From contig NC_006513.1 of assembly GCF_000025965.1 (NCBI RefSeq), positions 3,162,001 to 3,226,000 on the forward strand: a stretch of DNA of 64,000 nt, in the 5' to 3' direction. Positions within the stretch are counted from its first letter, which is position 1, and the number at the start of each line of letters is the position of its first letter. This stretch comes from Aromatoleum aromaticum EbN1. Lineage in GTDB: Bacteria > Pseudomonadota > Gammaproteobacteria > Burkholderiales > Rhodocyclaceae. Under the pieces are notes generated by a model. That model made no database searches, was not told where the DNA came from, and worked only from the letters and a program-made list of their open reading frames with translations. The translations under genes and the position numbers were made by a program. This document shows, one piece after another, positions 1-64,000 of this stretch.

Positions 1-1
1 C

Positions 2-877
2 GCCGTCGGCACTGAATCGATGTCGCGCAACCCGATCGCCGCCTACACGCACCGCGCCGGTTTCCGCATGGGCCAGCTCGATTTCCGCGACTTCCTGTGG
101 GAAGCGACGAAGGACACCGCGCCCGGAGCGAGCATGGGCGACACCGCGGAAAACCTCGCGAAGCGCTACGGCATTTCGCGCGGCGAGGTCGACCGCTTCG
201 CCGAGCAGAGCTTTGCACATGCTTGTGCGGCCTGGGAGTCGGGCTGGTTCGCCGGCGAAGTTGCCCCCGTCGTCAATGCGAAATGGGAGTTGGACGGCTA
301 CAACGCCCGGTCGCTGAAGCTCGCCGACCGTGCCGAGGTGTGCGATCGCGACGGCCATGTGCGCCCGACGTCGTTCGACGCGCTGCAGAAGCTGAAACCG
401 GCGTTCGGCGGCGTGCAGACCGGCGGCAACAGCTCGGCGATCGTCGATGGCGCCGCTGCGGTGATCGTCGCCCACGGCGACTGGGTGCGCGCGCACGGCG
501 TCAAGCCGCTGGCGCGCATCGTCGCCGGCGCGTCGGTGGCAGTGCCGCCGGAGATCATGGGCATCGGTCCGGCGCCGGCGATTCGTGCCGCAGCAGCGAA
601 GGCCGGACTCACCGTCGGCGACCTGGGGCGCGTCGAGATCAACGAAGCGTTCGGCGCGCAATACCTCGCGTGCGAACGCGAACTGGGGCTCGACCGCGAG
701 CGTGCCAACGTGCATGGCGGCGCGATCGCGATCGGTCATCCGCTCGGCGCATCCGGTGTGCGGCTGACGACGACGGTGGCGCGCGAGCTGCAGGAGGCGC
801 GGCTGCAGTTCGGCGTGTCGTCCGCGTGCTGTGGTGGCGGCCAGGGCGTTGCGATCGTCGTCGAGAACGTCGGCTGA
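2..877 (+). CDS. Thiolase (acetyl-CoA acyltransferase), C-terminal part
   Basis: This is the 3' part of a thiolase that catalyses CoA-dependent cleavage of a 3-oxoacyl-CoA. The reading frame is already open at the window edge: residues before the first Met read AVGTES, the usual GTESMS stretch of thiolases. The nucleophilic-Cys region therefore lies outside the window. Visible hallmarks are NEAFGAQ, the GHPLGASG loop carrying the catalytic His, and the C-terminal CCGGGQG loop carrying the acid/base Cys. The SDR gene follows 29 bases later on the same strand, and an acyl-CoA dehydrogenase comes next, so it looks like the last step of a beta-oxidation operon. The substrate cannot be told from sequence. 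Confidence 0.93.
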
Positions 878-906
878 GCCATCAGCCAGCGAAAAGGGGA
901 AAAACG

Positions 907-1674
907 ATGAAACTCGAAAGCAGCACTTTTATCGTCACCGGCGGGGCGTCGGGGCTCGGCGAAGCGACTGTGCGCGCGTTCCACGCTGCCGGCGCGAACG
1001 TCGTTATCGCGGACCTGAATAGCGTCGGCGGGGAAAAGCTCGCCGATGAGTTCGGCGCCCGCGCAGCGTTCCACCGCACCGACGTCGCATCCGAAGCCGA
1101 TGCGCGCGGCTGCGTCGAGCTCGCGCTCGCACGCTTCGGCGCGCTCAACGGGCTCGTCAACTGCGCCGGCATCGGCACCGCCGCGAAAGTGCTCGGCCGC
1201 GACGGCCCGCATCCGCTCGACACGTTCGCGCGCATCGTGAACATCAACCTGGTCGGCACTTTCAACATGATCCGGCTCGCGTCCGAAGCGATGTCGAAAG
1301 GCGAACCGAACGCCGGCGGCGAGCGTGGCGTGATCATCAACACCGCGTCGATCGCCGCGTACGACGGCCAGATCGGCCAGGCCGGCTATGCCGCGTCGAA
1401 AGGCGGCATCGTGTCGATGACGCTGCCGGTCGCACGCGAACTCGCCCGCTTCGGCATCCGCGTCGTGACGATCGCGCCGGGCCTGTTCCTGACGCCGATG
1501 ATGCAGGGCCTGCCCGAAGACGTGCAGCGCTCGCTCGGCGAAGCAGTGCCGTTCCCGTCGCGCCTCGGCGAACCGGCCGAATACGCCCAGCTCGCACGCC
1601 AGGTCGTCGAGAACGCGATGCTCAACGGCGAGACGATCCGCCTCGACGGCGCGATCCGCCTCGCGCCCCGCTAA
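907..1674 (+). CDS. Short-chain dehydrogenase, 3-hydroxyacyl-CoA dehydrogenase type
   Basis: A 255-residue NAD(P)-dependent SDR, probably a 3-hydroxyacyl-CoA dehydrogenase of the HSD17B10 (type II) kind. The N-terminal TGGASGLG is the dinucleotide-binding glycine motif, NCAGIG matches the NAG motif, and the active site is Ser ([10 protein letters not shown]) followed by YAASK. The start at 907 follows the purine-rich stretch aaaagggg; a longer upstream frame is a shadow of the thiolase gene. The position between thiolase and acyl-CoA dehydrogenase supports a beta-oxidation role. The exact substrate, for example a branched or aromatic acyl-CoA, is unknown. Confidence 0.93.
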
Positions 1675-1713
1675 GCCCGTTTGGCCGGACCTGTGCCGGC
1701 CGGAGCCAGTCCC

Positions 1714-3513
1714 ATGCACGACTACGCCGCGCCGCTGCGCGACATGCACTTCATCCTCCGCGAGCTCGCCGGTCAGGACGCGGTTTCTGCACTGCAGGGA
1801 TTCGAGGACGCGACGCCGGACGTCGTCGAAGCGATCCTGGACGAGGCGGGCAAGTTCGCCGCCGGCGTGCTCGGCCCGATCAACGCCCGGGGCGACGTGC
1901 AGGGTTGCCGTCTCGACGCCGACGGGCGTGTCGTGACCCCCGATGGTTGGAAGGAGGCGTGGGACCGCTTCGTCGAAGCCGGCTGGACCGGTCTGTCGCT
2001 GCCGCTGGAATTCGGCGGCCAGGGCCTGCCGAAGCTCGTGTCGACGCCAGTATGGGAGATGTGGTTCGCGACGAACATGGCGTTCGCGATGCTGCCGCAA
2101 CTGAACGTCGGCCAGGCCGAAGCCCTGCTGATCGCCGCCAGCGACGAGCTCAAGCAGACGTGGCTGCCCAAAGTCGTCAGTGGCGAGTGGGGCAGCACGA
2201 TGAACCTCACCGAGCCGCAGGCGGGCTCCGACCTCGCGGCGACGCGTACTCGCGCCGAGCCTGCCCCGGACGGAAGTTTTCGCCTCTTCGGCCAGAAGAT
2301 CTTCATCTCGTACGGCGAGCACGAACTGACGAGCAACATCGTCCATCTCGTGCTCGCGCGGCTGCCCGACGCGCCGGCCGGCGTCAAAGGGCTGTCGCTG
2401 TTCCTCGTGCCGAAGTTCCTGCTTGACGCCGACGGCAATCCGGGCGCGAAGAACGACGTGCGCTGCATCGCGATCGAGCACAAGCTCGGCATCCACGGCA
2501 GCCCGACCTGCACGATGAGCTACGGCGACGCCGGCGACGCCGGCGGCGCGGTCGGCTGGCTCGTCGGGGGGCCGAACCGCGGCCTCGAGACGATGTTCAT
2601 CATGATGAACGAAGCGCGCTTCGGCGTCGGCGTGCAGGGCGCCGGGCTCGGCGAGCGTGCCTACCAGCTCGCCCTCGGCTATGCGCGCGAACGCGTGCAG
2701 GGCCGCGACGCGATCACCGGCGAAGCGGGTCAGCCGATCCTCCATCACCCCGATGTCAAGCGCATGCTGCTGTCTATGCGCGCGAGGGTGATGGCAATGC
2801 GCGCGCTGCTGTATACGGCGGCCGGCTGGTTCGACTTCGCCGAGCATCATCCGGACGCCGCGCTCGCGGCGAAATGCCGGCGTTACGTCGACCTGTTGAT
2901 GCCGGTCGCGAAAGGCTGGTGCACCGAAGTCGGCCAGCAGGTCTGCAGCGACGCGATCCAGGTGTTCGGCGGCATGGGCTTCGTCGAGGAGACGGGCATT
3001 GCGCAGTTCGCCCGCGACGCGCGCATCATCACGATCTATGAAGGCACGACGGGCATTCAGGCCAACGACCTGATCGGCCGCAAGATCCTGCGCGAAAGCG
3101 GGGAGACGCTGCGCGAACTGATCGCGGACCTGCATGCGACCGCCGCGACGTTGCGCGAAGAGGCCGAACTCGGGTCGCTTGCCGACGGATTCGCCGACAG
3201 CATCATCGCCGTCGAACGGGCGGCCGAGTGGGTGCTCGCGAACGGGAAGGAACGCTTTGCCGAGGTGCTCGCCGGCGCAGTGCCGTTCCTGCATCTGCTC
3301 GGGATCACATGCGGCGCGTGGCAGATGGCCCGCGTCGCGCTCGCCGCACGGCGACGGCTCGCCGCCGGCCAGGGCGACCCGGTGTACCTCGCGAGCCTCG
3401 TCGAGCTCGCCCGTTTCTACATCGCGAGCTTCGGCCCGCAGGCGGCGGCCTGCTCGCAGGCGGTGCGGGAAGCCGGCGGGCCCTTGATCCGCTTCGACGC
3501 TGCGGCCTTCTGA
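1714..3513 (+). CDS. Acyl-CoA dehydrogenase, long (about 600-residue) type
   Basis: A 599-residue FAD acyl-CoA dehydrogenase. It starts with HDYAAPLRDMHFILREL, typical of the long subgroup that includes 3-(methylthio)propanoyl-CoA dehydrogenase-like proteins. It carries LTEPQAGSD in the middle domain and a C-terminal YEGTTGIQANDL segment that supplies the catalytic Glu and FAD contacts. About 150 C-terminal residues extend beyond the classic 380-residue fold, as in this subgroup. ATG at 1714 is preferred over an upstream TTG at 1681, because cggag lies 8 bases before it. It would introduce the double bond for the SDR and thiolase upstream. Substrate not determinable. Confidence 0.92.
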   Translation: MHDYAAPLRDMHFILRELAGQDAVSALQGFEDATPDVVEAILDEAGKFAAGVLGPINARGDVQGCRLDADGRVVTPDGWKEAWDRFVEAGWTGLSLPLEFGGQGLPKLVSTPVWEMWFATNMAFAMLPQLNVGQAEALLIAASDELKQTWLPKVVSGEWGSTMNLTEPQAGSDLAATRTRAEPAPDGSFRLFGQKIFISYGEHELTSNIVHLVLARLPDAPAGVKGLSLFLVPKFLLDADGNPGAKNDVRCIAIEHKLGIHGSPTCTMSYGDAGDAGGAVGWLVGGPNRGLETMFIMMNEARFGVGVQGAGLGERAYQLALGYARERVQGRDAITGEAGQPILHHPDVKRMLLSMRARVMAMRALLYTAAGWFDFAEHHPDAALAAKCRRYVDLLMPVAKGWCTEVGQQVCSDAIQVFGGMGFVEETGIAQFARDARIITIYEGTTGIQANDLIGRKILRESGETLRELIADLHATAATLREEAELGSLADGFADSIIAVERAAEWVLANGKERFAEVLAGAVPFLHLLGITCGAWQMARVALAARRRLAAGQGDPVYLASLVELARFYIASFGPQAAACSQAVREAGGPLIRFDAAAF

Positions 3514-3845
3514 GCGAAGTAAGCCTCGCCGTGGCGAGGCAAAGCGAGACGGAGAAACAGCCGAGGCCGTTCGCCCTGAGTGGGATATTCGCCCGATGGT
3601 CGAAAGGCGTTGGCAAGAAACAGGGCGGTGGTAGTGTTCGGGGAGTTGCTTGTGGACAAAGACCGACTGAGCACTGGTGCCCTGGAGCCCGTCCTCTGAG
3701 TATGGTTGAGGCATCGTCGGCGAGTATGGTGAGTCCCCTGGCGCGTTGGTGCTGGCCACCGGCGGGTCTGTCCGACATCCCGATTGAGAGATTGAGCGTA
3801 TCGACATGCCCACGTCCGCGAGCGACCTTGACTCAAGGAGAGAAC
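3514..3845 (+). ncRNA. 5' noncoding region of IS110 element, candidate bridge RNA
   Basis: These 332 bases separate the acyl-CoA dehydrogenase stop from the IS110 transposase start and hold no convincing gene. IS110-group elements are known to encode a structured guide (bridge) RNA in the noncoding end upstream of the recombinase, and this is where it would be, most likely in about the last 250 bases. The first part (about 3565-3607) resembles an interrupted copy of a genomic repeat (gttcgccctgag ... ggtcgaaag), which may mark the insertion border. The RNA call rests on family knowledge and position; no fold was computed. Confidence 0.35.
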
Positions 3846-5224
3846 ATGGCGCAACGAGTTGGTCCGACCCGACGCGGAGTTGACGGCACACCGGTCGAGC
3901 CGTTGAGCATCAAGCATCCCAACGCTGCCGGCATCGACATCGGCGGGGCAAGCCACTATGTGGCGGTGCCGCCTGATCGGGTAGGCAAAGGCGAGCCCGC
4001 GGTGCGCGAATTCGGACCGCACACCGAAGACCTGGTCGCGGTTGCCAATTGGCTTTGCGCGTGCCGCATCGATACCGTCGCGCTCGAATCGACGGGGGTG
4101 TATTGGATAGCGCTGTACGAGCTTCTGCAAGCGCGTGGCTTTGAGGTGTGGCTGGTCGATGCCAAAAGCGTACGCCACGTCAAGGCGCGCAAATCCGACG
4201 TGCTTGATTGCCAGTGGTTGCAACAACTGCACAGCTTCGGACTGCTGAGTCAGGCGCATCGGCCGGATGAGCAGGTTTGCGCGCTGCGCGAGATGTCGCG
4301 GCTGCGCGACATCACCATCGATGAGCGCGCCCGGCATACCCAGCGCATGCAAAAGGCGCTCACCCAGATGAATGTGCAACTCACCAACGTGATTACCGAC
4401 ATCACCGGCGAGACGGGCATGAACATCATCCGCGCCATCGTTGCCGGCGGCGCGACCGCATGGCCCTCGCGCAGTTGAGGAACTACCGGGTACATGCCAG
4501 CACCGAGCAGATTGCCAAGGCGCTCGAAGGGCGTTGGAGCCGCGAGCATCTGTTCAGTCTTGCCCACGAGCTCAAGGCCTATGACTTTGCCAGCGAGCAG
4601 ATTGCGCGGCTGGACGCCGAGATCGAGGGGCGGCTTGAGGCGATGCGCGTCTTCGACAAGAGGCCGGAGGCGAACGCGAACAAGGGACGTCGCAAGAACA
4701 CGCTGGCCTTCGACGGACGGCGGGCACTGATGAACTGGTGCGGCGTGGATTTGACCGAAGTGCCCGGCATCGACGTGGGCACCGCCCTGAAGATCCTCTC
4801 GGAGTTGGGGAGCTCGCTCACCCGCTTCGCCACGGCAAAGCATTTCTGCTCGTGGCTGGGACTGTGCCCCGGCACGCGGATTTCTGGCAACAAGAAGCTC
4901 TCCGGCGCCAGCAAACGAATCCCCAACCGTGTCGCGCGGGCGTTGAAACTCGCCGCGCTGGGCTTGTCGCGCTCGCGCTGCGCCATGGGGGCCTATTACC
5001 GAAAGCTTGCCCTGCGCATGGGCTCGCCCAAGGCCATTACCGCCGTGGCGCATAAGCTCGCGCGTATTGTCCATGCGATGCTCAGCGGGCAGGCCAGCTA
5101 CGTCAAGGAGGATCAGGCCAGGCACGAAGCGCGCTACCGCGAACGCGCCATCAAAGCACTGCAGAAGCGCGCCCAGGAGCTCGGCCTGACCCTCTCGCCG
5201 CAGGCTGTTCCCGCTCAACCATAA
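3846..5224 (+). pseudogene. IS110-family transposase, frameshifted
   Basis: A DEDD-type IS110 recombinase in two frames. The first part (3846-4478) has GIDIGGASHYVAV, LESTGVYW and the conserved KARKSDVLDCQWLQ segment of the RuvC-like domain. It ends in the unrelated tail GGATAWPSRS. The second part, open from about 4460 in another frame, continues with MALAQLRNYR and includes the C-terminal transposase_20-type domain (PGIDVGTALKILSELG, then LGLCPGTRISG). A small deletion around 4448-4462 explains the switch. Joined, the protein would be about 455 residues. A programmed frameshift is possible but no slippery site is visible, so the copy is probably inactive. Confidence 0.85.
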
Positions 5225-5298
5225 TGCCGATCGTTCCTCGCTGCACATTTTTAACCCATTGAATCAAGATGCGAAAATTACTGTTTCTTGAGAGCCTG

Positions 5299-5341
5299 TC
5301 GAAGGGCGCTGCCAGGGCTTCGACAACCTCAGCCCGAACGG
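5299..5341. repeat. REP-like interspersed hairpin repeat
   Basis: GTCGAAG (5299-5305) and CTTCGAC (5318-5324) form inverted arms, followed by ctcagcccgaacggt. The pattern resembles the short 'cttcgaca-g-ctcagcccgaacgg' dispersed repeats common in betaproteobacterial genomes. It sits in the 181-base gap between the IS110 transposase stop and the polysaccharide pyruvyl transferase-like gene. A similar broken motif lies on the other side of the IS (about 3565-3607), so the IS may have gone into or next to such a repeat. Confidence 0.45.
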
Positions 5342-5405
5342 TAATTAGCTGACGAGCCAATAATGGCGAATGGAAGCTGTTTCTCAAGAGCCCGCACCGC
5401 CCGCT

Positions 5406-6632
5406 TCATACGAGCCGCTGCCGGGTCGCGTCGAATTCCTTGCGATAGCGTTCGACCAGTTCGCGCGCGGTTTGCCGCAGTTGCTCCGGGTCGGCGTTCA
5501 AGGCTTCGCCGATGCCGTCGGCGATCTCGTCCACCTCGACCGTCGCACGCACTTGCGGCGGCTCCCACGTCGCGGCGAACGCCGCCTGCTTGCCGGGATG
5601 CCCTGCGCGCCGATGGAGCAGGTTGACGCGCGGCAGCGCGAAGGCCATCGCGACGATCCGGCCGTGCAGGCTGCTGCCGCAGTACCCGCGACTCGCCGCG
5701 ATCAGCGCGCAGATGTCCCAGATGTCGAGCGATTCGACGATCCTCACCAGTGTTGTCGGCAGGCGTGCCGCGAGCCGCGCGTAGCAGGCCGTGTCGTCGT
5801 GCCAAGGTGCCGCGCCGGCGCGAAACAGGGCGACGCCGTGGCCGCTCGAGCGCGCACTGCGTTCGAGCCCGGCAGCGATCGCGTCGAGCGTTGCATCGTC
5901 GCCGAAGTCGGCGCTGAACTGCACCGCGAGATAGCCTTGCGGGAACGCGGCGCGGATCTGCGCGACTTCGCCCACACGGGCGTGCCGGGCGATGCGCTCG
6001 CCGAACAGTACCGCGACCATCACCGCGGGGTCGGGCACGAGCCGGGCCGGGACACTCGCCGCGGCGAGCTGCGCGCGCGTCTCACGGTCCCGCACGCCGA
6101 TTGTGTCGGCGGCGCGGAGATTCGCGAGGACTTCGGCGCGCAAGGCCTCGTCGCACTCGCCGAACCCGGCACCGCCGACGGCGTTGTAAATCACGCGTGC
6201 ACCGGGGAAAAAATCGCGGGGCACGCAATAGGGTGCGAGCGCCCGCGTGCCCAGCCGGCGCTGCGCCCATTCCAGCGCCTCTTCCGGGCGCGGGTCGAAG
6301 CGGGCGACGACTGCGCGCGCTTCCGGCAGCGGGAGCAGCATCACCGCGGCATGCCACGCGCCGCAGGTGAGAATCTCGCCGCCGACGTGGATGAGGTTGA
6401 CCGCGCGTTCGCCCCATGCCGCCGCGAGTGGCGCGATCGCGTGGACCGCATGTCCGCCGAAACGCCGCAAGTCGGCGTCGACGAGACCGGCGAATACCGG
6501 ATTCCGGTCGTCGAGCATTGCGGCGACGATGTGCGGAAACAGCAGGTCACCGAAGTTGTGGCGGTCGAACGCGCCGAACAGGATCGTCGGAATGTGTGCT
6601 GGCGGTTCGCGAACGAGCGGAATTCGTGCCAC
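5406..6632 (-). CDS. Polysaccharide pyruvyl transferase family protein
   Basis: A 408-residue protein with the fold signature of the polysaccharide pyruvyl transferase family. Near the N-terminus is LFGAFDRHNFGDLLFPHI and NLIHVGGEILTCG, then YNAVGGAG, RDRETRAQL and, near the C-terminus, GYCGSSLHGRIVAMAF, the conserved SxHg segment. Members move ketal pyruvate onto exopolysaccharides, but many are uncharacterised. The start is GTG at 6632, because aaaggagg lies directly upstream; an ATG 12 codons earlier has no such site. It is transcribed away from the radical SAM gene at 6809, so the two share a promoter region. Function in this strain unknown. Confidence 0.75.
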   Translation of the reverse strand: MARIPLVREPPAHIPTILFGAFDRHNFGDLLFPHIVAAMLDDRNPVFAGLVDADLRRFGGHAVHAIAPLAAAWGERAVNLIHVGGEILTCGAWHAAVMLLPLPEARAVVARFDPRPEEALEWAQRRLGTRALAPYCVPRDFFPGARVIYNAVGGAGFGECDEALRAEVLANLRAADTIGVRDRETRAQLAAASVPARLVPDPAVMVAVLFGERIARHARVGEVAQIRAAFPQGYLAVQFSADFGDDATLDAIAAGLERSARSSGHGVALFRAGAAPWHDDTACYARLAARLPTTLVRIVESLDIWDICALIAASRGYCGSSLHGRIVAMAFALPRVNLLHRRAGHPGKQAAFAATWEPPQVRATVEVDEIADGIGEALNADPEQLRQTARELVERYRKEFDATRQRLV

Positions 6633-6808
6633 CCGTGCCTCCTTTCGGTGCGCGCTGTCGGGGCGCAATGATTGCCTCTAGAATGTGCGGCCCGAGCCCA
6701 GCGCAAACCTTGCGGCGATTTCCGAAGGATCATGCCGGTCGCAGTCGTCGGCGCGCGTCTCTCGCGACACCGCTTCCCGATCCGGTTCTCCCGACAGGCT
6801 CTCCTGCC

Positions 6809-8713
6809 ATGATGTCAGACACCTCCTTGCGCGTTTTGTCGGTAATCCCGCCGATGACGCAACTCAACACGCCGTACCCGTCCACCGCGTACCTGACCGG
6901 CTTCCTGCGCTCGCGCGGCATCGATGCGGTGCAGGAGGATCTTGCGCTGGCGCTCGTGCTGCGGCTGTTTTCCGGTGACGGGCTGGCGGCGATCCGCGAC
7001 AACATCGAAGCGACGCCCGAATCCAGACGCCCGCCGCGCGTGCAGGCTTTCCTCGCGCAATTCGACCGCTACCGGACGACGATCGGACCGGCGATCGCGT
7101 TCCTGCAGGGGCGCGATCCGACCCTCGCGCATCGCATTGCCGGGCGCAGCTTCCTGCCCGAAGGCTCGCGCTTCGACTCGCTCGACGTCTACGTCGACCC
7201 GGACGGAGGCGATCCGCTCGCGTGGGCGTTCGGCGCGCTCGGGCTGCAGGACCGCGCGCGGCATCTGGCGACGCTGTATCTGAACGACGTCGCCGACGTG
7301 CTGCGCGAGGCCATCGATCCGCGCTTCGAGTTCGTGCGCTACGCCGAATCGCTGGCGCAGAGCCAGCCGACTTTCGATCCGCTCGCCGAAGCCCTCGCAG
7401 CGCCGCTCAATCTCGTCGGCCGCACGCTGCGCGCGCTGACGCTCGACGCGATCGCCCGCCATGCGCCGCAGCTCGTGCTGCTGTCGGTGCCGTTCCCGGG
7501 GGCCGTCTACGCGGCGTTTCGCATCGCGCAGGCGATCAAGGAACACGACCCGGCGATCGTCACCGCCCTCGGCGGCGGATTCGTGAACACCGAGTTGCGC
7601 GAGCTCTGCGAGCCGCGGGTGTTCGACTATTTCGACTACGTGACGCTGGACGACGGCGAGCGCCCGATCCTGGCGCTGCTCGACCACCTTGCCGGCGGGC
7701 GTTCGCAGGAGCGGCTGGTGCGTACTTTCGTGCGCGACGACGATGCGACGGTGCGTTACATCAACCTCGGGGAAGCCGACATCGCGTTCGCCGAAGTCGG
7801 CACGCCGACCTGGGACGGCCTGCCGCTGGATCGTTACCTTTCAGTCCTCGACATGCTCAACCCGATGCACCGGCTGTGGTCGGACGGGCGCTGGAACAAG
7901 CTCACCGTCGCGCACGGCTGTTACTGGAAAAAGTGCAGCTTCTGCGACGTCAGCCTCGATTACATCTCGCGCTACGACGGCGTTGCCGCGACGACGCTCG
8001 TCGATCGCATCGAGGCGATCATCGACGAGACCGGCCAGACGGGTTTCCATTTCGTCGACGAAGCCGCGCCGCCGAAAGCGCTGAAAGCTCTCGCGCAGGA
8101 GCTTCTCGACCGCCGCCGCGCGATCTCGTGGTGGGGCAATATCCGCTTCGAAAAATCGTTCACGCGTGAGCTGTGCCGGCTGCTTGCCGACAGCGGCTGC
8201 ATCGCGATTTCCGGCGGCCTCGAAGTCGCGTCGGACCGCCTGCTCAAACTGATGAACAAGGGCGTGTCGGTCGAGCAGGTCGCGCGCGTCACGCACGGCT
8301 TCAGCGAAGCGGGAATCCTTGTCCACGCCTACCTGATGTACGGCTTTCCGACCCAGACCGTGCAGGATACCGTGGATGCGCTCGAATACGTGCGGCAGCT
8401 CTTCGAAGCCGGCTGCATCCAGTCCGGGTTTTTCCATCGCTTCGCCTGCACCGTGCACTCGCCGGTCGGCCAGCAGCCCGAAATGTACGGCGTCACGCTG
8501 GCACCGCTGCCGCCGGCATCGTTCGCCCGCAACGACGTGCGTTTCCTCGATCCGACGGGCGTCGACCACGACATGCTGGGGGTTGCGCTGAACAAGGCGC
8601 TGTACAACTACATGCACGGCATCGGTCTCGATGAAGACGTGCGCAGCTGGTTTTCCGATCGCGTACCTCGCCCCCGCGTGCCTCGCCAGTTCATCGCGCG
8701 GGCGTTGCGGTGA
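6809..8713 (+). CDS. B12-binding-type radical SAM protein
   Basis: A 634-residue protein built like cobalamin-binding radical SAM enzymes. The N-terminal part (about 1-270, from LRVLSVIPPMTQLNTPYPS) includes a Rossmann-like region (LVLLSVPFPGAVYAAFRIA, ALGGGFVNTELRE). The radical SAM core begins with HGCYWKKCSFCD, followed by FVDEAAPP, WWGNIRFEKSF, ISGGLEVASDRLL and MYGFPTQT. The cluster motif reads C-x4-C-x2-C, one residue longer in the first gap than the canonical C-x3-C-x2-C. Substrate unknown. It is divergent from the pyruvyl transferase-like gene, suggesting a link in cell-surface or secondary metabolism, but this is only positional. Confidence 0.8.
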   Translation: MMSDTSLRVLSVIPPMTQLNTPYPSTAYLTGFLRSRGIDAVQEDLALALVLRLFSGDGLAAIRDNIEATPESRRPPRVQAFLAQFDRYRTTIGPAIAFLQGRDPTLAHRIAGRSFLPEGSRFDSLDVYVDPDGGDPLAWAFGALGLQDRARHLATLYLNDVADVLREAIDPRFEFVRYAESLAQSQPTFDPLAEALAAPLNLVGRTLRALTLDAIARHAPQLVLLSVPFPGAVYAAFRIAQAIKEHDPAIVTALGGGFVNTELRELCEPRVFDYFDYVTLDDGERPILALLDHLAGGRSQERLVRTFVRDDDATVRYINLGEADIAFAEVGTPTWDGLPLDRYLSVLDMLNPMHRLWSDGRWNKLTVAHGCYWKKCSFCDVSLDYISRYDGVAATTLVDRIEAIIDETGQTGFHFVDEAAPPKALKALAQELLDRRRAISWWGNIRFEKSFTRELCRLLADSGCIAISGGLEVASDRLLKLMNKGVSVEQVARVTHGFSEAGILVHAYLMYGFPTQTVQDTVDALEYVRQLFEAGCIQSGFFHRFACTVHSPVGQQPEMYGVTLAPLPPASFARNDVRFLDPTGVDHDMLGVALNKALYNYMHGIGLDEDVRSWFSDRVPRPRVPRQFIARALR

Positions 8714-8933
8714 GCGTTTCGAGTGGCCCATATCCGCGTTAGCGCGCGGTCGCCGGCGTTTTCTCCGCCGCGGTCCTTGAGGCGAAGCGCCCCTTGCGCT
8801 AGGCTGGTACCCCAGTGCGGGGGGCGGAGGTCGATGATGACGATGCCGGCATGACGGCCGCACGATTCGGCGAGCCGGACTGCGGCCCCCGAAAATGCAC
8901 TGTCCGCGACCATGGGTCGCGAGGTTCTTTGAT

Positions 8934-9167
8934 ATGGAAATGGAGTGTTCGAGCATGAGTGCGTGGAGCTGTCCTCACGATCTGGAAGGAATTTGTCAGC
9001 GGGTGCAGGGTGCGGTCTGTTCGCCCGGCATGCGTGGTTGCGAGCTGGAAGGCAAGGTCCGGTTCGCCCGCGACGAGATGAACCTGCCGCGCAAGCCGGT
9101 CAAGGCCACTCCCCCCGCGCGCAGCGAAAAGCCCGCGCAAGCTCCGAGGCGCCGACTGCCGTTCTGA
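8934..9167 (+). CDS. Small Cys-rich hypothetical protein
   Basis: A 77-residue protein (MEMECSSMSAWSCPHDLEG...) that I do not recognise. Its core holds five cysteines in about 45 residues (ECSS, SCPH, GICQ, VCSP, GCEL), followed by a basic, proline-rich tail ending RRRLPF. The spacing could suit metal or Fe-S binding, but nothing proves it. The start is uncertain: ATG at 8934, 8940, 8955 or an earlier one at 8895 are in frame. Genes of similar size ending in a basic tail are seen near such loci in related bacteria, but I cannot name a family. Confidence 0.5.
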   Translation: MEMECSSMSAWSCPHDLEGICQRVQGAVCSPGMRGCELEGKVRFARDEMNLPRKPVKATPPARSEKPAQAPRRRLPF

Positions 9168-9178
9168 GCGCCCGCAGA

Positions 9179-9210
9179 AAACGGCTTTGCCGTTTCCGCC
9201 CCCCGAGGGG
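9179..9210 (+). terminator. Hairpin cluster after the Cys-rich ORF
   Basis: AAACGGC (9179-9185) and GCCGTTT (9189-9195) form a 7-bp stem with a ttt loop. A second G/C-rich pair, ccccc-gag-ggggg, follows at once. There is no strong T-run, so it is either a weak terminator or a dispersed REP-like element of the kind common in this bacterial group. Confidence 0.35.
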
Positions 9211-9325
9211 GACAAGAAAACTTGAGGCGGCACGGCGTTTTCTCGAGAGCGGGCCGCACGCGACCATCGAGACAATCGGATTTCCCGGCCTCGGCGTCGC
9301 CGGAGCCTCTTCTCAAGGACAGCGA

Positions 9326-9757
9326 ATGAGCCGACTCCGCTCCGATGTGACACTCGACGTGCTCAATCAGCGCGGCGGCGAATACCTGCCAGGCTATCTC
9401 GGTATCGAAATCCTGTCGGTGGAGCAGGGCACGCTCAACAGCCGGATGCCGGTCAGGCAGCTGCATTTCGCACCGAACAATTTTCTCCACGCGGCGAGCA
9501 TCGTCGCGCTGGCGGACACCACTTGCGGCTACGGCACGATGGCGCACCTGCCGGACGGCGCCGAATCGTTCACGACGATCGAGCTCAAGAGCAACCATCT
9601 TGGCACCGTCAGGGACGGCAGCATCGCGTGTGTCGCAACGGCTCAGCACCTGGGGAAGAGCACGCAGGTGTGGGACGCCGTCGTGACCGACGAGGCGAGC
9701 GGGCGCAAGCTGGCGCTGTTCCGCTGTACCCAGATGATCCTGTGGCCGAAGTCCTGA
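9326..9757 (+). CDS. Hotdog-fold thioesterase (PaaI/4HBT type)
   Basis: A 143-residue hotdog-fold protein. NNFLHAASIVALADTTCGYGT matches the PaaI/YbgC-like active-site helix, in which the HAA...ALADTT stretch carries the acidic residue. FTTIELKSNHLGT and the final ALFRCTQMIL strand complete the fold. Such proteins hydrolyse acyl-CoA or aryl-CoA thioesters. The start at 9326 follows caaggaca; upstream in-frame codons belong to an overlapping shadow frame. No operon partner is visible. Confidence 0.85.
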   Translation: MSRLRSDVTLDVLNQRGGEYLPGYLGIEILSVEQGTLNSRMPVRQLHFAPNNFLHAASIVALADTTCGYGTMAHLPDGAESFTTIELKSNHLGTVRDGSIACVATAQHLGKSTQVWDAVVTDEASGRKLALFRCTQMILWPKS

Positions 9758-10012
9758 GCGGGCACCCGCTGCTGGTACCGCACGGCGTTCGCGCAAAATA
9801 GCGTGCCGGCACCGGCTCCACAGAGCCTGAAACGCTTCCGCTCCGGTTCGGCGCGCCGCTCGCAGGCGCGGGTCCGCTTTTCTCAGCTCCGCCAATCCCC
9901 TGCGTTGCCCGCATCGCGATCAGACCCGAACTGCCGCTTCCTTCGTTGAAGCCGCGAAATCCACGGGTGTGCGCGCGTGTAGCGATTGCGCCGAATTGAA
10001 ACCACTTGTCAC

Positions 10013-10049
10013 TGAGAATGCTTCGCGTTTATGATGCGACGCGTTCTCA
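10013..10049. promoter_or_regulatory. Inverted repeat upstream of siderophore receptor, Fur-like half sites
   Basis: TGAGAATGCTTCGC (10013-10026) and GCGACGCGTTCTCA (10036-10049) are inverted with 12 of 14 matches. The outer TGAGAA(T/C) arms look like Fur half-sites (TGATAAT). It lies about 110 bases before a TonB-dependent siderophore receptor, so iron control is the natural guess. The arms are further apart than in a classic 19-bp Fur box, so the call is tentative. The rest of the 400-base gap (9758-10157) shows nothing else I can name. Confidence 0.4.
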
Positions 10050-10157
10050 TTTACTCACGTCAAATCTCCCGAGACGATTCAGCACAAATTTTCCAGTCAT
10101 CGGCAAGCCAGGCGACATCTCTCCCAGCCAGCCAGGATTCACGAAGGAGCAAGATAG

Positions 10158-12260
10158 ATGTCGTTCAAGATCCGCATGAAGCCCGCGGCAGTGGCCGTGT
10201 TCGCCGCGCTCGGCGGCGCTCATGTCGCTGTGCATGCCGCCGACGCGGTGCTGGCCCCGGTTCTCGTCAAGGGCGAGGCCGAGCGGGCCGACGGCCCGGT
10301 GCAGGGTTACCGCGCCACCCGCTCGGCCACTTTCACGAAGACCGACACGCCGTTGAAGGAAGTCCCGGCGTCGATCACCGTCGTGCCGGGAGAAGTCATC
10401 CAGGACCAGGCGATGCGCGGCATGTCCGACGTGCTGCGCTACGTGCCGGGCGTGACGGCGGCCCAGGGTGAAGGCAACCGTGACCAGATGGTCATCCGCG
10501 GCAACAACACGACGGCCGACTTCTTCGTCAACGGCATCCGCGACGACGCGCAGATCTTCCGTGACGTCTACAACCTCGAGCGCGTCGAAGTGCTGAAGGG
10601 CCCGGGCGGCATGACATTCGGCCGCGGCGGCGCGGGCGGTGTCGTCAACCGCGTGACGAAGCGCCCGCTGTTCGGCCATGTCGGCGAAGCCAGCCTTACC
10701 GTCGGCAGCTGGGATCAGCTGCGCGGCACTGTCGACGTCGGCGAAAAGATCAACGACGCGGCGGCGTGGCGCCTGAACGCGATGGCCGAAAAAGCCAACA
10801 GCTTCCGCGACGGCGTTGATCTCGACCGCTACGGCATCAATCCGACAATCACCTTCACGCCGGGCGGCAACACGGCGCTGACTCTCGGCTTCGAGCATTT
10901 CCGCGACGAGCGGACTGCCGACCGCGGCGTGCCGTCGCAGAACGGCCGGCCGTTCGACGACAGCCGCAGCCGCTTCTTCGGCAACGCCGACCAGAGCGAA
11001 TCGCGCACCGGCGTGGATGCGCTCACCGCAGTCATCGAGCACGACTTTGGCGGCGTGCAGTTGAGGAACAGCTTCCGCGCGGCGCAGTACGACAAGTTCT
11101 ACCAGAACGTCTTCTCGTCGAACGTCGCGATCAATCCAGCCCGACAGGCGACGCTTTCCGCCTACAACAACTCGAACGACCGGCTGAACGTCTTCAACCA
11201 GACTGACCTGACGACGAAATTCGCGACCGGCGGCCTGCAGCACACGCTGCTTGCCGGCATCGAGCTCGGCTATCAGGACAGCGACAATCGCCGCAAGACC
11301 GGTCAGTTCGCGCCCGGGACAAACGTCGTGCCGGCGAGCAATCCCTTCGGGACCGCGATCAGTTTCAATCCGACTGCCACGGATGCGAACAACAACGTCG
11401 AGTCGGACACTTACGCTGTCTATGTGCAGGACCAGATTGCGCTGAACGAGCAGTGGAAAGTGCTGGCCGGCCTGCGCTACGACAAGTTCGAAGTCGATTT
11501 CAACGACAAGCGCGCGGCGAACACCGACCTGTCGACGACCGATGAGGAAGTCAGCCCGCGTTTCGGCTTGATCTGGACTCCGACGGCCCGCCAGACCTAC
11601 TACGCAAGCTACAGCTACTCCTTCCTGCCGGCCGGCGAACAGCTGAGTCTCTCGCCCAACACCGAGGACCTCAATCCCGAGAAGGCGATCAACTACGAAG
11701 TCGGCGCGCGATGGGACGTCCTGCCCGAGCTGACGTTGTCGACCGCGGTGTTCCGCCTCGACCGCGAGGACGTGCGTGCTGCCGACCCACTGAACCCGGG
11801 CTTCTTCGTGCAGACGGGCGAGCAGCGCACCGAAGGCTTCGAGATCGGTCTGCAGGGCCAGGTGACGCCGTGGTGGCAGGTCTTCGCCGGTTATGCGAAC
11901 CTCGACGCCGAGATCACGAAGACCAGCGCGAGCGCGCCGAAGGGCCGCAAGGTCGGCCTCGTTCCCGACCACATGACGTCGATCTGGAACCGCTTCGACC
12001 TCGGGCAGGGCTGGGGCGTCGGTCTCGGCGTGATCAATCAGTCGTCGAGCTACACGTCCTTCACGAACAGCGTGAAACTGCCGTCGTTCACCCGCGTCGA
12101 CGGCGCGGTCTACTACACTTTCAACGACCGCAAGACCCGCCTCGCGCTCAACGTCGAGAACATCACCGACAAGGAATACTTCCCGACTGCGCACAGCGAC
12201 AACAACATCAGCCCGGGAGCGCCGCTCAACGCGCGCCTGACGTTGAGCACGGCTTTCTGA
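10158..12260 (+). CDS. TonB-dependent siderophore receptor
   Basis: A 700-residue outer-membrane receptor for ferric siderophores. It has a signal peptide ending at about residue 27 (AVHAAD), a TonB-box-like segment (LAPVLVKGE), and a plug domain with KEVPASITVVPGEVIQDQ, MSDVLRYVPGV, VEVLKGPGGMTFGRGGAGGVVN. The 22-strand barrel ends in LNARLTLSTAF with the terminal Phe expected for outer-membrane insertion. NVENITDKEYFPTAHSDNNISPG near the end is typical of the catecholate Fiu-like group. The start at 10158 follows acgaaggagcaag. It stands alone between an operator-like inverted repeat and a strong terminator. Confidence 0.93.
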   Translation: MSFKIRMKPAAVAVFAALGGAHVAVHAADAVLAPVLVKGEAERADGPVQGYRATRSATFTKTDTPLKEVPASITVVPGEVIQDQAMRGMSDVLRYVPGVTAAQGEGNRDQMVIRGNNTTADFFVNGIRDDAQIFRDVYNLERVEVLKGPGGMTFGRGGAGGVVNRVTKRPLFGHVGEASLTVGSWDQLRGTVDVGEKINDAAAWRLNAMAEKANSFRDGVDLDRYGINPTITFTPGGNTALTLGFEHFRDERTADRGVPSQNGRPFDDSRSRFFGNADQSESRTGVDALTAVIEHDFGGVQLRNSFRAAQYDKFYQNVFSSNVAINPARQATLSAYNNSNDRLNVFNQTDLTTKFATGGLQHTLLAGIELGYQDSDNRRKTGQFAPGTNVVPASNPFGTAISFNPTATDANNNVESDTYAVYVQDQIALNEQWKVLAGLRYDKFEVDFNDKRAANTDLSTTDEEVSPRFGLIWTPTARQTYYASYSYSFLPAGEQLSLSPNTEDLNPEKAINYEVGARWDVLPELTLSTAVFRLDREDVRAADPLNPGFFVQTGEQRTEGFEIGLQGQVTPWWQVFAGYANLDAEITKTSASAPKGRKVGLVPDHMTSIWNRFDLGQGWGVGLGVINQSSSYTSFTNSVKLPSFTRVDGAVYYTFNDRKTRLALNVENITDKEYFPTAHSDNNISPGAPLNARLTLSTAF

Positions 12261-12319
12261 AAACCGATACTCCGGGGGCTGATGCGATGCGCAAAAGCCT
12301 CGCGGACGACTGGCCCGAG

Positions 12320-12360
12320 CGGGCCCGACGGACTTTCGCGAGCCCTCGGGCCCGTTTTTT
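12320..12360 (+). terminator. Rho-independent terminator after the siderophore receptor
   Basis: A perfect 9-bp stem CGGGCCCGA (12320-12328) / TCGGGCCCG (12346-12354), with a 17-base loop, is followed by six T (12355-12360). It ends the receptor transcript just before the thioredoxin-like gene. Confidence 0.85.
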
Positions 12361-12402
12361 GATATACCTTTCCGGCAGCAGACTTTGCCGGGAGGAAAAA
12401 AC

Positions 12403-12735
12403 ATGACGACGAACACTGCCTATTCCGCGACGGCGCCCGAGCGCGCGGAGATCGATGCGCTGCAGGAGCCCGCGGTCGTCGAGTTCGGAGCGAACTGGTG
12501 CGGGTACTGCCAAGGGGCACAGCCGCTGATTGCCGCTGCGTTCGCCCGTCATCCGGAGGTGCGGCATATCAGGGTCGAAGACGGCAAGGGGCGCAAGCTC
12601 GGCCGCTCGTTCGGTGTCAAGCTGTGGCCGACGCTGATCTTCCTGAAAGAGGGAAAGGAGGTCGCCCGCCTGGTCCGCCCTGCGAATGCGGAAGCGATCG
12701 CGGAAGCGCTCGGGCGGATCGACAGGAACGCGTGA
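12403..12735 (+). CDS. Thioredoxin-like protein
   Basis: A 110-residue thioredoxin fold protein with the redox motif WCGYC (canonical Trx is WCGPC) and the cis-proline strand KLWPTLIFLKEGKEV. There is no signal peptide, so it acts in the cytoplasm as a dithiol reductase or hydroperoxide-stress protein. The CGYC dipeptide suggests a different redox potential from housekeeping thioredoxin. The start at 12403 follows gggaggaaaaaac. Confidence 0.9.
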   Translation: MTTNTAYSATAPERAEIDALQEPAVVEFGANWCGYCQGAQPLIAAAFARHPEVRHIRVEDGKGRKLGRSFGVKLWPTLIFLKEGKEVARLVRPANAEAIAEALGRIDRNA

Positions 12736-12747
12736 CGCGCGGGGCTT

Positions 12748-13033
12748 TCACCCGCCTTCGTTGAACCCTCTGATCTGCCGCCGTGCCTTCTTCGTCGGGC
12801 GCCCGCGCAGGTCGCTGCCCGGCACCGGCGCAAGCCGCCGGTTTTCCTTTTCTGCCGCGCGCCGCTCGCTGCTTTCGACGGTCTCCTCGTACAGTTCCCG
12901 TGCTTCGGGTGCGGGACGACGCTGTTCGTTGAGGCCGAGCACGACGACGGTCCAGTGCGCATCGCCCGTGACGATTTCGAGCATGTCGCCCGGGCGAACG
13001 TCGCGCGCCGGCTTGACGGCGTGACCGTTGAGT
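12748..13033 (-). pseudogene. hslR: hslR (Hsp15) C-terminal fragment, split by insertion
   Basis: Read on the minus strand this fragment gives LNGHAVKPARDVRPGDMLEI, then EQRRPAPEARELYEET and a basic tail. This is the C-terminal two thirds of Hsp15, the S4-domain protein that binds stalled 50S subunits. The N-terminal third lies at 18588-18700. Removing 13034-18587 gives 399 bases, exactly 133 codons with stop, matching the length of E. coli HslR. The gene is therefore broken by the nested insertion. Confidence 0.9.
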
Positions 13034-13053
13034 CTAGGATGAAACCCAGTCTT

Positions 13054-14083
13054 TTAAACGGGCACGACGCTCACGGCGTAACCGATCTGTTGAAGCCTTC
13101 GGATCAGTCGGTTGGCGGTCTTGTGAGCATCGGCACGATCGAAGTGTGTGGCGCCCAGGTCCTGCCATTCGGTGCCGTCTCGCAGCATGTGCCAAGCGGC
13201 GGTGAGCATCGAGGCGGCCACGCCGATGATGGCCTTCTTGGCACCGCGGCGAGCGCGCAGGCGATGGAACTGCGCCTGCAGGTAGCTGCCCTTGACCTTG
13301 ATGGCGGCCCAGGCCGCTTGTACCAGCGTGGTCTTGAGCCAGTTGGCACCGCGACGCAACCGGGTGCTGCGGCGTTTGCCGGCGCTCTCGTCGTTACGCG
13401 GGCACAGGCAGGCCCAGGACAGCAAATGGCCGGGCGTGGCGAAGCGCGACATGTCGATGCCGATTTCGGCCACCACCACGTGGGCGCTGACCGCGCTCAA
13501 ACCCGGCATCGTGCTCAGCAGCGCGGCCGCCTGTCGAAAGGGTTCGAGCCCCTGGCCGACCTCCTTCTCGATGGCGGCAATGGCGTGATCGAGCGCATCG
13601 ATGTGCGTGAGGTGCAGCTTGAGCATGAAGCGGTGGTGCGGGCTGACGTGGCCGCGCAGGGCTTCGAGCAGCTCGGTGCGAGTCGCCTTCACGCGCGTGC
13701 TCACGCACGCGAGCAGGCGGAGGGGATCGTCCTGCCCCGCGATGATGGCCTGCAGCACCGCGCGCCCGCTCTGGCCGAGTATGTCGCTGAGCACGACGCC
13801 GAGTTTGAGATTGGCGTCTTCGAGCACTTTCTCGATGCGCTGGATGTGCGCACTGCGCTCGCGCACGAACTGTTTGCGGGTGCGGGTGAGCGAACGCAGT
13901 TCCTGCACCGCCACGGGCGGCACGAAGCTCGCGCGGATCAGGCCATGGGCCAGCAGGTCGGCCAGCCACGTCGCGTCATTGACGTCGGTCTTGCGCCCGG
14001 GCACGTTCTTGACGTGTGCCGCGTTGGCCAGTACCTGCTCGAAGTGGCCTTCGAGCACGTGCCACACCGGCTTCCAGTACACC
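13054..14083 (-). pseudogene. IS110 transposase, C-terminal portion
   Basis: This fragment runs from VYWKPVWHVLEGHF through GRKTDVNDATWLADLLAHGL (the conserved acidic residues of the RuvC-like domain) to the C-terminal domain with STMPGLSAVSAHVVVAEIG and the serine-containing SAGKRRSTRLRRG stretch. The first 68 codons are at 18151-18354. The frame is uninterrupted once the ISAs1 insert and one 10-bp target copy are removed. The two parts together give about 407 residues with no other defect, so the gene was intact before it was hit. Confidence 0.9.
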
Positions 14084-14207
14084 CAGGGCTGCCGCAGCTA
14101 CGCATTTGTCGTTGACCACCAAAGAATGACGTTCACGATCAAGCACTTGCCGCGCCCCTGTTCACAAGCCGTTGTTTTGTGTAGCTTCCTGTCTTTTTGG
14201 GTGACCG

Positions 14208-14351
14208 ATGGACATAGGGAAGCTGGCCGACATGGTGGAGGTTTTCGAGGGGCTCGAGGACTGGCGCAACGCGCAACAGACGCGGCACCGCTTGAGCGAA
14301 CTGCTCACGGTGGCGGTGTGTGCGGTGCTCAGCGGCGCCGACGACTTCGAG
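14208..14351 (+). pseudogene. ISAs1 transposase, N-terminal 48 codons
   Basis: Starts MDIGKLADMVEVFEGLED and ends SGADDFE, the conserved DDE_Tnp_1-associated N-terminus of ISAs1/H-repeat transposases. The frame is cut at TTCGAG (14346-14351), the target duplicated by IS21. It continues in phase as EISQWG from 17115, so no bases were lost. Confidence 0.9.
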
Positions 14352-14557
14352 TGCGCATTCCGACGAACGTGACCGCCTGCACCGACGAACGTGACCGGGG
14401 GGTCTGCGCGCGAAGCGTGGTGTTCAGATTCTAACCGTGTCGGTCACGATCACGGTCAATTCGGGGCACGGCGCAGGCTTATCCACAGGCGGCCGCCAGC
14501 GCGCCTCATACGCTGGCGGGCGGGCGCCTGTGGGTAAGGCGTCTCGCGCGCACGGCC

Positions 14558-15292
14558 TCATGCCTTTTCCTTTCTTCTCATCGACTCGCCCTTGAGGGCG
14601 AGCTTGTGCGCGGCGTGCACGACGCGATCGAGGATCGCATCGGCGAAGGTCGGGTCGCCCAGGTAGGTGTGCCAGTGCTCGATCGGCAGCTGGCTGGTGA
14701 TCACGGTCGAACGCGTGCCGACGCGGTCGTCGAGCAGCTCCAGCAGGTCGCTTCGCTCCTGCGCCGACGGCGCGGCCAGGCCCCAATCGTCGATGACGAT
14801 GAGATCCATGCGCGCGAGCTGCATCAGGCGTCGGCTGAAGCTGCCATCGGCATGCGCGATGCGCAGCTCTTCGAAGAGCCGCGGCAGACGCACGTAGTAG
14901 GCCGCGAGGCCCTGCCGGCACGCCGCGTTGGCGAGCGCGCAGGCGAGCCACGTCTTGCCGCTGCCGGTGGGGCCCGTGATGAGGCAGTTCTGGTGGTGGC
15001 GAATCCACTGGCCGGTTCCGAGCGCGGCGATCTGACTGCGCTCGAGGCCGCGCCCGGCGCGGTAGTCGACGTCCTCCAGGCAGGCGGCAGCGGCTTTGAT
15101 GCGGGCTGCCTTGAGCAGCCGATCGATGCGTTTGCCGTCGCGCAGCAGGATCTCGCGATCGATGAGCTGGGCGAAACGCTCCTCGAAGCTGAGCGCGGTG
15201 ATGGCGGGCTGGGTGAGCTGCTCCTCGAAGGCGCGGGCCATGCCTTCCAGGTGCAGGGTGCGCAGTTGTTGCAGGCTGTGTTGTATCAGCAT
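14558..15292 (-). CDS. istB: IS21 helper ATPase IstB
   Basis: A 244-residue AAA+ ATPase that assists IstA in target capture and integration. It shows the Walker A motif GPTGSGKTW, Walker [10 protein letters not shown], the N-terminal IstB domain ([16 protein letters not shown]), and the sensor region [12 protein letters not shown] at 15292 is chosen because upstream residues in the longer frame are unrelated to IstB. It lies directly downstream of istA (about 20 bases), as in other IS21 elements. Confidence 0.95.
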
Positions 15293-15314
15293 CGATGTTC
15301 TCCGGTGGGTGGAA

Positions 15315-16853
15315 TCAGTGGTAGTAGCGCGCCCCGCGCAGGTTCTCGTGAGCGGCCGGTAGCGCAAGCTCGCTTTGCTGCGCAGTGGATGCGGGCAGCG
15401 GTGCGCGGTCGAGCCCGCTCTTGAGGATCGAGGCGACACTGCGGTAACGCATTGCCCCGAGGGTGACGGCGCGGGTCGCCGCGGCTTCGAGGCGTTCGTT
15501 GCCGTATTGACGACCGAGGCGCATCAGCCCGAGGCACGCCCGGTAGCCCTGCTCGGGGTGCGGCATGCGTTCGAGTTGGTGGCTGACCACCTGCTCGGTG
15601 TGAGGTCCGACCGTGGCACCCCAGGCGATGAGTTTGCCCGGGGACCACTGGCGATGCGCCTGATGCGATGCGGGCATGTGCTCGGTGAGCGTGGTGAAGG
15701 CACCGTGCCGGTGGCTCCTCGCATGCACGGCCACGCGCCTGCCGCCGGCGAGGCATTCGATGCTGCTCGCGGTGATGCGCAGCTCCACCGCCTGGCCGGC
15801 GAGCGCATAGGGCACGCTGTAGTAATGCCCGTCGAACTCGACGTGGTAATCGATGTTGGGCTTGGCCCGCTTCCACTGGGCGAACTGGAAGGGCGTGGCC
15901 GGCAACGCGCGCAGCGCCGGGCGGTCGAGCGTCTCGAACGCTTCGTGGCGCGAGCCTGGCAGGCGCCGGAAGGCACGCGTGTTCAGCGGCTCGAGTAACG
16001 CGGCGATCGCCTCGTTCAACTCCCCCAGCGAGAAAAAGCGCCGGTGACGCAGCCGCGCCAGAATCCAGCGCTGCACGATCTGCACGCCGACTTCGACCTT
16101 GGCCTTGTCCTGCGGCTTGTAAGGGCGCGCGGGCAGGATCGCCACGCCGTAGTGCGCGGCGAACTCGGCGGTGGTGCGCTGCAGTTGCGGCTCGTAGCGG
16201 TCGGCTTGGCCAACGAGCGAGCGCGTATTGTCGGGCACGACGAGCTCGGGCACGCCACCGATGAAGGTCAGCGCCTTCGCCAACGACCCCAGCCAATCCG
16301 CCTGCGACTGCGTCGCCGTGGCACAGGCGAAGGTGTAGCTCGAGGCCCCGAGGACCGCGACGAAGATCTGCGCGCGGGAAATCTCGCCCGTGTCGGCGTC
16401 AACAATCGGCACCGTGTCGCCGGCGTAGTCGATGAAGAGCTTCTCGCCGGCGCGGTGAACCTGGCGCATCGAGCGCTTCAGGTGCCGGGCGAACTCGCGG
16501 TACAGGTCGCAAAAGCGCGAGTACTGATAGCTCGGCCCGTCGGCCGTCTGCACGTACTCTTCCCACAGCAGCGCGAGCGTGACGTTCTTTCGCTTGAGCC
16601 CCTGATGCACCGCCGCCAGATCCGGCGGCACATTCGCGACGCTCGCGCCACGTCCACGCCGGGCGACCCCCAGCACCCGGCGCAACTCTGCCTCGTCGGC
16701 CGCTGACAACTCGGCCCACGTCAGCTCGCTCGCCTCGGCCGCCTTCACATACTTGGCGACCACGCCTTTGGAAATCGACAGCGCGCGGGCAATGCGCTCA
16801 TGCGACAGCGCGCAGTCGTATTTGAGCCGTAACAGCTCCCTGATCTTGTGCAT
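15315..16853 (-). CDS. istA: IS21 transposase IstA
   Basis: A DDE transposase of about 512 residues. It has an N-terminal helix-turn-helix ([28 protein letters not shown]; split here across the known domain), a catalytic core with FIDYAGD, VPDNTRS and KVEVGVQ supplying the Asp, Asp, Glu residues, and a C-terminal Mu-transposase-like domain ([13 protein letters not shown]). The start could also be 21 bases upstream at 16874. There is no frameshift, so the protein looks functional. Confidence 0.93.
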
Positions 16854-17108
16854 GGCAATCCGCTCCGCCGGCATCCTCGGTCTCCGCGCAAAGCGCGCGA
16901 GGGTAGCCGGCCTGACAAACGACGTTGCCACGCTTGGCCTCACAAACCCGTTCCGATTTGATCGTGACCATTGATTCCGACATCGTGACCGCCCATTCCG
17001 ACAACTCGCCGAAATCGGTCACGATCAAATCGGAATCCGCGGTCACGACCGCGGATTCACCGGTCACACTATTTCGGAGTCAGCGGTCACGTTGGGTCGG
17101 AATCCGCA

Positions 17109-18122
17109 TTCGAGGAGATCTCGCAGTGGGGGTGCGCCAAACTGCCGTGGCTGCGGGGCTTTCTGCAGCTCGACTACGGCGTGGCCTCGCCCGACACCTT
17201 CGAGCGCGTGTTCGCGCTGCTCGATCCGAAGCAGTTCGAGCAGGCCTTTCGCATTTGGGTGGGAGGCATTATCCCGGCAGTGGGCAAAGACCAGGTCATC
17301 GCCATCGATGGCAAGTCGAGCCGACGCACCACGAGCAAGGCGGCCGCTGCGCCACTGCATCTGGTCAGTGCGTTTGCGGCCAAGGTGGGCGTGGTGCTGG
17401 GCCAGACGGCGACGGCGGAGAAGTCCAACGAGATCACGGCGATCCCCGAACTGCTCAAGGTGCTCGACATCGACGGCTGCATCGTCACCATCGATGCGAT
17501 GGGCACGCAGACCAAGATCGCGCGCGCCATCCGTGAGCGGGGTGCACACTACGTGCTGTGCGTGAAGGACAACCATCCGAAGCTGCTTGACTCGATCATC
17601 TTCGCGGACATCGATCCGCGCGGCCCGCTGACGCCGAGCTCGACGCACGAGAGCACGAGCACGGGCCACGGACGGATCGAAGTGCGACGCTGTACGGCGT
17701 ATGACGCGACCGATCGGCTCTACAAGGCTGCTGCCTGGAAGGACGTGGCCAGCTTTGCCGTCGTCGAGCGCGTGCGAACGGTGGGCGAGCGCACCAGTAC
17801 CGAGCGCGCGTACTACATCAGCAGTCTGCCGGGCGATGCCGAGCGAATCGCACTGGCGATCAGAAGTCATTGGGAAGTCGAGAATCGGCTGCACTGGTGT
17901 CTGGATGTTCAGTTCGGTGACGACTACGCAAGGGGCCGCATCGGCCACATTGCCCATAACCTGGCGCTGGTGCGCCACATGGTGCTCAATCTCATCCGGC
18001 TCGATAAGTCCATCAAGACGAGCATCAAGACCAAGCGGCTGCTGGCAGCAACATCCGATGAGTTTCGGGCCGCACTGCTCGGCTTCCAAGTGCCTGAAGA
18101 GGATGAGGATGACGACGAGTAA
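17109..18122 (+). pseudogene. ISAs1 transposase, C-terminal portion
   Basis: Continues the transposase begun at 14208: EISQWG, then AIDGKSSRRT, VTIDAMGTQ and YVLCVKDNHP of the DDE domain, ending IRSHWEVENRLHWCLDVQFGDDYAR and an acidic tail. The fragment has an ATG at 17181 but would lack the first third of the domain. Excising the IS21 restores one 383-residue frame. Confidence 0.9.
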
Positions 18123-18150
18123 TGATGAGCGCGTAGCTGCGGGAGCCCTG

Positions 18151-18354
18151 CCAGTACACCCCGGTGGCCTCCATCGCGACCTGCTCGACGCCAAAGCTCT
18201 CGAGCCAGTCGGCCAGGGCCAGCAGCCCCGAGGTGGTCGTGACGAACGTGCGCACTTGCTGCAACGGCGGGCCGTCGCCAGCGATACGGGCGCAGGCCAC
18301 CACTGTTTGTTTGTGCACGTCGAGTCCCGCGCAGCGCGGATAGATGACTTCCAT
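18151..18354 (-). pseudogene. IS110 transposase, N-terminal 68 codons
   Basis: Starts MEVIYPRCAGLDVHKQTVVA, the first RuvC-like Asp segment of IS110 transposases, and ends EATGVYW at the ISAs1 target duplication. ggaggcgatc precedes the ATG at 18354. The frame resumes at 14073 on the far side of the insert. Beyond 18151 the original reading frame is replaced by ISAs1 end sequence. Confidence 0.9.
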
Positions 18355-18587
18355 GATCGCCTCCATGTCGCGGCGACATCGGCGTGCGGCCCACGTCATC
18401 GAACTCTAGGATGCGTGCTCAGGGGCGCGAAGCTCCAGGCGACAGTACGGGGTGCTCGTGTGGCCGCGGGTCCAACTGACATACGGGTTCAAGACACCAA
18501 GGATGAACCGACCTCTGTGCCGGACGCCGCCCCACTATTTAACGCCCGTTTCATGCGTCGTGGGACGCGTGCAGCGCGGTGGAGTAA
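18355..18587 (-). ncRNA. Upstream noncoding end of IS110 element, candidate bridge RNA
   Basis: These 233 bases lie between the IS110 transposase start and the hslR border and hold no gene. In IS110-group elements the long noncoding end before the recombinase encodes the bridge RNA, whose loops pair with target and donor. Length and place fit. Because the target (hslR) and both element ends are visible here, the guide loops could be predicted by matching to hslR ...GTCAG/ACTC and to the ends. The RNA itself is inferred, not seen. Confidence 0.4.
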
Positions 18588-18700
18588 CTGACATGACCGG
18601 CCTCGACCGATTGACTGGCGAGCGAGCGTGTTTTGTAGAAACGCGCCGCCCACAGCCACTTGTCGAGGCGCATGCGGTCGGTGTTTTCGGCGTTTGCCAT
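18588..18700 (-). pseudogene. hslR: hslR (Hsp15) N-terminal fragment
   Basis: Read on the minus strand: MANAENTDRMRLDKWLWAARFYKTRS then EAGHV, the start of the S4 RNA-binding domain of Hsp15 (RLDKWLWAARFYKTR is nearly invariant). It breaks after GHV at the IS110 core dinucleotide; the remainder is at 12748-13033. Translation now runs into the IS and stops about 13 codons later, truncating the S4 domain. Confidence 0.9.
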
Positions 18701-18793
18701 GCTGGAACGTATATGTCCTGACGGTTATCCCGCCGCTGCCTCGGCACGCCGGGCCGGCAGGTCGGGTAGACGAGGGGGTAGGCCCGTGGCGGC

Positions 18794-19516
18794 TCAGCGT
18801 ACCTCGATTTCGTTGATCACCCCGCTGATACCGTGCAGGAACCACGCATCCAGTTCGGCTCGCTGACGTTCGTCCTCGGAGGAGACGACGCCCTTGAGCG
18901 TGACGACGAAATCGCGGCTGGCGATGGCGATCTGCTCTGCATGCACGAGCGGGTCGGTTTCGAGCACGAGGCGCATCGCTTCGACGACTTCCTCGTCATT
19001 ATCGTCTTCGGGGGGCCTGATTTCGAGCGCGTTGTCCACGTTTCGGCAACCGCGTGCCCACCACGCCAGCACGCCCGCCAGGCGTTTGTGGGACAGGCTG
19101 ATGACGTGGCCGCTCAGCGTGATCACGCCGTCCTCGACAGCGATATCGATCGCGCCGCTCGGATCGACACTCGCGTCGCGCAGTACTTCCATGCGGCCCG
19201 AGCTCAGCCCTCTCAGAGTGCAATTGAAGAAATCCACGTCCCGCGAAATCCATTTGCACGCTGCGTCGCGAATCGCTCCGTCGCCTGCCTCCACGACCGG
19301 TGGAATCCGCAGCCGATCGATGACTGTCTGCACACCTTCGATCTCTGTGGCGGCCGCAACCGCACGTCGCTTGCTCGCGATTCCCGGTGCCTCGCCTGAC
19401 AGGGTCACCACGCCCGCAGCAACGCTCACCTCGAGCGGATGACGGACGGGATCAATATGCGCCCCGCGCTCGAGTGCGGCAAGAACGCGGCGCACGATGT
19501 CGTCTTTCGTCTGCAT
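18794..19516 (-). CDS. BON-domain protein (three BON repeats)
   Basis: A 240-residue protein made of three BON domains (about 5-70, 80-155, 165-240), recognisable by repeated DIAVEDGVITLSGHV, EVSVAAGVVTLSGEA and DFVVTLKGVVSSEDERQRAE segments. BON domains bind membranes or small ligands and are frequent in stress-induced (OsmY-like) proteins. The usual export signal of OsmY is absent: MQTKDDIVRRVLAALERG is the start, chosen for the aaaggagacgg site before 19516. Probably cytoplasmic or peripheral. The downstream neighbour was hslR. Confidence 0.85.
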   Translation of the reverse strand: MQTKDDIVRRVLAALERGAHIDPVRHPLEVSVAAGVVTLSGEAPGIASKRRAVAAATEIEGVQTVIDRLRIPPVVEAGDGAIRDAACKWISRDVDFFNCTLRGLSSGRMEVLRDASVDPSGAIDIAVEDGVITLSGHVISLSHKRLAGVLAWWARGCRNVDNALEIRPPEDDNDEEVVEAMRLVLETDPLVHAEQIAIASRDFVVTLKGVVSSEDERQRAELDAWFLHGISGVINEIEVR

Positions 19517-19659
19517 GATCCCGTCTCCTTTGGTGATGTCGGTAGGGGCGTTTGTCTGATCATAGACAACGAACCGGCAGTGACGCGATCTGCAGGGGTG
19601 GCGGAGGTGCAGCAGGCGGGAGAGGGCAACTCCGGCCTGGCCGATCCGGGCCCCCGAAA

Positions 19660-19690
19660 GCACAACGCCCCGCTGCTGGCGGGGCGCTGT
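19660..19690 (-). terminator. Hairpin after the aldehyde oxidoreductase gene
   Basis: GCCCCGC (19667-19673) and GCGGGGC (19679-19685) form a 7-bp GC stem with a 5-base loop downstream of the oxidoreductase stop at 19739. On the minus strand it is followed by gttgtgcttt, a weak T-tract. It would separate the oxidoreductase from the BON gene. Confidence 0.5.
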
Positions 19691-19738
19691 GGCGCTCTTT
19701 GCTGTCCTGTCAGGCCGCGATGCTCGACGGACGCAGCC

Positions 19739-22063
19739 TCAGCCGCCGGCGATGATCGGCACCAGCGTAACCCGGTCGCCGTCGTTCAACGCGGTCTCGC
19801 GCTCGCCCGACAGCACCATGCGGCCATTGACCGCGACGTTCCACGAATGGTCGCCGAGTTCCTCCTGCGCTTCCGGGAACCGCCGGCGCAGGGCGTCGCG
19901 CAGCGCGATCACGTTCGACACCGGCTCGTCGATGACGATGTCCTTGTCCGGTGCACCCGGAAGCGGCTTCGGCAGTTCGACGCGGACCGCAAAGCCGGTC
20001 ATGGTGTGGGCGAGTTGTTCGTGCCAGTCCGCCGCCGGCACGCCTTCGGCGTTCAGCCCCGTGACCGTGTAGAAGCGCGACTTCATCGCCTCGAACTCCT
20101 TGCGATCGACTTTCTCGCCCTTGAACGGACCGACTTCGATTTCCTCGTCGAACCAGCGCCGCGGCAGCGTGTCGTCCTTCGCCCGCAGGCCGAGGCGGAA
20201 GTTCAGCAGCCGCTCGATGCCGGTGATGTTGCGGCCGATTTCGTTGAGCTCGTCGGCGCTGAGCGTCACGTCGGTGGCCGTCGACACCTGTGTCGCGAAG
20301 TCGCCGCAGTCGGGCGTGGTGGGCGAGTTGAACAGCTTGGTGTTGAAGCGGCACATGCCGACCGAGTCGCCGACGGCGAAAGTGTTCTCGCAGCGACGCA
20401 CCGCGAATTCCTTGCCTCCATAGCCGTTCGGCTCCGGCACGACGGCGCCGCCGTAGAGCTGCGTCTTGAATGCCGCGTCGTCGTTGATGCGCGCGTTGAT
20501 CTCCAGCGTCACGCGGTTCCTGAGATGGTCCATGCCGCGGGTCGCGACCGACAGGCCAAGCGCGAACGCCTTGAGGATGCGTGCGTCGTGCGGGTCGGAC
20601 TGGAACAGGCCCTTGACCGCCATGCGGTAATCGAGCGCTTCCTTCGGGTACTTGCCGCGCTCGACGGCGCGCGACGAATCCGCGATGGTGTCGCCGAAGC
20701 CTTCGCGCTTGGCCGTCATGAACAGCAGTTTCTCGACGGTCTCGTAGTTGCCCCACGAGAGGTCGAGGCCGCCGGTGTGGCTCGCGTCGATGATGCCGCG
20801 CTGCCACAATTCCATTGCCCACGCGATCGCGCTGCCGGTGGACGAAGAGTCCAGGCCGAGGTCGTTGAGGATGTTGTTGAGGCGCAGCACGTGCTCCGGC
20901 TCCTTCAGTCCGATCATCGGGCCGAACTTGCCGACCGTGACGTACTCCGGGCCGTCGCCCTTGTCGTACTTGTCGAACTGGCCGTCGTTGTGGATGCCGT
21001 TATACGTGCGCTCTTTGCCGTGCTCGACATCGGCCTGGGCCTTGTCGTAGCTCGCATTGCCCTTGAGGCCTTTCAGCGCCGCCGAGCCCCAGCCGCCCTT
21101 GCCTTCGGGGGTCATGTCGTTGAGGTTGCGGCAATGCACTGGGCACTTGTAGCAGCCGTCCATACCGGGGCGGTAGGGGTCGAAGTTGTCGGCGTCGAGC
21201 GACTCGTGCCAGGCGGTCTTCTGGTTGTTCATCGTGCCCAGCGCGCCGAGCACGCGCGAAGGCTTGTACAGGAACGGCGTGCCGACCTGCTTGAGCGCAT
21301 TCTTGATGACCGAGGTCGAGGTGATCTTCTTGCCGATTACCTTGTTGTGCTCCTTCAGCTCCTTGACCTTCGGCGCTTCGCCCGGCTTGCCGTGCACCAT
21401 GATCGCTTTCAGGCGCAGCGCGCCCATCTTCGCGCCGCCGCCGCCACGCGCCCAGATCGCCTTGATGCCGCCCATGATGCCGCTGCACAGCGCGAGGTTT
21501 TCGCCGGCGCTGGTGATGCGCGCAAGCGCCATGTCCTTGCGTTCGGTGCAGTCGAAGTCGCGCTCGATTGCGCCGGGGATCTCGAGGTTGTCGAGGCCGA
21601 CGTAAGGCGTCGCGTCGAGGAACTGGACTTCGTCGTGCGCGATACGCAGCAGCGTCCATTGCGGCGCCAGGCCGTACAGCACGATGTGGTCGTAGCCGTG
21701 GCGCTTGACGAAGGACGGGAAGTAGTCGCCGCCGTTGGTGTCGAGGATCGCGTCGCTTTCAGGGGAGCGGCTGGTGAAGTTGCCGCGCGTCGCGGCCGGC
21801 ATGTCCCCGGTGAGCGTGCCGGCACCGAAGATCAGCGGCACTTCGGGGTCGAGGGCGTCGCGTTCTTCCTGCAGCAGGTTGTAGAGCAGGTACATGTTCG
21901 CGCCGCGACCGCCGAGGAACGTCTGCAGCACGTCGCGCGGCAGGTATTTGCGGCGCGTCTCACGGCGTTCGAGATCGACGAACAGGGTGAGGCCCTGCGT
22001 GGGGAACTGCGGCTCGTCATGCATTCTGGCGCACAACTGCTCGACCTTCGTCCTGATATTCAT
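19739..22063 (-). CDS. Tungsten aldehyde:ferredoxin oxidoreductase with C-terminal MoaD/ThiS-like domain
   Basis: A 774-residue enzyme of the AOR family, which oxidises aldehydes to acids using a tungsten bis-pyranopterin and one [4Fe-4S] cluster. FVDLERRETRRKYLPRDV and FLGGRGANMYLLY form the AOR N-domain. The cluster ligands are C304, C307 and C311 (GCYKCPVHC) and probably C571 (GMCRF). About residues 698-774 are extra: VAVNGRMVL, ETALNDGDRVTLVPIIAGG. This is a ubiquitin-like MoaD/ThiS domain with an intact terminal GG, the residue pair thiocarboxylated in sulfur carriers. ATG at 22063 is favoured by homology, although the ribosome site is poor. Its substrate may be aromatic aldehydes (inference from neighbours). 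Confidence 0.88.
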   Translation of the reverse strand: MNIRTKVEQLCARMHDEPQFPTQGLTLFVDLERRETRRKYLPRDVLQTFLGGRGANMYLLYNLLQEERDALDPEVPLIFGAGTLTGDMPAATRGNFTSRSPESDAILDTNGGDYFPSFVKRHGYDHIVLYGLAPQWTLLRIAHDEVQFLDATPYVGLDNLEIPGAIERDFDCTERKDMALARITSAGENLALCSGIMGGIKAIWARGGGGAKMGALRLKAIMVHGKPGEAPKVKELKEHNKVIGKKITSTSVIKNALKQVGTPFLYKPSRVLGALGTMNNQKTAWHESLDADNFDPYRPGMDGCYKCPVHCRNLNDMTPEGKGGWGSAALKGLKGNASYDKAQADVEHGKERTYNGIHNDGQFDKYDKGDGPEYVTVGKFGPMIGLKEPEHVLRLNNILNDLGLDSSSTGSAIAWAMELWQRGIIDASHTGGLDLSWGNYETVEKLLFMTAKREGFGDTIADSSRAVERGKYPKEALDYRMAVKGLFQSDPHDARILKAFALGLSVATRGMDHLRNRVTLEINARINDDAAFKTQLYGGAVVPEPNGYGGKEFAVRRCENTFAVGDSVGMCRFNTKLFNSPTTPDCGDFATQVSTATDVTLSADELNEIGRNITGIERLLNFRLGLRAKDDTLPRRWFDEEIEVGPFKGEKVDRKEFEAMKSRFYTVTGLNAEGVPAADWHEQLAHTMTGFAVRVELPKPLPGAPDKDIVIDEPVSNVIALRDALRRRFPEAQEELGDHSWNVAVNGRMVLSGERETALNDGDRVTLVPIIAGG

Positions 22064-22097
22064 TGGCGTGTCCGTGGCGATCAAGAGAGTGGTTCGA

Positions 22098-22126
22098 AGT
22101 ATAGAGAGCAAATTGTTTGACGTCAA
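22098..22126 (-). promoter_or_regulatory. Sigma-70-like promoter of the aldehyde oxidoreductase gene
   Basis: On the minus strand TTGACG (22121-22126) and TATACT (22098-22103) are separated by exactly 17 bases and lie about 35 bases before the ATG at 22063. The -35 box is inside the 20-bp palindrome at 22112-22131, so a bound repressor would block RNA polymerase. Confidence 0.7.
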
Positions 22127-22131
22127 ACAAT
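22112..22131. promoter_or_regulatory. Perfect 20-bp palindrome, probable MarR operator
   Basis: ATTGTTTGACGTCAAACAAT is a perfect palindrome covering the -35 region of the oxidoreductase promoter. The same sequence with one change occurs at 37962-37981, next to the MarR-type gene at 37412-37879. The length and two-fold symmetry suit a MarR dimer. Confidence 0.75.
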
Positions 22132-22249
22132 GGTGGCGAGCAATGAATGTCGGTGGACGACGATCGATTTTCGATATTTCGGCGACGAATCTCCTCGTTG
22201 TTTCATCCTCCCGATCGCCCGGCCCGTATGGGCACCGAAACGGGGGTGT

Positions 22250-22277
22250 AAATGAAAACGGGCGCCGCAGCGCCCGT
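22250..22277 (-). terminator. Rho-independent terminator after the porin gene
   Basis: ACGGGCGC (22258-22265) and GCGCCCGT (22270-22277) form an 8-bp stem with a 4-base loop. On the minus strand it is followed by TTTCATTT. It ends the porin transcript and insulates the oxidoreductase promoter. Confidence 0.8.
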
Positions 22278-22297
22278 CTATTCCAGTCGGGAGATGA

Positions 22298-23347
22298 TCA
22301 GAACAGGTGGTTCAAACCGACCATCAGGTTGCGGCTCGTGTCGCCGGGCGAAGTATTGGCCGCACTGACAAACGACGGGGAGCGCACCGCCCGTCCGTCG
22401 TCGTTGCTGATGTGGCCGTAACCGGCGTAGGCGAGCGTGCGCTTCGACAGCGAGTGGGAGTACACCACGGCCCACGAGTCGGCGTCGCTGTCGTTCGTAT
22501 CCGCGTCCAGTCGGCCATAGGCCACGGAGAATTTGCCCGAAGTGCCGATCGGCACGGTGCCGCCGATATGCCAGACGTTGTCGGTGTCTTCCGCTGCGGT
22601 GGCATCCTCGATGCGCTGATACGAGCCCGCCAGCTTGAACACGCCGAAATCGTAGGAGCCGCCGATGTACGCTTCGCGCTTGTCCTCGTCGCCGACGTGT
22701 TCCTTCACCTGGCTGTAGATCAGGCCGATGGCGAGCGGGCCGTTCGCGTAATCGGCGCCGATCGCCGCGATGTCGCCTTTCCGGCGGTCGTCGTCCTGGT
22801 TGACTTCATTGAGACCATAGATCGCGTTGAGCGTCAGGCCGCCGAAGTTCGGCGACTTGTAGTTGATCGAGTTGCTGACGCGGGCGGGACCACCTGCCAC
22901 GAGGTTCGATCCGGCGGCAGCCGCCAGGGCGAACTGCGGGCTGATCGGCACGGGAACGATGGCGTCGTACTTGAACACGTAGTAGCCCGGATGGTACTGG
23001 CGACCGAGACCGATGAAGCCGAAGCCGCCCTGCAGGCCGATGAACTGCTGCCGCGAAAGGTTGGGGGCTGCACCCAGGCCTGCGTTCTGGTCGAGCTCGA
23101 TCCCGTACTCCAGCGTGAACACGGCCTTGAGCCCGTTGCCGAGGTCTTCGGTGCCGCGGAAGCCGAGGCGCGAACCCGCCCAGCCGCCACTCTGCACACC
23201 GGTAAATTTGGCGTCTCCGGTCTTGCCGTAGCCGATGAAAGCATCGGCCACGCCATATACCGTCACATTCGACTGGGCTGCGGCGGAAGCCGAAACCAGA
23301 CCGGCGACGATACAAGAGACCGCTATGGCGAGACGTTTTTTGTGCAT
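22298..23347 (-). CDS. General porin (Gram-negative porin, OmpC/PhoE-like betaproteobacterial type)
   Basis: A 349-residue trimeric porin. The signal peptide MHKKRLAIAVSCIVAGLVSASAAAQ is followed by SNVTVYGVADAFIGY, the standard mature start of betaproteobacterial porins. SRLGFRGTEDLGNGLKAVFTLE and the final LMVGLNHLF with terminal Phe complete the barrel. It allows diffusion of small anions and aromatic acids across the outer membrane. aaaggggaaatca precedes the ATG at 23347. It is divergent from the TRAP transporter genes, and the shared gap holds MarR-operator-like sequences, so co-regulation is likely. Confidence 0.93.
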   Translation of the reverse strand: MHKKRLAIAVSCIVAGLVSASAAAQSNVTVYGVADAFIGYGKTGDAKFTGVQSGGWAGSRLGFRGTEDLGNGLKAVFTLEYGIELDQNAGLGAAPNLSRQQFIGLQGGFGFIGLGRQYHPGYYVFKYDAIVPVPISPQFALAAAAGSNLVAGGPARVSNSINYKSPNFGGLTLNAIYGLNEVNQDDDRRKGDIAAIGADYANGPLAIGLIYSQVKEHVGDEDKREAYIGGSYDFGVFKLAGSYQRIEDATAAEDTDNVWHIGGTVPIGTSGKFSVAYGRLDADTNDSDADSWAVVYSHSLSKRTLAYAGYGHISNDDGRAVRSPSFVSAANTSPGDTSRNLMVGLNHLF

Positions 23348-23525
23348 TGATTTCCCCTTTTTTGATGTGGATTCGAAGCCCGTTGCAACTCGTCCGACGC
23401 GGGTCGGCAAGTTGAACTTTGTTATGAATAGTGCCGCTCTCTCTGGTGAAACCTGTGGCGGTTCTTGTCGGCGCATCGCCAGGGCGATAACCCTTCTGAC
23501 GCCAATGTATTTTCCGAATCGTGTC

Positions 23526-23551
23526 TAACAAATAGTTACAAGTCAAACAAA
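23526..23551. promoter_or_regulatory. Two direct half-sites of the MarR-type operator
   Basis: gtctaacaa (about 23524-23532) and gtcaaacaa (23542-23550) are the two half-site variants of the palindrome at 37962-37981, here in direct orientation. They lie in the 449-base gap between the porin and TRAP genes. This may be a degenerate operator; the evidence is only the sequence similarity. Confidence 0.35.
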
Positions 23552-23678
23552 AGATCAACGAATTCATCCGGCAGGGGGCGGACTACTCCCCGCGCGCAGC
23601 CCTGCAGACCCATCTGCGCGCCGGGGGGCACGATGCTCTCCAGAGCTCGCTTGCAAGAGACGTTTGTGAATATCGTAG

Positions 23679-23698
23679 ATTGTTTGATATTCATCAAT
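23679..23698. promoter_or_regulatory. Imperfect copy of the MarR-type palindrome before the TRAP operon
   Basis: ATTGTTTGATATTCATCAAT keeps one half-site (ATTGTTTGA) and a weaker inverse, 8 of 10 symmetric pairs. It lies about 100 bases before the binding-protein gene at 23797. It could bring the transporter under the same regulator as the oxidoreductase. Confidence 0.45.
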
Positions 23699-23796
23699 CG
23701 AAGCGAAGATAGGCAATGCTCCATGTTGTGGGGCGCCTACCTCAGGCCTATCGTGCAGAAAAACAAAAACCACGAACCGATACACCGGAGGAGCAG

Positions 23797-24846
23797 ATGA
23801 GCAAAGGTATTTCAGCTGGATTCAGGGTAGTGGCAGGCGCGACGATGGCGCTGGCGTTCGGTGCAGCGTCGGCGGAGGAAGTGACGCTGAAGGTGCATCA
23901 CTTTCTGCCGCCGGGTTCGACGGCGCACGCCAAGTTCATCACGCCGTGGTGCGACAAGATCAACAAGGAATCCGCCGGTCGGCTGAAATGCCAGATCTAC
24001 CCGGCGATGCAGCTTGGCGGCACGCCGCCGCAGCTGATCGACCAGGCGCGGGACGGCATTGCAGATATCGTCTGGACGCTGCCCGGCTACAGCGCGGGGC
24101 GCTTCCCCGCGGTCGAAGTGTTCGAGTTGCCGTTCATGATCAAGAGCGCTGAAGGGTCGAGTCGTGCATTGTGGGAATACGTCACGGCGAACAAGCTCGA
24201 CCAGACCGAGTTCAAGGATGTGCACCCGATCCTGTTCCACGTCCACGACAGCGGCCAACTGCACCTCGTCAAAAGGCCGATCACCCAGCAATCGGACTTC
24301 CGTGGTCTCAAGCTGAGAGCGCCGACGCGCCAGACGAACAAGTTCCTCGCCGCGCTCGGTGCGACGCCGGTCGGCATGCCGGTGCCGCAGGTTTCCGAGG
24401 CACTGTCGAAAGGCGTCATCGACGGAGCGATGCTGCCGTGGGAAGTCGTTCCTGCGGTCAAGGCGCACGAACTGGTCAAGTTCCACAGCGAAGGCGACCC
24501 GAAAGCGCGCGCGCTCTACACGGGGGCGTTCATCTTCGCGATGAACAAGGCGAAGTACGACAGCCTGCCGGCCGACCTGAAGCAGGTCATCGACGCCAAT
24601 GGCGGAGCCGAGGCCTCGGCGTGGGTCGGCAAGGTGTGGGACGAGTCGGCGACCGCCGCGCGCAAACTGGCGTCGGACCGCGGCAACCAGTTCAACGTCA
24701 TCCCGGCGGCCGAGCTCAAGAAATGGGAGAAATCCGGCCAGCACGTCTATGACTCATGGGTCTCGGAAGTCTCGGGCAAGGGATACGACGGCAAGGCGCT
24801 GCTCAAGAGCGCACAGGATCTGATCCAGAAGCACGACCCGATCTGA
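23797..24846 (+). CDS. dctP: TRAP transporter periplasmic substrate-binding protein (DctP type)
   Basis: A 349-residue exported binding protein. The signal peptide ends near AFGAASAEE, then VTLKVHHFLPPGSTAHAKFITPW opens the DctP fold. The conserved ligand-contact segment FRGLKLRAPTRQTNKFLAALGATPVGMP contains the Arg that binds a substrate carboxylate, and GVIDGAMLPWEVV follows. Ligands of this family are carboxylic acids, so an aromatic or aliphatic acid is expected. ggaggagcag precedes the ATG at 23797. Followed by the DctQ and DctM partners. Confidence 0.93.
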   Translation: MSKGISAGFRVVAGATMALAFGAASAEEVTLKVHHFLPPGSTAHAKFITPWCDKINKESAGRLKCQIYPAMQLGGTPPQLIDQARDGIADIVWTLPGYSAGRFPAVEVFELPFMIKSAEGSSRALWEYVTANKLDQTEFKDVHPILFHVHDSGQLHLVKRPITQQSDFRGLKLRAPTRQTNKFLAALGATPVGMPVPQVSEALSKGVIDGAMLPWEVVPAVKAHELVKFHSEGDPKARALYTGAFIFAMNKAKYDSLPADLKQVIDANGGAEASAWVGKVWDESATAARKLASDRGNQFNVIPAAELKKWEKSGQHVYDSWVSEVSGKGYDGKALLKSAQDLIQKHDPI

Positions 24847-24966
24847 AGCATTCGGCACGCCGCGATGCGAACCGCCACGGTTCACATCGCGGTCACATGA
24901 CCCGCGGTCTGCGGGTCCGGCGACGAATCGTCCGCCGGCCGGGATCGCCTCACCGGGAGACTTCAA

Positions 24967-25488
24967 ATGTCCGAACCCATTGCAACGCCGGTCTGTGCGC
25001 CGCAGGACCCGATCGGCCGCTCACTGTTCTTCCTTTCCCGCACGTTCGCCGCGACCGGCGGACTGGTGCTGGTCGCAGTCAGCATCATGTCGGTGTTCAG
25101 CATCGCGAGCCGCGCGCTGACCGGCAACGCCGTGCTCGGTGACTTCGAGCTGGTGCAGATCGGCTCCGCCGTTGCGGTCGCCGCGTTCCTGCCGTGGGGC
25201 CAGATGCGCGGCAGCCACGTGTTCGTCGACTTCTTCACGACCGGCCTGCGCCCCTGTATGCGGGCACGGCTCGACGGTCTCGGGGCACTGTTGCTCGCGA
25301 TCTGCGCTGCGATCGTGGCTTGGCGGATGACGATCGGCACGGTCGATCTCAGGGCCAGCAGTGAAACCTCGATGCTGCTCGGCGTGCCGACCTGGTACGC
25401 GTACATGCTGATGTCACCGTCCTTTGCGCTGCTCGCCGCGACCGCGTTCTACACGTCATCACGGAAATTCCGGGAGCAGCCAGCATGA
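24967..25488 (+). CDS. dctQ: TRAP transporter small permease (DctQ type)
   Basis: A 173-residue membrane protein with four predicted helices (about 27-47, 62-82, 102-122, 142-160). GDFELVQIGSAVAVAAFLPWGQMRGSHVFVDFF is the conserved DctQ core. It forms the membrane complex with the DctM subunit, whose ATG overlaps its stop (ATGA at 25485). Confidence 0.9.
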   Translation: MSEPIATPVCAPQDPIGRSLFFLSRTFAATGGLVLVAVSIMSVFSIASRALTGNAVLGDFELVQIGSAVAVAAFLPWGQMRGSHVFVDFFTTGLRPCMRARLDGLGALLLAICAAIVAWRMTIGTVDLRASSETSMLLGVPTWYAYMLMSPSFALLAATAFYTSSRKFREQPA

Positions 25489-26804
25489 GCGGTACGGCAA
25501 TCGGTGCAAGCTTCTTCGTTTTCCTGCTGGTGCTGCTGGCACTGCGGGTGCCGATCGCGATCTCGATGCTGATCACCGGCGTGGCCGGCTACGTCACGAT
25601 GGCGGGCTGGGATCCGCTGCTGGGCTATCTGAAGACCGCCGCCTACGGGCGCTATTCGATCTACGATCTGTCGGTTGTCCCGCTGTTCCTGCTGATGGGC
25701 AGCTTCGCGTCGCGCGGCGGCCTGTCGAAAGCGCTGTTCGGTGCCGCCGAATCGATGATCGGCCATTACCGCGGCGGCGTCGCGATGGCGGCGGTCGGCG
25801 CTTGCGCGGGGTTCGGCGCAATCTGCGGCTCGTCGCTCGCGACGGCGGCGACGATGGGGCAGGTCGCGTTGCCCGAACTGCGCCGGCTCAATTACTCGCC
25901 GGCACTCGCGACCGCGACGCTCGCCGCCGGGGGGACGCTGGGCATCCTGATTCCGCCGTCGGTCGTGCTGGTGATCTACGCGATCCTCGCCGAGCAGAAC
26001 ATCGCCAAGCTGTTCGCCGCGGCGCTCATTCCGGGGATCATCGCCGCCCTCGGCTACATGGCCGTCATCGCGCTGCACTGCCGGTTCAACCCGGGTGCGG
26101 GACCGGCCGGGGAACGCAAGAGCGTGGCGCTGCGCATTCGTGCGCTGATCGACGTATGGCCGGTGCTGACGATCTTCGTCGTCGTCATCGGCGGCATCTA
26201 CGGCGGCATCTTCACGCCGACCGAAGCCGCTTCGGTCGGCACGATCGGCGCCGGCGTGCTGGCGGTCGCGAAAGGCATGCGCCTGGATGGACTGATGGAG
26301 TCGCTGTATTCGACCGCGGAGGCCACCGCGATGATTTTCCTGATCCTGCTCGGGGCCGACGTGCTCAACGTGTTTCTCGCGCTGACGCAGATGCCGGCGG
26401 AACTGGCGAGCTGGGTCTCGGGCTCGGGCCTGCCGCCGCTCCTGGTGCTGTTCGCGATCATCGTCATCTACATGTTCCTCGGCTGCGTCATGGACAGCCT
26501 GTCGATGATCCTGCTGACGATCCCGATCTTCTTCCCGGTGATCATGGGCCTCGATTTCTGGGGCCTGGGCCAGTCCGAAAAGGCGATCTGGTTCGGCATC
26601 CTCGCGCTGATGGTCGTCGAGGTCGGCCTCATCACACCGCCCGTCGGCATGAACGTCTACATCATCAACAGCATGGCGAAGAACGTCCCGATGTCGGCGA
26701 CTTTCCGCGGCATCGTGCCGTTCCTGATGTCGGACGCGCTGCGCGTCGTCCTGCTGGTTTTCTTCCCGGTCCTGACGCTGTTTCTGGTCCGGGTGATTGA
26801 ATGA
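25485..26804 (+). CDS. dctM: TRAP transporter large permease (DctM type)
   Basis: A 439-residue, about 12-helix permease that drives sodium-coupled uptake with DctP and DctQ. Typical segments are PLFLLMGSFASRGGLSKALF, GAICGSSLATAATMGQVALPELRRLNY, AAGGTLGILIPPSVVLVIYAILAEQNIAKLF and GLITPPVGMNVYIIN. The stop overlaps the start region of the CoA ligase reading frame (ATGA at 26801), which indicates co-transcription and suggests the imported acid is then activated with CoA. Confidence 0.95.
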   Translation: MSGTAIGASFFVFLLVLLALRVPIAISMLITGVAGYVTMAGWDPLLGYLKTAAYGRYSIYDLSVVPLFLLMGSFASRGGLSKALFGAAESMIGHYRGGVAMAAVGACAGFGAICGSSLATAATMGQVALPELRRLNYSPALATATLAAGGTLGILIPPSVVLVIYAILAEQNIAKLFAAALIPGIIAALGYMAVIALHCRFNPGAGPAGERKSVALRIRALIDVWPVLTIFVVVIGGIYGGIFTPTEAASVGTIGAGVLAVAKGMRLDGLMESLYSTAEATAMIFLILLGADVLNVFLALTQMPAELASWVSGSGLPPLLVLFAIIVIYMFLGCVMDSLSMILLTIPIFFPVIMGLDFWGLGQSEKAIWFGILALMVVEVGLITPPVGMNVYIINSMAKNVPMSATFRGIVPFLMSDALRVVLLVFFPVLTLFLVRVIE

Positions 26805-26839
26805 AGTCCGGGGCTTCCGGGTTAGAGGAGAAAATCGCA

Positions 26840-28321
26840 ATGAATGCTGCCGAAACTTTGCTGTCCGCGGGCGTCGACACGGCGATCGCGATCGAATGCG
26901 ACGATGAAAAAGTGAGTTACGCGGTGCTTCGCGACCGCGTGAGCCGCGCGGCCGGCGCGTGGAAGACCCTCGGCCTGCAACCGGGCAACCGGGTCATCGT
27001 GTTCGCGCCGGACAGCGTCGACTGGGTCGTTGCCTACCTCGGCGCGATCTGGGCCGGCGGGGTCGCGATCGGCGTCAATCCGCGCCTGTCGATGAACGAG
27101 TTCGCGCCGATCCTCAACGAATGCGAGCCGCGCTTCGTGTGGTGCGAGACCGAGCAGGCCAGGGCGCTTGTCGCCGAAGCCCGCACCGTTGCGGAAATCG
27201 TTGCGGACGGTCCCGGCACGTCCAACTGGGCGACGCACCTCGCTGCGGCTGAAGCCGTCGCGCCGCTCGAGCGCGCCACCGAGGACGCTGCACTGTGGAT
27301 CGGAACGTCCGGGACGACGGGCGTGCCGAAAGGCGTCGTCCATGCGCAGCGCACGGTGACCAACGCACATTCGTTCGCCTGCGGCATCCTCGGGCTGACC
27401 GCGGCCGACCGGCTCTACGCCAGTTCGAAGCTGTTCTTCGCCTACGCGCTGGGCAATAGTCTGTTCGCGGGCCTGCGCGTCGGCGCGACGGTGATTCTCG
27501 ACCGCCAATGGCCGACTGCGGAGCGCGTCGAGTACATGGTCGAAAAATACCGTCCGACGCTGCTGTTCAGTGTTCCGACGCTGTACCGCAAGATGCTGCA
27601 GACCGGCGTCGCCCGGCGGATCGCTCAATACGGCATCCGCCACTGCGTCTCGGCCGGCGAGGCGCTGCCGCTGGCGGTGCGACAGGACTGGCGCGAAGCG
27701 ACGGGCCATACGTTGATCAGCGGCTACGGGACGTCGGAGACGCTGTGCCTGATGCTCTTCAGCGATGACGATTCCGGCCTGATGCGGCCGACCCCGCTGA
27801 CCGAAGTCCGTCATGCCGACGACGTCGATCCGGACGTGCCCCAGCGCGTGTGGATCCGCCATTCGGCGGTCGCGCTCGGCTACTGGGAGCGGCCCGAGGC
27901 GCAGGCGGACGGGTTCCGCGACGGCTGGTTTTCTCCTGGCGACATGTTCCTGCGCCACGCCGACGGGCGCCTCGAATACACCGGGCGCAACGACGACATG
28001 CTGAAGATCGCCGGCCAATGGGTCAGCACCTTGTGGGTGGAGCAGTCGCTTGCATCGGTTTGTGGCGAAACGCTTCATCAGATCGCGTCGGTGGGGGTAA
28101 GCTCCGCCGACGGCTTGACGGCACTCGCAGTGCTCGCCGTGGCATCGCCGGAGCGCCGCAGCGAAGCGCGCCAGAGGATGGACGAAGGCATTGCGACGCT
28201 GCCCGGTCATCGCCGTCCGCGCTGGGTGCACTGGCTCGACGAGCTGCCGCTGACGCCCACCGGCAAGCTTCAGCGCGGGCGTCTGCGGGCGTTGCACGAG
28301 AGCGCCGTCGCCGTGTCCTGA
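26840..28321 (+). CDS. Benzoate-CoA-ligase-like acyl-CoA synthetase
   Basis: A 493-residue AMP-forming carboxylate-CoA ligase of the benzoate-CoA ligase branch. It has the P-loop TSGTTGVPKGV, KLFFAYALGNSLFAGLRVGA (typical of benzoate/4-hydroxybenzoate ligases), SGYGTSETL, the adenylate site GWFSPGDMFLRHADGRLEYTGRNDDM, and the catalytic Lys in PTGKLQRGRL. ATG at 26840 is preferred for its gaggag site 8 bases upstream; the frame is open back to 26801. Its position after the TRAP genes suggests the imported aromatic acid is its substrate. Which acid is not resolved. Confidence 0.88.
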   Translation: MNAAETLLSAGVDTAIAIECDDEKVSYAVLRDRVSRAAGAWKTLGLQPGNRVIVFAPDSVDWVVAYLGAIWAGGVAIGVNPRLSMNEFAPILNECEPRFVWCETEQARALVAEARTVAEIVADGPGTSNWATHLAAAEAVAPLERATEDAALWIGTSGTTGVPKGVVHAQRTVTNAHSFACGILGLTAADRLYASSKLFFAYALGNSLFAGLRVGATVILDRQWPTAERVEYMVEKYRPTLLFSVPTLYRKMLQTGVARRIAQYGIRHCVSAGEALPLAVRQDWREATGHTLISGYGTSETLCLMLFSDDDSGLMRPTPLTEVRHADDVDPDVPQRVWIRHSAVALGYWERPEAQADGFRDGWFSPGDMFLRHADGRLEYTGRNDDMLKIAGQWVSTLWVEQSLASVCGETLHQIASVGVSSADGLTALAVLAVASPERRSEARQRMDEGIATLPGHRRPRWVHWLDELPLTPTGKLQRGRLRALHESAVAVS

Positions 28322-28378
28322 CCGGGGGCTCCCGTCGCGCGCATTGTGAAAATTCTGCCAAGGCAGGGGAGAACTGGA

Positions 28379-30517
28379 ATGCGCGCGGACGAACTTGATT
28401 TCTTCTCCCTCGTCGAGCTGCGGCCGAACGAGGGGGCGATCGAGTTCTGCGGCCGTCGCGCGATCCTGTTGCATACCGATGCGATGGGAGCGCTGCGCAA
28501 GGAACTCGTCGAGACGCTCGGCGCGGAAGCGGCGAAAGTCGTCCTGACGCGCTACGGCTTCAGCTGTGGCCACGAGGATGCCGGCCTCCTCGCCGCGTAC
28601 ATGCATCCGGACACCATCGAGCAGTTCGTCCGCGGCGGCCCGCGCACGCACATGTTCGCCGGCATCGCCGAAGTCGAGACCCGCTCCGTCGAGATCGACT
28701 GCGAGCGCCGGCGCTATCGCATGGGCGGTTTCTGGCGGCGTTCCTACGAAGCCGAGCAGCACTTGCGCCTGTTCGGCCGCTCTCATGAAGCGGTGTGCTG
28801 GACGCTGGCCGGCTACGCGTCCGGCTTCGCGTCCTTCGTGTTCCAGACCGACATGATCTGCATCGAACACGAATGTGAAGGGAGCGGCGCCGAGCGGTGT
28901 TCATGGACGCTGATGAATGCCGATGATTGCACTCCCGAACTCGCTGAACTGCGCAAGTATTTCCAGCCGCTGAACATCAAGGATCAGATCGACGGCCTCG
29001 AAACCAAGGTTTTCGAGCGCACGCGCGAGCTCGAGGCGTCCGAGCAGCGTTACCGCAACCTGATCGAGGACCTGCCCGAAATCGTTTTCGCGCTGCATCT
29101 GTCCGGCCGTCTGGTGCAGCTCAACAAGGCCGGGCGAACGCGCCTGGGCATCGACGAGGCCGAACTGCCGTCGCTGCGCCTGAAGGATCTGGTGCTGCCG
29201 GAGTATCGCGCGCAGGCATCGAGCTTCCTGAAGCACAGCGCGCAGCAGCGCAGCGTCGCCCGCCTCGACGTCGTGATGAGCGATTCGGCCGGAAACCCTT
29301 TCCCCGTGCAGCTGCAGGTCGAACCGGTCATCAAGGGCGACAAGATCGTCGGCTACAGCGGCCTGGCGCTCGATGTCACCGCGCAACACGAACGCGAACG
29401 CAAGCTCACCGAATACGCCGCACGGCTCGAAAACCGCGAACAGCAGATCCAGGACATCATCAATGACGCGGTGTACATCCTCGATCTGGACGGGCGCCTG
29501 AGCTTCGTCAACACGCGCATGGCCGATCTTCTCGGGGTGCCGGCAGATCGGGCGATCGGCCGGCGCTGCGGCGAATTCATGCTGCATTCGTCGGCATTGC
29601 GCCTCGAGCGCGATTTCCGGCGGCGGCTGGCCGGCGGGCCGGGGCTGCCGTTCGAGATCGCGATCGAGGCGCCGTGCGGGACGAACTGCCTCCTCGAAGT
29701 CAGCACCGCGGTGCTGCTGACGAACGGAAAAGCGGAAGGCGTCATCGGCGTCGCGCGCGACATCACTGCCCGGCGCGAAATGGAGCGGCAGCTCGCGCAG
29801 GCGAATCGCCTCAGTTCGCTCGGGCAGTTCGCGTCCGGCATTGCGCACGAGATCAACAACCCGCTCGGCCTCGTGTCGGGCTTCGCCGAAGAGCTGCAGT
29901 CGCTGATGGAGGCGATCCCGAATGCAGCGCAGATCCCCGACCTGGAAATCATCCGCGACGGGCTGACGACGATCCAGGAACAGGCGCAGCGCTGCAAGGC
30001 GATCACCGACAACCTGCTGCTTTTCTCGCGCCGGCAGAGTCCGCCGATCGAACCGGTCGACGTCGCGCTGTACGTGCAGGAGCGCTTTGCCTCGTACCGC
30101 GAGGTCGGCCTCACGCGCGGGCTGGAGATCACGTTCGACATCGAGGACCGCCTGCCACCGGTGCGTACGAACCCGACGCTGCTCGACCAGGTGATCCAGA
30201 ACCTCGTCAAGAATGCACGCGACGCGATGAATGGCGCCGGCCCCCTGCGGGTCGAGCTGCGAAGCGCCGACGACGCCGTCGAGCTCGGCGTGCTCGACGA
30301 AGGCGCTGGGCTGCCTGCAGGCGTCATCGACCATGTCTTCGACCCTTTCTTCACGACCAAGCCGCCGGGCCGCGGCACCGGCCTGGGCCTGTCGATCTGC
30401 TACGGGATCATGTCCGAGCTGCACGGCAGGATCACCTGCGGCAACCGGCAAGAAGGCGGGGCGTGGTTCCGCATTTCGCTGCCGTACGATGAAGCCGGCA
30501 TCGAGGGGGCGGACTGA
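28379..30517 (+). CDS. pcrS: XylR_N/V4R sensor histidine kinase, PcrS-like
   Basis: A 712-residue cytoplasmic kinase. Residues about 5-105 are an activator-XylR N domain (LRPNEGAIEFCGRRAIL, SCGHEDAG), and about 110-175 a V4R domain (DMICIEHECEGSGAERCSW). These are the effector-binding module of phenol/xylene regulators DmpR and XylR, here joined to a kinase. Two PAS domains follow (about 220-340 and 350-470), then HisKA with H490 (GIAHEINNPL) and HATPase (NLVKNARDAM, GRGTGLGLSI). There are no membrane helices, so it senses an intracellular ligand. It matches the described p-cresol sensor PcrS of A. aromaticum EbN1 in architecture and location; the assignment is from memory. Confidence 0.85.
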   Translation: MRADELDFFSLVELRPNEGAIEFCGRRAILLHTDAMGALRKELVETLGAEAAKVVLTRYGFSCGHEDAGLLAAYMHPDTIEQFVRGGPRTHMFAGIAEVETRSVEIDCERRRYRMGGFWRRSYEAEQHLRLFGRSHEAVCWTLAGYASGFASFVFQTDMICIEHECEGSGAERCSWTLMNADDCTPELAELRKYFQPLNIKDQIDGLETKVFERTRELEASEQRYRNLIEDLPEIVFALHLSGRLVQLNKAGRTRLGIDEAELPSLRLKDLVLPEYRAQASSFLKHSAQQRSVARLDVVMSDSAGNPFPVQLQVEPVIKGDKIVGYSGLALDVTAQHERERKLTEYAARLENREQQIQDIINDAVYILDLDGRLSFVNTRMADLLGVPADRAIGRRCGEFMLHSSALRLERDFRRRLAGGPGLPFEIAIEAPCGTNCLLEVSTAVLLTNGKAEGVIGVARDITARREMERQLAQANRLSSLGQFASGIAHEINNPLGLVSGFAEELQSLMEAIPNAAQIPDLEIIRDGLTTIQEQAQRCKAITDNLLLFSRRQSPPIEPVDVALYVQERFASYREVGLTRGLEITFDIEDRLPPVRTNPTLLDQVIQNLVKNARDAMNGAGPLRVELRSADDAVELGVLDEGAGLPAGVIDHVFDPFFTTKPPGRGTGLGLSICYGIMSELHGRITCGNRQEGGAWFRISLPYDEAGIEGAD

Positions 30518-31911
30518 TGAACCGACACATCCTGATCGTCGACGACGAGGCGCTGTACCGCCAGCTGCTCACCAGCCGGCTCGGCCGCGCCGGCTACCGC
30601 CTCAGCGAAGCCGCGGACGGCGAGGCTGCGCTCGAATGTGCGCAACACGGCGGAATCGACCTCGCGCTCGTCGACATCAAGATGCCGGGCATCGACGGCA
30701 TCGAGGTGTTGAAGCGGCTCAAGGAGCTCGATCCGCTGATCGAAGTCGTGATCCTGACGGGGCACGGCAACGTCGACACCGCGATCTCGGCAATGAAGCT
30801 CGGCGCCTTCGACTACCTGTCGAAACCTTACAAGCTGACCGAGCTCGACATCGTCGTCGAGCGCGCGCTCGAAAAGCGCGCGATGGCACAGCGCTGCGCG
30901 GCGCTGAGTGCCGAGGTCGCCGCGCTGCGCAGCACGGACGACGGCGCGGTGATCGGCGCGAGCGCCGCGTGGAAGCGCATGCTCGCGCTCGTGCGCCGCG
31001 CCGCACCGCTCGACCTGCCGGTGCTGATCACCGGCGAGAGCGGTGCCGGCAAGGAGGTCGTCGCGAGCGCGCTGCACCGCTGGAGCAACCGCGCGAAGGA
31101 ATCCTACGTGCCGCTGAACTGCGGCCTGCTCGACGACGACCTCGTCGAGAGCGAACTTTTCGGCCACAAGCGCGGCGCGTTTTCAGGCGCGACGGCCGAC
31201 AAGGAAGGCCTGTTCCAGGTCGCGAGCGCCGGGACTCTGTTCCTCGACGAGATCGGCGAACTCCCCCTCGGGTGCCAGGCGAAGCTGCTGCGCGTGCTCG
31301 ACAGCGGCGAATTCCGCCAGCTCGGCGCGACCGCGCTGCGGCACACCCATGCGCGCGTCGTCGCCGCGACGCACCGCGACCTCGATAAGCTCGTCGCTGA
31401 AGGCAAATTCCGCCACGACCTGCTGTACCGACTCAACGTCGTACATATCCACGTGCCCCCGCTGCGCGAACGGACGGAGGACATCCCGCTGCTCGTCGAA
31501 CACCTGCTCCGTCGCAGGACGCCCCAATCAGGGCCGGTGCCGCAACTCGCGCCGACCGCGCTCGCACACCTCGTCGCCTACCGCTGGCCCGGCAACGTCC
31601 GCGAGCTCCGCAACGTCGTCGAGCGACTTATCGCCTTCCGCGAAGGCGACACGATCGGGGAGGCGGAAGTGTGTGCGGTGCTCGGGATTGCCCCGGCGCC
31701 CGCGCCGGGCTGCGCGCGGGGAGGGGCGGCGGCCGCTTCGGATGGCATCGTGCCCCTCGACGATTTCCAGCGCGACTACGTGCTGCGCGTGCTCGACAAG
31801 CTCGACGGCAACGTCAGCGCAGCGGCACAGGCGCTGGGCGTGTCGCGCTCGACCGTCTATCGCTTCCTGCGAGAAATGCCTGTTACGGATGACGCCCAAC
31901 GTTTGACATGA
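30517..31911 (+). CDS. pcrR: Sigma-54-dependent response regulator, PcrR-like
   Basis: A 464-residue NtrC-type activator. The receiver domain (1-120) has the phosphoacceptor D53 in LALVDIKMPG and the conserved Lys in LSKPYKL. The AAA+ domain has Walker A GESGAGKE (173-180), GAFSGA (220-225, the sigma-54 contact loop; GAFTGA is canonical), and DEIGELP. A Fis-type helix-turn-helix ends the protein (AAAQALGVSRSTVYRFLRE). It overlaps the kinase gene (TGATG). The target is probably the sigma-54 promoter at 32503-32518 upstream of the p-cresol genes. Confidence 0.9.
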   Translation: MNRHILIVDDEALYRQLLTSRLGRAGYRLSEAADGEAALECAQHGGIDLALVDIKMPGIDGIEVLKRLKELDPLIEVVILTGHGNVDTAISAMKLGAFDYLSKPYKLTELDIVVERALEKRAMAQRCAALSAEVAALRSTDDGAVIGASAAWKRMLALVRRAAPLDLPVLITGESGAGKEVVASALHRWSNRAKESYVPLNCGLLDDDLVESELFGHKRGAFSGATADKEGLFQVASAGTLFLDEIGELPLGCQAKLLRVLDSGEFRQLGATALRHTHARVVAATHRDLDKLVAEGKFRHDLLYRLNVVHIHVPPLRERTEDIPLLVEHLLRRRTPQSGPVPQLAPTALAHLVAYRWPGNVRELRNVVERLIAFREGDTIGEAEVCAVLGIAPAPAPGCARGGAAAASDGIVPLDDFQRDYVLRVLDKLDGNVSAAAQALGVSRSTVYRFLREMPVTDDAQRLT

Positions 31912-32019
31912 GCGGATCGCTTACAGAGAGCGAAACCGGCTGTAAGCCGTCCGCTCGATGAAAGGATCGGACGTCACGACGCGAGCGCCTCTTCGGCGGC
32001 TGTTCGTGCGTGAATAGCC

Positions 32020-32340
32020 GTGGTATCGAATAATGGGACCACTTGCTGCACCGTTCATCGTGTAACCGCGTGCTCGCTTCGATGCGCGCGCGCTGCCCGC
32101 AGTGCTTTCCAGGTAAGTGGAATCCGAGGCGGGGGAATGCGGCTGATGGAGCGCGCGTGCCTGCGCGTCAAGGATCTCGACTTCGAATATTGGCAGATCG
32201 TGGTTCGTGACGGGAAGGGGCAGAAGGACCGGGTTGTGCCGCCTCGGGCCCGTTGGCCGATGGTCCAAGAGCGCGCTTTTCGCGGAGGTGCGCGGCTGTC
32301 GCAAATATGGACACTGTCTGATTTTGTGATTCGCCTCACG
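32020..32340 (+). pseudogene. Tyrosine recombinase (integron integrase-like) relic
   Basis: In this 655-base region without a complete gene, about 32135-32250 encodes [20 protein letters not shown] and then [15 protein letters not shown]. This matches the conserved 'LRVKDLDF...VRDGKGxKDR' stretch of IntI-type tyrosine recombinases. The flanking sequence does not continue the family, and neither the start nor the catalytic Tyr is present, so it is a decayed fragment. It suggests a past mobile-element event between the regulator genes and the p-cresol operon. Confidence 0.65.
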
Positions 32341-32395
32341 AGTCCAGCTTCCGCGTGCCTGCTGACGGTGCCGCCGGGGCGTTGCGCGCCGAGGG

Positions 32396-32412
32396 TGTCC
32401 GGATTCTGGACA
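32396..32412. promoter_or_regulatory. Inverted repeat, candidate enhancer site for the sigma-54 regulator
   Basis: TGTCC-ggattct-GGACA is a short dyad centred about 100 bases before the -24 element of the p-cresol promoter, the usual distance of an NtrC-type upstream activating site. A related tggacactgtc lies at about 32308-32318. The arms are only five bases long, so chance cannot be excluded. Confidence 0.3.
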
Positions 32413-32502
32413 GCGGGGTCTTCCCGGCGACGCCTCCATATTTTTCGTCTCTGATTTCCAAGCTACTGTAAACAAACGACTAGTGAGATTCCGCGCTAAG
32501 CT

Positions 32503-32518
32503 GGCACTGCGCTTGCTT
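32503..32518 (+). promoter_or_regulatory. Consensus sigma-54 (-24/-12) promoter of the p-cresol operon
   Basis: TGGCACTGCGCTTGCT matches the consensus TGGCAC-N5-TTGCW at every defined position. It lies about 50 bases before the cytochrome start codon, and transcription should begin near 32529. A sigma-54-dependent activator is encoded just upstream, so the p-cresol genes are very likely its target. Confidence 0.88.
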
Positions 32519-32566
32519 TAGCTCGTCCTGAGATGTTTGAAGGCCAACAATCAGGAGGAGGTCGAA

Positions 32567-32863
32567 ATGAACGCAAGGAGATTGGCCGTTTTCGTCGGCG
32601 CCGCGGCTCTGATGGTCGCCGGCGGGGCGCACGCCGAGTGGCGGGATGGCGACGAGGTATACGACAAGGTCTGCGGCTATTGCCACGAGGCGAACGTCGG
32701 GCCGGTGCTGAAGGGGCGCGCGTTGCCGGCGGAGTACATCGAGCGGGTGGTGCGATTGGGCAACCGGGCGATGCCGGCGTTCCGGCAGAGCGAGATCGAC
32801 GATGCGACGCTCGCCGATGTGGCGCGGCGCATCAGCGGCGAAGCCGCGGTCGCACGGGAGTGA
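32567..32863 (+). CDS. pchC: p-Cresol methylhydroxylase cytochrome c subunit
   Basis: A 98-residue periplasmic c-type cytochrome that takes electrons from the flavoprotein subunit. A Sec signal peptide (MNARRLAVFVGAAALMVAGGAHA) is followed by the haem motif CGYCH and a Met ligand in NRAMPAFRQSEI. Size and position match PchC of p-cresol methylhydroxylase. The start at 32567 follows aggaggaggtcgaa; a TTG at 32537 is in frame but lacks such a site. First gene of the sigma-54 operon. Confidence 0.9.
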   Translation: MNARRLAVFVGAAALMVAGGAHAEWRDGDEVYDKVCGYCHEANVGPVLKGRALPAEYIERVVRLGNRAMPAFRQSEIDDATLADVARRISGEAAVARE

Positions 32864-32869
32864 GCCGAC

Positions 32870-33268
32870 ATGGACAGGCGGGTATTCCTGAAGGGTGTGC
32901 TGGGCGGCGGGGCGCTCGGGGTGATGCCGTTTGCGGCGATGGCGAATCCTTTTGTGCGGGGCGGGGGGCAGCGGCCGGTGATGGTGGTCGCGCAGGCGGA
33001 GTTGCCCGAGGCCTTGGCGATTGCGCGCGGGCTCGGGGCGGAGATGGGTGTGCAGCCGGTTTCGGCGAGCGTGCGCGAGCTGGGTAGTTTCGCGGGCGTG
33101 GCGGCCTTGCTGGACCGCGCGGGGCAGGGACGTGTGATCGGCGTGATGGACGACGCCTCGGCGCTGATCTTCCGGCAGATCGCAGCGGCTCGCGGGGCGG
33201 GGCTGGCGTTGGATTCCCATCGCCGTATCGGCACGGCCAGCCTGGTGTCGTTCGCGATCACGACCTGA
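32870..33268 (+). CDS. Tat-signal protein between PchC and PchF (PchX position)
   Basis: A 132-residue protein of unknown function. Its N-terminus MDRRVFLKGVLGGGALGVMP has the twin-arginine RRxFLK pattern followed by a hydrophobic stretch, so it is probably exported by Tat. The mature part is a small alpha/beta domain. In Pseudomonas pch clusters an uncharacterised gene, pchX, sits at the same place between cytochrome and flavoprotein genes; equivalence here is positional. Because PchF has no signal peptide, this protein could carry or insert it during export (hypothesis). Confidence 0.6.
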   Translation: MDRRVFLKGVLGGGALGVMPFAAMANPFVRGGGQRPVMVVAQAELPEALAIARGLGAEMGVQPVSASVRELGSFAGVAALLDRAGQGRVIGVMDDASALIFRQIAAARGAGLALDSHRRIGTASLVSFAITT

Positions 33269-33308
33269 CGCGCCCGGCAACGACGACAAATATAACGGAG
33301 ACAAGCGA

Positions 33309-34856
33309 ATGAGTTCGAAGAGCAAGGCATTGCCGAAAGGCATGAGTGCGGCGGATTTCGACAAGGCGGTAGGCGAGCTGCGTGCGATCGTCGGCGACGA
33401 GCATGTGCTGATCGATGAGGAGAAGTTGGCGCCGTACCGCAAGATCGCGATCCCGGTGCCGGACGCGCAGCACGAACTGTCGGCCTCGGTGATGCCGGAC
33501 GGCGTCGAGCAGATCCAGCGCATCATGAAGGTCGCCAACAAGTACCGGATGCCGGTGTATCCGATCTCGACCGGCAAGAACATCGGCTATGGCTCGGCGG
33601 CGCCCGTCGAGCGCGGGCAGATCGTGATGGACCTGCGGCGCATGAACCGCATCCTCGAGGTCGATCCTGAGCTGTGCACCGCGCTGGTCGAGCCGGGCGT
33701 CACCTACCAGCAGCTCTACGACTACCTGCAGGAACACAAGCTGCCGCTGTGGTTCTCGTGCCCGGCGCCGTCCGCGATCGCCGGGCCCGTCGGGAACATG
33801 GTCGACCGCGGGGTCGGCTATACGCCGTACGGCGAGCATTTCATGTTCTCGTGCGGCATGGAGGTCGTGCTCGCGGACGGGCAGGTGCTGCGTACCGGCA
33901 TGGGCGCGATGGAGAACTCGAACACCTGGCAGGTGTTCAAGTGGGGCTACGGGCCGACGCTCGACGGCATGTTCACGCAGTCGAACTACGGCGTCGTGAC
34001 CAAGATGGGGATGTGGCTGATGCCGGCGCCGCCGGACTTTCGCCCGTTCTGCATCCAGTACCCGGACGAGGCAGACATCACGAAGATCGTCGAGGCGCTG
34101 CGCCCGCTGCGCATCGCGATGGTGATCCCGAACGCGGTCGTCATCGCGCATACGCTGTGGGAGGCGCCCTGCACCCCGGTGAAACGCGCGGACTATTACA
34201 CCGGGCCGGGCACGATCCCGGACGACGCCGTGAAGAAGATCCAGGCCGACCACAACATCGGTGCGTGGAACGTGTACGCAGGCCTCTACGGCACGAAGGA
34301 AACCAACGACGCCAACTGGAAAATCATCGAGTCGGTTGCGGCGACGACCGGCGGCCGGATCGTCACTCAGGAGCAGTCGAAGGGCAGCCAGGCACTGGAA
34401 TACCGCTTCGACCTGATGAAGGGCAAGCCGAACCTCGGCGAGTTCGGCCTCTACAACTGGCGCGGGGGCGGCGGCTCGATCTGGTTCGCGCCGGTGTCGC
34501 AGGCGAAGGGCGCCGAGACGCTCAAGCAGATGCAGATGGCGAAGACGATCCTCGGGAAGTACGGCTTCGACTACGTCGGCGAGTTCATCGTCGGCTGGCG
34601 CGACATGCACCACGTGATCGACCTGCTGTACGACCGCTCGGATGAAACGCAGATGAAGAACGCGTACGCGTGCTACGACGAGCTGCTGCACACCTTCGCG
34701 AAGGAAGGCTACGGCATGTACCGCGCGAATACCGCCTTCGCCGAGAAGGTCGCGGCGACCTACGGACCCGTGAAGCGCGACGTCGAGAAGCGCCTGAAAA
34801 AGGCGCTCGATCCGAACAATATCCTCGCGCCGGGACGGTGCGGCATCAGCCTGTAA
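33309..34856 (+). CDS. pchF: p-Cresol methylhydroxylase flavoprotein subunit
   Basis: A 515-residue FAD enzyme of the vanillyl-alcohol-oxidase family that oxidises p-cresol to p-hydroxybenzyl alcohol and p-hydroxybenzaldehyde, with water as oxygen source. From memory of the Pseudomonas enzyme, the key residues are kept: Tyr of NIGYGSAAP, E378 and the FAD-linking Y382 in GEFGLYNW, E425, H434 and D438 in the EFIV...DMHHVIDLLYD stretch, and Tyr-Arg in GMYRANT. The length matches. It could also act on related p-alkylphenols, but the conserved p-cresol site and the p-cresol-type regulator favour p-cresol. No signal peptide is visible. Confidence 0.93.
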   Translation: MSSKSKALPKGMSAADFDKAVGELRAIVGDEHVLIDEEKLAPYRKIAIPVPDAQHELSASVMPDGVEQIQRIMKVANKYRMPVYPISTGKNIGYGSAAPVERGQIVMDLRRMNRILEVDPELCTALVEPGVTYQQLYDYLQEHKLPLWFSCPAPSAIAGPVGNMVDRGVGYTPYGEHFMFSCGMEVVLADGQVLRTGMGAMENSNTWQVFKWGYGPTLDGMFTQSNYGVVTKMGMWLMPAPPDFRPFCIQYPDEADITKIVEALRPLRIAMVIPNAVVIAHTLWEAPCTPVKRADYYTGPGTIPDDAVKKIQADHNIGAWNVYAGLYGTKETNDANWKIIESVAATTGGRIVTQEQSKGSQALEYRFDLMKGKPNLGEFGLYNWRGGGGSIWFAPVSQAKGAETLKQMQMAKTILGKYGFDYVGEFIVGWRDMHHVIDLLYDRSDETQMKNAYACYDELLHTFAKEGYGMYRANTAFAEKVAATYGPVKRDVEKRLKKALDPNNILAPGRCGISL

Positions 34857-34866
34857 GGGAGCGAGC

Positions 34867-36309
34867 ATGAAGGAATACAAGCTGTTCATCGACGGCGAGT
34901 GGGTGGGCTCGTCGACCGAAACGATCCTCGACGACCTCAACCCGGCGACCAGCGAGGTGTGGGGGCGGGTGCATCAGGCCTCCGCCGCCGACCTGGAGCG
35001 GGCGATCGCAGCGGCTTACCGCGCGCGTGAAAGCTGGGGCAACACCCTCGCGAACGAGCGCGAGGCAATCCTGCTGCGCGCGGCGGACGCGCTGCAGAAG
35101 CGCATCCCCGACGTCGCGGCCGTGTTGATCGACGAAGCCGGCTCGACTTACGGCAAGGCGATGTTCGAAGCATCCTTCGTCGTGAATCTGCTGCGCAGCG
35201 CCGCGGGCGAGTGCCGCCGCATCACCGGCGAGACGATGCCGTCCGACAGCCCCGGCGTGTTCTCGATGAGCGTGCGCCGGCCGCTCGGCGTCATTGCAGG
35301 GATTGCGCCGTTCAACTTCCCTTTCCTGCTTGCGACGAAGAAGGTCGCGCTCGCGCTCGCCGCGGGCAACACTTTCATCCTGAAGCCGGCGAGCTACACG
35401 CCGGTGACGGGCCTGAAGATCGCCGAAATCTTCGAGGCCGCCGGCTTGCCGAAAGGCGTGCTGAACGTCGTGCCGGTGCAGGGTTCGGTGCTCGGCAACA
35501 CTTTCGTCGCCGATCCGCGCGTGCGGATGATCACTTTCACCGGCTCGACTGAGGTCGGGCGCGAGCTGTCGGCGGAAGCCGGCAGGCACTTCAAGCGCAT
35601 CACGCTGGAACTCGGTGGCAAGAGCCCGATGATCGTACTGAAGGATGCGGACGTCGATTACGCGGTGAACGCCGCGGCCTTCGGCATCTTCCTGCACCAA
35701 GGCCAAGTCTGTATGGCGAACTCGCGCCTGATCGTCGAGGCACCGATCTTCGACGTCTTCTGCGACAAGCTCGCGACGAAGATTGCCGGTTTCAAGGTCG
35801 GCGATCCTCGTGATCCGCAGACGGTGATCGGGCCGCTGATCGACCGCAAGCAATGCGCGGTGCTCGATCGCCACGTCGCCGACGCAGTTGCGAAGGGTGC
35901 GAAGCTGCTGCACGGGGGAAAAAGCGACGGCGCGTTCTACCAGCCGACGATCCTCGCCGGCGTGACACCCGACATGGTCGTGTTCCGTGAGGAGAGCTTC
36001 GGTCCGGCGGTGTCGGTGATCCGCGCCGCCGACAGCGAGGACGCGCTGCGGCTCGCCAACGACTCATGCTACGGGCTGTCGTCGGGCCTGATCACGAACG
36101 ACCTGCAGAAGGCGTTCGACCTGTCGCTGCGGCTGGAAGCCGGGATGGTGCACATCAACGACTCCTCGATCATGGACGAACCGCATGTGCCGTTCGGCGG
36201 CGTCAAGGACAGCGGCTTCGGGCGCGAGGGCGGGCATCACTCGATGGACGAGATGACCGAACTCAAGTGGATCACCGTGCAGATGGGGCAGCGGCAGTTC
36301 CCGTTCTGA
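34867..36309 (+). CDS. pchA: p-Hydroxybenzaldehyde dehydrogenase (ALDH family)
   Basis: A 480-residue NAD(P)-dependent aldehyde dehydrogenase. It has NPATSEVWGRVHQA at the N-terminus, the cofactor motif FTGSTEVGREL, the catalytic Glu in LELGGKSP, the catalytic Cys in HQGQVCMANSRL, and ESFGPAVSV near the end. It directly follows pchF (10 bases), so it should oxidise p-hydroxybenzaldehyde to p-hydroxybenzoate; the symbol is by analogy to Pseudomonas pchA. Gene order differs from Pseudomonas, where this gene comes first. Confidence 0.85.
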   Translation: MKEYKLFIDGEWVGSSTETILDDLNPATSEVWGRVHQASAADLERAIAAAYRARESWGNTLANEREAILLRAADALQKRIPDVAAVLIDEAGSTYGKAMFEASFVVNLLRSAAGECRRITGETMPSDSPGVFSMSVRRPLGVIAGIAPFNFPFLLATKKVALALAAGNTFILKPASYTPVTGLKIAEIFEAAGLPKGVLNVVPVQGSVLGNTFVADPRVRMITFTGSTEVGRELSAEAGRHFKRITLELGGKSPMIVLKDADVDYAVNAAAFGIFLHQGQVCMANSRLIVEAPIFDVFCDKLATKIAGFKVGDPRDPQTVIGPLIDRKQCAVLDRHVADAVAKGAKLLHGGKSDGAFYQPTILAGVTPDMVVFREESFGPAVSVIRAADSEDALRLANDSCYGLSSGLITNDLQKAFDLSLRLEAGMVHINDSSIMDEPHVPFGGVKDSGFGREGGHHSMDEMTELKWITVQMGQRQFPF

Positions 36310-36385
36310 TGCAACCCGGTCCCTGCATTGCGCCCGCTGCGCGGTGCGGGCCGGTTAGTGCGAAAAATCGAATCAGGGAGAAAAC

Positions 36386-37315
36386 ATGAAGGTAAATCAA
36401 ATGGCCGTCGCCGCCGTGCTGGCGGCCATGGTGGCGGGCAACGCAATGGCGAAGGAGGGAGGCGACCAGTACCCGAACGGCGGGGAAAACTGGCTGGCCG
36501 GCGCGGTGCCGCCGCCCGGCAACTACTTCCTCAATTACTTCGGCTATTACGACGCGGAGCTGCGCGACGGCGACGGCGACAAGGTGCCGAACACGTCGGT
36601 GCGCGCCTGGTTCGACGCGCTGCGGTTCATCAAGATGACCGACACGAAGATCCTCGGCGGCGACTGGGGCATGCACCTGATCGTGCCGGTAGTCAGCCAG
36701 GAGGTGAAGCTCGGCGGGCGCAGCGCATCGGTGACCGACCTCGGCGACATCACGATCAACCCGATCATCGTCGCCTGGCATACGCCGACCCTGCACTGGA
36801 CCGTCGCGCTCGACTTCAACCTGCCGAGCGGCAAGTACAAGTCCGGCGATCCGCGCAAGAGCATCGGGACGAACTACTGGAGCGTCGAGCCGATCTTCGC
36901 GATGACGTGGCTGTCGGACTCCGGCTGGGAGGTGTCCGGCAAGTTCATGTACAACATCAAGTCGAAGAACAAGGATTTCCGCCCGGCGCCCGGCGCGCCG
37001 AAGATGGATTACGAGTCCGGCGACGACTTTCACATGGATTACGTCGTCGGAAAGCACATCGGCCCGTGGGCGGTGGGGCTGTCCGGCTACTATCTGAAGC
37101 AGACGACCGACGACAAGCTCGAGGGCAGGAAGATTTCGTCGGCGATCGGCCCGTGGTCGTCCGGGCGGCGGGGTGAAGTGTTCGCCATCGGCCCGAGCGT
37201 GAGCTACACGAGCAAGACCGGGACGATGTTCATCGCCCAGTGGCAGCATGAAACGGAAGCGGAGAATCGATTCCGCGGCGACAAGGCGTGGTTCAAGGCC
37301 GTGCTGCCGTTCTGA
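36386..37315 (+). CDS. Outer-membrane phenol/aromatic-pathway protein (Phenol_MetA_deg type)
   Basis: A 309-residue exported beta-barrel protein. The signal peptide MKVNQMAVAAVLAAMVAGNAMA precedes YPNGGENWLAGAVPPPGNYFLNYFGYY, and the rest alternates strand segments (TINPIIVAWHTPTLHWTVALDFNLPSG) and ends in VLPF with terminal Phe. This is the family often encoded with meta-pathway and other aromatic degradation genes, thought to transport aromatics across the outer membrane. It closes the p-cresol operon. Actual substrate unknown. Confidence 0.8.
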   Translation: MKVNQMAVAAVLAAMVAGNAMAKEGGDQYPNGGENWLAGAVPPPGNYFLNYFGYYDAELRDGDGDKVPNTSVRAWFDALRFIKMTDTKILGGDWGMHLIVPVVSQEVKLGGRSASVTDLGDITINPIIVAWHTPTLHWTVALDFNLPSGKYKSGDPRKSIGTNYWSVEPIFAMTWLSDSGWEVSGKFMYNIKSKNKDFRPAPGAPKMDYESGDDFHMDYVVGKHIGPWAVGLSGYYLKQTTDDKLEGRKISSAIGPWSSGRRGEVFAIGPSVSYTSKTGTMFIAQWQHETEAENRFRGDKAWFKAVLPF

Positions 37316-37324
37316 GCGGCTTCT

Positions 37325-37365
37325 CCGGGCGCTTCCCGCCCCCTGCGAGGCGCCCGGATCTTTCG
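37325..37365 (+). terminator. Hairpin after the p-cresol operon
   Basis: CCGGGCGC (37325-37332) and GCGCCCGG (37350-37357) form an 8-bp GC stem with a 17-base loop, followed by atcttt. The short T-run makes it a moderate terminator. It lies between the operon and the convergent MarR gene. Confidence 0.5.
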
Positions 37366-37411
37366 CGGGCAGCAGGGTGAATTTCGTCGCGCCCCCAGTG
37401 CGACAGCCGGG

Positions 37412-37879
37412 TCAACGCTGTTCCGGAAATATCTTCTGCAGCAGCGTCACCAGCGTGACGCGCTCCTCTTCGGACAGGTGCTCGACCAGCCGTTTCTCGT
37501 GTTCGCCGACGCGGCGCTTGAGTTTTTTCAGCAGTGCGATTCCGTCCGGGGTGAGCACAAGCGCGTTCGAGCGACGGTCGTTTTCGGCCGGCCGTCGTTC
37601 GACGAGGCGGCGGCGTTCGAGATTGTCGATCACCGAGACCACCGTCGAGCGGTCGAGGTGCGCTGCGCGGGCAAGTTCGCTCTGCTTGAGTCCGGGGTTC
37701 GCGTCGATGATGACGATGACGCCGAACAGTCCGGGCGTGACGTCGAACTCGCCGAGCGCAGCGGCGAAATCGCGAAAGATCGCGATCTGCGCAAGCCGCA
37801 GCTGATAGCCGGCAAGGCTGGGCAGAATGCCGAAATCGAGGCCTTTATCTGCGGATGTCTTCTTTCTTGTCATGTCCAT
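37412..37879 (-). CDS. MarR-family transcriptional regulator
   Basis: A 155-residue winged-helix regulator. LRLAQIAIFRDFAAALGEFDVTPGLFGVIVII, NPGLKQSELARAAHLDRSTVVSVIDNLERRRLVERR (the DNA-recognition helix) and the wing NDRRSNALVLTPDG are classic MarR. Such proteins are dimeric repressors released by aromatic acids or their CoA esters. It is divergent from a ferredoxin gene. A 20-bp palindrome lies between the two, and its perfect copy is in the promoter of the tungsten oxidoreductase. Confidence 0.93.
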   Translation of the reverse strand: MDMTRKKTSADKGLDFGILPSLAGYQLRLAQIAIFRDFAAALGEFDVTPGLFGVIVIIDANPGLKQSELARAAHLDRSTVVSVIDNLERRRLVERRPAENDRRSNALVLTPDGIALLKKLKRRVGEHEKRLVEHLSEEERVTLVTLLQKIFPEQR

Positions 37880-37950
37880 TCCGGGCTTGGCGTCACAGAC
37901 GCTACTTGGGTTTCAGGCTCGAATGCTACCGTAGATCGCCTTCACGTTGA

Positions 37951-38322
<372 letters not shown>

Positions 38323-38393
38323 CGCCTCTTCCGGCCCTGCCCGGCCCGGGCGGTCAACCGTGGGCGGGAGAGAGTGACAAAACAGGATACAAA

Positions 38394-38417
38394 CAAAAAG
38401 CTCGATAGAGCTTTTTG
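38394..38417. terminator. Bidirectional terminator between ferredoxin and paaX genes
   Basis: CAAAAAGCTC (38394-38403), loop gata, and GAGCTTTTTG (38408-38417) form a perfect 10-bp stem with A/T tracts on both sides. It can end both the ferredoxin transcript and the convergent regulator transcript. Confidence 0.85.
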
Positions 38418-38494
38418 TGTATCAAGAATACGTTGTGAATTGATTGACCAGGAACGGTTTCCGGATCAGCAGTCAGCGCAGGCGGGTTTCTGCG

Positions 38495-39451
38495 CTACTG
38501 CTGCTCCGCTGCTTCACGGTGTGTAGTGTCCTCGAGGCCGCCGAAACGTTCGTAGAAATACGGCGCGGCGGGCGGCAGCGGGCCATTTGGCGTCTTGCAT
38601 GTCGCCATCAGGTGCTGCTGGGCAAGGCGATACGTGATGCGATAAATGTCTCGGCACACTTCGCGGGCGACCGCACCGCTCCAGTCGACAGGCATCAGTT
38701 GATCGGGCAGCAGCGGGTCGTGCAGCAGGGCGCGACGAAAATCGTGCATCGTCAGGGTCTGCACGAGGAAGCACTGTTCCGGGTCCAGGTCGCGAGCAGT
38801 ACGCAGCGCCCGCAGCACGGGCCGCAGCCGGTCCGCGAACTCCCGGTAAGTCGCGCCGATTGCCTCCAGATTCCAGCATTCACGCGCCAGATCCTGCAGC
38901 GGGCGGTTCGACAGCGCGCCGAGATTGTGCGCGGTCATCGGTACGACCTTGTCGTGGGTGCCGGTCTCCTGCAGGATTTCCAGCAAGGTTTCGGTGTCTG
39001 CCGACGGGTGTGCGAGCACGCACGGAGCGATCGTTCCGTAACCCGCCCATGACAGTTCCTTGCGCAGTGCGTCCCGCTGCGGGGCGGGCAGCGTCGAAGG
39101 CAGGATCACGAGCTGCCATTCGCCGTTCCACGGTAGCTGCCGTGCGTCGTAGATCCGGCGATAGGCGTGTTCGAAGCGCCGTCGTCCCGAGGCAGTGAGG
39201 CTGTAATAGCTTTTGCGTCCGATCTGCTCGGAAACCAGCCACTTGTCCTGCGACAGGCGATAGACGCTGGTGCGGACCATTCTCTCGTTCAGGCCCAGCG
39301 GCTCGACCAGCCGTATGAAACTGCCGAGCCACACGGTTCCGCCGTGCGGGGCGATGAAATCTCCGTAGATGGTGATGATCAGCGAGTTCGCGCGTACGCG
39401 GCGTTCCGCCAGGTAATCGTTGATCCACTGCGTGATGAACCGACTCTTCAT
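38495..39451 (-). CDS. paaX: PaaX-family repressor of phenylacetate catabolism
   Basis: A 318-residue regulator with the PaaX architecture: an N-terminal winged helix (SLIITIYGDFIAPHGGTVWLGSFIRLVEPLGLNERMVRTSVYRL), a central domain (GEWQLVILPSTLPAPQRDALRKELSWAGYG), and a C-terminal domain. PaaX proteins repress phenylacetate genes and respond to phenylacetyl-CoA, which is the substrate of PadB encoded here. The start at 39451 (MKSRF) aligns with usual PaaX; the frame is open to 39490. It is divergent from the pad operon with a 311-base gap. Confidence 0.9.
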   Translation of the reverse strand: MKSRFITQWINDYLAERRVRANSLIITIYGDFIAPHGGTVWLGSFIRLVEPLGLNERMVRTSVYRLSQDKWLVSEQIGRKSYYSLTASGRRRFEHAYRRIYDARQLPWNGEWQLVILPSTLPAPQRDALRKELSWAGYGTIAPCVLAHPSADTETLLEILQETGTHDKVVPMTAHNLGALSNRPLQDLARECWNLEAIGATYREFADRLRPVLRALRTARDLDPEQCFLVQTLTMHDFRRALLHDPLLPDQLMPVDWSGAVAREVCRDIYRITYRLAQQHLMATCKTPNGPLPPAAPYFYERFGGLEDTTHREAAEQQ

Positions 39452-39649
39452 TGTCGTGACCGTGTTTTTCTGAGGGGAGGGGTATTTCATTATTGAATTG
39501 AATGCCGATTGATTCTAGCGCCGGTCAGGCGATTTAAGAACAGGAGGCTCGTGATTCGGACAGGGGTGCCCGCTCATCGGAGAACGAAATACGACACTCT
39601 TTGCAGCGGCTGAAAATGATGCGTCGCACCATGAAATGTTGGAGGAAAA

Positions 39650-39692
39650 ACGATACAAATGTATTGACTTCGTCCAGACTGATTTGTATCGT
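39650..39692. promoter_or_regulatory. Perfect inverted repeat in the pad control region, candidate PaaX operator
   Basis: ACGATACAAAT (39650-39660) and ATTTGTATCGT (39682-39692) are perfect 11-bp inverse copies with a 21-base spacer, so the half-sites are about three helical turns apart. They lie between paaX and the fdhD-pad operon, about 70-110 bases before the fdhD ATG. The sequence is AT-rich compared with its surroundings. A PaaX dimer or tetramer is the natural candidate to bind it. Confidence 0.65.
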
Positions 39693-39762
39693 TACGGTCA
39701 TGTGAAGAGGCTGATTCGCCAATCTCGGCGGATCGGGGTGAAACCGATTGGCGGGGTGAGCG

Positions 39763-40584
39763 ATGCGGCACGATTCGGATTCGATCGCAGATTCGCACGG
39801 CAGGGTAGGGGTGGAGCGCTGGGTCGACGGCGACGCCACCCGCGCAGAAGACATGGTTGCCGAAGAAGTCCCCGCTGCCCTCGTGTACAACGGGTTTTCC
39901 CACGCCGTAATGATGACCACGCCTCAGGACCTCGAAGACTTCGCGCTCGGCTTCAGTCTGAGCGAAGGCATCATCAACGAGGCCCGCGAGCTCTACGACC
40001 TCGAAGTGGTCGAGCATCCCCAAGGCAGCGAAGTGCAGATGCGCATCGCCGGCGAACGCTTCGCCGGGCTGCGCCAGCGTCGCCGTGCGATGGCTGGGCG
40101 CACTGGCTGCGGGCTGTGCGGCGTCGAGAGCCTGGACCAGATCGCAGGCCGCCCGCTCGGCACGGTCGATGCGCGCCGCGGTGCGCTGCAGGCGGGCGCA
40201 TTGTCCCGCGCACAGGCCGAGCTGCACGCGCGCCAGCACCTCTTCCACCTGACCGGCGCGGTGCATGCGGCGGCATGGTGCGCCCTCGATGGCGCGGTCG
40301 AGCTCGTGCGCGAGGACGTCGGCCGGCACAATGCGCTCGACAAGCTGATCGGCGCGGTCGCTGCCCACGGTGGCGCGTTCGGCGACGGCTTCGTGCTGAT
40401 GACGAGCCGCGCGAGCTACGAGATCGTGCAGAAAGCCGCTGCCGTGGGTATCGCGGTCGTCGCGGCGGTCTCGGCGCCGACCGGCATGGCGGTACGCCTG
40501 GCCGAAGCGGCCGGCGTCACATTGATCGGGTTTGCACGCGGCGAGCGCCACAGCGTGTATTCGCATCCGCAACGCATTCATTGA
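39763..40584 (+). CDS. fdhD: FdhD sulfurtransferase for molybdenum enzymes
   Basis: A 273-residue FdhD-type protein, which transfers sulfur from IscS to the bis-MGD cofactor of formate-dehydrogenase-like enzymes. RTGCGLCGVESL carries the catalytic CxxC, and HAAAWC, REDVGRHNALDKLIGA and TSRASYEIVQKAA are conserved. It is the first gene of the operon, immediately before padB (13-base gap), so it most likely matures the molybdenum subunit PadB. Confidence 0.95.
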   Translation: MRHDSDSIADSHGRVGVERWVDGDATRAEDMVAEEVPAALVYNGFSHAVMMTTPQDLEDFALGFSLSEGIINEARELYDLEVVEHPQGSEVQMRIAGERFAGLRQRRRAMAGRTGCGLCGVESLDQIAGRPLGTVDARRGALQAGALSRAQAELHARQHLFHLTGAVHAAAWCALDGAVELVREDVGRHNALDKLIGAVAAHGGAFGDGFVLMTSRASYEIVQKAAAVGIAVVAAVSAPTGMAVRLAEAAGVTLIGFARGERHSVYSHPQRIH

Positions 40585-40597
40585 GGTGAGGAACACC

Positions 40598-43354
40598 ATG
40601 ACGCTTGCCCCCAAGCCGCAGTCGGTCGCGAAAGTCCCGAGCTACTGCTACAACTGCGTGGCCGGCCCGGACTTCATGACCGTCAAGGTCGTCGACGGCG
40701 TCGCGACCGAAATCGAGCCGAACTTCGCCGCCGAGGACGTCCATCCGGCGCGCGGCCGCGTGTGCGTGAAAGCCTACGGACTGGTGCAAAAGACCTACAA
40801 CCCGCACCGCGTGCTGCAGCCGATGAAGCGCACGAACCCGAAGAAAGGGCGCAACGAGGATCCGGGCTTCGTGCCGGTGTCGTGGGACGAGGCGCTCGAC
40901 CTCGTCGCCGCGAAGCTCACCGCGACGCGCGCGAAAGGGGTGACGGACGAAGCCGGCCTGCCGCGACTCGCCGCGAGCTTCGGCCACGGCGGCACGCCGG
41001 CGATGTACATGGGTACGTTCCCGGCCTTTCTTTCCGCGTGGGGCCCGATCGACTTCAGCTTCGGCTCGGGCCAGGGCGTCAAGTGCGTGCACTCCGAGCA
41101 CCTGTACGGCGAGTTCTGGCACCGCGCCTTCACGGTCGCGGCCGACACGCCGCTCGCCGACTACGTGATCTCGATCGGCTCGAACGTCGAAGCCTCCGGC
41201 GGCCCGTGCGCGGTCACGCGCCACGCCGGAGCGCGCGTGCGTGGCTACAAGCGCGTGCAGGTCGAGCCGCACCTGTCGGTGACCGGCGCCTGTTCGGCTG
41301 AATGGGTACCGATCCGGCCGAAGACCGACCCCGCGTTCATGTTCGCGCTGATCCACGTGCTGGTGTGCGAACAGGGGCTCGACAAGCTCGACGTGCCGTT
41401 CCTGCGCGATCGCACCTCGTCGCCGTATCTCGTCGGGCCGGACGGCCTGTACCTGCGTGACGCGGCGACACGCAAGCCGCTGCTGTGGGACGAGAGAACC
41501 GGGCGCGCCGTGCCGTTCGACACGCCGGGCGCGGTGCCGGCCGTGGCCGGATGCTTTGCCGTGGCCGGTGCCGTGAGTGTCGATGCCGACGATGTGTGTC
41601 GCGAGATGGGTGCGGTCGAAGGCAAGACCGCATTCACGATGCTCGTCGAGCACATGAAGAAATACACGCCGGAATGGGCCGCGGGCGTGTGCGACGTGCC
41701 GGCCGCGACGATCCGCCGCATCGCCAACGAATACCTCGAAGCGGCGTCGATCGGTACCACGATCGAGATCGACGGCCACACTTTGCCGCTGCGCCCGGTC
41801 GCGGTGACGCTCGGCAAGTCGGTCAACAACGGCTGGGGCGCGTTCGAATGCTGCTGGGCACGCACGCTCTTGGCGACTCTCGTCGGCGCGCTCGAGAACC
41901 CCGGCGGCACGCTCGGCACGACGGTGCGGCTGAACCGCCCGCACGATGACCGCCACGTCAGCGTCAAGGCCGGCGAAGACGGCTTCATGGCGCAGAACTT
42001 CAACCCGACCGACAAGGAACACTGGGTGTCGACGCCGACGGGGCGCAACGCGCACCGCACGCTCGTGCCGATCGTCGGCAACAGCGCCTGGAGCCAGGCG
42101 CTCGGCCCGACCCAACTGGCGTGGATGCACCTGCGCGAAGTGCCGAGCGACTGGTCGATGCCGGCGCCGACGCTGCCGGACGTGTGGTTCGTCTATCGCT
42201 CGAACCCGGCGATCTCGTTCTGGGATACGCCGACGCTGGTCGACACGATCGCGACGTTCCCCTTCACGGTGTGCTTCGCCTACACGGTCGATGAAACCAA
42301 CTGGATGGCCGACGTGCTGCTGCCTGAGGCGACCGACCTTGAGTCGCTGCAGATGATCAAGGTCGGCGGCACGAAGTTCGTCGAGCAGTTCTGGGAGCAC
42401 CGCGGCGTCGTGCTGCGCCAGCCCGCGGTCGAGCCGCAGGGCGAGGCGCGCGATTTCACGTGGATCAGCACCGAACTGGCGAAGCGCACGGGGCTGCTCG
42501 AAGGCTACAACGCCGCGCTCAACCGCGGCGCCGGAGGCGGGGCGCCGCTCAAAGGCGAGCATTACGACCATTCGCTCGACCTGAGCCAGGAACATGGCGT
42601 CGAGCCGATCTGGGACGCGATCTGCAAGGCTTCGTCGGCGAGCCTGTCGAATGGCGCCGAAACCCACGACCTCGAATGGTTCAAGGCGCACGGCTTCTAC
42701 ACCGTGCCGATGTCGAAGTTCGACTGGTACCTCACGCCGACGATGGAAAAACAGGGCTTGCGCTACGAGATGCCGTACCAGGAGCGGCTGTTGCGGATCG
42801 GGCGGGAACTGGGCAACCGGCTGCACGAGCAGAAGATGCACTGGTGGGACGCGCAGCTCTCCGAATACACGGCGCTGCCCGAGTGGCACGACGTGCCCGG
42901 GCGCTGGACCGAGCAGCTTGTCAATGTCGGCGCCAACCCGGACGACTTTCCGCTATGGCTGCTCGCGACCAAGAGCATGCAGTACCACACCGGCGGCAAT
43001 GTCTCGATTGCGCTGATGCGTGAAGTCTCGCAGAACGTGCGCGGCCACACCGGCGTGATCATCAACGCTGGAACCGCGAAGCGCCTCGGCATCGCTGAGG
43101 GCGACCGCGTCGAGATCCGCTCGCACATCGGCGCGACCTACGGCGACGCGGTGCTCGCGCAGGGCGTGCGCCCGGACACGCTCGTGATCCTTGGCCAGTT
43201 CGACCACTGGGCGACGCCTTTCGCCAAGGATTTCGGCATGCCGAGCCTCAACACGATCGCGCCGATGTCGCTCGAGCTCACGGATGCGACCGGCTCGGGT
43301 TCGGACATCGTGCGCGTGGCGCTGCGCAAGGTTGCTGCTAAGGAGACCGTATGA
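40598..43354 (+). CDS. padB: Phenylacetyl-CoA:acceptor oxidoreductase, molybdenum subunit
   Basis: A 918-residue bis-MGD enzyme of the DMSO reductase family. With PadC and PadD it oxidises phenylacetyl-CoA at the alpha carbon to phenylglyoxylate, delivering electrons to quinone. FGSGQGVKCVHSEHLYGEF, SIGSNVEASGGP, the middle domains and a C-terminal MopB_CT domain (INAGTAKRLGIAEGDRVEIRSHIG) are present. The N-terminal cluster site shows C17, C20 and C56, but the third Cys of C-x2-C-x3-C is replaced (P24, D25). No Tat signal is visible, so the active site may face the cytoplasm. gaggtgagg precedes the ATG. Confidence 0.92.
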   Translation: MTLAPKPQSVAKVPSYCYNCVAGPDFMTVKVVDGVATEIEPNFAAEDVHPARGRVCVKAYGLVQKTYNPHRVLQPMKRTNPKKGRNEDPGFVPVSWDEALDLVAAKLTATRAKGVTDEAGLPRLAASFGHGGTPAMYMGTFPAFLSAWGPIDFSFGSGQGVKCVHSEHLYGEFWHRAFTVAADTPLADYVISIGSNVEASGGPCAVTRHAGARVRGYKRVQVEPHLSVTGACSAEWVPIRPKTDPAFMFALIHVLVCEQGLDKLDVPFLRDRTSSPYLVGPDGLYLRDAATRKPLLWDERTGRAVPFDTPGAVPAVAGCFAVAGAVSVDADDVCREMGAVEGKTAFTMLVEHMKKYTPEWAAGVCDVPAATIRRIANEYLEAASIGTTIEIDGHTLPLRPVAVTLGKSVNNGWGAFECCWARTLLATLVGALENPGGTLGTTVRLNRPHDDRHVSVKAGEDGFMAQNFNPTDKEHWVSTPTGRNAHRTLVPIVGNSAWSQALGPTQLAWMHLREVPSDWSMPAPTLPDVWFVYRSNPAISFWDTPTLVDTIATFPFTVCFAYTVDETNWMADVLLPEATDLESLQMIKVGGTKFVEQFWEHRGVVLRQPAVEPQGEARDFTWISTELAKRTGLLEGYNAALNRGAGGGAPLKGEHYDHSLDLSQEHGVEPIWDAICKASSASLSNGAETHDLEWFKAHGFYTVPMSKFDWYLTPTMEKQGLRYEMPYQERLLRIGRELGNRLHEQKMHWWDAQLSEYTALPEWHDVPGRWTEQLVNVGANPDDFPLWLLATKSMQYHTGGNVSIALMREVSQNVRGHTGVIINAGTAKRLGIAEGDRVEIRSHIGATYGDAVLAQGVRPDTLVILGQFDHWATPFAKDFGMPSLNTIAPMSLELTDATGSGSDIVRVALRKVAAKETV

Positions 43355-43998
43355 CCCGCTACGTGATGGCCATCGATCTGCGCCGCTGCGTCGGCTGCCA
43401 GACCTGTACCGCGGCGTGCAAGAACGCCAACGCGACGCCGCCGGGAGTGCAGTGGCGCCGCGTGCTCGATATCGAAACGGGCGAATTTCCCGACGTGCGC
43501 CGCAGCTTCGTGCCGATCTCGTGCATGCATTGCGACGAGCCGCCGTGCGAGGAAGTGTGCCCGACCACGGCGACGAAAAAGCGCGCCGACGGTCTGGTCA
43601 CCATCGACTACGACACTTGTATCGGCTGCGCGAACTGCGTGATGGCCTGTCCGTACGAGGCGCGCTCGATCGTGCACGAGGCGAAGTTCGCCTACGGCGA
43701 CACGCCGATCGCCTCCGAATCAGTGCGCTTCGACCCGGCGCGGATCGGCGTGTCGATGAAATGCACGTTCTGCGTCGATCGCATCGATGAAGCGGCGAGG
43801 ACCGGCCAGGTGCCCGGGCGCGACCCCGAAGTCACGCCGGCGTGCGTCAATTCGTGCATCTCGGGAGCGATGAGCTTCGGCGATATCGACGACCCCAACA
43901 GCAACGTCAGCCGGCTCTTGGTCGAGACGCAATCATTTCGCATGCACGAGGAACTCGGCACGGGCCCCGGCGTGTATTACATCTGGGACAAGGGGTGA
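43351..43998 (+). CDS. padC: Phenylacetyl-CoA:acceptor oxidoreductase, iron-sulfur subunit
   Basis: A 215-residue ferredoxin-like electron-transfer subunit with four cluster-binding groups: CVGCQTCTAACK, CMHCDEPPCEEVCP, CIGCANCVMACP, and CTFC later with CVNSC. This matches DmsB/PhsB-type subunits. It passes electrons from PadB to the membrane subunit PadD. The ATG overlaps the padB stop (ATGA). Confidence 0.95.
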   Translation: MTRYVMAIDLRRCVGCQTCTAACKNANATPPGVQWRRVLDIETGEFPDVRRSFVPISCMHCDEPPCEEVCPTTATKKRADGLVTIDYDTCIGCANCVMACPYEARSIVHEAKFAYGDTPIASESVRFDPARIGVSMKCTFCVDRIDEAARTGQVPGRDPEVTPACVNSCISGAMSFGDIDDPNSNVSRLLVETQSFRMHEELGTGPGVYYIWDKG

Positions 43999-44006
43999 AG
44001 GCCGCG

Positions 44007-44918
44007 ATGAAAGCGAAGACCTTGAAGGCGGGCGAGCGGATCGGGCCGCGCCAGCAGCACAACTGGGACTGGCGCGCGGCGTCGAACTTCATTGCCGGTG
44101 GCGCGGGCGGCGGACTGCTGTTCTTTGCCGCCTTGGCGAGCCTCGCGGGCACGGACGTTCGCGCCCTGCTGCTCGGCGGGATGGCGCTGATCGGCGCCGG
44201 GCTCACCTGCGTGTGGTTCGAGATCGGCAAGCCGTGGCGTGCGCTGAACGTCTATCGGCATCTGGCCACCTCGTGGATGACGCGCGAAGCGGCGGTGGCG
44301 CCGCTGGTATTCGTCTGTGGCGCGCTGGCGCTGCTCACCGGTCACAATCTGTTCGTGCTGCTGACGGGCGTGTTCGGCGCCGCTTTCGTCTATGCCCAGG
44401 CGCGCATCCTGTCCGCCGACAAGGGGATCCCGGCGTGGCGCCATGCGCGCTGCCGGCCGATGCTTGTCGCGACCGGTTTCGCTGAAGGCGCGGCGCTGGT
44501 GGCGGTGGCGGCGCCGTTCGTAATTACGAGCGCGGCGGGCCAGATCGCAGTCGCCGCCGTGACGCTCGGGCTGCTGCTGATTCGCGTCCTGCTGTGGCGC
44601 AGTTACCTCGCCGGCCTGCGCGCCGACGGCGCGCCGGAAGGCAGCCTGCGTGCGCTGGGGGCGGTCGACGGACAGTTCCTCAAGTTCGGCAACCTGGTTC
44701 CGGCAGCATTGCTGCTGCTGGCGGCGCTCGGCGCTCCGCTGGCCGGCCTCGCGCTGATTCCGGCCGGACTGATCGCGGTTGGCGGCGGCTGGCTCGTCAA
44801 ATACACGCTGGTGCGCCGCGCCGCCTTCACGCAGGGCTTCGCGCTGCCGCACCTGCCGGTGCGCGGGCGCGGTCCGGCCGGCGCCGCGGTGAAACCGGGC
44901 TGGGGCGGCGCCAGCTGA
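44007..44918 (+). CDS. padD: Phenylacetyl-CoA:acceptor oxidoreductase, membrane anchor
   Basis: A 303-residue integral membrane protein with about eight hydrophobic helices, of the DmsC/NrfD kind that links the enzyme to the quinone pool. WFEIGKPWRALNVYRH and WMTREAAVAPLVFVCGAL are typical of DmsC-like anchors. An in-frame GTG at 43995 overlapping the padC stop is an alternative start, four codons longer. Confidence 0.9.
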   Translation: MKAKTLKAGERIGPRQQHNWDWRAASNFIAGGAGGGLLFFAALASLAGTDVRALLLGGMALIGAGLTCVWFEIGKPWRALNVYRHLATSWMTREAAVAPLVFVCGALALLTGHNLFVLLTGVFGAAFVYAQARILSADKGIPAWRHARCRPMLVATGFAEGAALVAVAAPFVITSAAGQIAVAAVTLGLLLIRVLLWRSYLAGLRADGAPEGSLRALGAVDGQFLKFGNLVPAALLLLAALGAPLAGLALIPAGLIAVGGGWLVKYTLVRRAAFTQGFALPHLPVRGRGPAGAAVKPGWGGAS

Positions 44919-45007
44919 ACGGCCGGGGGCTGATCCCCCGCCAACCGAAGCAAACGACAGGGACCGGGCCAGCGAGCCGGGTTCCGCGAGCAGCAGGAGG
45001 AGACAAG

Positions 45008-45580
45008 ATGTACGAGGTGCGATTCCATGGCCGGGGCGGCCAGGGTTCGGTGCTGGCGTCGGGCATTCTGGCCGCGGCGCTGGTCGAGGAAGGCAAATAC
45101 GCGGTGTCGATCCCGTCGTTCGGCTTCGAGCGGCGCGGCGCGCCGGTGGTGTCGTTCCTGCGTGCGAGCGATCGCCCGATCCGCCAGCTCACCAATATCT
45201 ACCACCCCGACTGCCTGATCTGCGTCGATCCGACGCTGACCCGCTCGGTCGATATCTTCGCCGGCCTGAAGCCGGGCGGCACGCTCATTCAGGCGACGCA
45301 CAAGCCGCTCGCGGAGCTCGTGCTGCCTGACACGGTCGGGCGCGTGGGCCTGTGTGACGCGGTGAAAATCGCCATCGAGATCTTCCGCCGCCCGATCACC
45401 AACACCCTGATGCTCGGCGCGTTCGCGAAGACGACGGGCGTAGTGTCGCTCGACGCCTTGAAGCGCGCGCTCGAGGGCTCGGACTTTCGCGACGCCGGGC
45501 TCGCGCAGAACATGACAGCGCTCGAGCGCGGCTACGCCGAGACGAGCGTGCACCAGATCGAAAGGAGGGTCGCCGCATGA
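45008..45580 (+). CDS. padE: Phenylglyoxylate:acceptor oxidoreductase, gamma-type subunit
   Basis: A 190-residue 2-oxoacid:acceptor oxidoreductase gamma-domain protein: VRFHGRGGQGSVLASGILAAALVEEG, SFGFERRGAPVVSFLR. It is part of the five-subunit complex that decarboxylates phenylglyoxylate to benzoyl-CoA. caggaggagacaag precedes the ATG. The downstream gene overlaps by 4 bases. Confidence 0.93.
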   Translation: MYEVRFHGRGGQGSVLASGILAAALVEEGKYAVSIPSFGFERRGAPVVSFLRASDRPIRQLTNIYHPDCLICVDPTLTRSVDIFAGLKPGGTLIQATHKPLAELVLPDTVGRVGLCDAVKIAIEIFRRPITNTLMLGAFAKTTGVVSLDALKRALEGSDFRDAGLAQNMTALERGYAETSVHQIERRVAA

Positions 45581-45876
45581 GCCGGCATCAAAGCTATCCG
45601 CTGTTCAACCTCGAGCAGGCGGGCGTCCCCGACGACCTGTGCCCGGTCGCGACCGACATCAGCCCGATGCTGCCCGGCGACTGGCGCAGCCAGCGTCCGG
45701 TCGTCGACCGCGACAAATGCGTCAAATGCGCGGTGTGCTGGCTGTACTGCCCGGTGCAGTGCGTCGAGGAGCACGCCGCGTGGTTCGACTTCAACCTCAA
45801 CACCTGTAAAGGCTGCGGCATCTGTGCGACCGAGTGCCCGCAGCGCGCGATCACGATGATCGGGGAGGCCCAGTGA
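45577..45876 (+). CDS. padF: Phenylglyoxylate:acceptor oxidoreductase, ferredoxin-like subunit
   Basis: A 99-residue subunit with two [4Fe-4S] motifs, CVKCAVCWLYCPVQCV and CKGCGICATECP, as in the delta subunit of pyruvate and 2-oxoacid ferredoxin oxidoreductases. It passes electrons within the complex. Start overlaps padE (ATGA). Confidence 0.93.
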   Translation: MSRHQSYPLFNLEQAGVPDDLCPVATDISPMLPGDWRSQRPVVDRDKCVKCAVCWLYCPVQCVEEHAAWFDFNLNTCKGCGICATECPQRAITMIGEAQ

Positions 45877-45878
45877 AC

Positions 45879-47138
45879 ATGAGCACCACCACGCTCGAAA
45901 AACCCGCCGTCAGCGCACCGAAGAAGCAGAAAGTGATGCTGTGCGAAGGCAACGAAGCGGCCGCGCTGGCCGTCGCGCTCGCGCGCCCCGACATGGTCGC
46001 GGTGTATCCGATCACGCCGCAGTCCTCGCTCGTCGAGCACGTCGCCAGCCTCATCGCCGACGGCAAGATGGACGCCGACATCGTGGACGCCGAAGGCGAA
46101 CACTCGGTGCTGTCGGTGCTGCAAGGCGGCGCCCTGGCCGGCGCGCGCACCTACACGGCGACCTGCGGGCCTGGCCTCGCGTTCATGTTCGAGCCGTATT
46201 TCCGCACTTCCGGCATGCGCCTGCCGATCGTGATGTCGATCGTCACGCGCGACGGCATCACGCCGCAGTGCGTGTGGGGCGGGCACCAGGACGCGATGAC
46301 GGTGCGCGAAGTCGGCTGGGTGCAGATCTACTGCGAAACGGTGCAGGAAGTGCTCGACACGACGGTGATGGCGTTCAGGATCGCCGAAGACCACGACGTG
46401 ATGCTGCCGGTGAACATCTGTCTCGACGGCAACTACCTGTCGTACGGCACGGCGCGCATCGAGCTGCCCGAGCAGTCGGACGTCGATGCGTTCATGGGGG
46501 CGAAGGACGTCAACTGGCACGTCGCCCTCGACCCGTTGAAGCCGATGGCGGTCGATCCGCTCACCGGTGGCGCGGGCGGCAAGGGGCCGGCGACATTCGT
46601 GCGCTATCGCAAGAGCCAGTGCCGCGGCATGCAGAACGCGCTGGGCGTGATCGAAGCGGTGCATGCCGAGTGGGCCGAGCGCTTCGGGCGCAGTTACGCC
46701 CCGCTCGTCGAGGAGTACCGCTTGGAGGATGCCGAGTTCGCGATCATGACGCTCGGCAGCATGACGGGGGCAGCGAAGGACGCGGTCGACGAGGCGCGCG
46801 AAGCCGGCAAGAAAGTCGGCCTCATCAAGATCAAGACGTTCAGCCCGTTCCCGGTCGAAGCCTTGACGCGCGCCTTGTCGAAAGTGCGCGCGCTCGGCGT
46901 CGTCGACCGTTCAGTCGGTTTCCGCTGGAACTGCGGGCCGATGTACCAGGAAGTGCTCGGTGTGCTGTACCGCCTCGCGGGGCAAACGGGCACGGTGCTG
47001 CCGGCGATGAGCTTCATCGGCGGGCTGGCTGGCGCGGACATCACGACCGGGCACTTCCACCGCGTCATCGACGCCACCGAGCGGCTGCTCGACGGGCCAG
47101 CGCCTACCGAGCCGGTGTGGCTCAACGAGAATGACTGA
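45879..47138 (+). CDS. padG: Phenylglyoxylate:acceptor oxidoreductase, alpha-type subunit
   Basis: A 419-residue protein matching the alpha subunit of 2-oxoacid oxidoreductases. GNEAAALAVALARPDMVAVYPITPQSSLVEHVA is the pyrimidine-binding thiamine domain, GEHSVLSVLQGGALAGARTYTATCGPGL follows, and the C-terminal part (LGSMTGAAKDAVDEAREAG, TFSPFPVE) is the transketolase-C-like domain. ATG at 45879 is used; GTG at 45873 overlapping the padF stop is possible. Confidence 0.93.
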   Translation: MSTTTLEKPAVSAPKKQKVMLCEGNEAAALAVALARPDMVAVYPITPQSSLVEHVASLIADGKMDADIVDAEGEHSVLSVLQGGALAGARTYTATCGPGLAFMFEPYFRTSGMRLPIVMSIVTRDGITPQCVWGGHQDAMTVREVGWVQIYCETVQEVLDTTVMAFRIAEDHDVMLPVNICLDGNYLSYGTARIELPEQSDVDAFMGAKDVNWHVALDPLKPMAVDPLTGGAGGKGPATFVRYRKSQCRGMQNALGVIEAVHAEWAERFGRSYAPLVEEYRLEDAEFAIMTLGSMTGAAKDAVDEAREAGKKVGLIKIKTFSPFPVEALTRALSKVRALGVVDRSVGFRWNCGPMYQEVLGVLYRLAGQTGTVLPAMSFIGGLAGADITTGHFHRVIDATERLLDGPAPTEPVWLNEND

Positions 47139-47151
47139 GGGCGGCAGAACC

Positions 47152-48417
47152 ATGGAACCAGCGATGGAACAGACTCAATATCTCGTCGTCGGCAGCAGCC
47201 ATGCGGCGCTCGAGGCGATCAGCGCGATCCGCATGCACGACGCGACCGGCACGCTGACAGTGGTGACGCGCGATGCGCACCTGCCGTATTCCCCGACCGT
47301 GCTGCCCTATGTCGTCTCCGGAAAATCCGCGCCCGAGCGCGTGTTCCTCAGGGACGACGACTTCTTCGCACGCAACGCGGTGAGCTACCGGCCGGGTGCG
47401 GGACTCGCCGCGCTGCACGCGGACTCGAACACCGCGGAACTCGCCGACGGCACGCGGCTCGCCTACGACAAGCTCTTGCTCGCGACCGGCACCTCGCCGG
47501 CGATCCCGCCGATCCCGGGCATCGACACCGTCTCCTACCACGTGCTCCGGACGCTCGATGATGCGCTCGGGCTGCGCGAGGCGATCGCGCAGTCGCGCCA
47601 GGCGGTCGTGCTCGGCGCAGGGCTCGTCGGCATGCACGCGGCCGAAAATCTCGTCAAGGCCGGCGCGAGCGTGACCATCGTCGAGATGAGCGACCAGCTC
47701 ACCGCGGGCTATTTCGACAAAGTCGCTGCGCAGATGATCGAGCAGGCTTTCACCGACAACGGCGCAAAGATCCTGACCGGCAGCCGCGTCGTGCGCCTCG
47801 AGCCCTCATCGGTGGGCGCGCGCCTGACGCTCGCCAACGGCCAGAGCCTCGAAGCCGATCTCCTGCTCGTCGCGACCGGCGTCAAGCCGAACCTCGAATA
47901 CCTCAACGGCAGCGGCGTCGCGTTCGACCACGGCATCCTCGTCGACGACACGATGCGCACGAGCGTGGCCAACGTCTGGGCGGCGGGCGACTGTGCGCAG
48001 GCGAAGCATTTCTTCTCGCCGACGCCGCGCGTCAACGCCATCCTGCCTTCGGCGACCGAGCAGGGACGTCTGGCCGGCATGGCGATGGCGGGTGATGCGG
48101 GCATCAAGCCTTACGCGGGCGGCGTGCCGCTCAACACCTACCACTTCTTCGGCCGGCATGCGATCTCGGTCGGCTCGAGCGAAGCGCCCGAAGGCAGTGA
48201 AGTCCTGACCCGCTTCGATGAAAAAACCGGGCGTTACCTGAAGGCGATCTTCCGCGACGGGCGCCTCGCCGGCATCTTCGGCGTCAATGAATTCTTCGAC
48301 GGCGGCATCATGTGCCAGCTGATCGTGCGGCGCATGGACCTCACGGCAGACAAGGAGCGCCTGGTCGCCGACCCGCTCAAAGTCGGCCGTGAGCTGATGT
48401 CGAGGACGTGGCGCTAG
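47152..48417 (+). CDS. padH: Phenylglyoxylate:NAD oxidoreductase, FAD subunit
   Basis: A 421-residue FAD/NAD(P)-binding flavoprotein of the pyridine-nucleotide disulfide oxidoreductase type without the redox CxxxxC pair. YLVVGSSHAALEAI binds FAD, AVVLGAGLVGMHAAENLVKAGASVT binds NAD, and VANVWAAGDCAQAKH is the second FAD motif. It lets the complex reduce NAD instead of only ferredoxin. Starts at 47131 or 47164 are also in frame; 47131 would overlap padG. Confidence 0.9.
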   Translation: MEPAMEQTQYLVVGSSHAALEAISAIRMHDATGTLTVVTRDAHLPYSPTVLPYVVSGKSAPERVFLRDDDFFARNAVSYRPGAGLAALHADSNTAELADGTRLAYDKLLLATGTSPAIPPIPGIDTVSYHVLRTLDDALGLREAIAQSRQAVVLGAGLVGMHAAENLVKAGASVTIVEMSDQLTAGYFDKVAAQMIEQAFTDNGAKILTGSRVVRLEPSSVGARLTLANGQSLEADLLLVATGVKPNLEYLNGSGVAFDHGILVDDTMRTSVANVWAAGDCAQAKHFFSPTPRVNAILPSATEQGRLAGMAMAGDAGIKPYAGGVPLNTYHFFGRHAISVGSSEAPEGSEVLTRFDEKTGRYLKAIFRDGRLAGIFGVNEFFDGGIMCQLIVRRMDLTADKERLVADPLKVGRELMSRTWR

Positions 48418-48440
48418 ACGCGCCCGATCAAGGAGCAGAT

Positions 48441-49847
48441 ATGGGACGAGCTTACAGCACGATCGCCTTCGACCCCGCCAAGTGCGACGGCTGCGGCGAT
48501 TGCATGACGGCCTGCGCGCAGGCCAAGACCGGCACCGATGATTGGGCGCGCTCGCGTATCCAGATCGTCGGCCGGGGTAACGCAACTCAGGACGCAACCT
48601 GGGACGCAACTCAGGATGCAATCAAGGACGCCACTGAAAAAGCGTTCGAGCTGGCGCTGTGCCGCCAGTGCGCCGATCCGAAATGCGTCACCGTGTGCCC
48701 GGCAGGCGCCTTGGCCAAGGACGGCGCGTCGGGCGTGATCGGCTGGGACGCTTCGAAATGCGTCGACTGCCTGCTGTGCACGGTCGGCTGTGCGTACGGC
48801 GGCATCGCGCTCGACGAAGTCAGCGGCCACGTGTCGAAGTGCGACACCTGCGATGGCAAGCCGGCGTGCGTGCCGGTATGCAGCAAGGGCGCGCTGACCT
48901 ATGTGACGACGGCGAACATCTATAACGAAGTCGGCGACTGGGAAGACCTCTTCGCGCCGGGGCTCTCCGGCTGCCAGGGCTGCAACACGGAGCTGCTGAT
49001 GCGCCACACGCTGCGCCGCGTCGGCCCCGACACCGTGCTTGCGACCCCTCCCGGGTGCGTGCCCGGCATGGGCTCGGTCGGCTTCAACGGCACGACCGGC
49101 ACGAAGGTCCCGGTCTTCCATCCGCTCCTGACGAACACTGCGGCGATGCTCGCCGGCGTCAAGCGCCAGTTCAAGCGCATGGGGCGGGACGTCACGGCCT
49201 TGGCGATCGCCGGTGACGGCGGGGCGTCGGACGTCGGCTTCCAGTCGCTGTCGGGCGCCGCCGAGCGCGGCGAGCAGATGCTCTTCATGGTCGTCGACAA
49301 CGAAGGCTACATGAACACCGGCATGCAGCGCTCGAGCTGCACGCCGTACGGCGCCTGGACTTCGACGACGCCGATCGGCGCCGGCTGCAGCGCCGGGCAA
49401 CCTGCGCAGGGCAAGACGCAGGACGCGAAGAACCTGCCGCTGCTGATGGTCAATCACCGCTGCGCGTACGTCGCGACCGCCTCGACCGCGTACATGGAAG
49501 ATCTCTACGCGAAGCTCGACCGCGCGATCGAAGCGTCGAAAACGGGTTTCGCCTACGTGCACGTCTATTCCCCCTGCACGACCGGCTGGCGCTTTCCGTC
49601 CGACCAGAACATGGAAGTCGCGAGAAAAGCCGTCGAGACCAACTTCGTCATGCTGTGGGAATTCACGCCGAGCGAAGGCCTCAGATTCAGTCGCTCCGTC
49701 GACGACCCGCTGCCGGTCACCGACTACCTCAAGGCCATGGGACGCTTCCGCCACCTGAGCGCCGATCAGATCGAGCACATCCAGGGGAAGGTCGTGGAAA
49801 ATGCAAAATTCATCCAACGTTTTTCGGAGCAGGCCCATGGCGGCTAG
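48441..49847 (+). CDS. padI: Phenylglyoxylate:acceptor oxidoreductase, beta-type thiamine subunit
   Basis: A 468-residue fusion. Residues about 1-165 are an iron-sulfur domain with four clusters (CDGCGDCMTACA, CRQCADPKCVTVCP, CVDCLLCTVGCA, CDTCDGKPACVPVC). The rest is a thiamine diphosphate domain (CQGCNTELLMRHTL, AIAGDGGASDVGFQSL, VVDNEGYMNTGMQRS). It performs the decarboxylation with PadG. Between the first two Cys groups are four 12-bp tandem repeats (48585-48632) coding TQDA/TWDA/TQDA/IKDA. The start follows caaggagcagat. Confidence 0.93.
   Translation: MGRAYSTIAFDPAKCDGCGDCMTACAQAKTGTDDWARSRIQIVGRGNATQDATWDATQDAIKDATEKAFELALCRQCADPKCVTVCPAGALAKDGASGVIGWDASKCVDCLLCTVGCAYGGIALDEVSGHVSKCDTCDGKPACVPVCSKGALTYVTTANIYNEVGDWEDLFAPGLSGCQGCNTELLMRHTLRRVGPDTVLATPPGCVPGMGSVGFNGTTGTKVPVFHPLLTNTAAMLAGVKRQFKRMGRDVTALAIAGDGGASDVGFQSLSGAAERGEQMLFMVVDNEGYMNTGMQRSSCTPYGAWTSTTPIGAGCSAGQPAQGKTQDAKNLPLLMVNHRCAYVATASTAYMEDLYAKLDRAIEASKTGFAYVHVYSPCTTGWRFPSDQNMEVARKAVETNFVMLWEFTPSEGLRFSRSVDDPLPVTDYLKAMGRFRHLSADQIEHIQGKVVENAKFIQRFSEQAHGG
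48585..48632 (+). repeat. padI: Four 12-bp tandem repeats inside padI
   Basis: Units ACTCAGGACGCA, ACCTGGGACGCA, ACTCAGGATGCA and ATCAAGGACGCC follow each other in phase with the codons, each coding x-x-Asp-Ala. They lie in the linker before the second Fe-S Cys group, where length changes would be tolerated. Confidence 0.9.
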
Positions 49848-51186
49848 ACAAGACTGGGAGTCGGGGCGCGCCTCGGCAGGTGACGAACTGGAACCGATCG
49901 AGACGGCGAGCCGCGAGGAACTTGCCGCACTGCAGCTCGAACGCATGAAATGGTCGTTGCAGCACGCATACGACAACGTGCCGCACTACCGCGCCGCGTT
50001 CGACGCCGCCGGCGTGCATCCGTCCGACCTGAAGCAATTGTCCGATCTCGCCCGTTTCCCCTTCACGAGCAAGAAGGAACTGCGCGAGAACTACCCTTAC
50101 GGAATGTTCGCGGTGCCGATGAGCGAGATCGTGCGCGTGCACGCCTCGTCCGGCACGACCGGTCTGCCGACCGTCGTCGGCTACACCAAGAACGACATCG
50201 AGATGTGGGCGGGCGTCGTGGGCCGCTCGCTGCGCGCCGCCGGCGGCACGCGCAACGACATCATCCTGAATTCCTACGGCTACGGCCTGTTCACGGGCGG
50301 CCTCGGGGCGCATTACGGCGGCGAGAATCTCGGCGCCGCGGTGATCCCGATGGGGGGCGGCAACACCGAGAAACAGGTGCAGCTGATCCGCGAATTCGCC
50401 CCGACGATCATCCTCGCGACGCCGTCGTACATGCTGACGATCGCCGACGAGCTGCAGCGCCAAGGCATCGACCCGACTTCGACGTCGTTGCGCCTCGGCG
50501 TATTCGGCGCCGAGCCGTGGACCAACGAGATGCGCCGCGAGATCGAGACGCGCCTCGGCATCGACGCGATCGACATTTACGGCCTGTCCGAAGTCATCGG
50601 CCCGGGCGTCGCCTGCGAATGCATCGAGACGAAGGACGGCCCACATATCTGGGAAGACCATTTCTATCCCGAGATCATCGATCCCGAGACCGGCGAAGTG
50701 CTGCCCGACGGCCAACTGGGCGAACTCGTGTTCACGTCGTTGACGAAGGAAGCGCTGCCGATCATCCGCTACCGCACGCGCGACCTCACCATGCTGCTGC
50801 CGGGAACCGCGCGGCCGATGAGGCGTATGGGCAAGATCACCGGCCGCAGCGACGACATGCTGATCATTCGCGGCGTGAACGTCTTCCCGACGCAGATCGA
50901 GGAAATCCTGCTCAAGCATGAATGCCTGTGTGGCCATTACCAGCTGCAGATCACTCGCGAGCACCACATGGACGAGATGACGGTGCTTGCCGAAGTGCGC
51001 CACGACCTGTCGGAGGTGCTCAGTGCGAGCCAGCGCGCCGCGATCGCGACCGAGCTCCGCCACGAGATCAAGAGCGCGGTCGGCGTGTCGGCTGACGTCC
51101 ATGTGCTCGAGACGGACAGCATCGAGCGCACGCAGGTCGGCAAGGCGAAGCGCGTCGTCGACAAGCGGCCGAAGGCGAGTGTGTGA
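49837..51186 (+). CDS. padJ: Phenylacetate-CoA ligase
   Basis: A 449-residue AMP-forming ligase of the PaaK family that makes phenylacetyl-CoA from phenylacetate, CoA and ATP. LQLERMKWSLQHAYDNVPHYR is the PaaK N-terminus. VHASSGTTGLPTVVGYT is the P-loop, DIYGLSEVIGPGVACEC and TGRSDDMLIIRGVNVFPTQIE are typical, and the C-terminal domain ends VGKAKRVVDKRP with the catalytic Lys. It overlaps the end of padI; ggagcaggccc precedes the ATG at 49837. It provides the substrate for PadBCD. Confidence 0.95.
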   Translation: MAARQDWESGRASAGDELEPIETASREELAALQLERMKWSLQHAYDNVPHYRAAFDAAGVHPSDLKQLSDLARFPFTSKKELRENYPYGMFAVPMSEIVRVHASSGTTGLPTVVGYTKNDIEMWAGVVGRSLRAAGGTRNDIILNSYGYGLFTGGLGAHYGGENLGAAVIPMGGGNTEKQVQLIREFAPTIILATPSYMLTIADELQRQGIDPTSTSLRLGVFGAEPWTNEMRREIETRLGIDAIDIYGLSEVIGPGVACECIETKDGPHIWEDHFYPEIIDPETGEVLPDGQLGELVFTSLTKEALPIIRYRTRDLTMLLPGTARPMRRMGKITGRSDDMLIIRGVNVFPTQIEEILLKHECLCGHYQLQITREHHMDEMTVLAEVRHDLSEVLSASQRAAIATELRHEIKSAVGVSADVHVLETDSIERTQVGKAKRVVDKRPKASV

Positions 51187-51261
51187 TACGGCACCGGTAG
51201 CAGAAGGGAATTCCAACAAAAGCCGTGCGGCAAGCCGCGGGGCGATAACGGAGACAGCACA

Positions 51262-53346
51262 GTGAACGATCGGTCGACCTTCAATCCGGGCGCGACGGTG
51301 AACGCCGTGGCCGGAGAGCTGTTCAAGCAGGCGGCATCGGAAGGGCGCGACGCGCTCAACGCCGCGGAACTCGAGAAGTTCGTCGCCAGCTTCGGCGCCG
51401 CGCTGGCCGAGGGGACGCCGGGCGGCGTCGATCTTCGCATCGAATTGAACAACACGCGCGAGTTCGGCATCGTCATCACCGCAGGGCAGGGCGGCATCGA
51501 TGCACAGCTCGACCGCGACAATTTCCGCAAGGACCGCGCGAGCGTTTCGGCCTCGGTCGAACTGACCGACGCCGCCGGCTTTCTCGGCCTGTTCCGGCGC
51601 ACCCTCGCGTACCGCAAGATGGCAGCCTTGGCACAGCGTGACGGACGTCGTGCGCCGGACCAGGTGCTCGAATTCTGCTTCGGCCTGATGCTCGGCCTCG
51701 CCCGCGAGTATTCCGCGACGAACCCGCAAGCGCCGTACGTGCTGCGCACGCTCGAACTCGACTCGGTGCAGTTCAACAAGAAGCCCACGGTTGGCAGCGC
51801 CCGCTTCGAGTTCGGCGCCCCGGTCGCAGGCCGCCTGCCGCGTCCGGTGCACAAGATCGACAAGCTGATCCATCCCCAGTCGATCGGCATCATCGGCGTG
51901 TCGGCGACGAGCATGAACTTCGGCCGCATCATCCTGAAGAACCTGATGGGCAGCGGCTATCCGAAGGAAAAACTGACGATCCTGCGTCCCGGCGAGACCG
52001 AGATCGACGGCGTGCGCTGCGTCGAGGGTCTCAAGGCGCTCGACCACAAGCTCGATCTCCTGATCGTCGCGGTCGCCGCCGACGCGGTGTACGGCCTCGT
52101 CGACGAGATCATCGAAACCGACGCGGTCGAGTCGGTGATGCTGATTCCCGGCAGCCTTGGCGAGACGGCGAAGAGCCGGGAGCCGGCAGCGGCGCTGGCT
52201 GCGCGCATCAACGCGGCACACGGCAGACCCGACGGCGGGCCGGTCTTCCTCGGCGCGAACTGCCTCGGCGTGGTGTCGCATCCGGGCGGCTACGATTCCT
52301 GGTTCATTCCGCTCGAGCGCCTGCCCAAGCCGCAGAAGAAGCTCGAACGCAATTCGGTGATGCTGAGCCAGAGCGGCGCGTTCATGATCACGCGGCTGTC
52401 GCAGAACCCGTGGCTCGACCCGCGCTACATGCTCGCACTGGGCAACCAGACCGATCTGACGCACGGCGACATGCTCGGTTTCTTCGCCGAACGCCCGGAC
52501 ATCGAGACGATCGGCGTCTACATCGAAGGTTTCAAGGACGGCGACGGACTCGATTTCGCCAAGGCGGTGCGCCGCGCGGTCGAGAACGGCAAGCAGGTCG
52601 TCGTCTACAAGTCCGGCCGCACCGAAGCCGGGGCCGGTGGTGTCATGGGGCACACGGCTTCGATCGCCGGCGACCCGGTGCTGTTCGAGTCGGTGCTGCG
52701 CCAGGCCGGCGCGATCGTCGCCGAGGATTTCAATACGTTCGACGATCTTTTCTACATCGCTGGCGCGCTGCATCACAAGAAAGTCGGCAAACGCATCGGG
52801 GCGATCAGCGGCGCCGGTTTCGAGGCTGTCGGCATGGCCGATTCGATCGTCTCCGAGACTTTCGCGCTGGAGATGGGGACACTCGAAGACGCGGCCGTCA
52901 AGCGCGTCGAGGAGATCCTCGCGGCGAAGCGGCTCGACGCGCTGGTCGAAGTGCGCAATCCGATCGACATCAACCCCGGCGCCGACGACGAAGCGCACCT
53001 GCTGATCACGCAGGCTTTCCTCGACGATCCGAACATCGACGCCGTCGTCGTCGGCCTCGACCCGACCGCGCCGTCGATCCGCGCCCTCGAATCGAGCACG
53101 CTGCGCCCCGGCTTCGATTTGTCGGACCCGAAGAGCACAGTCCATCTGATGCCGCCGCTGGTCGAACGCAACGACAAGCCGGTGATCGGCATCGTCGACG
53201 GCGGCGTCCTCTACGACGCGATGGCCGCCCGCCTGATGGACCAGGGCGTGTGCGTGTTCCGCAACTGCGGGCGCGGCACGCGAGCGCTGGTCCGCTACGT
53301 CGAAGCCCGCCTCAACGCGGACGCGATCAAGAACCGCAATCAATAA
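51262..53346 (+). CDS. NDP-forming acyl-CoA synthetase alpha-like protein with unknown N-terminal domain
   Basis: A 694-residue protein starting at GTG 51262 (cggagacagcac before it). Residues about 195-690 match the alpha part of ADP-forming acetyl-CoA synthetases: a CoA-binding Rossmann domain (SIGIIGVSATSMNFGRII, FLGANCLGVVSHPGG), ligase domain 1 (NSVMLSQSGAFM), and the phospho-His loop in VMGHTASIAGD. The N-terminal ~190 residues are unfamiliar. No ATP-grasp beta domain is present, so it needs a partner or does something else, for example CoA transfer or thioester handling. It sits after padJ, so an aryl-CoA role is likely. Confidence 0.75.
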   Translation: MNDRSTFNPGATVNAVAGELFKQAASEGRDALNAAELEKFVASFGAALAEGTPGGVDLRIELNNTREFGIVITAGQGGIDAQLDRDNFRKDRASVSASVELTDAAGFLGLFRRTLAYRKMAALAQRDGRRAPDQVLEFCFGLMLGLAREYSATNPQAPYVLRTLELDSVQFNKKPTVGSARFEFGAPVAGRLPRPVHKIDKLIHPQSIGIIGVSATSMNFGRIILKNLMGSGYPKEKLTILRPGETEIDGVRCVEGLKALDHKLDLLIVAVAADAVYGLVDEIIETDAVESVMLIPGSLGETAKSREPAAALAARINAAHGRPDGGPVFLGANCLGVVSHPGGYDSWFIPLERLPKPQKKLERNSVMLSQSGAFMITRLSQNPWLDPRYMLALGNQTDLTHGDMLGFFAERPDIETIGVYIEGFKDGDGLDFAKAVRRAVENGKQVVVYKSGRTEAGAGGVMGHTASIAGDPVLFESVLRQAGAIVAEDFNTFDDLFYIAGALHHKKVGKRIGAISGAGFEAVGMADSIVSETFALEMGTLEDAAVKRVEEILAAKRLDALVEVRNPIDINPGADDEAHLLITQAFLDDPNIDAVVVGLDPTAPSIRALESSTLRPGFDLSDPKSTVHLMPPLVERNDKPVIGIVDGGVLYDAMAARLMDQGVCVFRNCGRGTRALVRYVEARLNADAIKNRNQ

Positions 53347-53422
53347 GCCTGGGCTGAAAAAGCGGCAGCCTTCCATCCGGGCGGCTGCCTTTGGAAAACA
53401 TGGAACAACTGGAGGAAATCAA

Positions 53423-53833
53423 ATGAGCGAGACCCTGAAAGCCGGCCTGACCTCGACGCGCCGTTACGACATCGATGCCGGCCGCACGATCGGATTCATG
53501 GGCGACGATTGCCGCGTCTACTCGACGCCGAGCCTGCTGTACGACATCGAAGTCGTCTGCCGCGACCTGCTGCTCGAAAACATCGAAGCGGGCAAGGACT
53601 CGGTCGGCACGCGCGTCGAACTCGACCACGTCGGTGCGACCTTGCTCGGCATGTGGATCGAGATCACCGTGACGGTGACCGAAGTCAATGGCCCGGCCGT
53701 GACGTTCGAATTCACCGCGCGCGACGCGCTCGAGGAAGTCGCCCGCGGCAAGCACAGCCGCTTCGTCGTCGGCGCCGAGAAGACCGCCCAGCGGCTGAAG
53801 GCGAAACTCGCCAAGGCGCTGGCTGCGGCGTAA
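53423..53833 (+). CDS. Hotdog-fold thioesterase, fluoroacetyl-CoA-thioesterase-like
   Basis: A 136-residue hotdog protein. FMGDDCRVYSTPSLLYDIEVVCRDLLLENIEAGKDSVGTRVELDHVGATLLG resembles FlK-type and related thioesterases, where Thr/Ser, Glu and His form the active site. It is the last gene of the pad operon (tggaggaaatcaa before the ATG). It might release CoA from phenylglyoxylyl-CoA or overloaded aryl-CoA pools (inference). No known pad symbol is assigned. Confidence 0.78.
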   Translation: MSETLKAGLTSTRRYDIDAGRTIGFMGDDCRVYSTPSLLYDIEVVCRDLLLENIEAGKDSVGTRVELDHVGATLLGMWIEITVTVTEVNGPAVTFEFTARDALEEVARGKHSRFVVGAEKTAQRLKAKLAKALAAA

Positions 53834-53974
53834 TACCACAAGCATTGCGATGAACGTCGTACCAGGGAAGCGGCAGCTGGGCTGCCGCTTCCTTGGCAAC
53901 CGCGCCAGCGCCACCCCGGGCGCACGAGCAAATCCTGTAGTTTTGGCTACCTGTCAGCTTCGTAGCCGGCCTGA

Positions 53975-54996
<1,022 letters not shown>

Positions 54997-55047
54997 AGCC
55001 GCCCGGGGTACGCGGCGATTCGGCAGGCACGGCGCATCCGCTGCGAC

Positions 55048-55836
55048 TCAGCGTGCAACGGGAGTGCGTGCGGTAAAGCGGTGCCGCACCTCGCTTGCCA
55101 GTTCGCCCTGGTCATCCCACGTCCATTCGACGAACTTCACGTCGCCATCGCGCCGCACGGTGATCACGGTCGAGCAGCGCGTGCCGTAACCCGGCGCGCG
55201 GATGAACGCGGACGACAGCCAACGCTCCCAGTCTGCACTGACGCCGGTTTCCGGCAGGTGGCTGTCGGGTGCCGCAGCGTCGTCGCGCAACAGCGGGAGG
55301 AACGCATCCTCTTCGTCTTCGGGCAGGCGGGCAAGGGCAGCGCCGAAGCGCTCGCGGGCGAGCCGGACTTTCGGCCACGGCGTATCGAGGAGATGGTTCG
55401 ACAGCCCGTAGATGCCCGCGTCGAGCAGCCTTACGGCGCCAGTGGTGCTTTCATGGATGCCCAGATCCGCACCGTCGCTGACGAGCAGGTTGAACGCGGC
55501 ATAGTCGGGACTGACCGCGGCAATGCGGCCAAGAGTTGCCTGGGTGTTGGCGTTGTCGGCGGGGGCGAGGCAGTCGCGCACCACAATGCCGCGCGACGGC
55601 GCCCCGGGCCGGTGCAGCGTCGGGTCGCGATAATTCGTCAATGCCGCGAAGCGCCCGCCGCGCGTGATTCCCATCCACGTCCCGCCGCCCTCGAGATCCC
55701 GGCCGGCGAGCAGATCCGGCGCGTCGGTCCACCAGTGGGCGGGCACCGCGGGACGAGCGAGGAACTCGTCGCGGTTCGCGGCCACGACGAGCGGGTAGTC
55801 GGGGTGAGCCTGCCAGCCGACGACGATCAGGCACAT
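55048..55836 (-). CDS. NRDE/TANGO2 family protein
   Basis: A 262-residue protein with the family-defining start MCLIVVGWQAHPDYPLVVAANRDEF, whose initial Met-Cys resembles Ntn-hydrolases and whose NRDE motif names the family. GGTWMGITRGGRFAALTNYRDP is also conserved. The eukaryotic relative TANGO2 is linked to lipid and haem handling; the bacterial role is unclear. The ATG at 55836 overlaps the upstream gene's stop (ATGTGCCTGA). Confidence 0.88.
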   Translation of the reverse strand: MCLIVVGWQAHPDYPLVVAANRDEFLARPAVPAHWWTDAPDLLAGRDLEGGGTWMGITRGGRFAALTNYRDPTLHRPGAPSRGIVVRDCLAPADNANTQATLGRIAAVSPDYAAFNLLVSDGADLGIHESTTGAVRLLDAGIYGLSNHLLDTPWPKVRLARERFGAALARLPEDEEDAFLPLLRDDAAAPDSHLPETGVSADWERWLSSAFIRAPGYGTRCSTVITVRRDGDVKFVEWTWDDQGELASEVRHRFTARTPVAR

Positions 55837-56135
55837 TCGACGAAACGTTCGAGGTGCCTGGCCGAACCGGGTTCGATCAGGTCGGCGAGCCGGTGCGCTT
55901 CGGTCTCGGCATTGAGCGTCGCTTCGAAAGCGGCTGGATCGGCAACGGATTCGTAGATCTCCATCCACGTCGCGTCGTCGCCGCGACGCTCCATCAGCCG
56001 GCCCGCGACCCTCGTGCGGGCGGCAATCGCGGCCTGCATCGCGCGCACGTTCGCATGCGCGTCGTCGCGGTCGACGCCGGCGCGAATGCGGTAGTAGATG
56101 AAGTAATGGATGCGCCCGGTTTCGCTGATGGCCAT
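55827..56135 (-). CDS. DUF4936-type small protein
   Basis: A 102-residue protein (IHYFIYYRIRAGVDRDDAHANVRAMQAAI, then WMEIYESVADPAAFEATLNAE), probably a ferredoxin-like dimeric alpha/beta fold. It lies three bases after ygfZ and overlaps the NRDE gene, a common gene order in betaproteobacteria. Function unknown. Confidence 0.78.
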   Translation of the reverse strand: MAISETGRIHYFIYYRIRAGVDRDDAHANVRAMQAAIAARTRVAGRLMERRGDDATWMEIYESVADPAAFEATLNAETEAHRLADLIEPGSARHLERFVECA

Positions 56136-56138
56136 CGT

Positions 56139-57194
56139 TCAGGGCAGGGCGTAAGGAAGGTCGAGAAACGAAAGCCGCGGACCGGCGAGGCTGCCGAGAT
56201 GCACGTCGCCCGCCTCTGCGCAGCGGGTCTGCATGACCGCGAGCGCTTCGAACCCGCCTTCGGGGGAGGGCGCGACGTTGACCAGCTTGCCTGCCGACTG
56301 GTCGCCGAACTCCGGCGCGAAGACGTCGGCGCCCGGCAGCGGCTCCGCACCATCGGCAATCCGGACGCGGTACATGCGCTTCTTGAGCTTCCCGAGGTAT
56401 TGCGTCCGCGCGACGATCTCCTGGCCGGGGTAGCAGCCTTTCTGGAAACTGACGCCGCCGATGATTTCATAATTGAGCATTTGCGCGACGAATTCTTCCT
56501 GCGTCGGAACGGTGATCAGAGGCACGCCGGCGCGGACCATCGCGAGTTGCCACGCCGCAGTGCCGGCCTTCGTGGCGCCCGCCGCGAGCAGTGCGCCAAA
56601 TGCTTGCGGAGCCTCGCCGACGGGAAGCGCGACGAGGAAGTTGTTGTCGTCGAGGCGAATGCAGCGCGTGTCTCCCGTTACCGTCTGAGTCGGCGCGGCG
56701 GCCGGCACCGCGAGGCCGGCGCGCGCAAGCACTTGGCCCGCCTCGCTGCCGCTGACACCCACGAGCGCCGTTTCGGCGCCGTCATCGGCGAGCTTGACCT
56801 TGCTGCGCAGCACGTACATCGACAGCTTCTTCAGCAGCGCTGGCAGGAGGTCGGCGGACATCACGAGCGCGTGACCGTCGGCTTCCTTCCACAGCAGGAT
56901 GCTGGCGAGCATCCTGCCTTTCGGCGAGTTGAAGCTGGTCCACTGCGCGCCCTCGGCCGAGAGGTTCTTGACGTCGTTCGAGAACAGGTTGTGCAGGAAC
57001 GGCGCGGAGTCTTCACCGCGGCTGCGGATGATCCCGAGATTGACGAGCGGCACGACGACAGTGGCAGCCGGCGTAAGCCCGGCGTCCGGGGCATCGAAGC
57101 GGATGCCGGTGCTTTCGATCGTGGCGCCTTCCGCGATGAGAAAATCGGTCCAGGTCGAATGGGTCCAAGTCGTATTCGTACTATTCGTATTCAT
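56139..57194 (-). CDS. ygfZ: YgfZ/GcvT-like folate protein for Fe-S cluster repair
   Basis: A 351-residue protein of the YgfZ family, which uses folate to help maintain iron-sulfur enzymes such as MiaB. The signature KGCYPGQEIVAR with its functional Cys is present (SFQKGCYPGQEIVARTQYLG). LHNLFSNDVKNL and FNSPKGRMLASI are typical of the N-terminal domain. The first ten residues (NTNSTNTTWTHSTWTDF) come from short imperfect repeats and may not all be needed. Confidence 0.93.
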   Translation of the reverse strand: MNTNSTNTTWTHSTWTDFLIAEGATIESTGIRFDAPDAGLTPAATVVVPLVNLGIIRSRGEDSAPFLHNLFSNDVKNLSAEGAQWTSFNSPKGRMLASILLWKEADGHALVMSADLLPALLKKLSMYVLRSKVKLADDGAETALVGVSGSEAGQVLARAGLAVPAAAPTQTVTGDTRCIRLDDNNFLVALPVGEAPQAFGALLAAGATKAGTAAWQLAMVRAGVPLITVPTQEEFVAQMLNYEIIGGVSFQKGCYPGQEIVARTQYLGKLKKRMYRVRIADGAEPLPGADVFAPEFGDQSAGKLVNVAPSPEGGFEALAVMQTRCAEAGDVHLGSLAGPRLSFLDLPYALP

Positions 57195-57306
57195 GTCGTT
57201 AAGCCGGAGTCGAAGAATGCGATGAAGTATTATAGGGTCCGTCCGCCGCCAGCGGTCGCCGGCGCATCGCCTCCGACACGCTGAAGTCCAATTATTTCGC
57301 TATCGC

Positions 57307-58308
57307 ATGAAGTCGCTGCTCCTCCGATTGTTTCTCGTCGTCGCACTCGGCGCTGCAGCGAGTCTCGCCGCCGCGTGGTGGTATGTCACGCGTCCGCTGC
57401 CGCTCGCCCGGCCGGTCGTCGACTTCACGGTGCAGCGCGGGTTTACGATGCGCGAGACGGCTGCGGCGATCGCCGGTGCCGGTGTCGATGTCGATCCGCG
57501 CGTGCTGTACTGGGTCGCGCGGCTCACGGGCAAGGCCGACCGCATTCTGGCGGGCAGCTACGAGGTCCACACCGGGGTCACGCCGTGGCTGCTGATCCTC
57601 AAGCTGTCTAGCGGTGACGTGTCGCAGGCTCAACTGCGCCTCGTCGAGGGCTGGAATTTCCGCCAGGTACGGGCCGCGCTCGAAGCAAGCCCCGAACTGA
57701 TACAGGATACCGTGGGCCTGTCGGAGGCGGAGATCCTGCAGCGCATCGGCGCGACGGAGTCCCATCCCGAAGGGCTGTTCTTTCCCGATACCTATCTTTT
57801 CGACAAACAGTCGAGCGCGCTGGCGCTGCTCGCCCGCACGTATCGGGCGATGCACGAGCGGCTCGCGCAGGCGTGGGAGACGCGAAACCCCGATCTGCCT
57901 CTCGCGTCGCCGTACGAAGCGCTGATCCTCGCCTCGATCGTCGAGAAGGAAACAGGTCGCGCGGAAGATCGCACGCTCATTGCATCGGTGTTCGTGAACC
58001 GCCTGCGCAGCGGCATGCGTTTGCAGACCGATCCGACGGTGATCTATGGCCAGGGCAACGCGTTCGACGGGAATCTGCGCAAGCGCGACCTCGAAACCGA
58101 CCACGCCTACAACACCTATACGCGCACCGGGCTTCCGCCGACCCCGATCGCGATGCCGGGACTCGACGCGCTGCTGGCCGCGGTCAGGCCGCCGACGACC
58201 GATTACCTCTATTTCGTCTCTCGCGGTGACGGCACGAGCGAGTTTTCGACGAATCTGAACGACCATAACAAGGCCGTGAGTCAATACCAGCGGAGAACGG
58301 GAAGTTGA
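57307..58308 (+). CDS. mltG: Endolytic murein transglycosylase MltG
   Basis: A 333-residue YceG-like protein anchored by one N-terminal helix (about 4-26). It cuts nascent glycan strands in the periplasm. [36 protein letters not shown] (catalytic Glu), [20 protein letters not shown] and [18 protein letters not shown] are all family hallmarks. It begins a run of overlapping genes with tmk and holB. Confidence 0.96.
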
Positions 58309-58937
58309 GCGGATCGCAGGCGCAGGCACGTTTCATCACGTTCGAAGGCATAGACGGGGCGGGCAAGAGCAGCCAGATCGCGGCCGTCGTCGCGCTGCTC
58401 GAGGCACGCGGCCTGTGCGTCGAACAGACCCGTGAACCCGGCGGCACGGCGCTCGGCGAGCGCTTGCGCGAGCTGCTCCTGCACGAGCCGATGCATCTCG
58501 AGACCGAAGCGCTGCTGATGTTCGCCGCGCGCCGCGAGCATCTCGCCGCGCGCATCCTGCCGGCACTCGCGGCCGGGCGATGGGTCGTGTCGGACCGCTT
58601 TTCGGATGCCACCTATGCGTACCAGGTGGGCGGGCGCGGCCTCGACCCGGCGAAGTTCGCAGCGCTCGAAGCGTGGGTGCATCCGGGCTTCCAGCCCGAC
58701 CTGACGCTCGTCTTCGATCTGCCACCGGAGGTCGCCGCTGCACGGCTCGCAAAAGGCGGCGCAGAACCCGACCGCTTCGAGCGCGAGCAGCGCGATTTCT
58801 TCGAGCGGGTGCGCGCCGCGTACCTCGAACGGGCGCGTATGGCGCCCGGGCGGATCCGGATCATCGATGCCGGAGGTACGGCCGAATCGATCCGCGCCGA
58901 GGTCGAGGCGATCGTCGAGGAGTGTTGCCTGCGATGA
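58305..58937 (+). CDS. tmk: Thymidylate kinase
   Basis: A 210-residue dTMP kinase. [12 protein letters not shown] is the P-loop, [16 protein letters not shown] carries the DR/TR-type contact, and [13 protein letters not shown] the substrate region. The start is TTG at 58305 overlapping the mltG stop (TTGA), the best choice because the P-loop begins only 15 residues later. Confidence 0.95.
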
Positions 58938-59995
58938 TCCACCCGTGGCTGCAGGAAACCTGGCAGCGGCTCGTCGCGCTCGGTGAACGCCTGCCGCACG
59001 CGCTGCTGTTCGTCGGGCCGGCGGGACTCGGCAAGCGCGATCTCGCCGACGCGCTGGCGGCGCGGCTGCTGTGTGCGACGCCTCGCCCGGACGGCTGCGC
59101 CTGCGACCGGTGCACGACTTGCCAACTGCGCCGCTCGGGCAACCACCCCGATCTCTTCATGATCGTGCCGGCTGCCGACATGGAAGCGGGCAACGGCGAC
59201 GAGAGCAGGGAAGGCGGGGAACGCGACATCGGGTCGGCAAAGAAGAAGTCCACGCAGATCGTCATCGAGCAGATCCGCGACCTGCAGCAATCGCTGTCGG
59301 TGACCGGGCACCAGAGCGGTCGACGCGTCATCGTCGTCGATCCGGCCGAGGCAATGAACCCATATACCGCCAACGCGCTACTGAAGCTGCTCGAAGAGCC
59401 TCCCGCCGGGTGCCTGTTCGTGCTCGTGTCCTCGGCTCCGCGCCGCCTGCTGCCGACGATCCGCAGCCGCTGCCAGCAGTGGAGCTTTTCGCAGCCGGCG
59501 ACGGACGTGGTCGGGCAGTGGCTCGGCACGCAGGAAGCCCCGGCGGCGGACCTCCTCGCCCTGACCGGCGGCATGCCGCTTGCAGCGCAGCGGTTGGCCG
59601 GGCAGGGCGCCGGCGCGCTGCTTGCCCGTTTCGTGCGCGACGTGGCGCAGTTGCCCGCAACCGATCCGCTCCAGCTTGCGGGTCAGTGGGAAGCCTGGCT
59701 GAAATCGAAGGAAGCGCTCGCAGCCGGTTTCGGTATCGTGCAGCTGGTCGAATGGATGCAGCGCTGGGTCACCGATCTTGCTTCGCTGCGCCTCGGCGGC
59801 CGCGTACGGTTCTTTCCCCGCGAGGAAGAGGTGGTGCGCGCGCTGGCGCAGCGCTCCAACGTGGCCGCAGTGCTGAACTGCTACAATGAATTCGCCCGGA
59901 TTCGCCGGGTCGCACAGCATCCGCTGAATGCCCGACTGATGCTCGAAGACATGCTGTTGCGCTATGCGCGCGCGCTGGCGGAACCCCGATCATGA
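58934..59995 (+). CDS. holB: DNA polymerase III delta-prime subunit
   Basis: A 353-residue clamp-loader subunit. [20 protein letters not shown] is the P-loop region, CACDRCTTC the zinc site, [23 protein letters not shown] and IRSRCQQW (SRC motif) are typical. An acidic insertion around residues 80-95 ([15 protein letters not shown]) is not common. Overlaps tmk (ATGA). Confidence 0.93.
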
Positions 59996-60354
59996 GCGAA
60001 AACAAACCGAGCGCCGCACGTCCGAGCGTGTTGTCGCTGAACATCAACTCGAAGTCCGCGCTGTACGCCGCCTACATGCCATTCCTCGCGAACGGCGGCA
60101 TCTTCGTGCCGACGCCGCGGCCCCACCAGATCGGCGACGAGGTGTTCATGCTGCTGCAACTGATGGACGACCCGACGAAGCACCCGGTCGCGGGGAGCGT
60201 CGTATGGATCACGCCACGTGGCCCCCAGGGCGGCCGCACGCAGGGGATAGGCGTGCATTTCAGTGCCGACGATTCGGGACGCGCGCTGCGCGGGCGCATC
60301 GAGCAGATCCTCGCCGGGCACCTCGGTTCCAGTCGCCCGACCCACACCCTTTGA
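59992..60354 (+). CDS. PilZ-domain protein (type IV pilus/c-di-GMP family)
   Basis: A 120-residue PilZ protein like P. aeruginosa PilZ itself: LNINSKSALYAAYMPFLANGGIFVPT, then GSVVWITPRG and QGIGVHF. As in the PilZ type lacking the RxxxR motif, the N-terminal arginines for c-di-GMP are missing, so it probably does not bind the nucleotide. The holB-pilZ-tatD order is conserved in pseudomonads and relatives. Overlaps holB (ATGA). Confidence 0.92.
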   Translation: MSENKPSAARPSVLSLNINSKSALYAAYMPFLANGGIFVPTPRPHQIGDEVFMLLQLMDDPTKHPVAGSVVWITPRGPQGGRTQGIGVHFSADDSGRALRGRIEQILAGHLGSSRPTHTL

Positions 60355-60386
60355 TTCCGCCCGGTTTCCACGAGGTTCGTCGATCC

Positions 60387-61160
60387 ATGTTCGTCGATTC
60401 CCATTGTCATCTCGATTTTCCCGACCTGGCCGCGCGTGAAGACGCCGTGCTCGCGACGATGGCGGCCAATCGCGTCGGCCACGCGCTGTGCGTGAGCGTG
60501 AAGCTCGAAGACTTCCCGCGCGTGCTGGCGCTCGCCGAGCGTCATGCGAATCTCTTCGCCTCGGTCGGCGTGCATCCCGACAACGACGACGTCGAGGAGC
60601 CTGACGAGGCGCGACTCGGCACGCTCGCCGATCACCCGAAAGTGGTCGCGATCGGCGAGACAGGCCTCGACTACCACTGGCAGAAGGACGCTCCCGAATG
60701 GCAGCGGGCGCGCTTTCGCACCCACATTCGTGCCGCGCGGGCCTGCAGCAAGCCGCTGATCGTCCATACCCGCTCCGCCGCGGCCGATACGCTGCGCCTG
60801 ATGCGTGAAGAAGATGCGGCGGGGGCTGGCGGTGTCATGCACTGCTTCACGGAGACGCGCGAAGTGGCCGAAGCGGCGCTCGACCTCGGCTTCTACATTT
60901 CCTTCTCCGGCATCGTCACGTTCAGGAACGCGACCGAGCTCAAGGCGGTCGCGCAGTACGTTCCGCTCGATCGCCTGCTGATCGAAACCGATGCGCCGTA
61001 TCTCGCGCCGGTGCCGCACCGTGGCAAGACCAACGAACCCGCCTGGGTAGTGCATGTCGCCGAAGAGATCGCGCGCTTGCGCAACGAGCCGCTGGAGCGC
61101 ATCGCTGTGGCGACGACCGAGAATTTCTTTCGCCTGTTCCGCCACGCCCGGAGATCCTGA
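60387..61160 (+). CDS. tatD: TatD-family metal-dependent deoxyribonuclease
   Basis: A 257-residue TIM-barrel hydrolase: FVDSHCHLDF metal site, GVHPDN, IGETGLDYHW (Glu), HTRSA, HCFTE and ETDAPYLAP give the His/Asp/Glu ligands of YcfH/TatD enzymes. Acts in DNA repair or RNA turnover. Follows pilZ. Confidence 0.94.
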   Translation: MFVDSHCHLDFPDLAAREDAVLATMAANRVGHALCVSVKLEDFPRVLALAERHANLFASVGVHPDNDDVEEPDEARLGTLADHPKVVAIGETGLDYHWQKDAPEWQRARFRTHIRAARACSKPLIVHTRSAAADTLRLMREEDAAGAGGVMHCFTETREVAEAALDLGFYISFSGIVTFRNATELKAVAQYVPLDRLLIETDAPYLAPVPHRGKTNEPAWVVHVAEEIARLRNEPLERIAVATTENFFRLFRHARRS

Positions 61161-61164
61161 TTCC

Positions 61165-61839
61165 ATGAAGCGAACGATCCTTGCCGCGCTGCTTGCCCTC
61201 ACGCTCGGCAGTGCCCCCGTCCAGGCCAGCAGCTACGACGATTCGCTGGACGCCGCGCGGCTCGGCGACACCCGGCCGCTGGTACAGCTGCTCAACCGCG
61301 GGCTCGATCCGAACACCGTCGATGAACAGGGCAATACGCTGCTGATCCTCGCGGCGCGCGAAGGCCACGCGGACACCGTCGCGGCGATTCTCGAATTCCG
61401 GCCGAAGCTCGGCCAACGCAACGCGGCGGGCGATTCGGCGTTGATGATGGCGGTGCTCAAGGGCCATGACGGCGTCGTCGATCTGCTCCTCGAAGCGGGC
61501 GCTCCGGTCGATCACGACGGCTGGACGCCGCTGATGTACGCGGCTTTCGAAGGCCGTGCCGCGATCCTCGAACGCCTGCTGGCACAAGGGGCGGATGTCA
61601 ACGCGCTGGCGCCGAACAAGTCGAACGCGCTGATGCTCGCCGCGCGCAACGGTCACATCGACGTCGTACGCCGGCTGCTGCGCACGGACGTCGATCTCGA
61701 CCAGAAGAACGATGCCGGCTTCACGGTCGACAGCTGGGCGCAGGCCAACGGCAACACCGACATCGCCGAGCTGGTGCGAACCGAGCGCAGCAGGCGCACG
61801 AAGGAGGCGTCACCGGCGCTGCGGATGGAAACGAAGTAG
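61165..61839 (+). CDS. Exported ankyrin-repeat protein
   Basis: A 224-residue protein with a signal peptide (MKRTILAALLALTLGSAPVQA) and about five ankyrin repeats, visible as GNTLLILAAREGHADTVAAIL, DSALMMAVLKGHDGVVDLLLEAGA, WTPLMYAAFEGRAAILERLLAQGADVNA and NALMLAARNGHIDVVRRLL. Periplasmic ankyrin proteins often bind partners such as catalase or toxins. Partner unknown. Probably co-transcribed with tatD. Confidence 0.88.
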   Translation: MKRTILAALLALTLGSAPVQASSYDDSLDAARLGDTRPLVQLLNRGLDPNTVDEQGNTLLILAAREGHADTVAAILEFRPKLGQRNAAGDSALMMAVLKGHDGVVDLLLEAGAPVDHDGWTPLMYAAFEGRAAILERLLAQGADVNALAPNKSNALMLAARNGHIDVVRRLLRTDVDLDQKNDAGFTVDSWAQANGNTDIAELVRTERSRRTKEASPALRMETK

Positions 61840-61998
61840 GGGTTTCGGCATAAATCCATCGGCGATGGAAGTCGCGAACGAAGCAGAATGCGGCGCGTGA
61901 TCAACGAAAATAGTGCAGGGAACGGCAACTTCAAGGAAAATCCTCGTCCGCCCGCGTCTCGCGGGCGTCCGGTCACCTTCCTGCCAAAGGTCAATGCA

Positions 61999-63342
61999 AT
62001 GCGCTATAAGTCCCTCGAAGAGTTCCTGTCCCATGTAGAACAACGCAATCCCGGTCAGCCCGAGTTCATCCAGGCGGTGGCCGAGGTGATGGAAAGCCTC
62101 GTGCCGTTCATCACCGAATATCCGCGTTATGCCGAGCACGGCCTGCTTGACCGCCTCATCGAGCCGGAGCGCGCCATCCAGTTCCGTGTGTCGTGGGTCG
62201 ACGACCGCGGCGAAGTCCAGGTCAACCGCGGCTACCGCATCCAGCACAGCTCGGCGATCGGGCCGTTCAAGGGGGGCCTGCGCTTCCATCCGTCGGTGAA
62301 CCTGTCGGTGCTGAAATTCCTGGCATTCGAGCAGACGTTCAAGAACGCCTTGACGACGCTGCCGATGGGCGGCGGCAAGGGCGGCTCCGACTTCGATCCG
62401 AAAGGGCGCAGCCCCGGCGAGGTGATGCGTTTTTGCCAGAGCTTCATGACCGAACTGTATCGGCATGTCGGCTCGGATACCGATGTGCCGGCGGGTGACA
62501 TCGGCGTCGGAGGGCGCGAGATCGGCTTTCTCGCCGGCATGATGAAAAAGCTGTCGAACAAGGCGAGCTGCGTATTCACGGGCAAGGGGCTGAGCTTTGG
62601 CGGCTCGCTGATCCGTCCGGAAGCGACCGGTTACGGCATGGTGTATTTCGCCGAGGAGATGCTGCGTCACGTCGGCAAGACGATGGCGGGCATGACGGTC
62701 TCGGTCTCGGGCTCGGGCAACGTCGCGCAGTACGGCATCGAGAAGGCGATGGCGCTCGGCGCGAAGGTCATCACCGCGTCCGACTCGAGCGGCACCGTCA
62801 TCGACGAGGCGGGTTTCACGCCCGAGAAGCTCGCGGTGCTGATGGACGTCAAGAACGTCCATTACGGTCGCGTCAGCGAATACGCCGAGCGACTCGGTCT
62901 GCATTTCGAGCCCGGCAGGCGGCCGTGGCACGTGCCGGTCGACATCGCGTTCCCGTGTGCGACGCAGAACGAGCTCGACGGCGACGACGCCGCGGTGCTC
63001 GTGCGCAACGGCGTCAGTTGCGTCGCCGAGGGCGCGAACATGCCGTCCAATGCGGCTGCCGTGCGCGTGTTCGAGAAGAACGGCGTGCTGTATGCGCCAG
63101 GCAAGGCGAGCAATGCCGGTGGGGTGGCCACTTCCGGCCTCGAGATGAGCCAGAACGCGATGCGCCTGTCGTGGACGCGCGAAGAGGTCGATGGGCGCCT
63201 GCTCGAGATCATGCAGGGGATTCACCACATGTGCCTGCAGTACGGCACCAAGCCCGACGGCTCCGTGAATTACTCCGACGGCGCAAACGTCGCAGGTTTC
63301 GTCAAGGTCGCGGACGCGATGCTTTCTCAGGGCGTCATCTGA
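61999..63342 (+). CDS. gdhA: NADP-type glutamate dehydrogenase
   Basis: A 447-residue hexameric glutamate dehydrogenase, the same length as E. coli GdhA. VNRGYRIQHSSAIGPFKGGLRFHPSV, PMGGGKGGSDFDPKG (catalytic Lys), VPAGDIGVGGREIGF and the nucleotide motif VSGSGNVAQYG are seen. It assimilates ammonium from 2-oxoglutarate. The frame is open to 61888 but ATG 61999 matches the family start and is preceded by aaaggtca. Confidence 0.96.
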   Translation: MRYKSLEEFLSHVEQRNPGQPEFIQAVAEVMESLVPFITEYPRYAEHGLLDRLIEPERAIQFRVSWVDDRGEVQVNRGYRIQHSSAIGPFKGGLRFHPSVNLSVLKFLAFEQTFKNALTTLPMGGGKGGSDFDPKGRSPGEVMRFCQSFMTELYRHVGSDTDVPAGDIGVGGREIGFLAGMMKKLSNKASCVFTGKGLSFGGSLIRPEATGYGMVYFAEEMLRHVGKTMAGMTVSVSGSGNVAQYGIEKAMALGAKVITASDSSGTVIDEAGFTPEKLAVLMDVKNVHYGRVSEYAERLGLHFEPGRRPWHVPVDIAFPCATQNELDGDDAAVLVRNGVSCVAEGANMPSNAAAVRVFEKNGVLYAPGKASNAGGVATSGLEMSQNAMRLSWTREEVDGRLLEIMQGIHHMCLQYGTKPDGSVNYSDGANVAGFVKVADAMLSQGVI

Positions 63343-63522
63343 AGCCTTCGTAACGAAGGCGGCAACACTCTTCACTCGGAGGCCCGGCCTTCCCGGTGGA
63401 ACGGAAGCAATTCGCGGCTGCGACCGAGCAGACGGCGCCCGGGTTCGACGGCCGGCGCCAGGATCATTACACTCGATGTTTTCGCACAACGTCACCGAAA
63501 CCCGGTTCCCAAGGGGGCAGAC

Positions 63523-64000
63523 ATGAGCGTCATCGAATCCATCCGGCCCCGTCTCGCGAAACTCACCGAGATACGCCGCGACCTCCACGCCCATCCCGAG
63601 CTCGCGTTCGCCGAACACCGTACCGCCGAGCTGATCGCGCGCCATCTGGAGACGGCGGGCATCGAAGTCCACCGCGGGCTCGGCAGGACCGGCGTCGTTG
63701 GTGTCGTGCGCGGCGGGCGCGGCCTGCGGGCGATCGGCCTGCGCGCCGATATCGACGCGTTGCCGATGCAGGAGCGCAACGAGTTCGCCCACCGTTCCGT
63801 GCACGAAGGGTGCATGCACGCGTGCGGGCATGACGGACATGCCACGATGCTGCTCGGGGCGGCCGACGCGCTCGCGGCGCGACGCGACTTCGACGGCACG
63901 GTGTACCTGATTTTCCAGCCTGCCGAGGAGGGCGAAGGGGGCGGACTGGCGATGATCGAGGACGGCCTGTTCGAACGTTTCCCGATGGAGTCCGTTTTCG
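63523..64000 (+). CDS. M20 amidohydrolase (hippurate hydrolase type), partial
   Basis: The first 159 residues of a zinc-dependent M20D amidohydrolase, cut by the window end. IRRDLHAHPELAF, LRADIDALPM, HACGHDGHATMLLGAA and FQPAEEGEGGG contain the metal ligands and catalytic Glu. Relatives hydrolyse hippurate, N-acetyl amino acids or indole-3-acetyl amino acids. aagggggcagac precedes the ATG. In this aromatic-degrading context hippurate is plausible. Confidence 0.9.
   Translation, partial: MSVIESIRPRLAKLTEIRRDLHAHPELAFAEHRTAELIARHLETAGIEVHRGLGRTGVVGVVRGGRGLRAIGLRADIDALPMQERNEFAHRSVHEGCMHACGHDGHATMLLGAADALAARRDFDGTVYLIFQPAEEGEGGGLAMIEDGLFERFPMESVF

Follow-up and report, generated by a model that had tools for sequence, protein, structure and literature searches.

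An AOR/WOR-family oxidoreductase with a MoaD-like C-terminal domain in Aromatoleum aromaticum EbN1 and its co-occurrence with class I benzoyl-CoA reductase

The window analysed here, a stretch of 64,000 nucleotides from the genome of Aromatoleum aromaticum EbN1, carries a gene in which an oxidoreductase of the AOR/WOR family is joined to a predicted MoaD-type domain (Table 1). Both AFOR_N and AFOR_C were detected above their curated Pfam cut-offs, and ThiS (PF02597) matched residues 710-774 (E 1.1e-8; 35.9 bits; cut-off 22.5). An original prediction, which had proposed an AOR-family protein with a MoaD/ThiS-like fusion at this locus and an HMM check of its C-terminal part, is borne out by these matches. 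Judged by its domains (PF02730 and PF01314) and its fold, the protein is a member of the AOR/WOR family. The stop codon comes straight after two glycine codons. The size of ~77 extra residues, as assumed originally, has to be corrected: the C-terminal domain comprises about 84 residues (691-774), while the AOR part itself is ~60 residues longer than usual. The latter is largely due to a clade-specific insert of ~40 residues, which is located between the third cluster cysteine and the GPEY motif.

Table 1. Features of the fused gene and its upstream region (window coordinates)
Feature	Position	Strand	Details
AOR/WOR-family oxidoreductase with predicted C-terminal MoaD-type domain, 774 aa	19739..22063	-	ATG at 22063, TGA at 19741-19739
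AFOR_N, pterin-binding part, residues 26-225	21389..21988	-	Pfam 1e-44, 153 bits
AFOR_C, residues 240-684	20012..21346	-	Pfam 4e-89, 300 bits
C304-x2-C307-x3-C311, three [4Fe-4S] ligands	21131..21154	-	invariant, 85/85
C571, fourth [4Fe-4S] ligand	20351..20353	-	invariant, 85/85
Residues 313-368 with clade-specific insert	20960..21127	-	13 invariant positions
V375, position of PfAOR Glu313	20939..20941	-	V 77, T 4, I 2, A 2; Glu never
Predicted MoaD-type beta-grasp sulfur-carrier domain, residues 691-774	19742..19993	-	Pfam, predicted structure, fold matches
Gly773-Gly774, free C-terminus	19742..19747	-	81/81 complete homologues
Palindrome ATTGTTTGACGTCAAACAAT, perfect, 20-bp, possible operator	22112..22131	.	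upstream of the ATG of the fused gene

A gene encoding a protein with three BON domains (18794-19663, minus strand) lies directly downstream of the fused gene and is retained in close Aromatoleum loci. Positions 13054-18399 of the window are occupied by an insertion-sequence cluster: an IS110-type transposase with a second, partial one; an IS21-type pair with IstB; and a DDE_Tnp_1 transposase. The genes located upstream of the fused gene code for a porin, a TRAP transporter, an acyl-CoA ligase most closely related to 3-hydroxybenzoate/benzoate ligases, and a histidine kinase. The gene at 28346-30517 (plus strand), which adjoins the benzoate-type CoA ligase, combines XylR_N-V4R sensor domains, PAS domains, and a histidine kinase; about 10 loci of the Aromatoleum type have this gene close to the fusion. 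The palindrome ATTGTTTGACGTCAAACAAT recurs only in A. anaerobium and A. buckelii, whose loci are the closest among Aromatoleum, and was rejected as a general operator. The Rfam search of positions 18000-31000 gave no match and, hence, no sign of a Moco/Tuco riboswitch in this region.

AlphaFold2, run on 32 fused proteins, gave a pTM of 0.86 and a pLDDT of 77. The model has a pLDDT near 90 for residues 691-770 and of about 50 for the last residues, as expected of a flexible end; residues 310-350 and 482-527, in the active-site region, are below 50. Foldseek matched the full model to AORs first (E 6e-32) and to MoaD of MPT synthase next. The VIA-align Z-scores of the full model against seven solved AOR/WOR members were in the range of 31-40, and 36-40 for AORs, with 40.5 for 9mqx and 38.3 for PfAOR. 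Residues 692-774 gave Z-scores of 10.8 (E. coli MoaD), 10.4 (CysO), and 7.8 (ThiS). MoaD was also the best PDB match of the domain modelled alone (E 3.8e-5), and SAMP1 and Urm1 were among its structural matches. The fused domain is thus predicted to adopt a MoaD-type ubiquitin-like beta-grasp fold, in agreement with the original expectation of a ubiquitin-like structure.

At the sequence level, a profile of the fused domain picked up E. coli MoaD (E 1e-4). The NCBIfam scores were all below the cut-off: 29.7 bits (moaD_arch); 16.7 bits (moaD); and 17.2 bits (thiS). The MoaD equivalog TIGR01682 scored 22.1 bits against a curated cut-off of 66.15. Accordingly, the domain is described here as MoaD-like rather than as a standard MoaD. 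An origin from WorX or AorD was also considered; all other carriers tested reached 6-15 bits against the fused-domain profile.

Among the 85 homologues examined, 81 have a complete C-terminus, and four are truncated by the end of their contig. Every complete homologue ends in a free GG followed by the stop codon, as the original prediction would have it. Of the two outcomes that the original prediction had named as refuting it, namely a structure prediction with no ubiquitin-like fold and homologues devoid of the terminal GG, neither was obtained. The only invariant positions among the 84 residues of the domain are E754, G773, and G774. The remainder shows more variation than the AOR part, with pairwise identities dropping to 22% and a mean column entropy of 1.31 bits over residues 691-772. 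Invariance of the tail is the strongest argument for the preferred reading set out below.

The fusion was identified in 43 of 299 genomes of the family, with the match reaching residue 774; the copy in one genome (G206) is split over two contigs. The scan of public genomes, one per species, revealed 77 loci with the fusion, mostly in Aromatoleum, Azoarcus, Sulfuritalea, and other Betaproteobacteria. A minority belongs to some Gammaproteobacteria (Sedimenticola) and to Geothermobacter. The phylum-wide sample of 398 genomes yielded, at E <= 1e-60, only the genome under study. These occurrences, together with the structural match to MoaD, place the fusion beyond chance. In the tree with unfused AORs, the fused proteins form one group (100/100) and, therefore, have a single origin in this tree. 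The stem of the group is long (~4.1 changes per site) and raised long-branch warnings, so that only the unity of the clade is claimed here, not its placement among the AORs. In Sulfuritalea-type genomes (L089, L090, L092, L094, and L097), the fused gene is present in two neighbouring copies.

The most common neighbours across the 77 loci were the alpha (35) and beta (19) subunits of 2-oxoacid:acceptor oxidoreductase, a MarR regulator (34), a PaaK-like ligase (24), and a YfhL-type ferredoxin (18). A shared operon with genes for electron-transfer subunits or with moa/moe genes was rejected, since no conserved neighbour of this kind stood out.

Active-site residues were mapped by alignment to PfAOR. 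The four cluster ligands are retained in all homologues and are the only invariant cysteines in the fused clade. By this clade-wide comparison, a conserved extra cysteine ligand to W/Mo, as in BamB and YdhV, is absent. Thr243 (T262) and His448 (H513) are retained in the fused protein, as is the equivalent of Glu311, and Tyr312 is mostly retained in the clade. Tyr427 is replaced by His (H492). The position of Glu313 does not hold Glu in any of the 85 homologues, while all 15 unfused AORs taken from two clades for comparison have Glu. The second shell typical of aldehyde-oxidising AORs (Thr243, Glu313, Tyr427, and His448) is, therefore, incomplete in the fused clade. According to a 2025 review (PMC12096430), Glu313, His448, and Tyr427 are universally conserved in known AORs, and the mechanism is built on these residues; the exchange of Tyr427 for His is known from AORCf and WOR5. 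Since the clade lacks a Glu that is considered universal, the label 'aldehyde oxidoreductase' used in the original prediction appears unsafe and is withheld here. The missing Glu313 suggests a substrate or a proton relay unlike those of known aldehyde oxidoreductases, and redox catalysis could be altered or even lacking.

Class I benzoyl-CoA reductase of the bzd or bcr type was present in 41 of the 43 genomes with the fusion and in 15 of the 256 others (Fisher p 2e-35, a count that ignores kinship). This link mostly persists within mixed genera: one genome with both and three with neither in genus g30; two with both, one with the reductase only, and five with neither in genus g48. In G184, one of the two genomes that deviate, bcr-type pieces lie on different contigs. 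The fusion clade is thus found almost only together with class I benzoyl-CoA reductase. A role in peptide fermentation, by analogy to Pyrococcus, was also considered and set aside, since the link with this reductase better fits aromatic metabolism.

The survey for genes related to cofactor synthesis revealed a MoaD gene adjoining MoaE, a ThiS gene, an AorD gene of its own for the second AOR of this genome, and E1 enzymes, including a strong ThiF/MoeB-type E1. A homologue of TupA is also present, with a family model match below the curated cut-off. The fused carrier is, therefore, not the sole one but an additional, enzyme-bound carrier, and the standard moaD beside moaE implies that it need not make MPT. 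MPT is built on MoaE, not on the AOR itself. In Thermococcus, UblB is needed for the tungsten cofactor (Wco) of GOR, an AOR-family enzyme (PMC11323500). This precedent makes an enzyme-dedicated carrier believable.

Cofactor loading in cis, as originally suggested, is a plausible proposal. Our preferred reading, of moderate confidence, is a thiocarboxylated tail that serves the synthesis of MPT for the enzyme carrying it; this enzyme would exchange electrons with ferredoxin as part of anaerobic aromatic metabolism. The fusion protein would then combine a tungsten (bis-molybdopterin) enzyme of the AOR/WOR family and a MoaD-type carrier dedicated to it. The MoeB-type E1 of the genome would adenylate the free C-terminal glycine, and a sulfur relay would convert the adenylated C-terminus to a thiocarboxylate. 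The fused carrier might then dock into MoaE and give dithiolene sulfur to cPMP. By bringing part of its own MPT synthase, the enzyme would tie the supply of pterin to the enzyme molecules that need it; in Thermococcus, UblB plays such a role for GOR in trans. Ferredoxin is the probable partner of the mature enzyme, in the anaerobic metabolism of aromatic acids.

The predicted MoaD fold and the other carriers in the genome, which are able to supply sulfur, would also suit a docking or regulatory ubiquitin-like module that recruits MoeB/MoaE or a Mo/W insertase and is itself free of a sulfur load. This is unlikely, since it leaves the invariance of GG (81/81) unexplained while the rest of the domain varies more than the AOR part. 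The same tail might be activated by an E1 in order to join the enzyme as a whole to another protein, as in SAMPs and the Thermococcus Ubls. The latter do perform both conjugation and sulfur transfer (PMC11323500), and the structural matches of the domain include SAMP1 and Urm1. However, the best of these matches are sulfur carriers, and the neighbour groups named beside the fused gene included neither a JAB peptidase nor an E2-like gene, which makes conjugation improbable. A low probability is likewise assigned to sulfur transfer in cis within the active centre of the enzyme itself, where the thiocarboxylate would pass sulfur to W (as a sulfido ligand) or to a substrate and Glu313 would no longer be needed. 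The fusion and the loss of Glu313 coincide across the whole clade, a fusion of ThiS to sulfite reductase (PMC1779556) is a precedent for sulfur chemistry in cis, and WOR5/ASOR acts on sulfonates (PMC12096430). Yet the link between core and domain is very short and only a ~5-residue tail follows the last strand, so that a buried centre in the same chain would seem hard to reach.

A quite unlikely possibility is that the clade represents a new catalytic type of tungsten enzyme. Here, the carrier tail and a rebuilt active site (Glu313 lost, Tyr427 changed to His, the ~40-residue insert) would perform sulfur or carbonyl chemistry in cis in anaerobic aromatic metabolism instead of ordinary aldehyde oxidation. 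A frozen fusion, that is, a carrier devoid of present function next to a catalytic part that does all, would agree with the standard moaD elsewhere in the genome. It is highly improbable and already largely refuted by conservation: GG is invariant although the domains are as little as 22% identical, and no member of the clade was found without the domain.

Strain EbN1 was formerly placed in the genus Azoarcus. Iyer, Burroughs and Aravind (2006; PMC1779556) reported an Azoarcus MoaD fused carboxyl-terminal to an aldehyde ferredoxin oxidoreductase, which very probably is the present protein. Thus, the fusion is not new but has been on record since 2006, for what is here the same species. The accessible part of that report devotes one line to AOR-MoaD and holds no survey, active-site analysis, or link with benzoyl-CoA reductase. 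The fusion was not mentioned in the later tungsten literature searched. A divergent AOR/WOR clade marked by the fusion, the loss of Glu313 in it, the ~40-residue insert, and the benzoyl-CoA reductase link were found in no accessible paper, and the significance of the present analysis would rest on these clade features, not on the fusion itself.

The other AOR of this genome shares all of its 616 residues with PDB 8c0z, AorB of A. aromaticum. The AorABC system, with separate aorD/aorE genes (PMC6365974; 8c0z), belongs to the same organism and the same AOR/WOR family, and also has a MoaD-like carrier encoded with the enzyme. Its carrier is, however, encoded by a gene of its own and not part of the enzyme chain. 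AorB, to which the fusion protein is ~27% identical, keeps Glu313 and Tyr427 and has the electron-transfer subunits AorA/AorC, whereas the fusion protein is not encoded beside such subunits. Class I WOR (PMC13328260) shares a single large subunit and a carrier predicted to serve pterin synthesis, but WorX (ThiS-like) and ThiF are separate proteins there, and the fused domain matches the other tested carriers weakly. WOR5/ASOR of Pyrococcus furiosus (6x1o) has the same replacement of Tyr427 by His. It is described as retaining the other residues except Thr (PMC12096430), whereas the fusion clade keeps Thr and lacks Glu. The second-shell Glu is also absent in class II benzoyl-CoA reductase BamB, which acts in aromatic metabolism as proposed for the fusion clade, and in the YdhV clade. 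These enzymes possess an extra Cys ligand to W/Mo (Cys322 in BamB and Cys336 in YdhV), whereas the fusion clade shows no invariant Cys besides the cluster ligands.

The association of AOR genes with MoaD-like genes has been in question since 2006, and WorX is still without an assigned function in a 2026 classification. With carrier and enzyme in one chain, loading and metalation are measurable on the same molecule by mass spectrometry, and the host genus has already been used to produce AOR. The fused clade, in which the proposed catalytic Glu has been lost naturally, further provides a test of current AOR mechanisms and a putative tungsten enzyme, as yet unassigned, that is linked with benzoyl-CoA reductase.

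Unfused AORs of another clade, with Glu313 present and His at position 427, were observed in three loci (L066:6883-9270, L067:8887-11022, and L068:7160-9301). Each is followed by a 76-aa MoaD/WorX-type ORF ending in GGG. In L066 and L067, this ORF opens in-frame right after the AOR stop and is, therefore, one stop codon short of a fusion.
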